NCBI GenBank assembly: GCA_963924555.1
Contig: OZ004588.1
Span: forward strand, 5,084,001-5,148,000
Length of the DNA stretch: 64,000 nt
DNA from: Crambe crambe
Taxonomy: Eukaryota > Porifera > Demospongiae > Poecilosclerida > Crambeidae
Direction: 5' to 3'
The notes under the pieces are model-generated. The model saw only the letters and a program-made list of their open reading frames with translations. It was not told the DNA's origin and ran no database searches. The position numbers and the translations under genes were made by a program. Shown piece after piece: positions 1-64,000 of this stretch; position 1 is the first letter of the stretch, and each line of letters starts with the position of its first letter.

Positions 1-74
1 TAAAGTAGCTGATAGGCTTCAGTGCTTGATATTGCTAAGAGTCATGTAAGTGGTGGCAGGCAGCTGCATACATG

Positions 75-660
75 CTTACCTCAAAGCACTTAGATAAGCC
101 TAGTGCCTACAAGCCGCTTAGATAAGCCTCTTGTGCCTGCTGCCCAAAAGGCTGTAGAAAAGCTTGCTTTGCTGTTGTGTTATGTAGCTAAGTGGCAGGC
201 AGCTGCATGCATAGAAAGCTAAGTACTTACCACAAAGCACTTGGATATGTCTAGTGCCTACAATCCACTTAGATAAGCCTAGCCCTACTATCCACCATGC
301 TATATACAAAGCGATGTAGAAATCAATCAAGCAATTGCAACTGGAGCATGGCATAAATGCATGCGCAGGGGCGCTACTATTGCACGACACGTACGTACGT
401 ACGTACGCACGTACGTACGTACGCCTGGGGCATTTTGGAGTGTAGACCTAGATATATATATATATATATATTTAAAATTTCAATGAGTCATGACCTGAGA
501 GTCAGCTCACTCGCTTCGCTCGCTCGCTGCAATTATAACACTATGGAACCACTTCTCCTCCATGGACATCATGAACACACTATAAAAATTATGTGGGCCT
601 GACTCTTACTCAGCCTCCTGGAGCAGAACTGGATCCAGGGGAGGGGTTTGAGGGCCCTTT
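75..660 (+). repeat. Dispersed repeat A, copy 1 (order A-B)
   Basis: A block of about 590 bp that recurs at 7775-8360. It holds a segment with cttagataagcctagtgcc, a (cgta)n stretch, a (ta)n stretch, a ctcgctcgct run, and then a 125-bp module starting atggaaccacttctcc and ending ttcccaagct. In this copy the 125-bp module comes last; in the other copy it comes first. No coding potential is convincing. Confidence 0.8.
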
Positions 661-870
661 TTGTTCCCAAGCTATTATACAATTTTACCATGCCTACTTG
701 CTTAGCCATGTCTATTTTTCTTTGACAATTTGTTTCTCCTCTAAAGTAGTGTAATTAGAAGAGAGAACATGTTACACGTGTGGGCTAACTAAACTAGGAA
801 CTAATGCGGTTACTATATCATCTAAGGCTACGGTCAAAGAAAGAAACAATCTATGTATACATGATACATC
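661..870. other. No gene seen
   Basis: AT-rich sequence between two repeats; no coding signal, RNA gene or repeat boundary is visible. Confidence 0.5.
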
Positions 871-1140
871 CATTTTGGCTTTCACTTTCAAGGTCACACA
901 TTGGATAACTTGGTACATACTAACTGTGATTTCCTTTTACGATCACACCTGTGTCCATGCACGTGTCAATTGAAAGTAGTATGTGACAGATTTCCTTAAC
1001 AATCACACCTGTAACCTTGCATGTGTCACTTCAAAGATATCTTTTGGAGCACTTTGGCTTACTTTTCAAGGTCACACATTAAATAACTCGGTGCATACTA
1101 ACTGTGATTTGAGGTGTGACCTTGCATGCGTCACTTTGAG
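871..1140. repeat. Imperfect direct repeat, period about 178 bp
   Basis: The phrase ttcaaggtcacacatt, followed by an aactnggtncatactaactgtgatt string, occurs near 887 and again near 1066. A shorter motif, ccttgcatgtgtcact, also recurs inside. It looks like a decayed two-copy tandem repeat. Confidence 0.6.
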
Positions 1141-1319
1141 TGTAATAGCTAGCTACAACACAAATTTTGGCTCTTTGCCTACACTCATGATGCACACAAA
1201 CTGGATTGCAGCTAATAACTTAAGCAGTGCTGCCTACCAGTGAAGCCAACATGGGTCCTCCAAAACTGATGGTCCAGTGTTTGTGCTCCTAATCTTGCAA
1301 CCCCACCTATCTAAAAACC

Positions 1320-1870
1320 CTGGATCCAGCCCTGATATGTTGGGGGGGGGGGGACTCATTTCTATAACTGGAATCAATTCTAACCACACACTTATTATAC
1401 CAACTGGAAGTACACTGCCCAGATGGCAAAGGACCCCTTGGGTTCATTATGATTTCATCATTACATATCCTGGACCAAGCCCCAAATAACCGAACATCGA
1501 GGGGTTGCCCTCTCGTGGACCCCCCATCTAGCACAGCCGATTGTTCTCTCCAAGATAACTCATCTGCTTGCGAATAAGGGGTCCAAGGCTCTGTTTCAGG
1601 AGTTATAGCAGCTCGATTTGAAGCAACTTGGTAGTCAATAAGGTGAGCACACCCACCAAGATTTGAATTCCAAATTTGACCCTTGACCTCATTTTGCTGA
1701 TACCGCAAAAATGTACATCGCGAGTGAATTTCTCTGTTAAGCAATCACAAACCCAGGATTTGATGAAGGTGTGGCTGTTTAAGCTTCAACCCCCTCTACT
1801 TAAAAAGGTGCAAGTTATGCAAAACTAGGATATTGATTTTTCATGTTGCAGACCCTATTTAAATTATTAA
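1320..1870 (-). repeat. Dispersed repeat B, minus-oriented copy
   Basis: The reverse complement of this stretch matches 6535-6870, including gattgcttaacagagaaatt, the gatgtacatttttgcggt phrase and the block around the word catctgggcagtgtacttcc. Open frames here are chance frames in a repeat. A run of ten G at about 1341 is one of several poly-G tracts in the window. Confidence 0.75.
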
Positions 1871-1879
1871 AAGCTCCAC

Positions 1880-2161
1880 CACTTCACCTAGTCTGGCGTC
1901 ATCAGCCCAGCTTTTACTACACTTCACCTGATCCAGAGATGCATTCTCAGTATAGTAAACTAGAAAATTGTTGCCAAAGATCAGCTCTGCATAATAGTAT
2001 AAGTTCAAGGCAGACATTTGCCTCTCCTACATACATGCATGCCAATGACTGTGATTATGATTTCTTTTTATAAAGTGATAATATTAGTTATAATATCCCT
2101 AGGTGTATGCATCATCATTGTTCTATTGTTCTATTGTTGGGTAACTGCATGGTTCTATACT
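1880..2161 (-). repeat. Duplicated 3-prime flank of the PH-like gene
   Basis: Read on the minus strand this follows the PH-like gene at 2162-2797. It matches 51921-52160, downstream of PH-like copy 3, and partly 53676-53880, downstream of copy 4. The family therefore duplicated as gene plus flank, not as a processed copy. Confidence 0.7.
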
Positions 2162-2797
2162 TCATATTTTGACATTCAGAGCAGCCATTTGGAACTTGAC
2201 TGCTTCCACAAATTCGTCTCCATTCTGGCAGGTGATCTCGTATGAATCGATCTCCCACTGCACGCAACAACAGGGGAAGCACCACCTCATTAACATCATT
2301 TGGGGAGAGTTGTCCGTCACCTGGATTATCAATTTGCTGTGCCCGCGCACTTCTCTCCTGCGGCAGTCCTTTTCTTCTTTTATACCGTTGATGGACTTGA
2401 TATAACCAATGTTCTTGAGATCAATGCGAAAATTTCCAATGGTGCGTGGACATGGTGAACCCCCTGTATACACAATGCTTGAATTTGTTAAGTAGAGTCG
2501 AGTAGTAGAAGTACATGGACAACAATCAGAGCAGGTACATCGACAACAATCAGAGCAGGTACATCGACAGCAGGTACATCGACAGCAGGTACATCGACAG
2601 CAGGTACATCGACAACAGGTACATCGACAACAGGTACATCGACAACAATCAGACCAGCAACAATGGCATGGTTGGAAGCATGTTCGATTACGAAATGATG
2701 GATATCCTAAAATAGCCTCAGCGATGATATTTTCATCCATACTCACAGGCTGACTTGTAACCGTCATAGGCTGACTTATAACCGTCATAGACTCCAT
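2162..2797 (-). CDS. Small Cys-rich protein with predicted PH-like fold, copy 1
   Basis: Intact 211-residue reading frame on the minus strand, in one exon. The N-terminal part (about residues 1-40, with SQPVSMDENIIAEAILGYPSF) is shared by all four family copies. Residues about 42-95 are an array of Cys-Cys-Arg-Cys-Thr units encoded by a 15-bp minisatellite. The C-terminal 110 residues alternate hydrophobic strands (TRLYLTNSSIVYT, DFRIDLKNIGYIKSI, KLIIQVTDNSP) and end in a helix-like segment (DEFVEAVKFQMAALN), a pattern that resembles a PH or GRAM domain. I do not recognise the family, and the PH assignment is inference. The clustered cysteines could be palmitoylation sites or bind metal. Other copies lie at 25444-39336 (split), 51429-51920 (broken) and 53178-53675 (intact). 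Confidence 0.7.
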   Translation of the reverse strand: MESMTVISQPMTVTSQPVSMDENIIAEAILGYPSFRNRTCFQPCHCCWSDCCRCTCCRCTCCRCTCCRCTCCRCTCCRCTCSDCCRCTCSDCCPCTSTTRLYLTNSSIVYTGGSPCPRTIGNFRIDLKNIGYIKSINGIKEEKDCRRREVRGHSKLIIQVTDNSPQMMLMRWCFPCCCVQWEIDSYEITCQNGDEFVEAVKFQMAALNVKI

Positions 2798-2799
2798 TC

Positions 2800-2895
2800 T
2801 TGTCTATTATGTCAGTTCATGCACAGATCAAGTAAAACTTCCTCCTTATAATGAAGATATTTATAGTGTCCTGTTCAGGAAAAAATACATCATTA
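2800..2895 (-). promoter_or_regulatory. Conserved family promoter, PH-like copy 1
   Basis: Minus-strand sequence with cctgaacagg followed by acactataaatat (TATA-like) and gtgcatgaactgac just before the start codon. The same string precedes copy 4 (53071-53177), copy 2 (about 39345-39440) and, detached from its gene, copy 3 (48222-48315). Confidence 0.65.
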
Positions 2896-3717
2896 ATTCA
2901 GTGAGTCTGCACTCGGTAGCTGCGGTATAGTAAGCTTACGTAAGAACGCGTGTTAATCCAATTAACCAAATAGTTATGGCTAGAGGTACGCGCGGGTAAC
3001 TGGAGACAAGCCACGTGTTATTAGTTTTGCGTGACTTTCCAGTAAGTCAAACTTTGCAAATAAATTATAAAGTACTGTCTTAACAAAATATACATGGACT
3101 GGACTGGACTTTGCCTTGTTCTTCCCCTGGACAAGCCCCAGAGAGGTAGGGTGGCTCAGCTGACTGCTCCTTCCTTTCCTGATCCCAGCAACTCCTGGAG
3201 GGTTTAGCAATGATGTTCTGGATGAGCTAAACTGCTGGAATATTGTGTATGAGTTAAACCTGAAAATGTGATTTCTCATTCTATCTATGATATCTAGTTA
3301 GCTAAAAGATTCTGTGATTCAGTTTTCTAGCTAGCTAAACCATTCTATAATTCATATCTCTTCGTTTTAACCAGCAGTTACTCACGTAAGCTAGCTAACT
3401 TACTCAAGAATCAGTAGCCATTGTTGTTGCTCTATCGCGCGTAATGCGCGCACACTACATTCCTTGCGGAGTGCTCAATTAATATCTATGCTTGTGGTGA
3501 ATGGCAGCTCCATACTTTACTTATGGGACATACAGCTAACTTTTTACTGGTAAGGAATGGGTCTTTATAAAAAGCACCATCATAAATCTCAGATAATTAG
3601 CTAGCTGCTGGTGTTTGAAATTTTGAAATTAGTCAAGAATTGAGCAAGTTATATAAAAAGGGCAAGGTGAACACGAATAGACTTTAGTGTCAACTGCTAT
3701 ACTCATTCAAAAACAAG
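2896..3717. other. No gene seen
   Basis: AT-rich sequence with many tagctagcta strings. The 99-codon open frame on the minus strand near 2980-3279 has no recognisable domain, so I do not call it a gene. Confidence 0.5.
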
Positions 3718-3990
3718 TGAACAGCTATCTTATTTGGCCAGCTGGTATCAAAAAGCCAACCTATAGCTAGCTACATGTTTATTGCTATGTGCTCATTTTG
3801 ACATGGAGAGAAGGTAATTTTTTTCATGTCACATGCGTATTAGCAACAACAAAAAACATAACATAAAGAACAAAATAAGAATGACACTGATCTGATAAAG
3901 AATGGTCGACGGGTCCCTAGCTTCTGCTCCTTCTTCTACTTTTTTATATTGTGCCTCCTATACTATCCACTTCTTTCCTTGTAGCTATCA
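3718..3990 (+). repeat. Dispersed repeat C, copy 1
   Basis: Contains agccaacctatagctagc, tattagcaacaac, ctgatctgat-aaa-gaatggtc and gtccctagcttctgctcc in order. An inverted copy lies at 47890-48180 and a plus copy at 55575-55860. Shorter relatives follow both 5S rRNA genes (about 17100 and 44895). Confidence 0.7.
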
Positions 3991-3994
3991 GAGA

Positions 3995-4620
3995 GTACGA
4001 TAGTACTCTCTAAGTAGGGATGGCACGGATGCTCCATTGGAGTAGTACTTAATATTTTCTTTCATAACTCCAGAATACTTACCTCCTGCAGTCAGCAACT
4101 CCTAACTTGAAGACAGAACACCTTCAACATGCTAGGACTCAAATATGAAGAGCAGAGAACAAAGCAGTATCATTTTACAGCGACTTCAAAAATCGCCGTT
4201 TTCATCTGGTCGTTCATCATCAGCATCATCATCATCATCAAACAACTTATTTCAGAAATGGTTCATTCAAATGCTATAATTCTTATACCAATCTACTTAG
4301 AAATGACTGCGCTATAATCCTTTACCTTTAAATCGACATGTTCAAAAATAGCACGTCATTTTCCAACTTGTTAGCTTTCAACCTACAACGAGGCAGACAT
4401 TTTTATGCCCCGCCCCGTACACGTGATTCTTGGACCTTGACCTCGCAACTGACTAGTGAATCTATCATTAGCTCTCTCGGTCTCTCGATGCTCAGAGCGT
4501 AACCCTAGGCACTAGTCTGGTTATTAATCAACCCTTGGTGCAACAGTATATCAGGTACATATCAGTAAAGGCCTTAAAAATAATTAGGTCAATGGTATAA
4601 ACTGTATAGATCTTCCAGAT
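3995..4620 (+). repeat. Dispersed repeat D, copy 1
   Basis: Its pieces recur at 23481-24085, rearranged. The part around ctcgatgctcagagcgtaa to caggtacatatcagtaaagg is in the same orientation there, whereas the parts around caaaaatagcacgtcatttt and ccccgtacacgtgattcttg are inverted. This points to an inversion or foldback within the repeat. Confidence 0.65.
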
Positions 4621-4754
4621 CAGATTCATTTCGGCTCATACAATATTATGATGAAATCTCCATTGAACTACATAGCTACAATACGTGAACTTTAACTTTT
4701 GATAGCTTCCAGTTGCCTGTAATAAAATTACATCAAAAAAGATGATGAACAAGT

Positions 4755-5296
4755 AAAGGAAAAAATATTTATTCTAAATAAAAAAGAGAAGTAGGGATGG
4801 CTGTGTGCGGTTCAAAAAAGTTCAGCAACAAGCATGTAGGAAGCTTCAAAAAAGTGGGGGGGGGGGGGGGGGGGGGGGGGGGGGGCTGGGGCACAGAGTT
4901 GAATGTTACACTACTGAATCAGATATAATACAAAATATAGCTAAACAAAAGAACCAAAAAATCGATTGCGTTCAGCATTAATAGATACAAGGCCATGCAG
5001 TTAGTACAATCATGCAATACATGGATGTCACAAAAATGGGGGGGGGGCTCTAGCCCCCCCAGCCCCCCTGCTCCTACGCTACTGACAAGAGAGTGAACTT
5101 CAGTCAAGTAACCCCTTACCCATCACCACGAGGCAACTATTCCTACTTCACTCCCTTAAATTATATCTCATCATGGGAGTGAAGTAGGAATAGTTGACTC
5201 ATAGTGGGTTACTTGACTGAAGTTCACTCTCTTCTTTTTTGAACCGCACACAGCCATCCCTACTTCTCTTTTTTATTTAGAATAAATATTTTCCCC
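4755..5296. mobile_element. Foldback MITE, interrupted copy
   Basis: The left arm tattctaaataaaaaagag followed by agtagggatggctgtgtgcg is matched by its inverse at 5225-5290. The second half also contains an inverted pair around cactcccttaaattatatct. A cleaner copy of about 340 bp is at 23143-23480. The excess length here is explained by the poly-G element nested at 4829-5090. Confidence 0.75.
4829..5090. mobile_element. Poly-G MITE-like repeat nested in the foldback MITE
   Basis: Starts with catgtaggaagc, contains a run of about 29 G at 4857-4885 and ends with gctcctacgctactga, so its ends are weak inverted repeats (gtaggaagc against gctcctac). The flanking caag is duplicated on both sides, and the intact MITE copy near 23210 shows the empty site. 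Confidence 0.6.
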
Positions 5297-5313
5297 CTTA
5301 TTATTACTGTCCT

Positions 5314-6127
5314 CATGTTCAAGATAAGATTCATAGAGTAAGCCATCAATTTTCAGCCACATCCAATAATCTTGAGAATGAGTAACAGTGATAAGCTGAA
5401 TTTTGTAGTAGCTAGTAAAGATCAACCATTTGGTGAACCGTTGATCTTTAGCTACTAGCTAGCTACTACAAAATTCAGCTTGTCACTGTGATGGTTCACT
5501 GAATGGTTGATCATTACTACTACAGAATTCAGCTTGTCACTGTTACTCATAATTCCTGGGGATGAGGCTAGGTTACTGTCTGATATATAGCTATAACCTT
5601 TAATATGGAAAGTTCATAGTCCCATATGTAGATGGACACAATGGTAGCTATTGTAGTATTCTGCATGATCTTCATAGTGAAAAGTAGTTAATAAAGCATG
5701 ACTATAGACTTGTTTTGCTAGCTATAATTAGAACTAGTTAGAGCTCTTCTGTAGTACTGAGCTACTTTGATCACCTAGTATATCTAATCATCATCTTTGG
5801 AGGGAGATTTTGTATAGACCCACAGGGTGATTTCAAGGAATTTATGCCGGGGAAATCTCTTGTTGTAGTGGATTCCAGGATGGATAGTTGATTTCAAGGA
5901 GGATAATTAACCCCCTGGGTCCATATTTTAGGTAATATTTTAGAGGTCCAAACTGCTAAGTGCTATTGTGTGATTATTTGAACCTGAGGGGGCCATTTTA
6001 GGGGGTTAAACGATGTAGAGGAACCAAATTACCATGATGATGATCATCATCTGTCCAAACAAAATTTTTTTTGTAATAGTCCATATAATTATCAGTACAG
6101 AATCACTGACTAAAGGAGTCAAGCAGT
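5314..6127 (-). repeat. Duplicated 3-prime flank of the Cys-repeat gene family
   Basis: Read on the minus strand this lies downstream of pseudogene A. It matches the region downstream of the intact gene E (47023-47835) from end to end and, in part, 19460-20199 downstream of gene D. It is part of a segmental duplication. Confidence 0.75.
5377..5551. mobile_element. Small foldback MITE
   Basis: Arms aatgagtaacagtgataagc and gcttgtcactgttactcat are inverted, and additional inverted copies of the aattcagct and gatcaacca words lie inside. A second copy at the equivalent place downstream of gene E (47599-47768) shows that insertion preceded the segmental duplication. Confidence 0.7.
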
Positions 6128-6356
6128 TTAGCTAGATTCATTCTTATCCATGGCATCTTGGTGTAAAAGGATTGTAGCCACACAGCCTGTCACAAGAACA
6201 CCTCCACTGTGGCATCTTTGTGAAAAAGGATTATAATAACGGTTTCCACACCTGCTTTGACGAAATCCACAAACTGCGGCAGAGCAAGTCTGTCTATACA
6301 ATAACAACACACCTAACCCAATTGCTAATAGCACAAATTTTTCATTTTGCTTATCG
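6128..6356 (-). pseudogene. Cys-repeat secreted protein, pseudogene A
   Basis: Minus-strand relative of genes D and E. The signal-peptide region (LLAIGLGVLLLYRQTCSA) and one and a half Cys repeats are still readable, but bases are missing just after the ancestral start codon, so that start runs into a stop. Most of the repeats are deleted, and the last two are fused out of frame. The conserved 3-prime flank continues beyond it. Confidence 0.8.
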
Positions 6357-6534
6357 CAATAAACTGAAAAAAGTCAGCAAATCATGCTTTACAATAGCCT
6401 CCCTAATCATAGCAATCACATGAGAGACGGATTAATATTTAATACTTATTGCACACTCCTGCGTTGAATATCATGGGAATAGGTCGAGTGAAATATGCCC
6501 AACCGAGGGTAGTGATAAATCTGATATTCAACAA

Positions 6535-6870
6535 AGCCGTAGGGTCTGCAATCTGAAAAATCGATATCCTAGTTTTGCACCTGTTTTAAGTAGAAGCTTA
6601 AATAGCCACACCTTCAAATTCTGGGGTTGTGATTGCTTAACAGAGAAATTCACTCGCGATGTACATTTTTGCGGTGTCAGCAAAATTGAGGTCAAGGGTC
6701 AAATTTAGAATTCAGTTGTTTGGGGCTTGGTCCAAGATATGTAATGATGAAGTCAGAATGAGCCCAAGGGGGTCCTTGCCATCTGGGCAGTGTACTTCCA
6801 GTTGGTGTGTGGTTAGTAACTCCCCCTTAATTTTGATTCCAGTTGTAGAAATGAGTGCACCAACATATCA
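6535..6870 (+). repeat. Dispersed repeat B, plus-oriented copy
   Basis: Inverted relative of 1320-1870, matching over most of its length with small indels. The reading frame that crosses it has no known domain. Confidence 0.75.
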
Positions 6871-7774
6871 ACACTTGTTCAAACTACTCCAGTTGGCTGA
6901 GCAAGACCACATGGAGTTCTGTCCATGGCATAACAGTTCACCACTAAGTTTCAGAAGTCTATCCCCATATAGAAATTGGGAGACCAGGCTGGTTTTTGGA
7001 AACTGTGCACAGGATCGAAGCTCCAATAAGAAGTGGGAAACTGAAGGGGTCTGTTCAAACGTACCTGTGGCTACCAAAGACTAGAAATGTGACTTCTCAG
7101 TGTAGAGGTAGGTCTGTGGTATTGCTGTCACTAGTCCATTTTCAATTATTTTCAAATGAAAAAAGGTCTAGCAGCTAGACTATGCCCTCACATAATAGAC
7201 TATAGTCAATAGGGCCCCAGATTAGTCATGCAATGCAAATGAGAATGTGGTTAATATTGCTATGCCAGCTAGTGGTTGTATCCTCCGAGATGCTTGTGTC
7301 AAAGTTGTGCAATTTATTATCGTGGATAGCAAACATGAATCTAGTAGCAGTGAAGTTGAGCATGTCGTGTTTTGTTTGTTCCTTGCTTACCACCATGCCA
7401 TTTCCTAGCGAACTTGGTTATTATGGCCTGACGATCAAGAAAGGTGGTATCCTCAGATGTGCCCAATCCCCAATGCATCCCTAATGCTAGAAGAATTTGT
7501 AGGTGGAAATGTGAGAGTTTGAGTTTTGGATGACAAGATTAAGGAACAAGAGGAAATAGAGAAGTTGAATAATTATAGTCGATTTGCAAGATGCTCCAGA
7601 GAGTGAAATGAAAGGAAGTAGATTTATCTTGACAAGGAAACTATTTGAATCATTCTTGTTTGTTTTGAGCAAGGTAGATTTATCTTTTGGTGATCAAAAG
7701 TCTTTTTAAAATAATTCTGTGTCTCCATCAATGTTGATGATCTGTTTCACCAGTATTATGCAAGTGCTGATTAC
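6871..7774. other. No gene recognised
   Basis: No domain, repeat or RNA gene could be identified. Far-upstream exons of the tyrosine kinase gene could lie here, but I see no convincing one. Confidence 0.4.
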
Positions 7775-8360
7775 AACACCATGGAACCACTTCTCCTCCA
7801 TGGACATCATGAACACACTATAAAAAATTATGTGGGCCTGACTCTTACTCAGCCTCCTGGAGCAGAACTGGATCCAGGGGAGGGGTTTGAGGGCCCTTTT
7901 TGTTCCCAAGCTGTAATGCTTACCTCAAAGCACTTAGATGAGTCTAGTGCCTACAAGCTGTTTTGATAAGCCTTGTGCTTGCTGCCCAAAAGGCTGTAGA
8001 AATGTTGAGCTAATAGTTCATTTGTGTGTGCTTTGCTGTTGAGTTATGTAAGTGGCAGGCAGCTGCATGCATAGAAAGCTAAATACTTACCACAAAGCAC
8101 TTAGATATGTCTAGTGCCTACAATCCACTTAGATAAACCTAGCCATGCTATAAACAAAGCGATATAGAAATCAATCAAGCAATTACAATTGGAGCATGCG
8201 CATAAATCCACGCGCAGGGCGCTACTATTGCACGACACGTACGTACGTACGTACGTACACCTGGGGCATTTTGGAGTGTAGACCTAGATATATATATATA
8301 TTTTTTACAATTTCAATGAGTCATGATGACCTGAGAGTCAGCTCGCTCGCTGCAATAATT
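7775..8360 (+). repeat. Dispersed repeat A, copy 2 (order B-A)
   Basis: The 125-bp module that ends copy 1 (75-660) starts this one. It is followed directly by the cttacctcaaagcactt segment and then the (cgta)n and (ta)n stretches. Sequence identity is high apart from small indels. The order is a circular permutation of copy 1. Confidence 0.8.
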
Positions 8361-8620
8361 GTAGTATTTTAGATGGGTTATTATTTTCTTCTTCTTTTTT
8401 GGCAACTTTTTAATTTTTTACAATATATATAATATTATTATAATTATAATTATAATTATGTGATCAATTTTATAGGGGACTTTCATTAAGGGCTATTTGT
8501 TATTTCTACTACTTCCCATGTGGCAACATCACGCATGTCCAACTTCCCAATTCAGTGTGTCAAGATGCATGCTTTAATTTCCTCCAAATGTGTGGAACTG
8601 TGTTGACCCAAGCTCTTTAG

Positions 8621-11600
8621 CTTATTGCGAGTTTAAGGGATATACTAAGGGAGCTGAGAATCGAGTTTATTGACTGCAATCAACCAGATATAGGATTTGG
8701 GAACCAAAGTCATTGCTGCTCTGATACTGGAGTGTTTGGTACAGGTTAGTCACTTAAAATTTATTGTGAATTCAATAACTAGTTCAATCTTTTGCACATA
8801 CCCTCCCTTGAATATCCAGTTGATGATAGCACTACTGATGATAGGACTGATAATATTGCCACTACTGTCCAAAATCTGTGGTAGTTGAAGTTGTGTCAGT
8901 GACTGTGGCCTTGATAGCACTGATTGGTACAATTACTGGCATAGTAATAGTCATGGTCATCTGCAATATTAAGAGAAAGGCAAAGAAAAACAGAGATGGT
9001 CTACACCCAGACTCTATACTGGAATCCAGGTATCGAATTAAAGACCAGGAACTAGATGTTGAGGGGTGTCCCATTTCAGGGATCTCCTTATTAGTGGGTG
9101 GGATTACACCATTAAAATGGTGTGTTCTATTGCACTTTAAATTTAACACACTAGTGTGTAATACAGCTGTTGCCATGACAACCTTTGATGTGTTACTATG
9201 GCAACCTTTGATGTTTACAGTGTTAAATTTAAAGTGCAAATGAACACGCCATTTTTAACAGTGTATAAGATAACAAACCTCTCAACAAGGACACTATACC
9301 TTAGTACACTCTACACAAAAACAACAACAAAAAAACAAAAAAAACAACAAAAAAAGAAGATAACTTCTCTACAATGGACAAAAGGCTGCATGGTCCCAAG
9401 TATGTCATACAGCCCCATATGCTAAACCAGCAGTTATTTCTAGTTCTGCAGTAATAGTCATCAGTCTGTGACTCAAGTTGTCTGTGTATGAAAATTTCTG
9501 TCTAATTTTCAGATTGCAATAATTATTTTAATGGTCAGTTCCACTGTGATTGATTATCATTAGCTAAATCATTAGCTCTGTTGGGGTTTTGGATTCAACT
9601 TGACTAATTTTGGTATCTTATCTTTTAGCTATAATAATTCATATGCAAACACAGATTCTCGTAGATATGGTAAGCATAATAACATTTTGAAGTGATCTAA
9701 TTGTACTACATAGCTACTTTTATTAGTGAGTAATTCAATGGGAGAAGGAAGCGTGGCATCAATATCAACAGGACGAGCTAGAATTCAGTCCCTATTTGTC
9801 AGAAACCTCTCTGAGTCTAATCTGCTCATACCTGGTCGTCACATCCAACTAGTGAACATTGTGGGGCAAGGTATGTATTTAGCTTATGACACTAGCTAGC
9901 TATACCACTTGATACACATATGCTAATATAAAACTACTTAGGTGAGTTTGGAGTAGTTTATCGAGGCAATCTCACAGGCTGGCAGGGAAGAACAACAGCA
10001 GAAGTGGTTGCGGTAAAGACATTGAAAAGTACAGTCACAAGATGTAAATCTCAGTGCAAGAAAGTACCTTTTTTTTTCTAGGCTACTTCTCAACAAATGA
10101 CATTGATGATTTGATGAGGGAGAGTGCAAAGCTGCAGAGGTTTGACCACCCAAATGTCCTGAGTTTGATTGGTGTGTGCATTGATGCGGGAGAAGCTCCA
10201 TACATTGTCATGCCCTTCATGATCAATGGCAGTCTCTTGACTTACCTGAGGAAGGAGAGACATCAGTTTATTACTATTACTGACACACATGAAGATGAAA
10301 ACTCAATGGTATGCAGACAACCCAGTGCTTACAATGATTATGATTTTTTCTCCCTGAAAGATTGAAGATACTCAGAGAAGGTTACTGTCAATATGTTACC
10401 AGGTCGCTAAGGGAATGCGTTACCTTGCACAGCAGAAGTTCATTCATCGAGATCTAGCAGCTCACAACTGCATGTATGATTTCACCAACAATAGATAGCT
10501 CTGCTAGTTTTAACCATTTTTTTTTGTAAAATTACAGGATTGATGATCATTTCGTGATCAAGGTGGCAGATTTCGGTCTGTCTGAGAATATCTACTCCAG
10601 GAATTACTTCAGACAAGAAAAAGGTGGGAATGGATCATCTGTGAAACTTCCAATCAAGTGGATGGCATTGGAGAGCCTCCTGGATGGCATTTTCTCTGAA
10701 AAGACAGATGTGGTAAGGCCATAAGTAATTGGAATGAGATAATTACATCAAATTATATGTTGCAAGCTATAGTTATCCTTATGTCAATCAATCAATTCAT
10801 GATTTCAGTGGGCATATGGAGTGACTTGCTGGGAGATTTTCAGCCTTGGCCACACCCCTTATCCTACAGTTGATCCACACTCTCTGATCATATTCCTTCA
10901 AGGTGGAGAGAGATTGGAAAAACCTACCAATGCAGCCTGTACAGATATGGTGTAAGCTAATCAGTTAAGCTACATGCACATACTCTCAGTGAGGATTATA
11001 ACAGTCTGCCATAGGCCATTTACCGGTGTCATAGTGTATTTAGTCCCCCCTATGAAATGTCCCCCAGACAAAAGTCACCAGTGAATAATGTCCCCCCGGA
11101 CAATATTCACTAGTGAATAATGTCCCCCGGACAATTTTCACCGGTGAATAATGCCCCCCCTCAGTGAATAATGTCCCCCCAGGACATTTTCCAACTCAGT
11201 ATATTTTGTCTCCCCTCAAAAATTCCTGGATCCTATAGTTCTTTTTTCTATGGTTGGGTCCCTTCATGCTGGCAGTATGGTTAGGTCCCTTCATGCTATA
11301 ATGCACTGGCAGTATGGTTGAGTCCCTTCATGCTATAATGCACTGGCAGTATGGTTGGGTCCCTTCATGCTATAATACACTGCCATAAGTGCTCAACTAT
11401 AAGCTTAAACATTGATAATTCATGACAGCTGTGATTGTTGCTGATATTTTTTGGTAGTTTGACGCATTCATTGTGAAACCATTCATTGCACTTATCACAT
11501 TGTACCATACTTCCTCCTTCTGGCTGTCTGCAGAGTGAAATCTTCTGCTGGTAATTTGACTTTTGGTTTTTTTAAATATGCAGGGGAATGGAGTGGGATA

Positions 11601-13217
11601 TTTCTTTTCAATAGGTGATTATGGAAAAGAGTTTGCTGGATCGAATCCAGTGCAAAGAGATGCAATGGAAAATAAACCATAATCACTACCTCCTTTCTGA
11701 AATTGAACATTAGGAAAGTTCAGATTGAGCTCCCGAGCATCAGAGAACATTAGATAGAGCGCAAATTATAAATTTGTTCCTCACATTGATGTGATTAAGT
11801 GAGCAACCAATGTTCGAAAATAGTGATCCAATGATTTTCGGATACATTCAAAATCTGTATGAATTTCCCCCTTTCAGTATTAAAATTTAGTACTTCACCA
11901 AAAGAGATGTCTCCTGAAATCCACCAATATGAGGGTACTGAGAATTTGGGCACAGTTAATGACAGCCATTCTCCAGCCAATAATATAATGCTCAAATGAT
12001 CAGATGCATATAAACTAAACTCTTTTACCCAGTGTCGTTGTGTTCTCTGCACTCCTTGGCATTTCTGATCTTCTTCTGATGTTAGGTCAATGTAATATGA
12101 ACTATTATGAATGCATGTAAAGATATCATGCAAGATGATTATTATCTTGTTTCCCTGTAGCTTTTGCATGCCAATCTTGTGCCCACCTCCTAGCATCTCT
12201 TTGAGCTGCTAGAGACATTTTCAATGATTTGGATTCATCTGGAGAGGGGGAAAAATAACATCATTGCTATTATGCATAGTAGCTATAGTTACTGGTTTTG
12301 GCTTCATCGTGAGTCGATGAATAACCTTCAACAGATCCATGACAAGCTCTGAGTATCCTCTCCACACTTCTTGGAACTTTTGCCTCCACTCATTTCTTCC
12401 AGATTTGGAATGAAACAGAAGACTTCTTTTAATCTTAAAAAACAACAACAACAACATTGCTAATAATTATAGCAAAGAGTCAGACTATATTATAGCTAAT
12501 ATAATTATAGCTAGCTATAGGCTCTAGCTATATATATAGCTATAGTTAGCCACTAGCTACCTTGAAGTGTGCATTGGCTTTCCTTCTCAGTATCCTCTTC
12601 TGGTTTTAGAAAATCCTTCAGGATATCTTCCAGAAAATAAAAACTCGTAGACCTGCATGATCATAGTCCTCCATCTCGACTGAACGCGTGCACATGCATG
12701 CAAGACTATCGTTGTCATCGATCTTCCGTGAAACTGGGAGACATTATTCACCGAAGGGGACATTATTCACTGGTGAAAATTGTCCGGGGGGACATCATTC
12801 GCTAGTGAATATTATCCGGGGGGACACTATTAAGGGGGGGACAAAATTCACTGCGACACCGGGTCAAAAGGTCAAATGTCTGGCTTTGGTCTGGCATCAT
12901 ACATCCCATTGCACTTGGGAATGTATCCATAATATGGCCAATTACCATTGTCTGACATTTTATCAGATCATTTCAAAAAGTTATAGCTAGTCCTCACTGA
13001 TGTAATACACCCTTCACTCTTTTTTTAGAAGAGTGTATGTAGTAGTAGCTAACTATAGTTGGATAGCTAATTTTCATCTTTTTCTAGGTATGAGTTGATC
13101 AAAAAATGCTGGAATGAACTCCCTGAAGATAGGCCCTCCTTCGATGACATGATAAACGAGATCAACTCATTGCTTGAGAAAGTGTCTGGGTACCTTGACT
13201 TTTCAGCATTCTCTTAG
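8621..13217 (+). CDS. Receptor-type tyrosine kinase (5-prime end not found)
   Basis: Likely exons: 8621-8744, 8820-9029, 9629-9669, 9727-9870, 9942-10028, 10082-10308, 10361-10473, 10538-10712, 10809-10951 and 13088-13217, all with GT-AG borders and matching phases except at the second. The first encodes a Cys-containing extracellular stretch; the second encodes a membrane segment ([19 protein letters not shown]) followed by KRKAKK. The kinase domain is complete: glycine loop [15 protein letters not shown] lysine, helix-C glutamate (MRESAKL), HRDLAAHNC catalytic loop, DFG, activation loop with tyrosines, [11 protein letters not shown], and a C-lobe ending 14 residues after the last helix. It should phosphorylate tyrosines at the plasma membrane. 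The catalytic loop has His where tyrosine kinases normally have Arg (AAHN for AARN). The juxtamembrane frame reaches a stop near 8879 and resumes two bases on, so an indel, a sequence error or a missed intron is present. Confidence 0.85.
9103..9266. mobile_element. Small MITE in a kinase-gene intron
   Basis: Inverted ends ttacaccattaaaatgg and ccatttttaacagtgtat, with longer inner arms gcactttaaatttaacac and its inverse. The centre contains two copies of caacctttgatgt. It lies in the intron after the membrane-segment exon. Confidence 0.75.
11249..11392 (+). repeat. Tandem repeat, about 45-bp unit
   Basis: About three and a half copies of a unit containing tatggttgggtcccttcatg and ctataatgcactggcag, inside the TIR element. 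Confidence 0.8.
11590..12196 (-). pseudogene. Ulp1/C48-type cysteine peptidase relic
   Basis: The minus strand reads [18 protein letters not shown] and, further on, [15 protein letters not shown], the pattern around the catalytic histidine of Ulp1-like (C48) peptidases common in animal transposons. About 230 bp downstream, in another frame, comes [17 protein letters not shown], matching the catalytic-cysteine block (usually SDCGLF), but the cysteine codon is now TAT (Tyr). Frame breaks between the two blocks and the lost cysteine mean it cannot encode an active protease. Family assignment is from motif memory. Confidence 0.6.
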
Positions 13218-14318
13218 AGAATACTCTCTCTCACTCTTTTAGAACAAGAAGATTAAAGTTAGTTCTCCTTCCTCCCTATTTATTATTATCACTCAGTCAT
13301 AATTAAATATGTATGCAGTCGTTTTCCATAATAAAAATTACATTGTTTCGTGGAGCGGGACTGGGTACAAGGCTATAATCAGTATCAGCTATCATATGCA
13401 TAAGGAATAAGAAGAAAAAATCCACTTTTCAAATCTGACATTACAGCAGAGAGCAGACTGTCACCAGACCTGTCTTTCTTACCTCACATAATTTTTATCT
13501 CCATTTTGTTAAAAAAAAAAAAAGATTTGGACCGAGAAAAAAAATCAGTAAACTATATATAAACTATATCCTACAAAGCATTTCCTGCACAGGGCTGTCC
13601 TTGGAGTGTGCTAGCGCGGTGCAGCGCTGCACTACTATAATTATTTCTAAGAGCTTAGACTAAAGTAGAAAGATTTCAAATCAAGCTCTAAAGCTAGCTA
13701 TAGTCACACGAGGGTCTGTCTCAGCTAGTTGGTGCACGGAGAGAATCCAGCACCAGCGGTACCTCTTCGATACCTTACTTGATTCTTAGTCTATAGTTAG
13801 TTAGAAACTCAGTCTATCCACACTGCACCTCCTGCACTGTACTGACCGACAATTCGCGTGAGATCAATTATGCGCATGTGCAGTACACAATTTATCACTC
13901 TACTTTTTTTCTGGGGATAAGACTGTGCTAGCAATACCTTTAAGCTGAAGCACAAGCTAGAATGGAGTATTGCTCCAAATATTAAAGGGGTATCTCCTAA
14001 TTGAAAATGCACACTTAACATCACAGCTAATGTCACCCCTTATGTTATGGTGTTAAGTTCAGCTGTTAGTTAGCAGATTTAATTAGCAGATTCAATTAGC
14101 TAGCCAACTTTTTAATCATGCAGTGAAGACCAGACCACCTTCACACAGACTCCCAGAATTTACATATATATTCCACCACCTCCTTCCTGGCCCATAATTA
14201 CAAGTGGTAGATGGCTTTTTGCCATGTATGAATGAGTGGAAATCACTGCTGTCAGCCTCTCAGGCTCCAATCAAAGTCACATGCAATCTCAAGAATGTAA
14301 TTAAAATTACATGCAGCT
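13218..14318. other. Kinase 3-prime flank; no other gene seen
   Basis: Begins with the kinase 3-prime untranslated region; a possible polyadenylation signal (aataaaa) lies near 13330. The remainder has no recognisable coding content, RNA gene or repeat family. Confidence 0.5.
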
Positions 14319-14462
14319 ATACACTCTAAAAATGAGAAGTGTGTATTGTATATCTAAGGAATGCAGTTCTCTGTAAACAGTAAGGTATAAACTCCATACG
14401 TATACAGTTTACAGGGAACATTCCTGTGGTATAAAGTACACACTCTTGTTTTTACAGTATAT
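14319..14462. mobile_element. Small MITE with about 30-bp inverted ends
   Basis: The left arm tacactctaaaaatgagaag followed by tgtgta is mirrored by tacacactcttgtttttaca at the right. An inner pair around gtttacagg and its inverse deepens the hairpin. It is flanked by TA-rich sequence. Confidence 0.7.
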
Positions 14463-15955
14463 ATATGTACAATAGAAAATATACCTCTGTAGCCAGCACT
14501 GCTATAGTTATACTGGATGAGCAACAATGCCACCACAGAACTTTGGCCTGTGGATAACACTGCTCCAAATAATCACAGGTATATTCCTATAATTATGGGC
14601 TACTATCATATATTTCATAGCTGTACCTCTGGGTGTGGATGGTGGGGCTGGTTGTCACTAACTGCTACAAGACTTGTAGTGATCAAAACCCTGAAAAATG
14701 TATAATACATAACTAGCTACATAATAATTATTATATTTACACATAAAATTAATGATAGATACATAATTATTATTATGATTGCTCTTTTTTTTTTCCAGCT
14801 GTATAATACCACATGAATGTATTGCTTGCTCAATTGCTTGTATGCTGAGGAGTAGTGATATCATGCACACAATTTGATCTAATAGGTCACTACAGGTCAG
14901 CCTATTGACTTTGTAGCAGACGTCACATCCTTTAGCTCCTGGGTCATGGTCCATGGACATGTGAACTTTTTCCTACTTATCTGAGAAAGTGTGATTTAAC
15001 AGGTCACTGTGGTCAGCCTCATCATGATAGTTAATAGTGGCATGATTGTTAGACACCCTGAAATGGACCCCTCAGTCTGATAATTATTAATTTGGACCTC
15101 CAGTGCTAAAATGGACCCTGGGGGCTGAAATATTCAGCTATCCACCCGGGGAACAACACTAGCTATGATAATTATAGCTATTATTGGTCGATGCATTGCT
15201 CTTAACCACCTATGCCAATATTTACTATAGCTAGCTAGTCACAATTATAGCTACAGCAATATAGCTACTGTTGAATTCACATTAGACAGCTGTAACTGTA
15301 GCTAGCTATATGCTATCATTGAACTTAAAGATACCAAACACATTTTTTGTTACTAGCCATTAGCTTTGGATTTAGAAGCCATCTTGTCTTGTGTGCATGG
15401 TCTAGAATTGAGGGGTGATTTATCATCTGAAAGTATATAGGGATGGCCCCAAAATCTAGCTGCATGAATCATATACATAGCTACGCAGCATCATATCAAA
15501 CCAAGCCCTATAGCTATATGATGCCCAGAATATAGCTGGATTATGTATACTTTGACTGCAGCATCATATCAAACCCAATTAGATAAGCCCCCACCAATTA
15601 ATCAAGTCACTCTAGCCTAGCCCCACCAATCTATCTTTCTCAACCTATGTTTTAGTTATTATAGCTAGGTAACTGTGAAGTTTAACTGATATCACTACAA
15701 GTCAATGTGATCAAGGATATCCTCTCAGCATTGTCATGCAATCATCTGGGATTGTGAATAATATAGCAGACAGAATTCTTGCTGACTAATTTAGTCACCT
15801 TAGACCTATGACTCCTTGGATGATCCAATCATTGATCACGGGGAGTTCAAGTCATGTTAGGTCATTGATGATGATTGTGCACGCACATGCACATCACTAC
15901 TGATAAAACCATGCATGCATGGCTAATCTTGCTCACTTTCATCAGAAGAATCAAA
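14463..15955. other. Intergenic; upstream region of Cys-repeat gene B
   Basis: No gene recognised. The last 160 bp (from about 15795, with gatccaatcattgatca and gttaggtcattgatgatga) match the inverted region 19370-19440 upstream of pseudogene H, so they are probably the family's promoter side. No clear TATA box is seen for gene B. Confidence 0.5.
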
Positions 15956-16654
15956 ATGAGAAGTTTTATGCTTTTAGTGATTGGGTCTGCTGTAATGTTA
16001 TCCTTATATGGACAAACTTCCTCTGCTGCAGTGGTTTGTGACCACTATCAGAGTCGATGTGGTAACCGATGCTACAATCCTCCCTCCCAAAAGTGCCTCA
16101 GTGGAGGAGTAGTTTGTGGAGCTTATCAGCGCAGGTGTGGTGACCAGTGTTACAATCCTTCGTTAAAAAGATGCCACAGTGGAGGAGTAGCCTGCGAATT
16201 TCATCAGAGCGTGTGTGGTCACCGGTGCTACACTCCTTCATCACAAAAATGTTACAGTGATGGAGTGGTTTGTGGGGTCCATCAGAAAAGATGTGGGAAT
16301 CAATGTTACAATCCTTCAACACATAGATGCCATAGTGGAAGAGTAGTTTGTGATCCATATCAGAGCCTGTGTGGGCACATCTGTTACGCTCCTTCTTCAC
16401 AAAGATGCCTCAGTGGTGGAGTCGTTTGTGGATTCTATCAGAGAAGGTGTGGTGACCAGTGCTATGATCCTTCATCTGAGAGATGCCACAATGGAAGGGT
16501 AGTTTGTGGAGCCTATCAGAGTGTGTGTGGTAAACGTTGCTACACTCCTTCTTCGCAGCGATGTCACAATGGTGGGATAGTTTGTGGAGTCTATCAGAGC
16601 CTATGTGGTGACAAGTGCTATACTCCATCAATGCAGAAATGCTTGGATGATTGA
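15956..16654 (+). CDS. Secreted Cys-repeat protein, gene B
   Basis: A 232-residue single-exon frame. I chose the ATG at 15956 because it gives a clean signal peptide (MRSFMLLVIGSAVMLSLYGQ, cleavage likely after TSSA) and aligns with the starts of genes D and E; an upstream in-frame ATG at 15875 would spoil it. Eight repeats of 26 residues follow, each with four cysteines spaced C-x6-C-x3-C-x7-C-x6 and a CY[NTD]P core. The repeats differ from one another, unlike the nearly uniform repeats of D and E, so B is the older or less homogenised member. Disulfide-bonded secreted or matrix protein is likely. The YNP-type repeat recalls galaxin-like matrix proteins, but with single rather than paired cysteines, so I treat that only as a resemblance. 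Confidence 0.8.
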   Translation: MRSFMLLVIGSAVMLSLYGQTSSAAVVCDHYQSRCGNRCYNPPSQKCLSGGVVCGAYQRRCGDQCYNPSLKRCHSGGVACEFHQSVCGHRCYTPSSQKCYSDGVVCGVHQKRCGNQCYNPSTHRCHSGRVVCDPYQSLCGHICYAPSSQRCLSGGVVCGFYQRRCGDQCYDPSSERCHNGRVVCGAYQSVCGKRCYTPSSQRCHNGGIVCGVYQSLCGDKCYTPSMQKCLDD

Positions 16655-16860
16655 CATACAGTTATATAATATTACTTTGTTTTTGAGATTAGCTACTGAG
16701 ATCAGATAGCTATAGCTAATTTACTTATAATTTATTCTGTCCATCTCTTCAGTAATAGCTAGAGCAGTAAATTAGTAAATTCTTGGCCTATATACTATAG
16801 AATCATTGGAATAGCTAAATTGCTGTTGGGTATAAAATGTCAGTACAATATGCTTCCATT

Positions 16861-16978
16861 GCCTACGGCCATACCACGCTGAATACACCGGTTCTCGTCC
16901 GATCACCGAAGTTAAGCAGCGTCGGGCCTACCCAGTACTTGGATGGGTGACCGCCTGGGAACAGCAGGTGTTGTAGGC
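16861..16978 (+). rRNA. 5S ribosomal RNA
   Basis: 118 nt from gcctacggccatacc to caggtgttgtaggc. The ends pair (gcctac with gtaggc), and the internal promoter words agttaagcagcgtcgggc and gatgggtgaccgcctggg are present. Upstream, tataaaatgtcagtacaat is conserved with the second copy at 44614-44731 and may be a TATA-like element. Confidence 0.95.
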
Positions 16979-16987
16979 TTTTTTTCT
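16979..16987 (+). terminator. RNA polymerase III terminator of 5S
   Basis: A run of T immediately follows the mature 3-prime end, as expected for Pol III termination. Confidence 0.8.
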
Positions 16988-17187
16988 TTCTATGCAGTGC
17001 TAATGCACTAAATCCTCTTTCTTCTTCTTTTTGGTCATAAAAAAAAACAAGAACAAAACAAAAATAGCCAACAATGTCAGCATGGTAAATAATAATAGCT
17101 CCTGTATACAGAAGAAGAGTTGCAGGAGTCCCTATCTTCCTCTCCTTCCCTTCTACTTGTCCCCTTTCCATCTACTTCTTTCTTCAA

Positions 17188-17375
17188 TATCTAGCTACTT
17201 CTTTTGTCCCTTCTTGTCTCCTTCCTTCTGACAAGGCAGTGCTATAAGTAGCTATAATAATGTAAGTCCTTTCTTGCTATCTAGCTACTTCTTTTGTCCC
17301 TTCTTGTCTCCTTCCTTCATCTTATTATGACAAGGCAGTGCTATAAGTAGCTATAATAATGTAAGTCCTTTCTTG
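17188..17375 (+). repeat. Tandem duplication, about 90-bp unit
   Basis: Two adjacent copies of a unit with tctagctacttcttttgtcc and caaggcagtgctataagtag, differing by a short insertion. Confidence 0.8.
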
Positions 17376-18128
17376 GTGATGATATGATGTATCGACGATG
17401 ATGGTCAAATGTACCACCAGATTCGGTGTTGTCTCTACCAGATCATTCTGTACAGTCACTACCATTATTAGACAACATGAATAGTTCCCTTTGATGTAAT
17501 GAGGTAACTATATCATGTAGTAACCACTTGCTAGGCAGGTCTCTTTAGATCACTGTGGTTTCAACTAGAGACCTAAAACGTACACAGTTTTATATGCTAT
17601 TGTCTAAATCACTCCCATGAGTGACTACTCAGTTTACAATAGGCACCTTATGTGTTTACAGATATAAATCTGATGAACAGGAGGGATGTAAAAATACTGC
17701 TTGGTGTAGGAACAGTGGGTCACAGTGGTCAGGGCCCTTTAGTTTATGCTAACAACTAAATTGGCAAATAAAATAGCACCTCTTTGGCAATGATTCATGG
17801 GCTGTGAACTTTTCCCCACATAATGTGGGTCATCTTCCCCACGTGATATGGGTTATCAAAAAATATGCTGACATTTTGCAAATGATCTAACAGCTTAGGT
17901 CACACATGAGCTATTGACGAACATCTGTTCCATTAAGCACTTCTCCCTTTTCCCACAGCTTATCTTCCAATTCAGACTCATGACTCTCTGGTTAGATACC
18001 ATATAGTTTAAAGGTTGTAATTATAGGTCTTAATAATAATTAATACTAATCAATACATTAGTTATGTCTCTCTCATATGATTGGGAGGCTATAATAAGCA
18101 TGATTTGCTGACTTTTTGTGATAGGCAA
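17376..18128 (+). repeat. Diverged duplicate of 45060-46400
   Basis: Holds cacagtggtcagggccc, aatgattcatgggctgtgaa and ccacataatgtgggt in the same order as the second block at 45360-46130. No gene is seen. Together with the 5S gene and pseudogene C it forms a duplicated block. Confidence 0.65.
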
Positions 18129-18440
18129 AATGAGAAGCTTGAAAAAAATTATGCTATTAGCAATTGGGTTAGGTGTGTTATTATTGTATGGACAAACCTG
18201 CTCTGCCGCAGTTGTTTGTGGATTTCATCAAAGTAGGTGTGGAAACCGTTGTTATAATCATTTTTCACAATGATGCCTCAGTGGAGGAGTAGTCTTGTGG
18301 TTCCCGTGACAGCCTGTGTGGCAACCGATGCTACAATCCTTTTTCACAATGATGCTTCAGAGGAGGAATAGTTTGTGGTTCCCGTGAGAGCCTGTGTGAT
18401 AACCAGTGCTACAATCCTTTTTGCAAGATGTCATGGATAA
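18129..18440 (+). pseudogene. Cys-repeat secreted protein, pseudogene C
   Basis: Starts with an intact signal peptide matching genes D and E (LLAIGLGVLLLYGQTCSA). The first repeat then ends in TGA where the others have CGA, and a frameshift follows. Parts of three repeats remain, then a truncated tail. Its TATA region (near 18092) has changed from tatataaa to tataataa. A further scrap of one repeat is at about 18466-18500. Confidence 0.8.
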
Positions 18441-19095
18441 TGTTGTATATACAAACTCACTGCATGGTGCTACAATCCTTCATCACAAAAATGTTACAAT
18501 GATAGAGTCTATCTTTCCCTTGGATTGTCCAGGGATTTGGCCATGGCTCCCAAACTCCCATGCAGGAATCATTGTTCATTAAACATCCTCAAGGAACTCT
18601 AGTAATTAGGTGGACTGCATCAATTGTCCAGGATTTTGACTTCCAGGGGAACTGTTGTAGTAGCTATTAACAGGTGGTCAGCAGAATTTAATGGATAACG
18701 TAGCTATGGCTATTAGCTATCTATAGCTCACATGATCATATCTCTTCTTGTACACTCCAACCCTCCATGCATGAGAGCAATATTTTGGCTTATGTTCATC
18801 ACTGCCGGGAACATTCATGTCCCCCATGTATAGCTAGCTAGTTGTAGGCAGAAGTATTCAAAGCTGCCACATTACCTTTAACTGCATCACACTGATGCAT
18901 GTTAGATTCTTGTATCTGAATTGGTAGAGTTGTTGCCATCTATTATGAATTTATACCCCATGCAGAGAGCTACGAAATATGGAAGCTGTGTTTTCATCAG
19001 CCTTGGATTCCAGTATTCCATTCCATTCCACCATTCCCAATCCACTGAATCTAGACACCCATTCACCAGCTACTCCTACCACACTATGCCCACCA
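18441..19095. other. No gene seen
   Basis: Apart from the repeat scrap near 18466-18500, the sequence shows no recognisable gene or repeat. Confidence 0.5.
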
Positions 19096-19250
19096 CACCT
19101 GTACTGTTAAGCTCCACAAACTACATGTACTCCTCCACTGAGGCACTTTTGTGAGGGAGGACTGTAGCATCTGTAACCACATCAACTCTGATAGTGCTCA
19201 CAAACCACTGCAGCAGAGCAGGGAATTATTAAAAGCACAAGATTTCTCAT
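19096..19250 (-). pseudogene. Cys-repeat secreted protein, pseudogene H
   Basis: On the minus strand it starts ATGAGAAATCTTGTGC and reads CSAAVVCEHYQS before a TGA that replaces the CGA of gene B. A second decayed repeat follows. The signal peptide is shortened. Both it and its upstream sequence (to about 19440) are closest to gene B (15956-16654). Confidence 0.7.
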
Positions 19251-19459
19251 TTTGATTCAAAATCTATGAGCAAGATCACAGCATATAGTTGCATGCCCTC
19301 TCGCCGCTTCGCGGCTTGATACGCCCTTGCTAGCATGCATGGCTTATTTTATTAGCTATGTGTGTATCCAAAGTCATCATCAATGACCTAACATAATGAC
19401 CAATGATTGGATCATTGACCCAGCCCTCTCACTGTTCGGGTCTGAAGTGACTAAAATAG

Positions 19460-20199
19460 GTTTTAGCTATATGGAAGAAAAGTTCATAGTCCCATAGCTA
19501 GATGAACTGCATGATCTTCATTGTACATAATTATTATAATCATTGAAATTGTTCGATCAGTATTTCTAATATTAATAAAGCATGGCTATAGCTAGCTAAC
19601 TGACTTACTTATCAGTTTTGCTAGCTATCTGTATCTTCATGGATCAGATTACAAACATCAGATTTTGGCCTTGCCAAGAGTGAGATGGGTTGACTCAAAT
19701 TAATAATATGCACTTTCTGCATGCTTTCCTGATAAAGAATGAGTAAATGAAGGCAACACCTGGAGCATTTAGAGCTACTCACAGCCCATATTATTTTTCT
19801 GAGCTCTTTATATGTAGTAGCTACTTTGCTAAGATGCATGATCACCTAGTATATCTAACCATTATGTACAGCTAGTTTAGGGAGTTCTGTATAGACCCAC
19901 GGGGTGATTTCAAGGAATTATAGTGGGGGATCCCTAATTGTTTGTAGTGGATTCCAGGATGGATAATTGATTTCAAGGGTAGGGTCTATATTTTAGGTAA
20001 TATTTTAGAGGTCCAAACTGCTATTGTGTGATTATTTGGACTGAGGGAGCGATTTTAGGGGGTTAAACTTGAACGATATATAGGAACCAAATTACCATGA
20101 TGATGATCATTATCTGTCCAAACAAAAAAAATTTTTAATAGTCCATAATATAATTATCAGTACAGAATCAGGAGTCAAGCAGTTTAGTTAGATTCATTC
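19460..20199 (-). repeat. Duplicated 3-prime flank of gene D
   Basis: Matches the flanks of pseudogene A (5560-6127) and gene E (47023-47530) in inverted or direct order as expected, for example aagttcatagtcccata and attccaggatgga. No gene is seen. Confidence 0.7.
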
Positions 20200-20820
20200 T
20201 TATCCATGGCATCTTTGTGTAAAAGGATTGTAGCACCGGTTGCCACACAGGCTGTCACGGGAACCACAGACTATTCCTCCTCTGAAGCATTGTTGTGAAA
20301 AAGGATTGTAGCATCGGTTGCCACACAGGCTGTCGCGGGAACCACAGACTATTCCTCCTCTGAAGCATTGTTGTGAAAAAGGATTGTAGCATCGGTTGCC
20401 ACACAGGGTGTCACGGGAACCACAGACTATTCCTCCTCTGAAGCATTGTTGTGAAAAAGGATTGTAGCATCGGTTGCCACACAGGGTGTCACGGGAACCA
20501 CAGACTATTCCTCCTCTGAAGCATTGTTGTGAAAAAGGATTGTAGCATCGGTTGCCACACAGGCTGTCACGGGAACCACAGACTATTCCTCCTCTGAAGC
20601 ATTGTTGTGAAAAAGGATTGTAGCATCGGTTGCCACACAGGCTGTCACGGGAACCACAGACTACTCCTCCTCTGAAACATCGTTGTGAAAAAGGGTTATA
20701 ACAACGGTTTCCACACCTGCTTTGACGAAATCCACAAACAACTGCAGAACAGGTTTGTCCATACAATAACAGCACACCAAACCCAATTGCTAATAGCACA
20801 AATTCTTTCAAGCTTCTCAT
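20200..20820 (-). CDS. Secreted Cys-repeat protein, gene D
   Basis: Intact 206-residue minus-strand frame in a single exon. The signal peptide (MRSLKEFVLLAIGFGVLLLY, cleavage likely after QTCSA) is followed by seven 26-residue repeats with the C-x6-C-x3-C-x7-C pattern and the core CGNRCYNPFSQQCFRGG. Repeats 2-7 are almost identical at the DNA level, indicating recent unequal crossing-over or gene conversion within the array. The start is supported by the conserved TATA box 41-48 bp upstream and by alignment with genes B and E. Likely a disulfide-rich extracellular or granule protein; no enzyme motif. Role unknown. Confidence 0.8.
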   Translation of the reverse strand: MRSLKEFVLLAIGFGVLLLYGQTCSAVVCGFRQSRCGNRCYNPFSQRCFRGGVVCGSRDSLCGNRCYNPFSQQCFRGGIVCGSRDSLCGNRCYNPFSQQCFRGGIVCGSRDTLCGNRCYNPFSQQCFRGGIVCGSRDTLCGNRCYNPFSQQCFRGGIVCGSRDSLCGNRCYNPFSQQCFRGGIVCGSRDSLCGNRCYNPFTQRCHG

Positions 20821-20860
20821 TTTGTTTATCGCAATGAACTGACAAAAGTAAGCAACTCAT

Positions 20861-20870
20861 GCTTTATATA
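20861..20870 (-). promoter_or_regulatory. TATA box of gene D
   Basis: The minus strand reads ctatataaagcatgagttgct, shared with gene E (46351-46371). It lies about 40-50 bp upstream of the start codon. Confidence 0.7.
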
Positions 20871-20929
20871 GCCTCTCTATAGTCATAGCAATCACATGAG
20901 AGACAAATAATGTGTTATTAAGACATAAT

Positions 20930-22508
20930 TGCAACCTTTAAACTATTATCTGAGTTCCATCATGATCAATGGAACAGATATTGCAGGTCGATAATATTGA
21001 ATAGACTGTGACCTCACTGGCCTTAGGAAGATAACCAATATCATGTGGGGAAAATTGCTGTAATTACAGTCAGGAGATACAACTAGCCTGGCATCAGTCT
21101 ATTATGCCTTTTTTCCCCTTATGAGAAAAATAATTGCTATAGAGGATAAAATTAACTTTCATATGGCTGCTGTTTGAGACTTTGATGACCATCGGTAAGG
21201 GAGATATGATGCGAGGAGTAAAGTATGGTCGATAAGCTACTCATTCATGCTCTGCTAACTGTCATAGAATTGACACAAACCCTACATCGCTGCATGGACT
21301 CTACTAACTGTCATAGAATTGACATAAATCCTACATTGCTGCAAGGTGTAGCCAAAGAGGGATAATATGGCATCTTACTGGTTTTCTTCTTCACACACAC
21401 TTACTCAGCATAGCTATAATATGTACTGATTATGTATTCCAATGATACGTGGTTATAAATATATGGTTCATGAGATGACTAAACATTACTTGCTTCCTTG
21501 ACCCAAACACTTTGCCTGAACATTCACCTATTATGCTACCATTAGCTATGCCTGATGTTTGGGAGTACTTATATGAAATTATGCCGGCATAATAGACTGG
21601 TCCTAAATACAACAGTGTCAGGGGTGCAAGACCTTATGAGAGGATTTTGTACTCTTTTGGTTTGGTGGTGCACATGATCCCTCCCTCCATGATAAAGCCC
21701 AGTCATACTCACAGAAGTGCCTGCGGAGGACTCCATTCTGCTGCTATAGGCAGTGAGTATAATGATATAGGAGTATAATCCTTTTGAATTCTGCATACAG
21801 GTATGAAGGCGTGTTCCATATTTGACAGGTAAAGATTCATTCATGTGCCAGCCTTATGGCAAGAGTCTATGTTAGGACACTTCTATTACTGTTCACCTAT
21901 AGCACTAATGAGAGAAGCCATGCCCATTCTGGTAGCTTGAATGGTTCGAGAGATATGGTTGTCTAAGAATGACAACTATAGAGAAGAAGAAGAATCCAGC
22001 AAACTTACCTGCTTGCCATATTTCTGAAATGGTAATTAAGCTCCCTGGTTTTGAAACTTGGTCTGCACTTTGTAGTAGGCTCTAGTAGGCTGGATAATCA
22101 TTAACAGTAGCTTTTATTAAGTCAAAGTGGGGAACTAGAATTTCACTTTTGTTCCTTTAGATTGATATTGAAAGCTGGAATGGACTATGAAACCAAAAGT
22201 GAAAATGATGTGCTTTGGGTGTGATATTTGTAGTAATTTTGTGTGATAATAACTAGTACTTTAACTTCATTAGCTAGCTACTAACTGTTATTGTGATATC
22301 ACTTATGACATAATCACGTGTTCACTCACCCTTGCATGAGTAAAGTCTGATATCACTTGAGAAGCTATTAGCTATATGCTGCCCTAGTCTCACGGGCCAG
22401 ACCGCTTTTTTTTTTCCGCAGAGCAGAGGGTCTGGTCAAACTCCTATACTAAACTCTTTATGTTAGCGAATGAATTTTAGATCTTTGAACATTCTTCTCT
22501 CTTCTATG
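20930..22508. other. No gene seen
   Basis: Contains a short direct repeat (tactaactgtcatagaattgacat near 21255 and 21300) but no convincing coding exon. Near 22395-22440 is an imperfect inverted pair around agaccgc and gcggtctg-like words that resembles a MITE end. Confidence 0.45.
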
Positions 22509-22796
22509 TAGATGCAGTGGAGTAGGAATGGGGGGGGGGCAGGGGGCCACTGCCCCCCAATACTATAGATGGAGGGGCACTGCCCCCCCAATGATAATAT
22601 GAACAGCTAACTTGAGTATATAATATAGCACCAAGGACCAAGAGTGAATGCTGTCATTGCAGTGTGATGTCAGCAATTTCACTACTGCTAATTGCTTAAT
22701 GCATATGCTCACAGAATTGTTGCTATTACTGTGATTTGTTCCTGCCCCCCCCCCCCCCCCCCCCCCCCCCAATAAATTTCCTATTCCTACTCCACT
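22509..22796. mobile_element. Poly-G MITE-like repeat
   Basis: Ends cagtggagtaggaa and ttcctactccactg are perfect inverted repeats. Just inside are a G run at the left and a C run of about 30 at the right (22741-22771). Related to the elements at 4829-5090 and 39587-44090, whose ends contain gtaggaa and ttcctac. Confidence 0.7.
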
Positions 22797-23142
22797 GAGA
22801 TGTAATGATTCACTGTAGCCTTCTGAGAACCTGTAGAGTAGCAAGGGTAGAAGAAGAAAGAAGAGTTTTTAGTTTATATAGTCCTATGACCTTTGACCTG
22901 CTATCCCTACTTAGAGCACTCTCTGATATGGAGAGGCTTAGTCTGTTAATTGCTATAGCTACACTAAGATATCTCACTCTATATGTATAGAATAAAATTG
23001 TGACCCTTCATAGATGGTGTGGCCATCCAATCTCAAAGTATTCACGTGATTGTTATTGTTGATACTGCATCTCAATTAATCATTCACAGTGGCTAAGTAC
23101 ACATAATTATTATTCTTAGCACTATACTCTATAAAGGGAAAA
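22797..23142. other. No gene seen
   Basis: Short AT-rich spacer; no recognised feature. Confidence 0.5.
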
Positions 23143-23480
23143 ATGATTTATTCTAAATAAAAAAGAAAAGTAGGGATGGCTGTGTGCAGTTCAAAAAAGT
23201 TCAGCAACAAGAGAGTGAACTGAACTTAGTCAAGTAACCCCTTACCCATCACCAATATTACCAAGCTACGAGCTAACTAACTATTCCTAATTCACTCCCA
23301 AGACAGGCCAAGATGAGCTATAAAGGGAGTGAAGTAGGAATAGTTAGCTTGTAGCTTGGTAATATTGGTGATGGGTAAGGGGTTACTTGACTAAGTTCAC
23401 TCTCTTGTTGCTGAACTTTTTTGAACCGCACACAGCCATCCCTACTTTCCTTTTTTATTTAGAATAAATATTTTTTCCTT
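23143..23480. mobile_element. Foldback MITE, uninterrupted copy
   Basis: Two arms of about 150 bp are near-perfect inverted repeats (tattctaaataaaaaagaaa, agtagggatggctgtgtgc, agttcagcaacaagagagtg, and the block around ttacccatcacc), separated by a short loop. It is the reference copy for the interrupted element at 4755-5296. Confidence 0.8.
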
Positions 23481-24085
23481 CTCTCGATGCTTAGAGCGTA
23501 AACCCCTAGGTATTAGTCTGGTTATGAATCAAGCCTTGATGCAACAGTATATCAGGTACATATCAGTAAAGGCCTTAAAAAATAATATACAAAAGATAGC
23601 ATGTCCTTCCAGATCAGAGTCAGTTGTGGGGTCAAGGTCCAAGAATCAAGTGTACGGGGTGGGGCATAAAAATGTCTGCCACGTTGTAGGTCGAAAGCTA
23701 GCAAGTTGGAAAATGACGTGCTATTTTTGAACATGTCGAGTTAAAGGTAAACGATTATAGCGCAGTTAATTTTGAGTAGTGTGGTATAAAAATTATAGTA
23801 TTTGAATGAACCATTTCTGAAATAAGCTGTTTATTGATGATTATGATGATGATGATGATGATGCTGAACGACCAGATGAAAACGGCAATTTTAGAAGTCG
23901 CTGTGAAATGATACTTCTACTCTTCATGCTTGAGTCCTGGTGTTCTGTCTTCAAGTTAGGAGTTGCTGACTGTAGGAGGGAAGTATTCTGGAGTTATGAA
24001 AGAAAATACTAAGTATTAGTCCAATGAGGTGATCTGTGCCATCTACTTAGAGAGTACTATTGTACTCTCTGATATAGAATTGATA
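23481..24085 (-). repeat. Dispersed repeat D, copy 2 (rearranged)
   Basis: Mostly inverted relative to 3995-4620, but its first 120 bp are in the same orientation. Both copies lie immediately beside a copy of the same foldback MITE, on opposite sides. Confidence 0.65.
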
Positions 24086-25440
24086 CTTGTGGTTTCATTC
24101 ATGAGTACACAAGAAGAAGAGAAAATATTAAACAGAAATCATTTATCAATGGTATTTTAGCAGAGCAGACTTTTGAATACATAATTATAAAGAAATGACA
24201 AATGAAGTACCTTAATTTGCACGCATGAAACACAAGAATTAGCACATGCAAAGTAAGGAGGCCATCATGGGTGATGATTATTCTTTCAACAGACTTCAGG
24301 ACCTCATTTGTGAACAATTAAGACACAGATGAAGGAAGAAATAGCAAATAAAGCATCTTGTCATGCAAAAGAACAGTGTTTCTCAAACATGCTGGAATGA
24401 AATTGTCCCAAACTTCAGTCATGCTCATAACTTGATTATCTCCATATACATACAGAATAGCTATTTTTTTCTCCCAATTTTTTCCCTCCCAATCCACACA
24501 GCCTGTCACGAGAATTCCTCCAAAGATGCCTCAGTGGTGGAGTTGTTTGTGGAATCTATCAAAGTAGGTGTCCACTATAAAGAGGTTCCACTGTATGCTT
24601 GGGTTTATAGTCTGAAAATATTAACTAACGATTGACAACTGAAATCAACGATGAATACCTCCGTAGCACTTATCAGGGGTGTGATGGGATGAGTGAGGGG
24701 TTAGTCACTCTGCCACCAGTAAGATTGGTATGCTGCCACCATCTTAGCTAGCTACAGCTGCAGGTTTTACACTGAGTGTAGGTAAGAAATCTTCTCATAG
24801 ATAAATACAAGACTAAAACAGAGGACACACAACTGACACAAACTATTCCTTTTATACTAAAGTCCACAGATCTCTAAATATAGTAACATTCACACTTTAA
24901 CAGAAACTTCTAGAACACACACTGGAAGGGTGACAAAAAGAATAGGCTAAACACATACAGGTGACAATGAATAAAGGATGACAGACAGAAGAATGATACT
25001 TAGAATAATGATGAACACACCCATACACACATACAGGTGACAATGAATAAAGGATGACAGACACAGAATAGAATAATGATGAACAAACACATACACACAT
25101 ACACGCACACATACAGGAGGTTCATGTGAGGCCGTCCCTCCACAAGGGGGACACTTCTAACACTTAGGACACAATTATGCACTGTACACATATTATGTAA
25201 TATGATAAAGAAAGTTGTTGCCAGAGATCTGTAATAACAAAAATATTATAATAATAGCTATACTCTATCTAAATAATAGGTGATTAATGGGCCTCTCCTG
25301 CATGCATGCCAATAATTGTGATTATGATGACTATGATTATGATTTTTAAAGTGGTGACATTAGCTAGCTACATATATCTGTAGGGTATGCATCATCATTG
25401 TTCTATTGTTCTATTGTTTGGTAGCTAACTGCATTGTTCT
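24086..25440. other. Intergenic with small repeats; no gene
   Basis: Holds a Cys-repeat gene scrap (24497-24575), an imperfect tandem repeat at 24955-25115 (unit with gtgacaatgaataaaggatg), and at 25270-25440 the diverged 3-prime flank of PH-like copy 2. No intact gene is seen. Confidence 0.6.
24497..24575 (+). pseudogene. Scrap of a Cys-repeat gene
   Basis: Reads cacacagcctgtcacgag (minus orientation of a repeat), then aagatgcctcagtggtggag and tttgtggaatctatcaaag (plus orientation). It is a short rearranged remnant of one or two repeats. Confidence 0.6.
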
Positions 25441-25443
25441 GCT

Positions 25444-25495
25444 TCATATTTTGACATTCAGAGCAGCCATTTGGAGCTTGACTGCTTCCACAAAT
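25444..25495 (-). pseudogene. PH-like copy 2, 3-prime part
   Basis: The last 52 bp of a family member, ending with the conserved TGA. The rest of the gene resumes at 38877, on the other side of the 13.4-kb transposon. The ACAAAT at 25490-25495 is repeated at 38877-38882. Confidence 0.85.
25490..25495. repeat. Left target-site duplication ACAAAT
   Basis: Matches 38877-38882 exactly. The uninterrupted family copies have one ACAAAT at this place (about 2209-2214 on the plus strand for copy 1). Confidence 0.85.
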
Positions 25496-25675
25496 GGTTC
25501 TTTCTTCATATAACTTGTACCGAGATTACATCATAGTGATGTAATAATGATATATGGCCTGTAGAGAACATAGTCTGAGTCTCTTGCGTCTCTAGCAGTC
25601 TCTATAAGTCTCTTACAGTCTCTCTGAGTCTCTTGCAGGCTCTCTGAGTCTCTTACAGTCTCTCTTGGTCTCTTG
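25496..25675 (+). repeat. Left terminal inverted repeat
   Basis: Identical by eye to the inverse of 38697-38876 for about 180 bp. Within it ATTACATCA and TGATGTAAT form a palindrome around TAG, a possible transposase-binding site. The last two thirds are satellite units. Confidence 0.9.
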
Positions 25676-26243
25676 CAGTCACTCTAAGTCTCTTGCAGTC
25701 TCTCTGGGTCTCTTGCAGTCTCTCTGAGTCTCTTGCAGGCTCTCTGAGTCTCTTACAGTCTCTCTTGGTCTCTTGCAGTCACTCTAAGTCTCTTGCAGTC
25801 TCTCTGAGTCTCTTACAGTCTCTCTGAGTCTCTCTTGCAGTCTCTCCTGGTCTCTTGCGGTCTCTCCTGGTCTCTTGCAGTCTCTCTGAGTCTCTTGCAG
25901 TCTCTAAGTCTCTTACAGTCTCTCTGAGTCTCTTGTGGTCTCTCTGAGTCTCTTACAGTCTCTCTTGGTCTCTTGCAGACACTCTGAGTCTCTTGCAGGC
26001 TCTTACAGTCTCTCTTGGTCTCTTGCAGTCACCCGGTCTCTCCTGGTCTCTTTCAGTCTCTCTGAGTCTCTTGCAGTCTCTCTGAGTCTCTTACAGTCTC
26101 TCTGAGTCTCTTACAGTCTCTCTGAGTCTCTTGTGGTCTCTCTGAGTCTCTTTGAGTCTCTTAAAGGCTCTCTGAGTCTCTTGTGGTCTCTCTGAGTCTC
26201 TTGCAGTCTCTTGTAGTCTCTTGTAGTCTCTCTGAGACTACAG
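25573..26243 (+). repeat. Left satellite array, outer part
   Basis: More than 30 imperfect copies of a 20-bp unit, gagtctcttgcagtctctct, with variants at the gcag position (acag, gtag, gtgg). It continues at 29577-30052 after the nested RT element. Confidence 0.95.
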
Positions 26244-26342
26244 AGACTTCCCCATTACATTCTTGTACTTCGTGATTCGTGTGATAAGTAAACAGATTCG
26301 TGTGTCGTCTTCTTCAGTTCAGTAGTCCGCCTCAGGGGGAAC

Positions 26343-26382
26343 AGTCCGGCTACCCTGCTACTGCAGGGTGTGCCTGGGACTT
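26343..26382 (+). promoter_or_regulatory. Strong hairpin in the RT leader
   Basis: agtccggc, ccctgc, loop tact, gcaggg, gcc, ggact pair in nested order, giving 14 base pairs in three blocks. Elements of the R2 type often carry a self-cleaving structured leader; I could not fit the full double-pseudoknot here, so the function is open. Confidence 0.4.
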
Positions 26383-26469
26383 GAAAACCCACTCCCTAAC
26401 GCAGGCGTATTTATAGTCGTCCAGCAGGCGAGGTGTGCTCCATTTAGAACTCTTTTCCACCACTGAACG

Positions 26470-29400
26470 ATGCCTTCATCCACTCGTACAGTTTCCACTC
26501 GCTGTTGTCGCTGCAATGGCACTGCCAAATGCCTAAGGTGCTCTTGTGCCAGGAGTGGTGTTCCCTGTTCACGGTGCCTACCTGGAGAGTCGGGGAAATG
26601 CCGAAACACCCTCCCAAGTGGCCCCTCAACTCTAACCTCTAAATCTTCAACTGCCTCCTTGGCACCCCACTCCCCCTTCAGCTCCACGACATCCTCACAG
26701 ACCACATCTACCTCTGTTGCCTCAAGCAGTGAGCCAGCCCCCTCTGTGACTTCCTCCTCTCCAAACCTACCTCCTCTCTCTGTCATCCTCCAGACTCACA
26801 TCCCCACCCTTCACCATGTCCCAAAAGGAGCTAGGGACAAGTGGGCCCACACCCTCAGTGACTGCCTCTCCTCCACGGCAAATTCCCCCAATGACCTCTC
26901 CAACTGGTCCAGACTTTTTATGCTGGCAAAATGTGTGTTATCCAGCCCTGCAGCTGGACACCTTCTACGATGGCGGGAGATCTTGCGTACAGTGAAAACA
27001 CGCCTCCAACAATGGTCAGATGGGGACTTGAACAACCTGTGGTCAGAGGCTGTGACGAATGCCCAATCCCTTTCCAAACGTAGGGAGCGGTCCGCATCAG
27101 CCTCTTCCTCCAGTAATATCAAGAGGGCTCGACAAGCTGTGCAGGATGGTCTATACAGCAAGGCCATCAAAGCATTAACATCTGAGGGTCTGGCTAACCC
27201 ATCAGCAGAGGTGATAAAAGAGATGAACAATAAGCACCCACAGGCCCCTCCCCCTGTTCCACCTCCTGGCCCTGTACCTTCGTCTCCAACTCTTACAGAA
27301 TCAGTCATCCTACAAGGAGTGAAATCATTTCCCAATGGCTCGGCCCCAGGTCCATCTGGTCTGCGCCCAAGCCACCTTCGAGAAGCGGTTGGATGTCCAT
27401 CCCCTGACTGTGCCACCCTTGCCCTCTCCTCCTTGACTCGCTTCATTAACCTCCTCGCCTCTGGCAAACTCCCTCCCTCCATTCTACCTCACCTTTGCAG
27501 TGCTGTCCTCCTTGCAATCAGGAAAAAGAATGGAGGCTTGCGCCCCATAGCAGTTGGTGAAGTATTACGCCGGCTGACCTCGAAGTGTCTTGTTAATGTC
27601 GCTCGCCAATCAGCCCTCTCCACTCTCACCCCCCTCCAACTAGGTGTGTGTGTCAAAGGCGGGTGCGAAGCAATCATTCATGCTGCTTCCAACCTAATGT
27701 CTTCCTCCCTCCCAAGACATCGATGGACGCTCCTCCTTGACTTCAGTAATGCCTTCAACTGCATTAACCGGGAGGCCATGTTTGTGGAGACTCGTAACCG
27801 CATCCCCACCCTTTCTGCCTGGATTGAAGCATGCTATTCCTGCCAACCTTTCCTCTTCATGGGCAAAGAAACCATCCGCAGCTCCTGTGGTGTGCAGCAA
27901 GGGGACCCCCTAGGTCCATTGGGGTTTGCCTTATCTCTCCACCCTCTGATAGAGAAGATCAGGGATGAAGTCCCTGGCCTCTCCCTCAATGCTTGGTACC
28001 TCGATGACGGCACCCTCATGGGTCACCCTGAGGACCTGGCTGCTGCCCTCCAAATCGTTGAGAGAGAGGGCCCCCTCTTGGGCCTCCACCTTAACAGAGG
28101 AAAGTCTCTTCTCTTCATTCCCAAGGAAGCGGATCATTCGCAATCTCCACTACCAGCCGACATTCCCATCACACGACGGGGCTTCTCCCTCCTTGGCTGC
28201 CCCATTGGACCACCTGATTTCTGTGAGGAAATCTTTCAGGCTAGGCTGACGAAAGTGAGGACTTCCCTGGGTGCTCTGCGAGACTTAGGTGACTCCCAAG
28301 CAGAGATTACTCTCCTACGTTCCTGTCTCGCACTCCCCAAGGTCTCTTTTGTCCTCCGAGCCTGTCCTCCCAGCCATATACAGCAATCCTCGTGTGATTT
28401 CGACCAAGCCATCCGTGACACCCTGGAATCTATTGTGGGTGGTCCGTTGTCTGATTGGTCATGGCTTAAGGCAAGCCTCCCCAGCAGTCATGGTGGCCTT
28501 AATCTTCGCAGTGCCTCACTACATGCTCCAGCTGCTTTTTTGGCCTCTAGCACAGCCTCCAAGCATCTGGTGGAGCGCATCCTTGGTCACCCGCCTAGCT
28601 CTACACTCCACACCATCCCTGCCGTGAAGGCCCTTGCCACCACAGCAGCCCGTTCTGACTGGCAAAATATTGATGATATCGATGTCCCTCTACGGCAACG
28701 CTCTCTTTCCCACAGCATTGATGAGGCCTCCTTCCAGAACTTACTCTCTTCTGCCCCCACCATCCGCTCACGAGCTCTGGCATACTCTTCAAGTCTGCCT
28801 CATGCAGGGGACTGGCTTAATGTGGTGCCATCAACATCACTGGGTCTTCACCTTCAAGACAGAGAATTCCAATGCTGCCTGCGGTACTGGCTGGGAATTC
28901 CTCTCCAAAGTAATCCACTTCCTTGCCCAGAATGCCGGGACACTGCTGACATCTTTGGTGATCACCAGGTTGGGTGTAGTGGAAACGGTGATCGCATTTC
29001 CCGGCATAATGCCATACGTGACGTGGTCTTCTCTGCAGCCCAGTCTGCAGCCTTGGCACCTTCCAAGGAGACCCCTGGCCTCCTTGCCAGCTCCCTCTCT
29101 CGCCCAGCTGATATCCTTCTACCCAATTGGAAAGGGGGCCGTCCTACAGCTTTGGATGTCCATGTAATCAGCCCCCTGCAGCAGCAGACTCTAAATGAAG
29201 CCTCCTTCACCCCAGGCCATGCCCTTCAGGTGGGAGTGAACCGCAAGCTAGCATCCTCTTTATCAGCTTGCCGCTCGGCAGGCTTGCACTTCATTCCTCT
29301 GGTAGCAGAAACATTAGGGGGCCTTGCTGACGACACAATTCAAACTGTTCGCTCCATTGGCAAGGCCATCGCAGACAGAGTGGGTACTACAGATTCCTCC

Positions 29401-29514
29401 AACTCTTCCAAGCACCTCTTTGGTCGACTAGCCATCGCCCTGTGGCGTGGCAACGCCTGTTTATGGCTACATCGCCTCCCAACTCTCCCCCCCTCTCTAG
29501 ACGGAGTGCCATGA
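26470..29514 (+). CDS. Reverse transcriptase with restriction-like endonuclease
   Basis: Intact 1014-residue protein. Residues about 12-46 are a Cys-rich putative zinc cluster (CCRCNGTAKCLRCSC and CSRCLPGESGKC), followed by a Ser/Thr/Pro-rich linker. The RT domain spans about 290-560: GSAPGPSGLRPSHLRE, RPIAVGEVLRRL, motif A LLDFSNAF (near 424), motif B GVQQGDPLGPL and motif C YLDD (near 511; tyrosine where many non-LTR enzymes have F-A). The C-terminal part has a C-x2-C-x9-H-x3-C knuckle (818-835) and then RPADILLPNW with ALDVHV (878-899), which fits the PD-(D/E)XK-like endonuclease of R2-type elements. It would nick target DNA and prime reverse transcription there. Clade assignment (R2/NeSL/CRE-like) is inference. 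The unbroken frame suggests recent activity. Confidence 0.8.
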   Translation: MPSSTRTVSTRCCRCNGTAKCLRCSCARSGVPCSRCLPGESGKCRNTLPSGPSTLTSKSSTASLAPHSPFSSTTSSQTTSTSVASSSEPAPSVTSSSPNLPPLSVILQTHIPTLHHVPKGARDKWAHTLSDCLSSTANSPNDLSNWSRLFMLAKCVLSSPAAGHLLRWREILRTVKTRLQQWSDGDLNNLWSEAVTNAQSLSKRRERSASASSSSNIKRARQAVQDGLYSKAIKALTSEGLANPSAEVIKEMNNKHPQAPPPVPPPGPVPSSPTLTESVILQGVKSFPNGSAPGPSGLRPSHLREAVGCPSPDCATLALSSLTRFINLLASGKLPPSILPHLCSAVLLAIRKKNGGLRPIAVGEVLRRLTSKCLVNVARQSALSTLTPLQLGVCVKGGCEAIIHAASNLMSSSLPRHRWTLLLDFSNAFNCINREAMFVETRNRIPTLSAWIEACYSCQPFLFMGKETIRSSCGVQQGDPLGPLGFALSLHPLIEKIRDEVPGLSLNAWYLDDGTLMGHPEDLAAALQIVEREGPLLGLHLNRGKSLLFIPKEADHSQSPLPADIPITRRGFSLLGCPIGPPDFCEEIFQARLTKVRTSLGALRDLGDSQAEITLLRSCLALPKVSFVLRACPPSHIQQSSCDFDQAIRDTLESIVGGPLSDWSWLKASLPSSHGGLNLRSASLHAPAAFLASSTASKHLVERILGHPPSSTLHTIPAVKALATTAARSDWQNIDDIDVPLRQRSLSHSIDEASFQNLLSSAPTIRSRALAYSSSLPHAGDWLNVVPSTSLGLHLQDREFQCCLRYWLGIPLQSNPLPCPECRDTADIFGDHQVGCSGNGDRISRHNAIRDVVFSAAQSAALAPSKETPGLLASSLSRPADILLPNWKGGRPTALDVHVISPLQQQTLNEASFTPGHALQVGVNRKLASSLSACRSAGLHFIPLVAETLGGLADDTIQTVRSIGKAIADRVGTTDSSNSSKHLFGRLAIALWRGNACLWLHRLPTLPPSLDGVP

Positions 29515-29576
29515 CTTGGACTTGTTTGTCTGTGTATAATCTAATTCCGAAAATTATTAAATATTTTATTGAATAA

Positions 29577-30052
29577 AAGTCTCTTGCAGTCTCTCTGGGC
29601 CTCTTGCAGTCTCTCTGAGTCTCTTGCAGTCTCTCTTGGTCTCTTACAGTCTCTCTTAGTCTCTTGCAGTCTCTCTGAGTCTCTTGTAGTCTCTCTGAGT
29701 CTCTTACAGTCTCTCTGAGTCTCTTACAGTCTCTCTAAGTCTCTTGCAGTCTCTCTGAGTCTCTTGCAATCTCTCTGAGTCTCTTGCAGTCTCTCTGAGT
29801 CTCTTGTGGTCTCTCTGAGTCTCTTGTAGTTTCTTTGAGTCTCTTGAAGGCTCTCTGAGTCTCTTGCATGCAGTCTCTGAGTCTCTTGCGTATCTTGCAG
29901 AATCTCTGAGTTTCTTTCAGTTGCTCTGAGTCTCTCTCAGTCTCTTGCAGTCTCAGAGTCTCTTGCAGTCTCTCTGAGTCTTTTGCAGTCTCTCTGAGAC
30001 TCTTGTAGTCTCTCTTGGTCTCTTGCATGTCTTGCGGTCCCATGAGTCTCTC
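29577..30052 (+). repeat. Left satellite array, inner part
   Basis: Continuation of the 20-bp gagtctcttgcagtctctct array beyond the RT element, more degenerate toward its inner end. Confidence 0.95.
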
Positions 30053-30329
30053 AGAATACCTTTACACACTAAACAAGTCCAGTACATCCAAAGCATATAG
30101 CTAGTATCTGCATACATGCACCAGTTAATGGTTGGGTATTTTTTGTTTAAGTAATTATGACAAGCACTACATCGTCATTTAGAGGGTGTGTGCTTAATTA
30201 GTTGGTATGTGCACATACAACAGCAAATTATATATAATTATTGCACATTTTGAATGAAACAATCAAAACAAAGCACGAATGAAAGATTATTCAGAATCAT
30301 GAATCAAATTGAGGGTAGCTATCATCCAA

Positions 30330-33300
30330 TTATAGTCCAAGTGGATTATCTGAGTTTATATATTTACTCCAATCCGGAAGTGCTGTATTTTGTCTGGTAT
30401 ACTTTTTAGGTGGACATGGACAGTCATCTTCAGAATATTCAGTACGCTTTCTTGGTTTTCTTTGTGTATTGTCTTTGGCATCTTTATTGCCATCAGGATT
30501 GTCTTTCTCCTTATCTTCAGAAAGAGGACTCTTATCTTCAGTAGGAGAAATCCTGCCATCTTCAGCAATGTTATCTTTCAGGTCTTCAGCAAGAGGACTG
30601 TCTTCTTCCTTATCTTCAAGACTGTCTTCTTCCTTGTCTGAAGATGTGCTGGCAGAGGCAGCTGGTGATGTAACTGCATGAAAGCAATTTGACATGGGTA
30701 TATAATAATCAAGCAATCATTGGAGACAGAATGAATACCTTGTTTCATTGCAGCTTGAAGAGACGGTGGCAGTTTGTCTAGCCAAATTACTGTGCATTTT
30801 CTTGATCTACTATTAGTCCGTCTGCGAATTACTGGATTTTTGCTATCTGATGGCACGAAATCCTTCGCTACATTGTGCTTGCCCATACTATTTTCCTTCA
30901 CTGCTTTTCTGAAGAGAGCTTGATCTACCGATACAGGGATATCATCAAGGCAAATGCCAACTACCTCCTTCCCATTATATGTCATCCCTGTTCTCATTGC
31001 TTGAAGTACCTGGAAATATAATATACAGTAAAGTATAGCTGTTGTCTTTTTTTAAGATAATGCAAAAAGCTACACTTCTAATAAGTTAGCCTAAGACTAT
31101 AGTGCCTGCTGGGATTAGCTACAGCGGTGATACATATGTGATATTAGTACCCCTGCATGCAGTCAAATTGATAGATACCAGCCTACACTTCAAATAGAAG
31201 ATAGCTACCGTTGTACTGAGTAGTACAAAGAGTCAAGCATGAGCGCTCAAGCAAGAAGCACTAGCACGTCAGCACTTTGGTGCCAAGGTGTATACTAATA
31301 CATTACAGTAGGTATCGTTAGAAGTGTGAAATACTGGCCTTATAGACTTTTCCAGCATGAGTGTGGCTCTTAGCCCATTCTGTTAATTGCATTAGGACTT
31401 CAGCTACAACATTCAGATCACCAGAAGTACTTCGCATAACTGAAGTAGATTGACTTGAGGTCAGATGTGGATGGATTTCTTGCATGAATTCCTCTATTTC
31501 TTCTTTCAAGTATGGCATCTGTGCCTCTTCAATTAGCTATTTAGTGATGAGAACAATTAATTCTGGCAATTCTAATAGTTAGCTATACCTGTTCTGCAAA
31601 GTAAAGAAGACAGGCATACCCTGTACATAATCGAGGATCAATTCCAGGAAGTCTACACTGCAGGGTTGATTCGGCTGGAGATATCACTTTTGCCACTTTC
31701 AATGAATTTTTTCCCCAAACTGATTGCCCACCCAATAGCACTTGATGCCTCTCTTTGTACCTTAGCTAGTAAGCTAAATTCCTTTCCTTCTTCTTCTGTG
31801 TTGGGTCCAATTGATGGAGTGGTAAATGGTAGTAAAAGGGCTCGTGAACTGTACCTGAGTGCAGAAACAATATTATAACTTACATTCTATACAGTGTAAC
31901 AAATTAACACCCAAAGAGATGTAGCTAATCATTCTTGCAAATTTGTTTGCCTCAATGGTGGCAAGTTGTGCATATGAGTACAAGGACAATCAAACCATTT
32001 TTGGAACAACTGTTTTGCTATACAGCTAAAACTAAAATCATACACTGAATATCCATACCTTTGAATTGTTCCCATCGTAAAATTGCAACATATTATAGGG
32101 ATAGATCGGGGCTTTCGCAACCCAACTTTCATGTTTCCAGTCTGTCGCCCATTACAAAGGTCAATAAGAATTTCACCTATCCCATCTGCACTCTTGGGAT
32201 CATCAAGACTGAATGGTAAGGTGGACTTGCAACACCTTTCCAAACATAAAGTATCAGATGTACTCTTAGTTTTCATCAAATGACCACAATCTTCCTGGCC
32301 ACACAGAGACAAAGCACACCTTACTGCTGAAGATTTACCTGCATGGATAAAGGTTGCAGCTTACACTAAGTATACACACAAAAAAACAACAACAAAAAAA
32401 CCACATGTCCATGTAAGCTGACACTAAAAAAATACCTGTTTCACTTTCTCCAACCAGCATTGGAAGAGGGCATGCATTGTATGTTTCTACCAGCAATGTA
32501 TGTGATTTTGGCTTTTGCACTTAGTTAACATTTCAGCACAATATATAGGTGCTGATGAAATGCATTGTAAGCCTGGGAAAATGTGACTGACTTACATGGT
32601 ATGAAGTTATGCTTGAACACTTTCTTCATAAGCTCAAGAAGGTCGTTCAATGGTTTCACAGATTGAAGGGGGAGTTTGATATCACTCTGTAGATTGATAA
32701 CTGTGTATGGCATGTTTTTATTTTTGCTACTAAAGTCTATGCATGGTCCTCCAATTGGCTGCCAGATCCATTTAGATTCACTTTCTGGTATCTGAATACC
32801 ATCTTCATTAATATGTAGAGATCTATTTATAACCCAGACATTATCTCCAGGTTGTTTTCCAGCACAGAGCAATCCTTTTTTAACTTTTGTTGGATCATTA
32901 AAAGCAAAATTTTTTTCGAGATGCTGTTGAAATTCAGAAACTTCCTTATCTGAAAGGGAGCACACGAACCCCCCAGATCCAAATGTCGATTTTATGTCTT
33001 TAAGGAAAGTCTGTCGCAGAAGCATGGAATCAATAGTGTAATAGCACAGCCTGTATAATTAAAGGTTGAGACATAGAATTAACTCTTTCAAAGCTGGTCT
33101 GATTATGTATATATATATATATTAATTTTTTTTTAATTTTTTAATTATTTTTTTTTTGGGGGGGGGGGGGGGGGGACCAACTTCATTATAACTCGTGAAG
33201 TGAACTAATTACAGAAATAATAACCCTAGCTAGGTCTTCAAGGTTCCTTGCTATCACTGAACTTACCTTTTTTGTCCATCGCTTCTGCGTTTTATCCAAG

Positions 33301-33595
33301 CAAAGAATCCAGCATTTTCTGAGTCGACATAAGTGGCCAAATCAATAGAAAAATTAGACTTCTCCCTATACTCCCCCTTGGAAGAGACCGTTCCAAATGT
33401 GGAATTCTCCAGGTCAACCTTATAAAACTTAGAAAAGAAATATATAGCTATAAATGTCAGTATGTCAACTTAGCCAGCTAGCATGCTTGATTAAATAATT
33501 GTGCAGGTATAATTATTATACCTGCACAATTATGATATCTACAATACCTCTCGATGGAGCTCCTGGTTTTCTGCTTGCTGGAAAGAGTCATTCAT
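30330..33595 (-). CDS. Transposon-borne P-loop NTPase, nine exons
   Basis: Minus-strand exons, all with GT-AG borders and matching phases: 33548-33595, 33267-33427, 32596-33050, 32436-32519, 32059-32338, 31589-31854, 31348-31536, 30739-31009, 30330-30673. The product is about 700 residues. Joining exons 4 and 5 creates a Walker A loop, LVGESETGKSSA, followed by ALSLCGQEDC and a possible Walker B (GEILIDLCNG). The C-terminal exon is acidic, Ser-rich and ends with a basic RKPRKR (possible nuclear signal). Exon 6 reads in one frame at its start (SAIGWAISLGKKFIE) and another at its end (RLPGIDPRLCTGYACLLYF), so there is a one-base disruption within about 31680-31745. Function unknown; by analogy with other transposons it may be a helicase-like or targeting ATPase acting with the divergent transposase. 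Confidence 0.7.
33159..33176. repeat. Poly-G tract in NTPase intron 2
   Basis: A run of about 17 G following a T-rich stretch. Confidence 0.8.
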
Positions 33596-33692
33596 CTTTA
33601 AACTTCAGTCAAAATCTGTTGCTGAGCATGCAAAAGCATGAGATATTCAATTATTGAAGAAAAAAAACCACGTGTACATAATAGCATTTAAA
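33596..33692. promoter_or_regulatory. Shared divergent promoter region
   Basis: Only 97 bp separate the two start codons. The stretch contains cacgtg at 33670-33675 and is A-rich. Bidirectional expression of transposase and NTPase is inferred from this spacing. Confidence 0.55.
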
Positions 33693-36658
33693 ATGGATGC
33701 AGTGAGGCTTATTTGTTTCTTTTCGTTAGTATTTGCTACCGAAATCCAAGTTACATCAGGATTCAAAGTTCCTCTTGAATGGAAAATGTATCTATCTAAA
33801 GTGGTTGAAGATTTTTTGAGGTATTAGCTAACTGTAAGTAGCTAGTGGACTTTTTAATCTTTTTGTGAATTTAGGAATCCGGAGTGTGTCATTGTCCCTC
33901 CTCCTCCTCCTTATTCCATATCTAGCAGTAATCCCGCTCAAATGTTTCTCCCACCAGTTATTGTATGGGACCCATTTTTGTCAATTCCATCATTGAATCT
34001 TCAATGTGTAGAATGCAATCAAGAAATCAAAAGAAATGCATGGAAACTTGGCACATCTGCAGGACTCGAACCTAGATTATTGCATAGTATTGAATCAACA
34101 GTTGTCCTCATCTCAGCTCGTTATGTTTGCCCAAATAGCCACCAATTCTTTACTACTGATCCAAGAGTCCTTGAACTAATTACATCTGAACAGATTCCAT
34201 TCATACTGTTTCATAAGAATGGTTTCTTGAGATCCTTTGTTGATATTGTTATTGGATTAATCGAAGAGGGACTGTCTGTTTCAGCTGTGGAAAGATTTGT
34301 CAGTAAGCAAAGGAAATTAGCCAGTTTGAGGAGATCAGATCAGGTTATTAATACACTGTCATTAAATGAACTTGACTTAAGCCAGATCATCCCATCATTA
34401 CTCCTCGAAACTCCATACCCAAGTAATGATATGATCTGCAAGTGCTTTCTTGCTGAGTATATGCTCAATAGGAAGATGTATACTAATGCTATGTCTAGGA
34501 TACTTGCACAAGAATCCATCAGCTTTGATCATACCTTTAAAGTAGCTACTAATATCGGCTACCTTAGAAGTGATGGTAAATGGATAACACAGTATGATTC
34601 TGTATTTATTGTGCTTAATGAAAAAGGCCAGGTAATGGCTTGGCAATTTACCGAAACTACATCAATGGATAATGTTAAGACACTTCTTCTTGGTGTTAAA
34701 GAAAGGATGGATGTAGGTAATCATAAAACCCTTATAATTGCAGATAACTGCTGTAGCATCAAAGGAAAATTAATTGAAGTATTTGGTAATGAAATTAATG
34801 TAAAATTAGATTTATTCCATGCTGTACAGCGGCTTACCAAAAAAATGCCCAAACGTCATCCACTATATTCCCTATGCATTACTGACCTGAGGCTTATCTT
34901 TCGACAACCTGATGATTTAGGTTACAAGCGATTGAAAAATACTCCAAATCCTGTAAAGATTATAGATAATCTGAATAAGTTCATCAAAAAGTGGAGTTAC
35001 TGTGATACAAATGGCTGGGTAGTACTCAATGAAAATGTATTAAAAGAAGCAAAAAATCTTGAAATCCACATAAATAAAGGATGCCTGTCTGATATTCCTC
35101 CAGGTTTTGGAACAAACCGCAACGAGCGATTGCATCGGCACATCAAACCTCATTTTAGTAGGACTCGTCTAGGTTTGCCTATGGCACTTGCACTAATGAC
35201 AGTATTACTATATCAATACAACTGCAAGTCACAAGGAAAAGAAACAGAAAGACAGTCAATCACCTTAGAAGAAGAGAGTGCATCAAAATATCATTATGGC
35301 ATAAGTGAAAAAGATGTGGAACAAACAATATGGGGTATTCACCCCATAGACAATACTTATGGTTTTGATAAGTCAACCACAACAACACTGGCACTGGATG
35401 AGAGTGTTTCAAAACTTATTACTATTGAAGAACTTATGAATATAATTGAAAAGGGACTTCACCTTTGGAATGCAGCCAAATCAATGAATTCAAATTCACT
35501 GTTTCAGTACCAATTCTTTCCTTTTGTATCTTCTGTATCCAGTATATTTTTCAGTAACTTAAGCACTGATGCTCCCAGTCATAGTACAAATCTTGATGGC
35601 ATTATTAATTCATGGAAATTGAAGAGGCAAGAAGTCAGTAAAGATGGAAATTGCTGTTTTGTTGCAGTAGCTATTGGGTTACAGTTTATTAACACCAATA
35701 TATCCTCTGAATTGAAAATAGTTCATCCAGAACTAAGATATAACTGTGTGCATTCTCTGAGCCAGCAATTACGCCAGATTGCAGTACGTGAGTGGACTAA
35801 TAACAGCAGCTATTACACAGACTTCCTAGGTGAATGTAATATACAAGAGGAAGCTGAGAAGTTCAACCAATTAGGATATTTTTATTCTGACTTAGGGGAC
35901 ACAGTTTTACATGCTTTGTCAAAAGCTCTTGGAATACACTTTATAGTGTTTACAACTCTTGAATGTTATCCAGTTATCCAGATAGTAACACAAGAAATTA
36001 AATGTGCTACACCAGTGTATCTTGCATACAATCATAATGGTCTGGGACATTATGATGCAGTCGTACCCGTGGCATCTGAGTCAACCTCAACAACTGTGGT
36101 GGAAGTTCCCAAAACTCGTATAGATTATTGTACATGTGGTAAAAATGCAGTCACTCAAGAAGCAGAAAGTTGTGTGCCAATAACCTCTAAGTATACTACT
36201 ACAATCCGGTGTTCATGTCTAAAGAGCAATCGAATGTGCACATCACTTTGTAGATGTGTGAACTGTGGAAATGTGAGCATGGAAGACGACCTGAAGCAGT
36301 ACTTCTGCACACACGAAAAAGCAGAAGGCATAGCCACCAAATCAATATTAAAAAGAGTGCTGTTTTCGGTATCGCTGAGGGTGAAGACATGTCACCTGGA
36401 GCAAGATCAAAATTTGAGTTTTTTATTTTAGAAGGAGTGTTGCAGTATTTAAAAAATAAAGAAATTGAACCAAGTGCAAACAATATATTACAAATATTTA
36501 ATACTATCACGGATATCGTGGATTCCTTTAAAGAGAAGTTACCTATTGGAAAAAAGAATTCTCATGATGTCGACAATTTCTTAAAGGAGCATCAGCACAA
36601 TTTTGATGCATTCATGGCCCTTTGTGGTGCACAATTGCATTTAAATGCCGAAATTTAG
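33693..36658 (+). CDS. DDE transposase fused to OTU protease and CXC domain (frameshifted)
   Basis: Two exons, 33693-33820 and from 33875, with a 54-bp intron. The N-terminal region has a C-x2-C and a later CPNSHQFF, like the zinc-binding domain that precedes many such transposases. The DDE core shows Asp in SFDHTFK (near 34526), Asp in IIADNCCS (near 34743), LDLFHAVQRL, and Glu in TNRNERLHRH (near 35124). An OTU-type cysteine protease follows: KDGNCCFVAVA with its nucleophile Cys near 35652, and GLGHYDAVVP with the catalytic His near 36050. Next comes a CXC zinc domain (CSCLKSNRMCTSLCRCVNC). At 36271 two extra bases shift the frame; the downstream frame to 36658 carries a conserved-looking tail. 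So the copy is either damaged or recoded there. It presumably acts in the nucleus on the element's ends. Confidence 0.8.
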
Positions 36659-37023
36659 TTCAATGATTTCTATGCATGGAACTAATAACTAGCTATATTA
36701 TTAAGGTTTGATTCTTGTATAATTGATAATTATCATTACAATTATTTTTCTTTCTGATTGCATGTAGGGGGTTGATATAATTCTAAAGTTGTGTTAACTT
36801 GAAGAGCCATAAAAATTCTCATAGGTGGAGGAAAATAAATTTACTTGGGGGGGCCAACCCCAAACCCCCATTGCACCATGTGTACCAGACAATAGTTGTG
36901 ATTTAATTAAAAAACAAGAGTCAAAAATAGAGTTGAAAATGTTTCACTTTGCATATGTAGTCATGTATAATTGTCTCCTATCCCTGGCCCCCATGGTTCC
37001 GACTAACAGAGACTAGAGTTATA
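36659..37023. other. Spacer inside the giant transposon
   Basis: Transposase 3-prime region; no gene or repeat recognised before the right array starts. Confidence 0.5.
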
Positions 37024-38805
37024 ATAGATTTGGAGACTGCATGCATGCAAGAGACTCGGAAACTGCATAGAGACTGCATGCATGACTCAGAAACTGCAAG
37101 AGACCAAGAGAGACTCAGAAACTGCAAGAGACCAAGAGAGACTAAGAGTGACTGAAAGAGACGGCAAGAGATGCAAGAGAGACTGCAAAGGACTCGGAGA
37201 GACTACAGCCAAGAGACTCAGAGAGCTATAGCTAGACTGCACGCATGCAAGAGACTCAGAGACTGCAAGAGACTGCAGAGAGACTGCAAGAGACACAGAG
37301 AGACCAGAGAGACTGCAAGTGACTCAGAGTGACTGCATGCAAGAGACCAAGAGAGTCTATACATGAGACTCAGAGAGACTGCAAAAGAGACTGCAAGAGA
37401 CTCAGAAAGACTGCAAGAAACCCAGAGACCCAGAGTGACTGCAAGAGACCAAGGGAGACTACATGAGACTCAGAGTGACTGCAAGAAACCAAGGGAGACT
37501 ACATGAGACCCAAAGAACCTACATGAGACTCAGAGAGACTGCAAGAGACCAAGAGAGACTATACATGAGACTGCATGCAAGAGACCAAGAGAGACTACAT
37601 GAGACTCAGAGAGACTGCAAGAGACTCTGAGTCTCTTGTAGTCTCTGAGTCTCTTGCAGTCTTTCTGAGAGACTGCAAGAGACTCAGAGCTCAAGAGACC
37701 CAGAGAGACTACAAGAGACCAAGAGAGACTACGTGAGACTCAGAGAGACTGCAAGAGACTCAGAAAGAATGCAAGAGACTCAGAGAGACTGCAAGAGACT
37801 CAGAGAGACTGCAAGAGACCCAGAGAGACTGCAAGAGACCCAGAGAGACTACAAAGGCCAAGAGAGACTACATGAGACTGTGAGAGACTCAGAGAGCCTG
37901 CAAGAGACCAAGAGAGACTACATGAGACTATAAGAGACCAAGAGAGACTCAAAAAGACTGCAAGAGACTCATAGAGACTCATAGAGACTCAGGGAGATTG
38001 CAAGAGACCCAAAGAGACTGCAAGAGACCCAGAGAGACTGCAAGAGACTCAGAGTGACTGCAAGAGACCAAGAGAGACTACATGAGACTCAGAGAGCCTG
38101 CAAGAGACCAAAAGAGACTACATGAGACTCAGAGAGACTGCAAGAGAGACTGCAAGAGACTCAGAGAGACTGCAAGAGACTTAGAGAGACTGTAAGAGAC
38201 TCAGAGAGACTGTAAGAGACTCAGAGAGACTACAAGAGACCAAGAGAGACTGCAAGAGACTCAGAGAGACTACAAGAGACTGCAAGAGACTCAGAGAGAC
38301 CACAAGAGACTCAGAGAGCCTTCAAGAGACTCAAAGAGACTCAGAGAGACCACAAGAGACTCAGAGAGACTGTAAGAGACTCAGAGAGACTGCAAGAGAC
38401 TCAGAGATACTGCAAGAGACCAGGAGAGACTGTAAGAGCCTGCAAGAGACTCAGAATGACTGCAAGAGACCAAGAGAGACTGTAAGAGACTCAGAGAGAC
38501 TCAGAGTGACTGCAAGAGACCAAGAGAGACTGTAAGAGACTCAGAGAGACCACAAGAGACTCATGCAGAGAGACTGTAAGAGACTTAGAGACTGCAAAAG
38601 ACTCAGAGAGACCGCAAGAGACCAGGAGAGACTGCAAGAGAGACTCAGAGAGACTGTAAGAGACTCAGAGAGACTGCAAGAGACTTAGAGTGACTACAAG
38701 AGACCAAGAGAGACTGTAAGAGACTCAGAGAGCCTGCAAGAGACTCAGAGAGACTGTAAGAGACTTATAGAGACTGCTAGAGACGCAAGAGACTCAGACT
38801 ATGTT
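37024..38805 (-). repeat. Right satellite array
   Basis: About 1.8 kb of the same 20-bp unit in inverted orientation (agagactgcaagagactcag and variants). A short block at 37619-37667 runs in the opposite direction, a local inversion. Open frames across it are artefacts of the period. Confidence 0.95.
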
Positions 38806-38876
38806 CTCTACAGGCCATATATCATTATTACATCACTATGATGTAATCTCGGTACAAGTTATATGAAGAAAGAACC
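38697..38876 (-). repeat. Right terminal inverted repeat
   Basis: Inverse of 25496-25675; ends gaagaaagaacc against the ACAAAT duplication. Confidence 0.9.
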
Positions 38877-39336
38877 ACAAATTCGTCTCCATTCTGGCAG
38901 ATGAATTGGACTGAATCGATATCCACTTCAAGCAACAGAGGAACCACCACCTCAGTGACATCATTTGGGGAGAGTCATCCTTCACCTGGATTATCAATTT
39001 GCTATACCCACGCACTTCAGTCCTTTGACAGTCCCTTTTAGTTATTATGTCATTGATGGACTTGATATAAACAATATTTTTGAGGTCAATGCGAAAATCT
39101 GCATAGGTGCGTGGAGATGGTAAACCCTCCAAATATACAATGCTTGAATTTATCAAGTAGAGTCGAGTAGTACAATCACAGCACTGACACCAGGTACAAC
39201 AATTAAAGCAGGAAAAGCAGCCAGATAATTTGCAGCACGCTCAATCACGAAATGATGGATACCCTAAAATAGCCTCAGCAATGATACTTTCACCATCCAT
39301 ACTCACAGGCTGACTTATAACCACTAAAGACGTCAT
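38877..39336 (-). pseudogene. PH-like copy 2, 5-prime part
   Basis: Minus-strand start codon at 39334-39336. The frame is open through SQPVSMDGESIIAEAILGYP and then meets TGA at the position where other copies have CGA; a further one-base deletion lies near 38920-38945. The coding region is cut at 38876 by the transposon and resumes at 25495. The family promoter is present at about 39345-39440. Confidence 0.85.
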
Positions 39337-39685
39337 TCTTGGGTTCTTGTCTGCAGTCAGTTCATGCACAGATCTTATAATGAGGAGTTTTATAGTGTCC
39401 TGTTCAGGAAAAATTACATCATTAATAATTAATGATGTAAAACTTGGTGCACTGGTGTTAGCATTCCTATGCAGTGTCATACTGAACTAAATGACAAATG
39501 TCAGGTCACATGACTTGTGACCAATCAGATCCTCTGAAATAGGTGAAATAGCTAGCTAAGTGTTCAGCTATTGCACACTTGAAGCTACATAGGCGTAGGA
39601 AGCAATTTAACTTCGTAGTGGACTGCATGGCTGTTAGGCCACGGCAAGGGGGGGGGGGGGGGGGGGTGCGGGAGGAGGATGTACC

Positions 39686-39844
39686 TGTGACAGTATTATG
39701 TTTAGTTGTGTATTTCCATTAGTTATTATACATGACATTGTATCATCCTATAGTTATGTCATTTTGTATGTGAGTCTCGTGATTGGGCAGCTGCTCATAG
39801 TTGAGAGTTAACTGATTTGTCCATTAGTATTTCATACTTTTACA
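39686..39844 (+). repeat. 5-prime LTR
   Basis: 159 bp, begins tgtgacag and ends ttttaca; the TG...CA termini are standard. Identical to 43763-43921. Confidence 0.95.
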
Positions 39845-39861
39845 TGGTGTCAGAAGTGGGA
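39845..39861 (+). promoter_or_regulatory. Primer binding site
   Basis: tggtgtcagaagtggga directly after the LTR begins with TGG, complementary to a tRNA CCA end. The primer tRNA (perhaps tRNA-Leu) is not certain. Confidence 0.75.
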
Positions 39862-39864
39862 TAG

Positions 39865-42429
39865 ATGGCTGAACTTCGCTTACCTGCTCCAGAACCCTTT
39901 GACTTCAAAAATCCTGACAACTGGGCGAAATGGAAGAGGCGATTTGAACAATACCGACAAGCCTCCAATTTAGCCAGCCAAGACAACCTCAGACAAGTCA
40001 GTACATTGCTATACTGTATGGGAGAGGAAGCTGATGCTGTCCTCAGCTCTACAAACATCACAGCAGAGGGACGGAAAATGTATGATACAGTCATGGAGAA
40101 ATTTGATGATTATTTCCAAGTTAGGAAAAATACTATATATGAGAGGGCAAAATTCAACCGCAGAGATCAGAGAGAGGGTGAATCTTCTGAGCAATACATT
40201 ACAACACTCTATGAACTAATTGAGAATTGCGAGTATGGAACCCTTAAACAAGAAATGTTGCGAGACCGCTTAGTGGTAGGCATTAGAGATGTGGCACTCT
40301 CTGAAAAACTACAAATGGATGCCACTCTAACTCTAGAAAAAGCCAAGAAAGCCATAAGACAGAAGGAAGCGGTAACAGAACAACAGGCCTTTCTACAAGA
40401 AGGCAGCAAGAAAGACCCAATCACTATTGATGAGGTCAACAAAGGTCGAAGTGGCCGAGGTGGTGGAGCCCGTGCTAGAACATCAAAATGTACAAGATGT
40501 GGTCATGATAAACATGTGCCTGGAGACAAATGTCCTGCCATGAATGCAACCTGCTATAAGTGCAATCGTAAAGGTCACTTTGGAGCCAGATGTTTCTCAA
40601 AAACACAAGCAGCAGCCACTAATGAGATGAATATGGACACTGCTTACCTTGACATTGTTGATGCTGTCACAGAAAACAAGTTCTCGTGGCACTGCAAGAT
40701 CCAAATGAAGAATACAGTTGTAGACTTCAAACTGGATACTGGGGCAGAGGTTACAGCAATTATGGAGGAAACCTACAAGACTCTCCCTGAAATAACCCTG
40801 CAAGAAACAACCAAAGTTCTTAGTGGACCAACACGAGAATCACTGGAAGTTATAGGCCAATTCTCAGCCCTACTCACTCACAAAGATTCCTCTTCCCATC
40901 AAATAATCTTTGTTGTCCGAGGTTTAAGGAATAACTTACTGGGATTGCCGGCCATCACTGCCCTAAAACTTGTGAACATAATGGAGGCCAATTATTGCAA
41001 TGGAGTAGATGTACGAGGAAGATTTGGGAAGCTATTCCAGGGTCTTGGAAAAATTGGTGAAGATTACACAATCAAATTGAAAGATAATGCGACCCCACAT
41101 GCTCTTTACACACCAAGAAGAGTTCCTATTCCATTACGTCAGAAAGTCCAAGAAGAATTAGACAAAATGGAGAAACTGGGTGTCATCTCAAAGGTGGATG
41201 AACCCACTCCATGGTGTGCAGGGATGGTGGTTGTCCCCAAACCCAATGGAGCAGTTCGTATCTGTGTGGACTTAAAACCCCTCAACGAGAGTGTGCTGAG
41301 AGAAGTCCATCCTATTCCTAAGGTGGATGAGACATTAGCTCTTTTAGCCGGGGCCAAAATATTCAGCAAGTTGGATGCCAATAGTGGCTTCTGGCAAATA
41401 CCATTGGCAGAAGAATCGCAACTACTCACCACATTCATAACACCAGCAGGTCGATATTGCTTCAACAAACTTCCTTTCGGAATATCAAGTGCCCCTGAGC
41501 TTTTCCAGAAACGAATGAAAAGAATTTTGGAGGGGCTAACAGGAGTTGTCTGCTTGATGGATGATATTTTAATATTTGGATCAAACCAGACTGAGCATGA
41601 TGAGAGGCTAATTGCAGTGTTGAAACGCCTAGAAGCAGCGGGTGTCACACTCAACGCAGAGAAATGCAAATTTAATGAAACAAGAGTCAAATTCTTGGGT
41701 CATTTAATCGACCAATGTGGTATACAAGCAGACCCCACCAAAACTACAGCAGTTCTTCAAATGAAACCTCCAAACAACATCACCGATCTCCGTCGATTTA
41801 TGGGAATGGTAAATCAGTTGGGAAAATTTTCACCCAACCTATCGCAACTCAGCCAACCACTTCGAGAACTTCTTAGTCCGAAGAGGTCATGGCTGTGGGG
41901 TCCCAACCAACAAACAGCCTTTGAAAATGTAAAATGTGAATTAGCCAAACCCACAGTTCTAGCCTTGTTCAATCCCCAAGCTTGTTCAAAAATCTCAGCA
42001 GACGCCTCATCCTTTGGCCTGGGAGCTGTTCTTCTCCAGAAGTCATCTGGCCAAGAATGGAAACCCATAGCATATGCTTCTCGTTCCATGTCAGAGACAG
42101 AGAAAAGATATGCGCAGATTGAAAAAGAAGCACTTGCTATCACATGGGCCTGTGAGAAGTTTAATGATTATATCTTAGGAAATAGATTCTTGATAGAATC
42201 AGATCACAAGCCCCTTATTCCTCTCCTCAGCACAAAAAGCTTAGATAATCTTCCTCCACGTATTGTTCGATTTCGTTTACGGATGAACAAATATGACTAT
42301 TCCATCCACCATGTACCAGGCAAAGAGCTGCACACTGCTGATGCATTCTCTCGTGCCCCTTATTTCGAGGGAAGACATCCCGGAAAGATCATCGGAGGAA
42401 GTGGAGAGCTATGTGGCCATGGTCATTGA
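39865..42429 (+). CDS. Ty3 Gag-Pol frame: Gag, protease, RT, RNase H
   Basis: 854 codons. The Gag-like N-terminal 200 residues are followed by a C-x2-C-type knuckle with HDKHVPGDKC and a CCHC knuckle (CYKCNRKGHFGARC). The aspartic protease motif DTGA is near residue 292. RT follows, with LPFGISSAPELFQ and the LMDD active site near 565; RNase H has SADASSFGLGA near 712. After the RNase H region the frame runs on into non-homologous residues and stops, because the integrase continues in the +1 frame from about 42355. Gag and Pol are in one frame, with no gag-pol shift. Confidence 0.9.
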   Translation: MAELRLPAPEPFDFKNPDNWAKWKRRFEQYRQASNLASQDNLRQVSTLLYCMGEEADAVLSSTNITAEGRKMYDTVMEKFDDYFQVRKNTIYERAKFNRRDQREGESSEQYITTLYELIENCEYGTLKQEMLRDRLVVGIRDVALSEKLQMDATLTLEKAKKAIRQKEAVTEQQAFLQEGSKKDPITIDEVNKGRSGRGGGARARTSKCTRCGHDKHVPGDKCPAMNATCYKCNRKGHFGARCFSKTQAAATNEMNMDTAYLDIVDAVTENKFSWHCKIQMKNTVVDFKLDTGAEVTAIMEETYKTLPEITLQETTKVLSGPTRESLEVIGQFSALLTHKDSSSHQIIFVVRGLRNNLLGLPAITALKLVNIMEANYCNGVDVRGRFGKLFQGLGKIGEDYTIKLKDNATPHALYTPRRVPIPLRQKVQEELDKMEKLGVISKVDEPTPWCAGMVVVPKPNGAVRICVDLKPLNESVLREVHPIPKVDETLALLAGAKIFSKLDANSGFWQIPLAEESQLLTTFITPAGRYCFNKLPFGISSAPELFQKRMKRILEGLTGVVCLMDDILIFGSNQTEHDERLIAVLKRLEAAGVTLNAEKCKFNETRVKFLGHLIDQCGIQADPTKTTAVLQMKPPNNITDLRRFMGMVNQLGKFSPNLSQLSQPLRELLSPKRSWLWGPNQQTAFENVKCELAKPTVLALFNPQACSKISADASSFGLGAVLLQKSSGQEWKPIAYASRSMSETEKRYAQIEKEALAITWACEKFNDYILGNRFLIESDHKPLIPLLSTKSLDNLPPRIVRFRLRMNKYDYSIHHVPGKELHTADAFSRAPYFEGRHPGKIIGGSGELCGHGH

Positions 42430-43723
42430 AGCCCTACCAGCTAATGAGGATCGTTTGGAAAGTTATCGGAAAGCTCAAAATGAGGATGAAATTTGTAACC
42501 AAACCATTGGCTACTGCAATACCGGCTGGCCCCAAAAACACCTTGTGGAAAAATCTATGATCCCATACTGGAAACAACGGGGTTATCTAACAGTTCACAA
42601 AGGACTCTTGCTGTTTAACCATCGCATAGTTGTCCCTCAATCTAAACGAAAGGAAACTTTGGAAAAGGTCCACGCTGGACATCAGGGTATTGAGCGATGC
42701 AGAATGCGGATCCGATCTTCCATATGGTGGCCAGGAATTTCTAAGGAAGTGGAACGAATGGTACAACAGTGCCGTGATTGTGCAAAAGTAGCTCGTTCAC
42801 AACGAGAACCACTTAAAATATCACACAATACAGATTACCCTTGGCAAATAGCAGGTTCAGATCTATTCGAGTTACATGGGGTACACTATCTCTTAGTGGT
42901 TGACTATTTCTCCCGCTATCCTGAGATTATCAAACTGACCTCCACAACATCCAGTGCCATTATCTCTGCATTAAAGGCAATATTTTCAAGATTTGGAATC
43001 CCGGAAGTGTTACGTACAGACAATGGTCCTCAGTATAATTCACATGAATTTTCTCAATTTGCCAAGACCTACACTTTCCAACATGTTACCAGCAGTCCTC
43101 GATACCCACAGAGTAATGGACAGGCGGAACGTACAGTCCAAACAGTAAAAAGTTTGCTCACACAGTCTTCTGACCCGTATATAGCCCTTCTCAATTACAC
43201 AGCTACTCCTCTTCCATGGTGTTCCTTAAGCCCTGCACAGTTATCCATGGGCCGTTCAATTCGAACACTAGTTCCTCAAATTGATAAGCATCTAATTCCT
43301 GAGTGGCCTTATATGGAATTCTTTTGTAGAGAGAACAAAAAACAGAAAGATCGCCAAAAACATTATTTCGATTCCCACCACCGAGTTCATGATTTGCCGG
43401 AGATTCCTGATAATACTGATGTCTGGATTTCCACAGAGGGGGGACCAGTTGAAGGGACAGTGGTATCCCAAGCAGGCAGACCTCGCTCATATATTGTGGA
43501 GACACCTTCAGGAAGAGTGCAGAGGAATCGACGACATCTCACCGTGGTTCCTTCTCCAAAAAATGATCCAGACCCTGGAGCTACCTCAAAGAGTAGTACA
43601 ACGTTAGAACCAACAGACGTAGGGCAAGAAACCTTGCCACCAAATCCTCCTACGCAGTTACCTGAGGAACCACCTCGAAGGATCATGACAAGATCCCAAA
43701 CCAGACTTGCTCATCAAGAGTAA
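42293..43723 (+). CDS. Ty3 integrase frame
   Basis: Open for 476 codons and overlapping the first frame; the real coding part begins where the frames cross (about 42355). It has an HHCC zinc region (HAGHQGIERC to CRDC), the D,D(35)E catalytic core at SDLFEL, TDNGPQ and GQAERT, and a C-terminal domain without a visible chromodomain. The polyprotein is normally continuous across this point, so one extra base in a CCCC run is the likely cause; a programmed +1 shift is less likely. I do not write a joined product. Confidence 0.88.
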   Translation: MTIPSTMYQAKSCTLLMHSLVPLISREDIPERSSEEVESYVAMVIEALPANEDRLESYRKAQNEDEICNQTIGYCNTGWPQKHLVEKSMIPYWKQRGYLTVHKGLLLFNHRIVVPQSKRKETLEKVHAGHQGIERCRMRIRSSIWWPGISKEVERMVQQCRDCAKVARSQREPLKISHNTDYPWQIAGSDLFELHGVHYLLVVDYFSRYPEIIKLTSTTSSAIISALKAIFSRFGIPEVLRTDNGPQYNSHEFSQFAKTYTFQHVTSSPRYPQSNGQAERTVQTVKSLLTQSSDPYIALLNYTATPLPWCSLSPAQLSMGRSIRTLVPQIDKHLIPEWPYMEFFCRENKKQKDRQKHYFDSHHRVHDLPEIPDNTDVWISTEGGPVEGTVVSQAGRPRSYIVETPSGRVQRNRRHLTVVPSPKNDPDPGATSKSSTTLEPTDVGQETLPPNPPTQLPEEPPRRIMTRSQTRLAHQE

Positions 43724-43750
43724 CTCCATTCCTTACCACTTGCTATAAGT

Positions 43751-43762
43751 CAAAAGGGGAGA
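43751..43762 (+). promoter_or_regulatory. Polypurine tract
   Basis: aaaaggggaga immediately upstream of the 3-prime LTR; primes plus-strand synthesis. Confidence 0.85.
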
Positions 43763-43921
43763 TGTGACAGTATTATGTTTAGTTGTGTATTTCCATTAGT
43801 TATTATACATGACATTGTATCATCCTATAGTTATGTCATTTTGTATGTGAGTCTCGTGATTGGGCAGCTGCTCATAGTTGAGAGTTAACTGATTTGTCCA
43901 TTAGTATTTCATACTTTTACA
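43763..43921 (+). repeat. 3-prime LTR
   Basis: 159 bp, identical by eye to the 5-prime LTR. Confidence 0.95.
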
Positions 43922-44090
43922 GTACCTCTTCATGAAGCAAAATTTCAACTACTTCTTTGAGGCTAGATTTTTTATTTGCACCATCATAAAAATTAATATT
44001 TCCGAAGTATTGTATAGCTAACTGTACTGATTAGCTAGAAATATTGGGGGGGCTATAGCCCCCTCAGCCCCCCTGGTTCCTACGCCTATG

Positions 44091-44510
44091 AGCTACTCCT
44101 CTTGCTCTATCTTTACTGTTGAAGATCAAGCTTCTTGTGCACTGAGGCTAGCTAGCTCTGAATAATACCCCCTGATTTTGAACTTCCTAAAACTTACTGG
44201 AGATTGTCTGCAGAATCAGACGATGATGAGCGATTGATCTAGCCCTCTGAAGGTGGCACTAGAGATGAAGTCTTGAAAAGCAAGGTTGTAAGGCTGAGCA
44301 GCTTTATGCTTAGTGTGGCCACAACAATCATTCGGAATTACCCCAGCCATCCAATTTTTGAGTGCCTTTATTCTTGGCTCAATTTAAACTTTCACTGCTA
44401 GAATAGTTAGAGAAAAGATTTAACTTTCATCTGTAATTTATAGCATGTTTCTATCTGCTCCCAGTCAGAAATAAGAACCATTTCCCCGAAAAGTATAGCT
44501 ATATATTTCG
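44091..44510. other. No gene seen
   Basis: Spacer between the poly-G element and the duplicated 5S block. Confidence 0.5.
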
Positions 44511-44613
44511 TAAATTCGAGTCCATCTCTTTAGTAATAACTAACTAGAGCAGTAAACGCTATCCGTTTACGATTGCTGTTGGATATAAAATGTCAGTACA
44601 ATATGCTTCCATC

Positions 44614-44731
44614 GCCTACGACCATACCACGCTGAATACACCGGTTCTCGTCTGATCACCGAAGTTAAGCAGCGTCGGGCCTGCCCAGTACTTGGATGGG
44701 TGACCGCCTGGGAACAGCAGGTGTTGTAGGC
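44614..44731 (+). rRNA. 5S ribosomal RNA, second copy
   Basis: 118 nt, differing from 16861-16978 at only a few positions (for example gcctacgacc for gcctacggcc). The internal promoter words are intact and a run of T follows (44732-44742). The same upstream tataaaatgtcagtacaata is present. Confidence 0.95.
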
Positions 44732-46157
44732 TTTTTTTTTTTCCTTCCTTCTTTCCATCTTGGAGTTGACTAGCTAATTCTTTTTTAATTTCTTCTTCGT
44801 CATGAAAAAAAAGAAAAAAAAAAAGAAGATATTATTACAGCTAAATAATAAATAACAATGTCAGCAGGGTGAATGGGAGTTACGTATATAGCTCCTGTAT
44901 ACAGAAGAAGAGTTGCAGGGGTCCCTATCTTCCTCTCTTTCCTTCTATGTACTTGTCACCTTCCATCCACTTCTTTCTTCATCTTCCTCTTCTTTTGTCC
45001 TTCCTTGTCTCCTTCCTTCATCCTATAATTATTTCAGTATAGTAATACAGATGACAAAACTTATCAAGGGTTTCTGATCCTAGCTATATAAAGTGAGTAG
45101 CTAATTAGCTATAATATGTCCTGTTTTTGGATCTCACAACCTGTGAACTTTGATTTCAGTATAAAGTCCCATTTTCAGTATTTACCACGAACCATCATTT
45201 AAGTGCTAACTCTCAGTGCACACATAAGGCACAATGTCTGCTATACAGTCAGAGTGCATACAATGCAAATTAAGGTTAACATTATTTTGTGTTTGCAGAT
45301 ATTATAGATCTGATGAACAGGAGGTATTCAACAGTCTACGTACTGCTTGGAGATGTACACACTGGTGTAGGAACAGGGGGCCACAGTGGCCAGGGCCCCC
45401 TAAATTTTTAGTTTATACTAAATTGGCAAACAAAATAGCACAACTATTTGTGGCACTGTGCCCCCTAAACCAAATCATCTTCCTACGTCAATGGTACAGA
45501 CATGTAGCAGCTAGCTAATGGCTGTAAAAGCTTAACGTAAATTTCAGTATTATTCAGTATTTTTGGTCAAAAGTATGCTTTGAGAATAGATTCTAAGAGC
45601 TAGATGGAGCCCTAGATGCAGTTCATAATGATCAGTTCTGTGAATCGAAATTCCCTTGATCTGGATTTTTTTGACTTCAACTGCTTCTCTCCTATGTACT
45701 CCCAGATTAGCTACGTATTATTCTTATAGATTTTCCACATGATTGACAGTTGTAGCTACATCAAACTTACCATGTGTGCTTGCATGCTTGTATGCTGAGG
45801 AGTATACTAAGATAGTTCAAGTGATGATCTAACAGGTCATGTGAGTTAATATCTACCACATGCATGATTGCTTGCAGTATATATAGCTAAATATCATCAT
45901 GACATGCAATGATATGGCTAGACTCTGTAGCAACATCCTTTAGCAATGATTCATGCGGCTGTGAACTTTTCCCCACATAATATGGGTTATCTTCCCACAT
46001 GATATGGGTTATCAAAAGATATGCTGACATTTTGATGATTTAACAGCTAGGTCATACATTATTGACCTGGACATCTGTTCCATTGAGCATTGCTTCTCCC
46101 TTTTCCCACATAAGGGGGGAGTTATCTTCGAACTCAGACTCGTGACTCTACCAACCT
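44732..46157 (+). repeat. Diverged duplicate of 16987-18080
   Basis: Contains cctgtatacagaagaagag, cacagtggccagggccc, aatgattcatg and cacataatatgggtt in the same order as the first block. No gene is seen. Confidence 0.65.
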
Positions 46158-46282
46158 ATTGTGGATATAGTCTAAAGGTCGTAACATAATTATCGTGGAT
46201 ATAGTCTAAAGGTCGTAACATATTGTGGATATAGTCTAAAGGTCGTAACATATTGTGGATATAGTCTAAAGGTCGTAAATTA
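46158..46282 (+). repeat. 30-bp tandem repeat upstream of gene E
   Basis: Four copies of a unit with gtggatatagtctaaaggtc and gtaacat, 120-245 bp before the start codon. The equivalent place before pseudogene C has one copy (about 17995-18025). Confidence 0.85.
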
Positions 46283-46351
46283 TATGTCTTTAATAATATT
46301 AATACTAATCAATACAGTATGTCTCTCTCATGTTATTGCCTCTAGTGAGGC

Positions 46352-46359
46352 TATATAAA
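46352..46359 (+). promoter_or_regulatory. TATA box of gene E
   Basis: tatataaa, about 45 bp before the start codon, in a context (aagcatgagttgctg) shared with gene D. Confidence 0.75.
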
Positions 46360-46401
46360 GCATGAGTTGCTGATTTTTTTCAGTTTATTGCGATAGGCAA
46401 A

Positions 46402-47022
46402 ATGAAAAGCTTGAAAAAATTTGTGCTATTAGCAATTGGGTTAGGTGTGTTGTTATTGTATAGACAAACTTGCTCTGCCGCAGTTGTTTGTGGATTTCGT
46501 CAAAGCAGGTGTGGAAATCGTTGTTATAATCCTTTTTCACAACGATGCCACAGTGGAGGAGTAGTTTGTAATTCTCGTGACAGGCTGTGTGGCAACCGGT
46601 GCTACAATCCCTTTTCACAACGATGCCACAGTGGAGTAGTTTGTAATTCTCGTGACAGGCTGTGTGGCAACCGGTGCTACAATCCCTTTTCACAACGATG
46701 CCACAGTGGAGGAGTAGTTTGTAATTCTCGTGACAGACGGTGTGGTAACCGGTGCTACAATCCTTTCTCACAGCGATGCCACAGTGGAGGAGTAGTTTGT
46801 AATTCTCGTGACAGGCTGTGTGGCAACCGGTGCTACAATCCTTTCTCACAACGATGCCACAGTGGAGGAGTAGTTTGTAATTCTCGTGACAGACAGTGTG
46901 GCAACCGGTGCTACAATCCTTTCTCACAACGATGCCACAGTGGAGGAATAGTTTGTAATTCTCGTGACAGGCTGTGTGGCAACCGGTGTTACAATCCTTT
47001 TACACAAAGATGCCATGGATAA
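46402..47022 (+). CDS. Secreted Cys-repeat protein, gene E
   Basis: Intact 206-residue frame, one exon. The signal peptide (MKSLKKFVLLAIGLGVLLLY, cleavage near QTCSA) is followed by seven repeats with four cysteines each and the core CGNRCYNPFSQRCHSGG. The second repeat is one residue short (HSGVV). Repeats 2-7 are nearly identical at the DNA level. Close to gene D in the leader and first repeat, but the repeat units differ in a consistent way (NSRDR against GSRDS), meaning each array has homogenised separately. Likely an extracellular disulfide-rich protein; role unknown. It sits with a 5S rRNA gene in a block duplicated from, or to, 16740-18440. Confidence 0.82.
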   Translation: MKSLKKFVLLAIGLGVLLLYRQTCSAAVVCGFRQSRCGNRCYNPFSQRCHSGGVVCNSRDRLCGNRCYNPFSQRCHSGVVCNSRDRLCGNRCYNPFSQRCHSGGVVCNSRDRRCGNRCYNPFSQRCHSGGVVCNSRDRLCGNRCYNPFSQRCHSGGVVCNSRDRQCGNRCYNPFSQRCHSGGIVCNSRDRLCGNRCYNPFTQRCHG

Positions 47023-47835
47023 GAATGAATCTAACTAAACTGCTTGACTCCTTTAGCCAGTGATTGTGTACTGATAATTATATGGACTATTAAAAAAAAT
47101 TTTGTTTGGACAGATAATGATCATCAGGTTCCTCTATATCGTTCAAGTTCAACCCCCTAAAATGGCCCCCTTAGGTCCAAATAATCACACAATAGCAGTT
47201 TGGACCTCTAAGATATTACCTAAAATATGGACCCAGGGGGTTAACTATCCTTGAAATCAACTATCCATCCTGGAATCCACTACAACAAGGGATCCCCCTC
47301 TAAAATAGGACATAAATTCCTTGAAATCACCCTGTGGGTCTATCCCTCCAAAAATAATGATTAGATATACTAGCTATTGGTGATCAAAGTAGCTCAGTGC
47401 TATAAAAGAGCTCTAACTAGTTCTAATCATAGCTAACAAAACAAGTCTATAGTCATGCTTTATTAGCTAACTACTTTTCACTATGAAGATCATGCAGAAT
47501 ACTACAATAGCCACCATTGTGTTCATCTATGGGACTATGTCATGAATTTTACATGTTATAATAGCTATATCAGACAGTAACCTAGCCTCATCCCCAGGAA
47601 TTGTAACAGTGATAAGCTGAATTTTGTGGTAGTAAAGATCAACCATTCAGTGAACAATCAGAGTGAGAAGCTGAATTTTGTAGTAGTAAAGATCAACCAT
47701 CATTATGGTGGTTCACTGAATGGTTGATTTTTACTACTTACAAAATTCAGCTTGTCACTGTTACTCATTCTCGAGATAATTGGATGTGGCTGAAAATTGA
47801 TGGCTTAGCTACTCTATGAATCTTATCTTGAACAT
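47023..47835 (+). repeat. Duplicated 3-prime flank of gene E
   Basis: Inverse of 5314-6127 downstream of pseudogene A, including the small foldback MITE. Confidence 0.75.
47599..47768. mobile_element. Small foldback MITE, second copy
   Basis: Arms taacagtgataagctgaatt and attcagcttgtcactgtta, with an internal repeat of the tagtaaagatcaacca word. Same site as 5377-5551. Confidence 0.7.
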
Positions 47836-47889
47836 GTACATATAGTCAGCAATTATAAGATGAATGAAGGAGGACAGTAATAGCTTACA

Positions 47890-48180
47890 AAGAAAGAAGT
47901 GGATAGTATAGGAGGCATAATATACTGTAAAGAAGCAGAAGGAGCGGAAGCTAGGGACTCCTTGCTCTTAGACTTAGTTGACCATTCTTTATCAGATCAG
48001 TGTCGTTTTTAAATTTTTATTGTTGCTAATACGTATGGCATTGCATGTAACATGAAAAAAATTACCTTCGCTCCATGTGAAAATGAGTACATAGCAATAA
48101 ACATGTAGCTATAGGTTGGCTTTTTGATACCAGCTGGCCAAATAAGATAGCTGTTCACTTGTTTTTGAATGAGTAACAGT
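47890..48180 (-). repeat. Dispersed repeat C, inverted copy
   Basis: Inverse of 3718-3990 (gctagggactcc, gaccattctttatcagatca, ggttggctttttgataccag). Confidence 0.7.
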
Positions 48181-48221
48181 TGACACTAATTAAGTTTAGT
48201 TACACTTAGGACACTGAATTA

Positions 48222-48315
48222 ATGATGTAATTTTTCCTGAACAGGACACTATAAATATCTTCATTATAAGGAGGAAGTTTTACTTGATCTGTGCATGAAC
48301 TGACTGCAGATTACA
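48222..48315 (+). promoter_or_regulatory. Detached promoter of PH-like copy 3
   Basis: Carries the family promoter string (cctgaacagg, acactataaatatc, gtgcatgaactgactgcag), but its coding region now begins at 51429, behind the Tigger transposon. Confidence 0.75.
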
Positions 48316-48317
48316 TA

Positions 48318-51300
48318 GCGTAAGTTGCCAATTATCAGCTGGATTTCAAACTCAGTACTGTAACTGCGCTAGAAGTAGCTATTTGTAGATATCTAATATG
48401 CACCACTTTATAGCTGCTTTTTTCTACTTCCTGTTACAGGTTACTTCAAAAAATGAAAGCAGAAACTCACAGAACTGTGAGCAGAAAGGCAAAGCCCCTC
48501 AAGAGCCAATCATAGTCACGGATATCTGATATCGTCCGGCAATACAACTGCCTATTATTGTCGACCAGTTTGTCTATTTTGTTTCATAACTCAAGTTTGG
48601 TACTGAACTGAGATTTATTTTGCTATCATCAGGTAGAGGACGTCAAAACAGTATTCTCAATAATTATAATCGTCATTACTAAACGTTTTGCAAAGAATTA
48701 TTTCAAATGATCTATAGACAATTTAGCAAAATGGACACAATGTTTCTTTTCCATTATAATCAGTGGAGCTTTCCAACACGCAGTCTTCGTGCAGCCATCT
48801 CTGACAGGAACATTGAACCCACTCAACCCTACCCCCTAACTCCATATCTTCCTCATAGGTCTGGTCACAGACACAACATTGATTGGAAAGAATCAGAGGG
48901 GTAGGGGCTGACTTTTGTGGCTGTCTTGCCCGTAGCTGAACTCGCGTACCTGAAGTGGTGGTTTCACCTATGTTTCTTCCAGTTTCCTTCCTGGCTTGTG
49001 CTTGCCTCTTCTCTTCGGCCTTCTGTTTCCTTTCCTCCGCTTTCTGAACTTTCAACATCTCTTTTTCATTCGCTTTTCTTATCTTCTCTTCTTGTTTCCT
49101 CTTCCTTTCTTCGGCTTTCTGCTTTTTCTCCTCTTCACGCTGCTGCTTCTTCTCTTCTCGAATCTTCTTCCTGTTTTCCTTCTCTTCTTCCTGCTGCTTC
49201 TTTTTCAATTCCTTCTCCCGAATGACAGACAAACATTCAGCACTTGTTAGGACCCTTGCACCAGTAATTGCACGGGTTTGAGAAGGTGCTGTAGGGAGCT
49301 TTGCCTTCGTCTTAGGAATCGTCAAATACTTATCAATTGGACTCACTTGCTGCCTTTCAAATTCCTTTCGTGAAGGAGTGGTATTCAGTTGCTGAAGGGC
49401 GGCATTAGAGATCAGCTGTAAAGGACTCCTGATAGTTGCAGACTGTTCATTACAAGCAACTGGTGCTGTCACCAGCTGAACCGAGGTTTGAGGAGACACG
49501 CAAGACACAGGGTTTACAGGCGAAGGGGTTGTGAGAGTTTGAATTGGGGTGGGGTTTACAAGTGAAGGGGTTGTGAGAGTTTGAATTGGGGTGTGGTTTA
49601 CAGGCGAAGGGGTTGAGACAGTTTGAATCAGATCAAGAGGGGTGACACCCTGAAATTGATCACTAAGACTCACATCATTAGACAACACACTTGTACAAGC
49701 TGGCACAGGTGAAGCTCAAGCCATGCAATATATCGGGCATCAGGGATGTTATAACCCTCCTCTAGACGTCTCTCAAACAGAGCAATCTCACCAGGTGTGA
49801 ATTCCATGCTTACAGCTGACACATCAACAGGGGTCACGGTTGCAGACACTGTTGCCTCGGGAGCCGTAGGAGTTGTGGTCACTGGAGCTGACACTGTTCC
49901 CTCAGTGGACGAGGGAGAGGTTTCGTCAGTTTCCATCATATTGACATTCACTAGAATTGCTGCCGGATTAAAGGGGTATACACCACTCTTCCTAAAGCCA
50001 GACACAATGTTAGAAGGAGTAAGAGCTCTCAACCAAGCCTCAGCAAACAGCCCAGAAAAATTATATTTGTTCACAACCATTCCAGGGTTAGCTTGTAATT
50101 CCATGTGGCAGACATCAGACCAGTGCTTCTTTAAAGGGCCAAAAACTGAAGTATCGAGGGGCTGGGAATCATGGGTGGTGTGGGGTGGCAAACAAAACAA
50201 AATGATATCATTCTTGAGGGCATACTCAATGCTCATAGGCTCGTAGTGGGAACTATGGCCATCCATCATGAGGAAAAGTGGCCGCTGTGACACAGCGTAT
50301 TTCAAAAAATGGTCTTTCAGCCAATGCTGAAAAAGCTCTTGATCACTCCACCCCTTTCCCGACATCCCATAATAGGTTCCAGGAACTTCCCCTATAGTCC
50401 ACTGATAGTTTAAATATCTACCTTCAAAGACCACCATGGGGGGGGGGGGGGGGGGATAGCCTGGCCAATTGCATTAGCACATCCGAGCACAGTGATTTGC
50501 TCCTTTTTCCCCGAGACACGATAACGAACCTTTTTTTGGCCACACTTCGTGACGATATTGGGAGGTCGAGGGTCGAGGGGGATCCCTGTTTCGTCCATGT
50601 TGTATAATTGAGCAGGACAGTCGGTCAAGCCATGATCATCAAGAGTAGTCTTCAAAAGGTCATAATACGCATCGATAACCTCCTTGCTTGTTGCATCCAT
50701 TCGAATGTGTGCAGTGGCATCTCCTCTCCGGAGAGACAGCTGAGGTTGTCTTTCGATGAAATGCCTCCACCAGCCACTCAATATGCGATTGCCACGGAGT
50801 AAATCCTTCTCCTTTGCCACCTGTTCTGCGATTGACATAACTTGCCTCCTACTCTTGCCATAGCCTACCTTGGCAACATCTACAAGGTGGTCAGCTAGGG
50901 CACTCTCTTCCTTGGTAGTTAGATATCGTTTTGGGCCAGGCTTGGTCCCATGCTGGACTCTTCCACTTAGGCGGTCTTTGAGAGTAGTAGGTGGCACTCC
51001 ATAGAGCAGCTTTGTTGATTGAAGTAGAGCCTTTTCTAACTGCTTCCATCGCTGCTACCATGGACTCATCACTCCATAGCTTCCTCTTACACAAAGGTCT
51101 GGGCTTCTTTGCAACTCTAGGTGACTTGCGCTTCTTTCTTCTGATTTTTCTCCCACGGACCATAGCTCTGCAGAAAAAAAAACTTTTCTAACCCTTGGCA
51201 ACACTGTTTATAGCCGAAGGCAAGCGCTAGATAGAGCGGCCTAGCAAGCCAGAAACTTACCAGCTTTGTTACAGCGGGTAGGGCGCGCTCTCCGCCCACT

Positions 51301-51408
51301 TTTGTTGATTATTGTAATCTACTAGTGTCAATCCGTGTTATGTGTTAGTATTCTTGCTCAGTATAGCTGGTCGATATTAGGTACTGGTCGATAAATGGCG
51401 AATTACGC
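48318..51408 (-). mobile_element. Tigger/pogo DNA transposon
   Basis: 3.1 kb, flanked by TA on both sides (48316-48317 and 51409-51410). The ends are inverted repeats of about 25 bp with mismatches (gcgtaagttgccaattatc against the inverse of gataaatggcgaattacgc). The minus-strand transposase is broken. The empty site can be read from the intact PH-like copies (acataatagacaag). Confidence 0.85.
48723..51163 (-). pseudogene. Tigger/pogo transposase with C-terminal PHD-like finger
   Basis: Minus strand. The N-terminal CENP-B/psq-type helix-turn-helix region (KLWSDESMVAAMEAVRKGST) is followed after a frame break near 51000 by the CENP-B DNA-binding region and the DDE core: YNMDETG (first Asp), FLMMDGHSSH (second), and THDSQPLD (third). 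A run of 18 G (50438-50455) interrupts the core, and another frame change lies near 49712. A Thr/Pro-rich linker, a long Lys/Glu coiled coil and a Cys/His finger (CCVCDQTYEED to CPFC) form the C-terminus. Three breaks make it non-functional as read, though the poly-G break may be an assembly error. Confidence 0.85.
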
Positions 51409-51428
51409 TAATAGACAAGAATCCAAGA

Positions 51429-51920
51429 ATGGCATCTTTAGTGGTTACAAGTCAGCCTGTGAGTGTTGATGGTGAAAATAGCATTGCTGAGGCTATTTTA
51501 AGATATCCGTTATTTCGTGATCGATCATGCTGCAAATCAGACTGCTTTTCCTGCTCTGATTGTTGTACATGTAGCTACCTGCTGTACTGATCGACTCTAC
51601 TTGACAAATTCAAGCATTGTGTATACAGAGGGTTTACCACTTCCATTGCCACGCACCTGTGCAGATTTTCGCATTGATCTCCAGAACATATCAAGTCCAT
51701 CAACGACATAATAGCTAAAAGGGACTGCAAAAGGACTGAAGTGCGTGGATACAGCAAATTGATAATCCAGGTGAAGGACGATTCTCCCCAAATGATAACA
51801 ATGAGGTGGTGGCTCCTCTGTTGCTTGCAGTGGGATATCGATTCAGTCGTATTCATCTGCCAAGACGAATTTGTGGAAGCAGTCAAGCTCCAAATGGCTG
51901 CTCTGAATGTCAAAATGTGA
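51429..51920 (+). pseudogene. PH-like copy 3, pseudogene
   Basis: Start codon and N-terminal region are intact (SQPVSVDGENSIAEAIL). The Cys segment then runs into TGA near 51589 through a frameshift, eight bases are missing near 51692 (tggttata in other copies), and the C-terminal part is readable in another frame. It is closest to copy 2. Confidence 0.85.
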
Positions 51921-53070
51921 AGTATAGAACCATTGCAGTTACCCAACATTAGAACTATAGAACAATGATGATGCATACACCTAGGGATATAGCTACTTCA
52001 GCTAATATAATCACTTTATAAAAAGAAATCATAATCATGGCAAATGTCTGCCTTGAACTTAACACTATAATGCAGAGCTATTATATTACAGATCTTTGGC
52101 AACAATTTTCTAGTTGAAAATGCTCTTTGGATCAGGTGAAGCAGTGGAGCTTGATGATTTCCACAGCTCTCTTTAGTGTAACTTGTAAGGGGATCAGTGA
52201 ATGTATGGGGTATATCTTCTAATATATAGTGTTACAGTATATAAGTAATATTTTAGAGTATAACTTACATTAGCTGTATAGCTACGTACCTTTAGAGTGT
52301 AACTAATTGTTATCATTAAGTGTTTAGTCAACAGCTGTATTATGCCTATGGGGGACATGTGTAGAGGAAAAGTAGAAGAAGAAAATGTATCCCATAGGCA
52401 TAATAGCTACATTGCAGTATGCAAGTTGCAGTTTCAGAGTCTTGGACAAATGAATGCTGCTACTTCATTGTCCCCACTTGGAATGACACAGCCATTCTCT
52501 GTGACTGGCACCGTCCAGTTCCAAGCACCCAGTTCCGGACCCCTCCCAACCTTCTCTCTCCCCTCATGCTTCTTCCATCTGCTATATATGCATTTAGAGA
52601 CTTCACTTCAAGACAGCTGCCATGGTGTGAACAAAAAGATCCTCTTCCTACAATGTCTATTCTTCTCTTGTAGCTAATGCAGCACCACTGGACTTGAAAA
52701 CAAGATGTGTCGGTAGAATGTCAAATGCAAATGGCATAATCCAAGTAATTATTCCCTGTTTCCATTTTAGCAATTAAACTACAATTTATTTTTGTGGTCT
52801 TACTCGGCTATGGACTATGGTATGATTTCCAGTGATTCAGTTCTACTGATTGTAATGTGTGAACTTTAAGCGAAATTTGTCATGCGAATTTAACTTGTAC
52901 CCTTCACAAATAAGGATCTGTAACTGAGTCACAAATGAACATTTTGGATTTAACTTGTACCCTTCACAAGTAAGGATCTGTAACTGAGTCACAAACACTT
53001 AGTTCAGTATGACATTTACCGGCATATGACACTGATGCAATGCTAACACCAAGTATTAATAATAACATCG
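51921..53070. other. Flank and spacer; no gene recognised
   Basis: The first 240 bp are the duplicated 3-prime flank of the family. An open frame of 84-111 codons near 52342-52677 has no recognisable domain. A short inverted pair (tgcctatgggggaca and tatcccataggcat) flanks 52342-52405. Confidence 0.5.
52886..52995 (+). repeat. Tandem duplication, 60-bp unit
   Basis: aatttaacttgtacccttca through aactgagtcacaaa occurs twice with exactly 60-bp spacing. Confidence 0.9.
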
Positions 53071-53177
53071 TTAATTATTAATGATGTAATTTTTCCTGAA
53101 CAGGACACTATAAAATTCCCCATCATATATAAGCTATGAATCTGTGCATGAACTGACTGCAAGATAAGAATCCAAGA
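53071..53177 (+). promoter_or_regulatory. Promoter of PH-like copy 4
   Basis: Family string with cctgaacagg and a TATA-like acactataaaatt about 70 bp before the start codon, then gtgcatgaactgactgcaag. Confidence 0.65.
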
Positions 53178-53675
53178 ATGACGTCTTTAGTGGTTACAAG
53201 TCAGCCTGTGAGTATGGATGGTGAAAATATCATTGCTGAGGCTATTTTAGGACCTCCATCATTTCGTGATCGTGATCGAGCATGCTGCAAATCATCATCT
53301 GACAACAATAGCTGTTTTTCTTGCTGTGATCGTACTACTCGACTCTACTTGACAAATTCAAGCATTGTGTATACGACGGAGGGTTCAGCAATGCCTAATA
53401 CATATGCAGATTTTCGCATTGATCTCAAGAACATTGGTTATATCAAGTCCTTCAACGGCATAGAAGGTAAAAGGGACTGCTTCAGGTATGAAGTACGTGG
53501 ATGCAGCGCATTAATAATCCAGGTGAAGGACGACTCTCCCCAAATGATGTCACTGAGGTGGCAGTTCCCCTGCTTACAGTGGGATATCGATTCAGTTACA
53601 TTCACCTGCCAGAATGGAGACGAATTTGTGGAAGCAGTCAAGCTCCAAATGGCTTCTCTGAATGTCGAAATGTGA
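53178..53675 (+). CDS. Small Cys-rich protein with predicted PH-like fold, copy 4
   Basis: Intact 165-residue single-exon frame. Conserved N-terminus (SQPVSMDGENIIAEAILG), a short Cys segment (ACCKSSSDNNSCFSCC, six cysteines) in place of the long array of copy 1, and the strand-rich C-terminal domain (RLYLTNSSIVYT, FRIDLKNIGYIKSF, LIIQVKDDSPQMMSLRW, ending in EFVEAVKLQMASLN). The length difference from copy 1 lies almost entirely in the Cys segment. Family not recognised; intracellular, possibly membrane-attached through the cysteines, by inference. It has its own promoter and no disabling change, so with copy 1 it is the best candidate for the functional member. Confidence 0.75.
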   Translation: MTSLVVTSQPVSMDGENIIAEAILGPPSFRDRDRACCKSSSDNNSCFSCCDRTTRLYLTNSSIVYTTEGSAMPNTYADFRIDLKNIGYIKSFNGIEGKRDCFRYEVRGCSALIIQVKDDSPQMMSLRWQFPCLQWDIDSVTFTCQNGDEFVEAVKLQMASLNVEM

Positions 53676-54832
53676 AGCAGAACAATGCAGTTAACATTAG
53701 AACAATAGAACAATGATGATGCATACACCTACTCACCACTTTAAAGGCATAATCATTATAATCACAGTCATTGCATCATGTAGGAGGGGCGAATGTCTTT
53801 TCAGCTGTTAGATACAGCTAATATAATGTTTTAGTTAGTACAGATCATTGACAACAATTTTCTAGCTTAAGCATTACATCTTTTTATGTATGCAGCTGCC
53901 TGCCACTTACATTACTCACCAGCAAAATCTAAGGAGTTGAAGTACAAATGAATATCAGCTCTAAAAGCCTATAGAAAATACTTGTTCACTCGCTGTAATT
54001 AAAAATTAATGTTGTATAGTGCCCTAGTACTCGTGATAATTTGTGTGTGTAAAGCCAGTGGTGCTCTACAAAATGCTCTCTGTGAAGCAGTGGAGCTTTT
54101 AATGATCTCTTAAAACAGCTCTCTTTAAGGGATCAGTGCATGGGGCTAGTAATGATAGAGTAGTGTTATTGCTATTACATTTAGAGTGTAACTTTTATAT
54201 AAATCATTGTATTTACAATAAGTGATCTCGAAAGCTACCTTTAGAGGTGTAACTAATCATTAAGTGTTATTGTCAAGATCAACAGCTATCTTTTAAAGTG
54301 TAACTTGTTATTGTAATTACAAGTCAACAGCTATATCCTTGTATATATATAATATATAATAATACGATATATAAATTATTGTGTTAGAACACTTATAGCT
54401 ACAAGTTATACACTGAAAAGATAACTGTTGAAATCATTACTTACTGTAATTACAATAGCACTTAATAAATATGTATAATTATAAGTTAGCTAGATAGTTG
54501 TTGATCATAATTATTGTGAGTAAGAGTATATAAATCATTAGGTGTTATTGTAACCTCGGTAATGATGGTGAAAAACTGCCAGCTCCGAGTCAAATTAGGA
54601 CAGAACCTATAAACCACAAGAATAATAGCTATTAAGTAAGAGCCCACCCCATCACATTACATGTAGCTATGATGAAGCAATGTCACAGATGTGACACAAA
54701 GGATTCCAGTGATCTTGCAACATGAAATTCTGAATACCAAACCAAAAATTTACATAGCTTCCTTTTAGCTAAGTAGCCAAACTCTAAAGCCACAATTAAG
54801 TCCTTTGAAAGAAGGCTATGTAAATCTTGGTT

Positions 54833-55081
54833 CGGTGTTCTGAATTTTGCGTTGCACCTCTTGCAAATCAGCAGTCATCTGAAACAATAAGGTCCACTTT
54901 CTTTATAACAGTTACAATAACCTTTAGTCTCGTAGACCCTTACCTGCTCACTAATCTCATTTCCATAGATAGCTCCTGCATGTGGGATTGTGTAGGGCTC
55001 CTGTACTGTTTAAATACATAGTCTAAGATCTCACTCCGTACACTCAGATTCCATGGTATTATCTCCTTCTGCTGGTAAACT
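54833..55081 (-). CDS. Possible 3-prime exons of an unknown gene
   Basis: The minus strand has an open stretch from about 55081 (IIPWNLSVRSEILDYVFKQY) to a GT donor near 54950, then an acceptor after a T-rich stretch and a last exon reading MTADLQEVQRKIQ before a stop at about 54822-54840. The pattern is gene-like, but no upstream exons or family could be identified. Confidence 0.25.
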
Positions 55082-55574
55082 GTCGATCATAAACAGCATA
55101 GAGCATAGGGTTAGCAGGTAAAACTGCATGTTGTACGTACTGCATCTAAAATTATCATGTTTGATAACTTCTTCATACTGCAATCCACTGGATGTGATTT
55201 TGAAAGCTATATAAAGTGCTCCAAAAGATATGCAAGGTCACAGGTGTGATCACTGAGGAAATCTGGTCAAATTGCTTTGAACTGCCTCCCCTATTAGTAG
55301 CTACTTCATTATTGCTGACTAATCAGAAAAGTGTGTTAAATCAGATCCACTTCTATAGCATTCCACTAGTTTGGGTTTCACAGGCAACTTTACCAATAGT
55401 TGCATTCTTTAAAAACCACTGAACACACTCCCACTGAAATCCTAATGTGTGCTACTATAAAAGAAAGAGTATGGCGAGTGCTCTGTAGGGACCATCTGGA
55501 GACCCATGTCATGTGATCAGTAATAAAACACCATTGACAAGCCTAACTCTGCATCTGAGGCACACTTGTGCACA

Positions 55575-55860
55575 CAGCTAGCTTTTTTGGCCAGCTAGTA
55601 TTAAAAAGCCAACCTATATTTTGCTAGAGCTAGAGAGAAGGTTTTTTTTATGTAATACATGCATGTAGTATTAGCAACAACTAAAATTAATGACAAACTG
55701 ACATAAGCACACAAAACAAGAACAATACTGATCTGATGAACAATGGTCAACTAAGATAAGAGCAAGAGTTGCAGGGGTCCCTAGCTTCTGCTCCTTCCTT
55801 CCGCTTCTTATTTTGTGCCTCCTAACTATCCACTTCTTTCTTTCTATCTGTCCTTCTTTC
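55575..55860 (+). repeat. Dispersed repeat C, third copy
   Basis: Same order of words as 3718-3990 (ggccagctagtat, agccaacctata, tattagcaacaac, gtccctagcttctgctcc). Confidence 0.7.
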
Positions 55861-57145
55861 ATCTTATAATTGGAGCTATTATCACAGTGTATGAATAAAG
55901 AAAAAATAATAATAAATGAAGGTGATGTACATAGGGATGACTGGTCAAAAAAAAAAAAATAAATTGGAACAAGAGCTGAATGGATGAGATTATGCAAGGC
56001 AGCTGCCTTCAATAATAATCGCTACCTAAACAAAGCAGAACACTTTTATACTGACATGAACAATTAAAGCAGCTTGGTGGGAGGCAGTGATGTATTGAAG
56101 GCAGTATAATTTTGATGTTTGTTCACCGGCTACAGACTAACCCTACATGGGCTTTTATTCAGCATAATTTTTGGCATAATAATTATATATTTGCTGTTTT
56201 TTTTCGGTTATGCCTTGAATGTACAAACTAGATAGGGATGACCTATGACCCTCCATAGGACTAATACAAAACAAAGTTAGAAAACAGTAACTATGACTGC
56301 TTATCCTGAAAGACTCAACATGGAAGTACAATAAAAGTGTATTAATTTTTTTTCATGATTTCTCATTCTTCATGTTCTTAATGATGATATTCGCATGATC
56401 TGGAGAAAAATTGGACCGCACTTGAGCCATGTTCTATAATCTGTTCCATTTCACTCTGACCAGGTCTATGTCCCATCAGTTTAGCTTCTAGTTCACTCAA
56501 AGAAAGATGCTTTCTTAGTACAGTCGACTAAGGAAGCCATTAAAACTTAACACGCATGTGTAACAAATGTACCTCTTGAGTCTAAACAAATTAAGCCTTT
56601 CTTCTGAGGTCAGGCTCAAAGATAAGTTAGTAGCTATGGCTGTAAGGACAGCATGTAAACGTTGAATGAGAACTGCTTGTGGGGTGTGCCTTATTTAGAA
56701 CGAATGCTAGCCAGCTGATCGAGCAGTTTAGCTAGAAGACTTTAATCTCACTACATGCTTGATTGTGATACACTTCAATAGAGGTATGAATTTCATGATC
56801 AACAATCCATATGCACTAAGAGCCACTTATTAAAAAGGCCATGTCCTCTGATAGTGCTAGCAGGCATCACTACACGTCATTAGAGCATAGCTCTGCTGAA
56901 TAGGGCAAACTGATTGGTCAGTTGCAGGGCCCTATATCACTTAGTGCCCTCATTAGGGTACAAACTGATCTCATGGAGGGCACTAAACTTAGTAGCCCTC
57001 GTTCTCAGGGCATATATGAGGCTTAGTGCCAAGGCAATGTGCAATAATTATTATTTCCAACATGATTGGAATCGAAGCTAATGACAAAATAACCTCACAA
57101 CCTCTCTACAAATGATAAAAGGCTGAGTCTCTCGCTAAAGACAGA

Positions 57146-57602
57146 TACCGTAGATTTTCTAATTAGCGTCATTCTTAAATAAGCGCCAAAACCACACCTT
57201 AATTTTTATTTTATTCGAATATAGCGCCAAAATCAATATTGCAATATTTTTTTCTGGCGCTTCGATAATTAGAATGAAATTGCACGGCCCACCAGCAGCA
57301 CGCACACAGCTGTCTGTACAGCAACTGTCATCCAGCAAACTTGAATATGTTGAAGTCCTTGAAGTATTATTTCGTAGGCATTGGGTGAGGATCTTCAGTG
57401 TCCTAATTCCAAGCTTATAATCAGTATGGAAACGTCCAGTTGTTGGTCGACCGCAGCTGCATCAAAATTTCGTTCTATCTACAAAGCGCCACTCTAATAA
57501 TGGCGCCAAAATACCATTGAGATTAATTTCACGCTCCAATAGTGCGCCAATTGAAAATTGAAATTAATTTTTTCTGGCGCGTTAATTAGAAAAAATACGG
57601 TA
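57146..57602. mobile_element. MITE with taccgta ends
   Basis: Inverted ends taccgtagattttctaattagcg and cgttaattagaaaaaatacggta (with a few mismatches). The interior repeats gcgccaaaa and tctggcgc several times. TA target duplication is likely. Confidence 0.75.
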
Positions 57603-58446
57603 CTTAATACAGACAACATTGGTGGGGTACTACCACACCGCAATGCATGCCTTAAAATAATGTGTTGAAGCTTGAACTGATGCAAATTTTAGCTAGAGCA
57701 GATCCTGCTTCCCAATATCATTTGGCTTGCGTGCAAAAATTATATTTCAAAAGGAATGAGGGCCCACATCAAAGCACTACATACCAGCAAAGTTCCATTC
57801 AGTGCATGCACTCCCAATGTTGTGGAATCTTCAAGCAGGCTCTTGTCTGCATGAATGATGCACAGTACATTAATTGCAGATTGGTATGACAGGTACATGT
57901 ACATATTATATATACCTGCTGATGGAACCTATCCAGAATAAATACCTATGCTAAATTTTATAACTCATAAGCATTGACGCATGCAAGGTAGATGACCCTA
58001 CAATGGTGCACTTACCATTATCCAGGCTGTGGCCAGATCCTTTCCCAAGGCATCCTTGACAGCTTGGAACTAGTAGTCGGTGTACAATGAGCCACCATTC
58101 TTGTCTCACTGCTTTGACATCATGCTTGCTATCACGGCCACATTCGATGACCCTGATAACGACAGTGCGCTCTATTTAGAAACGAGTTCGAAGCTAACTA
58201 GCAGCCAAGCATGGCAGAAGCTATGAATGTATGCTAGCTACAGTGCTAGAGCCAACTCACCTGCAGAAGTTAATTTTCACCGCTAAAAGTAAGCGGTAGC
58301 GCCATCACTCGATCAGTAGACATGTGATACCAGCAATATAGTTCCAAAATCAGAATCTTTATGCATTTAAAATCTGGAAAAGTATGCGTGGCTTTTTCTG
58401 ACCTCGTCGTAATAATGATCAGCTATTGCATAATAAAGGGCAGTTA
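57603..58446. other. No gene seen; upstream of the oxidase
   Basis: No recognisable exons. The last 100 bp would contain the oxidase promoter; no clear TATA box is visible. Confidence 0.45.
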
Positions 58447-61400
58447 ATGAAAATGTCGAAGCTATGGCTGTTGAGCGTAGCGGTATTTCTGCTGGCGTTG
58501 TGGCTGGATTCCAACATCTTGCCCAGAAGACCTCCCCTTGTCAATTATGGTGAGCAAAAACAACAACAACAACAACAATAAAACAAAACATCTGGGGGGG
58601 GGGGGGGGGGGGATGCTCCCCAGGAAAATTTCAGGATGACTCTAAAGTGCCGAAACAGTGCTAATGATTATGTGAAAGGTGAATGAATACTTAGGGGTGC
58701 TGCACCAACAGATGGAGCATGTACCCTGGCTTCCTACTCCCCATGTATAGCTTCTAAAGAAAAGAGTTCTCTGCGTATGTGGCTATGAATGATAGGTACT
58801 TGATTTTTTTTTTTTTTTTTTGCTGTGTGGCTAACTAGAATTGACAAGAGCAGAAAAAATGAAATTAGCAAACTTAATTCTATAGAATTAATTTTATCTG
58901 GAGTCTCTGCAGATTCATAGCTTCAAGGTCACACTATCAGTAGCATATTTTTGCAGGCACAAGTTCAGAAAGTGTATATCGTCCCACTTCTATGATTAAA
59001 ATAGAATGTTGGACCTTGAGACTCTTGAAGGATAGTATTGTGGAACCTCCAAATACTGGACACATTTTCTTTTGTCATTAGTAGAGAGGTTGTCTTCTTT
59101 TGGAGGTTTTTACAAAGGTACTTTTAGATTGTCCTCAAGGTTTATCCTCTTGTCCTTCATTGAGGTTCCACTGAAAGCTTTAGGAGTCTATAATTGTGTG
59201 AGGATTTTCTTGTTATGAGAAACAATTTTTTTTTCAGATCTCAGTGAATTTTTTGATCCACGGAAGATAGAGCTCCCTGAGAGTGAGGATGAAATAATTA
59301 ATGTTGTCAAGGATGCCTTGGGCAACAAGCATCAAGTGCGAGTGATAGGATCTGGCCACTCAAGAAACGCTTTAGCCTACTCAAACGATATCATCATCTC
59401 CCTCCATCATTATAGAGGCATGGTCAGCCTGGATAAGGATAAGCTACTGGTAAGTGGATAGCCGTTGGGTCATCCACCTTATATGTGTATGCGTAGCAGC
59501 AATTATTATTAGGACATTGTGATCTGAATTAGAACAGTGTACATGATCATTCATGCTTCCCACTAATGATACCAATAATACCAAGTTAAAATTCAATAGA
59601 ATTAGTTTTCATAAAATTAGCTTATGAAACAAACCACCAACGTTTCGACCAGAATACTAGAATACTCTAGCCTTCATCAGGGTGAATTGAATTTCTATCA
59701 TGTTAGCTAAGCAGAGTAAGAACATTATAATATTTTGTCTTGACTAGAGTCTTAATAAAAACCAACCATTCAAACACTAGCACATGATAAATGTATTGTT
59801 GATTAGGTGACAGTGAAAGGTGGTACCACACTAGAAGAACTGTTGTTGTACCTTGATGAGAATGGGCTAACTTTGACAGTTCTTTCAGCAATACTAGATC
59901 AAACGGTGGCAGGAGCCATCTCCACTGGTGAGTGTGAAAGTAGAGAATGCTATAAGAGCAGCAGGTGTCCACCTGAGGCAGGATTAAGTAGTTTTGATGC
60001 CTCTACCTAGTCTTCCAGTGTACAGTAACAATGTCTTTCCTGTAGTGATTGGTTTTAACTGTACACACTGCAACACTTTTGCTTGTAATCAGTTCCTTGG
60101 AAGTTAAGGAGCAGTTTGAAATGGTTATATATACTACATAAGTAACTACCTAATGGTCCATGTGTCGTTAAGACACTGAATTTCCATGCATCTGTAGCTC
60201 AGTATATCAAGTACAGGAAATTAGTTCATGCTGCTACTGCTTGGACTATGTCCACCTGCATTGCTCACAATTTGTAGCTCATTATCTAAGTACAGGATTG
60301 TAGTGAGTGCATGAAGGGTGGAGAAATTCTTCTCTTCATCTCAGAGTACAAAGTGCAGAGTGCAAAAAATTAATAGTGTATGTGATTAAAGTGGTGTTTA
60401 TATACTGATCTTGCTCTTTGGGAAGAAGCTAGAGGGATCATACAGTGGAACCTCTCTTAACGGACTCCCCCAAGAGCGGACAATCTCCCTAGAGCGGACA
60501 AACTAAGTGGCACTGAATACTCTCTATGGAACTGCTAGTATAAACTTACCTCCTAAAGCGGACGCCTCTTATCTCCGAATAGCGGACAAAACTGCAATGC
60601 ATTCCAATTAATAATCACCTCCAATATTAACGGACAAGAGACCACACCCACCCAATCAATTTATTAACAATGCATGCAAAGTAACTGTATTCAAGAACAA
60701 ATGAAACCTGCGTTTGCTAAAAGTTGCTTAAGTTTGTCACAGTACGCCTTGGGTCCGTAGAGTCTATATTTACAAGGTATTTCTAGTCCATAGCCAGCCC
60801 CTCTGTTGATCTTGGCAGCAGTAGCTTTAGCAAACCCCTTCTTCACTTCATTTCTCTTCTTAAGAACAAAGCCACTGAATACTTACAAGGAGAGGCTGAT
60901 ATCCCAGTTAGTGTAGATCTGGGTGGTGAGTATTGGGATACTAACTTCTTGGTAAATGAGCAAGAAGCCTGTTCTAAAACTAAAGAACTTTTAGTCAAGC
61001 AATAGTGCAATTGGATGATGTAAAACTTTTTCTTGAGAGCCGTGGCTGTATTGAAGAGGCCACTACACTGAGTGCAGCAATTGATAGAGTAGCCTGTCCC
61101 CACATGCGGGCCACCAAGCAAGTCACCCTGCTTGATTACTTTCCCCCAGCCCCAAGTATATCAAGTAGCTTGTAGTTCTTAAGTTGCAAAGTCTTGTTAT
61201 TGACTTCTGATAATCACAATACCCTGCAATATGATTTTGTGTATAAAATAATTATTGCATTCTGTAAAGAGGACAACCTCTCTATAAAGGACAAAACCCC
61301 TGGTCCCAATTTGTCCTCTCTTCGGAGGTTCCACTGTATTGAATTCTTACTTACTTAAGGACGCTTTTAATTGCAGGTGATTAGCAATTTTAGCATAAAT

Positions 61401-63855
61401 TGTTAACTTTAGTGCCCACAATCAGAGGAATTGTAATTGAGTTGACAGCAACTAAAAAAGTAATAAGCTGGATAGCCATGGTCATAGAGATCAAAGTAGC
61501 CAACCCTTTACCATATATCCCTGATAAATGGTCGGCTATGCCAGACTAAAGAACCAAGCCTGTGTTTTTGAGAAGATTATAGCTAAAATAATACCCGCCA
61601 AAATACGGGTTTCTTTTAAATGCAAATTTTTATTCATAAAAATCCAGCTAGAGTAACACTATTATCATTATCAAACTGCCTTGTATGAGGGAACTCAGAT
61701 TCCTGACATTGCAGAGTCAGTCCTAGCAAAAATACACCCACTGGGAAATGCTAAATTAGTACCAGTCCCCTATTATTCTGTATCTATCAGTATGAAGCAA
61801 TAACCTGATAACTTTTTGCTCAGCCACACATGGCTCTAGGAGTGAATCGGGGAACCTAGCAACACTGGTTACCAAGATTAAACTCGTCAATGGAAAGGGT
61901 CAAGTACTCACTCTCTCACCTTCTGATGATGACACTGACCTTTTCAAGGCTGCACAGGTGACATTAAGTTTTGTAATACTGTAGTACTTGAGAAAAGGAG
62001 CAAAAATTCTTCAAACCATATCATTGCAAAGCTCTCTAAATGATTGAATTTTACATTTCATAATTAAATGCTGATAGAGGTACCATAAATTGGGAAATTG
62101 GTATCTTGTTCAACAACTACTGCTGTCTTTAGCACATGGCTTGTGGTGAAGAACCACTTAAGTATAAAAACTAATCAGACTAATGAAATTTATAGGGCTT
62201 GTTAAGTGGTTTAGTGGTAATTTTTATGGGTTCAGGTTTACCAGGTAAGAGCCTTGAAGTTAACTGAGTGGAATCTCTTAGTTCCAAAAATTTCCACAGT
62301 GTCTTGATTAGAGATTTTGAGGGGTACACTGGGACACACTGTCCTGAGGAGTTTGCATGTACCCTGATAATCTTTTCCATTACAAGTTATCATTACATTT
62401 TTAATACCATAGTTTTTCATACCATTACAAGTTTGTTTGTTTGTTTGTTTGTTTGTTTGTTTGTTTGTTTGTTTGTTTGTTTGTTCGTTTGTTTGGTTCA
62501 TACCAGTACAATAAAATAAGTTGTAGTACCACTTGGTTTATACCAAGTATAAGTTAGCTGATTGCTGGTCTGACCATGGTTATCAACCTCAGTGTTTTAT
62601 AGTGTCTATGCAATTTACCACTTGACATACAGATCTACACTGGTACTATACTCAGGTAGCTGCTTGTGTATTGAGGTATTTTGTGTGTCTGTAGCCATTT
62701 CAAGTTTACATGCCATTACAAGTAATCATCAAGTGCTCAGGAAGAAAACAACTTGCATACTGAAATTAGGTTATTGCATATCTATAATGTAGTGTGACCT
62801 TTGAACCATGGTGCATACCCAGCCAAGATACTGTTACACAAGGGTACGTAATATCGACCACTGTAACCCCACAGGTCAGCTTAGGACTACTCGGGGTGAT
62901 TACAGAGGTCACTTTCCAAGTGGAGCATTCCTTTAACCTCAAGGAGACCATGGAGAAGAGATCTCTGGAGAACTGCCTTCAGAATCTCCATGGGATAATG
63001 CGTCAGAACGAATATGTGAAGCTCTGGTTGGGAATCTACAGTGAGTCATGTGACATCTACAGGTTTGAGAGAACTGCTGAAGAGCCAAGCACCACTGATG
63101 GCCCATGGTGGATCAATCTGAAAGTACGTGAGTGCATGTATTATGCTAATATAGGATATACTTATTATTAGTTTACCAGTTTAGATATTAAACATATAGA
63201 TGACTTATGGTATGCATTAACTTACGGTTATGCTTATCTAAAGCATAAAACTGTGTATAATGGATTACCTCTACAGAACTGGAGCCAGCTCATTTGTAGT
63301 GGTACGGCCATGCATAGCTACCAATCTGGTATGATCTAGGCAATGCCATGTACTAACTTATAAGTCATTATTATTATTCAAATTGCATACACACACAAAA
63401 CAAACAAACTAAAAAAAAAACAAATGGTGGTACGGCCTGGCTGTACCAGCTGTAGCAGTGCCTCTGGCCATGCTCTATAGTGCATGAACACAACCCTTTG
63501 TTCCTAGAAAGTGCATGTGGTTTATTGAGGCTTGCCTTTGCAATGGAGATGAATTTTTCAACTTCCAAGGAACTTAATGGGCTTTCCAGATTAGAGGAGA
63601 GAGGTCATAAATATGTTGGTTTGCCAGCTAGCTAGCTACTCACAGGCAGATGTTCTTATGTGAGCTGGCAATACTTCCTTTATATTCCAGATGTATCTCT
63701 GGGAACCGTTTCTCTGGTTAGCATCATGGCTGCCCTCCTTGGCACCAGCTATCATTCAGAATTCTTATGGAAAAGTGTTCTACCCTGAGTACACTCGAGT
63801 TGGGAAGGGCTTCCAAATGCAAACTGCTCCTCTCTACGTCCCGAGTAATATACAG
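58447..63855 (+). CDS. FAD-linked sugar-lactone oxidase (GULO/ALO family), first six exons
   Basis: Exons 58447-58549, 59238-59449, 59807-59928, 61824-61957, 62875-63123 and 63691-63855, all GT-AG and phase-consistent; the gene continues beyond the window. The start at 58447 is followed by a second in-frame Met (58453). The N-terminus is hydrophobic (LWLLSVAVFLLALWL), a signal or membrane anchor. Exon 2 has VRVIGSGHSRNALA, the FAD-binding loop whose His carries covalent flavin in L-gulonolactone oxidase. Later come GGTTLEELL, VAGAISTATHGS across exons 3 and 4, and SLGLLGVITEVTFQVEHSFN in exon 5. The family oxidises aldonolactones, giving ascorbate or an analogue and hydrogen peroxide, at the ER membrane in animals. 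The substrate here is unknown. The C-terminal ALO domain with its HWAK-type motif lies outside the window. Confidence 0.85.
58591..58612. repeat. Poly-G tract in oxidase intron 1
   Basis: A run of about 21 G after a (caa)n stretch. Confidence 0.8.
59038..59178. mobile_element. Pogo-type MITE fragment in oxidase intron 1
   Basis: Ends gtggaacctcc and gaggttccact are inverted and match the ends of the larger element at 60441-61338. Confidence 0.6.
60441..61338 (+). mobile_element. Pogo/Tigger-derived element in oxidase intron 3
   Basis: TA-cagtggaacctctc at the left and gaggttccactg-TA at the right are inverted ends typical of pogo-like elements. The 898-bp interior keeps the C-terminal end of a transposase: plus-strand codons near 61020-61170 read ESRGCIEEATTLSAAI and KQVTLLDYF before a stop. 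The catalytic part has been lost. Confidence 0.75.
62431..62495 (+). repeat. (GTTT)n microsatellite
   Basis: About sixteen GTTT units with one substitution, in oxidase intron 4. Confidence 0.95.
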
Positions 63856-63929
63856 GTACATTGTGTTGATAATTAATAGGCTCAGTATTCTTTGTAATAG
63901 ATAAAACATGTGTGTGTGAGGTTTCTGGT

Positions 63930-63987
63930 TGATTTAGCCTGAGGGCCATAGGCCCGAGGGATGGTGCACTAAATCAACCAGAAACCG
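63930..63987. repeat. Palindrome at window end
   Basis: ggtttctggttgatttag and ctaaatcaaccagaaacc are perfect inverted repeats of 18 bp around a GC-rich centre (gagggccataggcccgaggg). It may be a small MITE or the start of one. Confidence 0.7.
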
Positions 63988-64000
63988 AAACCGAGTGCAC

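Follow-up and report, generated by a model that had tools for sequence, protein, structure and literature searches.

A DNA transposon with satellite-built ends in the sponge Crambe crambe, its predicted IS256/Mutator-type transposase and a recurring GTCTC motif

What kind of transposon has ends made of satellite DNA, and do the repeats matter to its transposase? These questions are raised by a locus at 25496-38876 in a 64,000-nucleotide stretch of the Crambe crambe genome (the window, C11:5084001-5148000; coordinates without a contig name refer to it), which we compared with the genome sequence (143 Mb, 119 contigs). We consider it probable (roughly 0.7) that the locus holds a DNA transposon of ~10 kb, 13.4 kb with a nested retrotransposon, that is likely mobilized by a cut-and-paste mechanism, with a predicted DDE transposase of IS256/Mutator type that would assemble on helically spaced GTCTC repeats. 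The ends, the empty site, the 8-bp duplications of four other copies, a sister copy lacking the nested element, and a motif common to several divergent relatives were all observed directly. Features are collected in Table 1.

Table 1. Features of the element and its surroundings in the window
Feature	Position	Strand	Remarks
Left target-site copy, CCACAAAT	25488..25495	.	8 bp; the last 6 bp (ACAAAT) reappear straight after the right end
Left terminal inverted repeat	25496..25675	+	Equals the right one over 180 bp; satellite already from 25578
Left satellite array	25578..26236	+	TRF; GTCTC 58 times, mostly 10 bp apart
Nested non-LTR retrotransposon	26270..29561	+	Not part of the transposon; limits approximate; ~3.3 kb
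Remainder of left array	29578..30032	+	TRF; severed by the nested retrotransposon
Spliced P-loop NTPase gene	30333..33595	-	GESETGKS; DUF927-like; divergent from the transposase gene
Transposase exon 1	33693..33820	+	Hydrophobic N-terminal segment; GT/AG junction, frame open into exon 2
Transposase exon 2	33875..36431	+	N-terminal part Cys/His-rich, helical; then predicted DDE core, OTU, CXC
Frame with conserved C-terminal domain	36254..36658	+	Shifted in the window copy
Right satellite array	37030..38794	-	Motif on the opposite strand; TRF 37109-38794; GTCTC 136 times read inward
Right terminal inverted repeat	38697..38876	-	
Right target-site copy, ACAAAT	38877..38882	.	Equals CCACAAAT if CC at 38875-38876 is counted in
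Third empty-site paralog	2020..2510	+	
Second empty-site paralog	51413..52038	-	
Paralog with uninterrupted target site (empty site)	53025..53863	-	

Ends, target site and copies of the element

The element begins with GGTTCTTTCTTCATATAAC at 25496 and ends with its reverse complement at 38876. Its inverted repeats, put at about 180 bp in a preliminary description of this DNA, are identical over exactly 180 bp without a mismatch. The ACAAAT duplication noted in that description is indeed present at both ends, but the family duplication is 8 bp long: it is exact in four of five complete copies, that is, in all four apart from the window element. Where other copies were checked for 6-bp duplications, 8 bp were found instead, CCCCAATC around the copy on C20, and CACTCTGT, GGGGTCCC and GAAATCCT around copies of a second subfamily on C1, C3 and C17, respectively. 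In the window, the right end (...GAACCACAAAT) and the left flank (CCACAAAT) give an 8-bp fit if the terminal CC is common to both; without this shared-CC argument, the duplication is the 6 bp ACAAAT after symmetrical ends. Since the four other complete copies have 8 bp, we prefer the 8-bp reading and take 8 bp as the family rule, the window copy appearing slightly worn, as if two C had been lost from a run of four. The count of complete copies leaves aside weaker matches to the end pattern (L020, L022, one on C6 and one on C9), and the sites at C3:975 kb and C5:4.56 Mb, like the relatives at C3:1.80 Mb and C8:2.15 Mb, are uninformative on the duplication, as the available sequence shows no partner end for them.

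A probe of the left 205 bp gave 63 matches in the genome, all at four places: the window element, C20:4.28-4.29 Mb, C3:975 kb and C5:4.56 Mb. Other copies had been named as the place where differing ends might come to light; the end sequence is the same at all four places, save for one base at C5. Satellite of this similarity was therefore seen only with the transposon, in a search that scores just the top candidates and passes over very frequent words. The C20 copy has both ends and its own target duplication, which makes a misjoin in the window unlikely. Three end types that otherwise differ (window 25526-25545; L038 at ~8650-8690; the L023/L024 ends) also have TTACATCA and its complement a short way inward of the terminus.

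The sequence split by the element is a member of a local repeat with three paralogs in the window. The proposal that undamaged family copies give the empty site was borne out, CTTCCACAAATTCGTC being uninterrupted in the three window paralogs and in a 95% identical copy outside (C11:5062492, L053). The label "PH-like" that had been given to the split gene copy has no Pfam support: at E up to 1, nothing matched its two ORF fragments or the one 172-aa paralog ORF that was searched.

The earlier view of a 13.4-kb DNA transposon stood as to its nature, but about 3.3 kb of that length is a nested retrotransposon. Its ORF (26467-29514, 1015 aa) matches RVT_1 (7e-17) and, as best PDB match by sequence, R2 proteins (1.3e-10). 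The block has at least 51 further rows in the genome (40 of 130 candidates scored), 37 of which end at query positions 3375-3426; among those 37, only C6:7031923 has the full length, as is typical of non-LTR retrotransposons subject to 5' truncation. The block is absent from the C20 copy, which together with the dispersed rows indicates a nested insertion. It might be argued that the reverse transcriptase belongs to the element and that all 13.4 kb form a single composite unit moving as a whole, for the ORF is long and is flanked on both sides by the same satellite. Given the C20 copy without it and the rows dispersed elsewhere, we rejected this reading as extremely improbable. A satellite-targeted retrotransposon was likewise rejected, since none of the 51 other rows extends into the satellite parts of the query.

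Two further loci on C16 (1334470-1337212 and 1407622-1410364) share the same rearranged retrotransposon pattern 73,152 bp apart, suggesting a segmental duplication. In the window, an open 854-aa Gypsy-like pol ORF lies ~1 kb to the right of the transposon (39865-42429; RVT_1 and RNase H above the Pfam cut-off, zinc knuckle and protease weak). TRF also reports four arrays of a 78-bp (26-codon) repeat (16058-16620, 18237-18422, 20215-20716 and 46509-47015), the unit of which reads by eye as a cysteine-rich peptide, possibly of a repeat-protein family.

The sister copy (C20:4281959-4291830) is 9.87 kb long and is 97.4-97.6% identical to the window over 30033-37029. In neither complete copy of this family, family A, are both genes open: in the window, the frames of the NTPase and of the transposase C-terminus are disrupted, and in C20 the transposase is interrupted. 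Over 802 ungapped codons, the two transposases differ by 14 synonymous and 12 non-synonymous changes; judged from these codons, the frame shows purifying selection between the two copies. The subfamily-2 copies on C1, C3 and C17 are 99.2-99.7% identical where aligned. The copy on C1 is ~7.75 kb long, with ends GGCTCTGAGCAC... and ...GTGCACACAACC; that on C17 (6434065-6446031) has ~12 kb between its matched ends, and so some 4 kb more than the C1 copy, and the 8-bp duplication. All three copies keep an open transposase exon of 783 codons, and each of the two pairs compared differs by one or two substitutions in 775 codons. Subfamily 2, at least, has amplified recently.

Predicted transposase and P-loop NTPase

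The preliminary description had assigned the element a transposase-OTU-CXC protein and a P-loop NTPase, and this gene content held. In the predicted model, the core of the transposase matches the structure of ISCth4 (IS256 family) over 325 residues, and an alpha-helical insert of 126 residues lies between the second D and the E of an RNase H-like core. The fold-search output did not list P, hAT and other families, and it excludes none of them. On structure and conservation, we predict a DDE core (D224, D296 and E423, numbered from 33858) and, in the same chain, an active-looking OTU deubiquitinase (D596, C599 and H731) and an MSL2-like CXC domain, the PDB match of which is MSL2. Pfam at E up to 1 returned only TCR/CXC for the window protein (TCR E 0.011), and no Pfam model matched its CXC or DDE parts above the cut-off; for the subfamily-2 transposase, it returned OTU and MSL2-CXC only. 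In a quick tree of 51 rows with midpoint root (the 40-member homolog set, subfamily 2 and ten more homologs), the window transposase and subfamily 2 fall into different deep halves. Hosts among the named protein matches listed are the stony corals Desmophyllum pertusum and Oculina patagonica. A family member was confirmed in none of the 98 pattern matches scanned in prokaryotic genomes and in none of the five scanned in viral contigs.

The N-terminus of the transposase is hydrophobic and signal-peptide-like, both here (exon 1) and in subfamily 2 (L038 1906-2805), which is odd for a nuclear enzyme. Such a stretch is present in seven of the 12 scorable homologs of the 40-member set; the scoring left out nine homologs without the reference motif, and the rest had fewer than 40 residues before it.

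The start codons of the NTPase and transposase genes are 97 bp apart. The NTPase exons were read by eye and checked against the C20 copy; the window frame is broken near 31653. The closest match is a Dysidea avara protein (P0121; 46% identity over 99%), and two homologs match DUF927 just below the cut-off (E 0.0004 and 0.0013). Structure prediction gave a pLDDT of 29, and the model was discarded. The family-A NTPase was looked for in subfamily 2 and not found there; the ORFs of subfamily 2 instead revealed a DUF3987 gene (E 1.4e-14, above the cut-off), on the minus strand and downstream of the transposase. The genome has 16 DUF3987 rows, of which the subfamily-2 copies make up three, and one pair is close to a KDZ match; such genes are therefore not special to this transposon family. 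The DUF3987 gene at C3:3148012-3151205 lies less than 3 kb from a KDZ transposase match, and KDZ elements may carry the same NTPase.

The GTCTC arrays as a possible docking ladder

Inward of each end lies a satellite with a 20-bp unit, AGTCTCTTGCAGTCTCTCTG, and TRF places arrays where the preliminary description had seen satellite-built ends (Table 1). Eight of 12 transposase loci were scanned for arrays, the other four being the window element and pieces of C20. A tandem array adjoins the transposase match in all eight and lies upstream of it in seven.

GTCTC and its complement were counted in 14 arrays, each against 100 dinucleotide-preserving shuffles of itself. The first ten comprised two arrays of family A, six of other elements (with transposases 60, 53, 37 and 33% identical to the window's, plus two related ends), one of subfamily 2 and one at the C11-2466 locus; the four added were the right arrays of the window element, C20 and subfamily 2, and the array at C3:975 kb. 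The GTCTC count exceeded the shuffle maximum in 11 arrays (for example 58 against 25, 40 against 17, 77 against 33, 145 against 68 and 136 against 48). Background in the window outside 25000-39000 is 0.92 GTCTC plus GAGAC per kb. In those 11 arrays, the motif is nearly one-stranded (complement at most three) and is spaced mainly by 9, 10 or 20 bp. They represent about five array lineages, judged by eye from unit sequence, and so are not independent. The motif is not universal, since three of the 14 arrays showed no enrichment: both of subfamily 2, and the short array at C11-2466, situated downstream of its gene.

GTCTC is retained on one strand at intervals of roughly one helical turn, even though the remainder of the unit varies and as many as two thirds of the transposase residues differ. 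Because the motif is also repeated beside several distant relatives, it is likely a docking ladder for the predicted transposase. The CXC domain, the N-terminal part or both would read GTCTC/GAGAC; for the CXC domain we draw the comparison with that of MSL2, which binds some GA-rich 21-bp elements with low specificity (PMC9506574) and puts an arginine into the minor groove (PMC4974476). Several transposase molecules would bind along the same helical face and pair both ends. The OTU domain may guard the complex or host partners from ubiquitin-dependent removal, and the P-loop NTPase (DUF927-like in family A, DUF3987 in the other branch) may have an auxiliary role, perhaps in loading or as a helicase-like factor.

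Alternatively, the arrays could be read by a host factor or serve transcription, the transposase playing no part. The Drosophila host protein CLAMP also binds GA-rich elements (PMC9506574), and the upstream position of most arrays would suit such a role; however, family-A arrays stand at both ends, mirrored, and the transposase has a CXC domain of its own with MSL2, the CXC of which binds some GA-rich elements, as its PDB match. We regard this alternative as unlikely.

Relation to known transposons and implications

The preliminary description had found no well-known superfamily for the element. At the level of sequence profiles this holds, because the family lies outside the Pfam MULE and KDZ models; it does not hold for the predicted core fold, which is IS256/Mutator-like, nor for satellite termini, as transposons with these are published (Rehavkus). 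The window protein matched neither the MULE (PF10551) nor the KDZ (PF18758) profile at E up to 1. MULE was not among the 25 of 36 Pfam families listed for the 40 members, one of which gave a weak Transposase_mut match (E 0.084). None of the 54 MULE rows in the genome coincides with a locus of the transposon family (57 family rows, compared by eye). In profile-profile comparison, the core gave nothing against the genome's MULEs as one mixed alignment of eight proteins. Against four MULE groups, the best reached a probability of 4.3% (P 0.0097; reversed control P 0.5), near background, and the reversed control of another group (P 0.037) did better than the other three forward comparisons (P 0.25-0.26). 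Three MULE matches of equal score lie 40 kb apart near the start of contig C7 (14218, 54174 and 94126), as if by a 40-kb tandem duplication.

An IS256 link is suggested by the core fold and by the placement of the DDE residues around a helical insert, both in the predicted model. At E up to 1, NCBIfam IS256 matches five of the 40 members (best 4.5e-5), the window protein not among them. IS256 elements differ in being bacterial insertion sequences; they are short and are not known to have OTU, CXC or satellites. ISL3 membership has no clear support: DDE_Tnp_ISL3 (PF01610) has no place in the genome and matches two of the 40 members (best E 0.056). A KDZ (Zisupton-like) transposon would account for the target site, as 8-bp duplications are reported for Zisupton (PMC12730594), but none of the 54 KDZ rows in the genome lies at a family locus (by eye, against the same 57 rows) and the fold match is to IS256; KDZ membership is therefore unsupported and very improbable.

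Mutator-like elements, Phantom included, share with the element a Mutator fold, long inverted repeats and duplications within 8-11 bp (PMC6446971), a range that fits the 8 bp of four of five copies (in the window 6, or 8 with the shared CC). The predicted insert of 126 residues likewise falls within the ~99-138 residues between the second D and the E given for prokaryotic MULE relatives (PMC3942029). An aphid Phantom has a minisatellite after its transposase ORF, but the zinc fingers listed for Phantom are FLYWCH or SWIM, not CXC, and in the main text of that source the words protease and cysteine do not occur (PMC6446971). Proteases are described elsewhere, Ulp1 in some Mutator elements and OTU or Ulp1 at the transposase C-terminus of Ginger1 (PMC2836005); Ginger1 differs in its Gypsy-like integrase core and its 4-bp, CCGG-type duplication.

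Closest by description is Rehavkus, a Mutator outgroup with a minisatellite before its 3' TIR (PMC6446971); Rehavkus-1_TC, at 9.5 kb, has a 164-bp satellite in its inverted termini (PMC10218199). Size range, satellite or minisatellite termini and a Mutator-related catalytic domain are thus alike, and the predicted core fold is compatible with a sponge Rehavkus or Mutator element of an existing superfamily, in which the satellite would have grown passively by slippage or gene conversion and the motif would have no role. By the same descriptions, however, Rehavkus has a 9-bp duplication and a PHD finger (PMC6446971), against 8 bp and OTU plus CXC here; Pfam found no PHD finger in the window protein (E up to 1) or in the subfamily-2 protein, and the 164-bp unit compares with a ladder step of 9-20 bp. 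Nor would slippage alone be expected to preserve a single motif on one strand as the rest of the unit diverges from one array lineage to another. We therefore consider membership in an existing superfamily with a passive satellite rather unlikely. OTU plus CXC on a Mutator-fold transposase was not found in the open-access PMC literature consulted, and may be listed in Repbase.

The predicted assembly of the transposase on GTCTC repeats could be taken further, as a tentative possibility. The family would be an undescribed animal superfamily, sister to Mutator plus Rehavkus, in which the transposase's own MSL2-like CXC reads a helically phased GTCTC ladder and OTU shields the transpososome from ubiquitin. 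A helicase-type NTPase would have been taken up separately by each deep branch, giving a pairing of two proteins that is otherwise typical of bacterial transposons with an ATPase partner.

Satellite-built ends have been noted before, in Rehavkus and some Phantom elements, with no function given for them in the accessible text of those reports. The kept motif makes it testable whether transposon-borne satellites are transposase binding ladders, a question that bears on the ways in which mobile elements can give rise to satellite DNA. A predicted deubiquitinase and CXC reader in one transposase chain would offer a way to study how a eukaryotic transposase contends with ubiquitin, and two branches with different P-loop NTPases suggest that an ATPase partner was recruited repeatedly.
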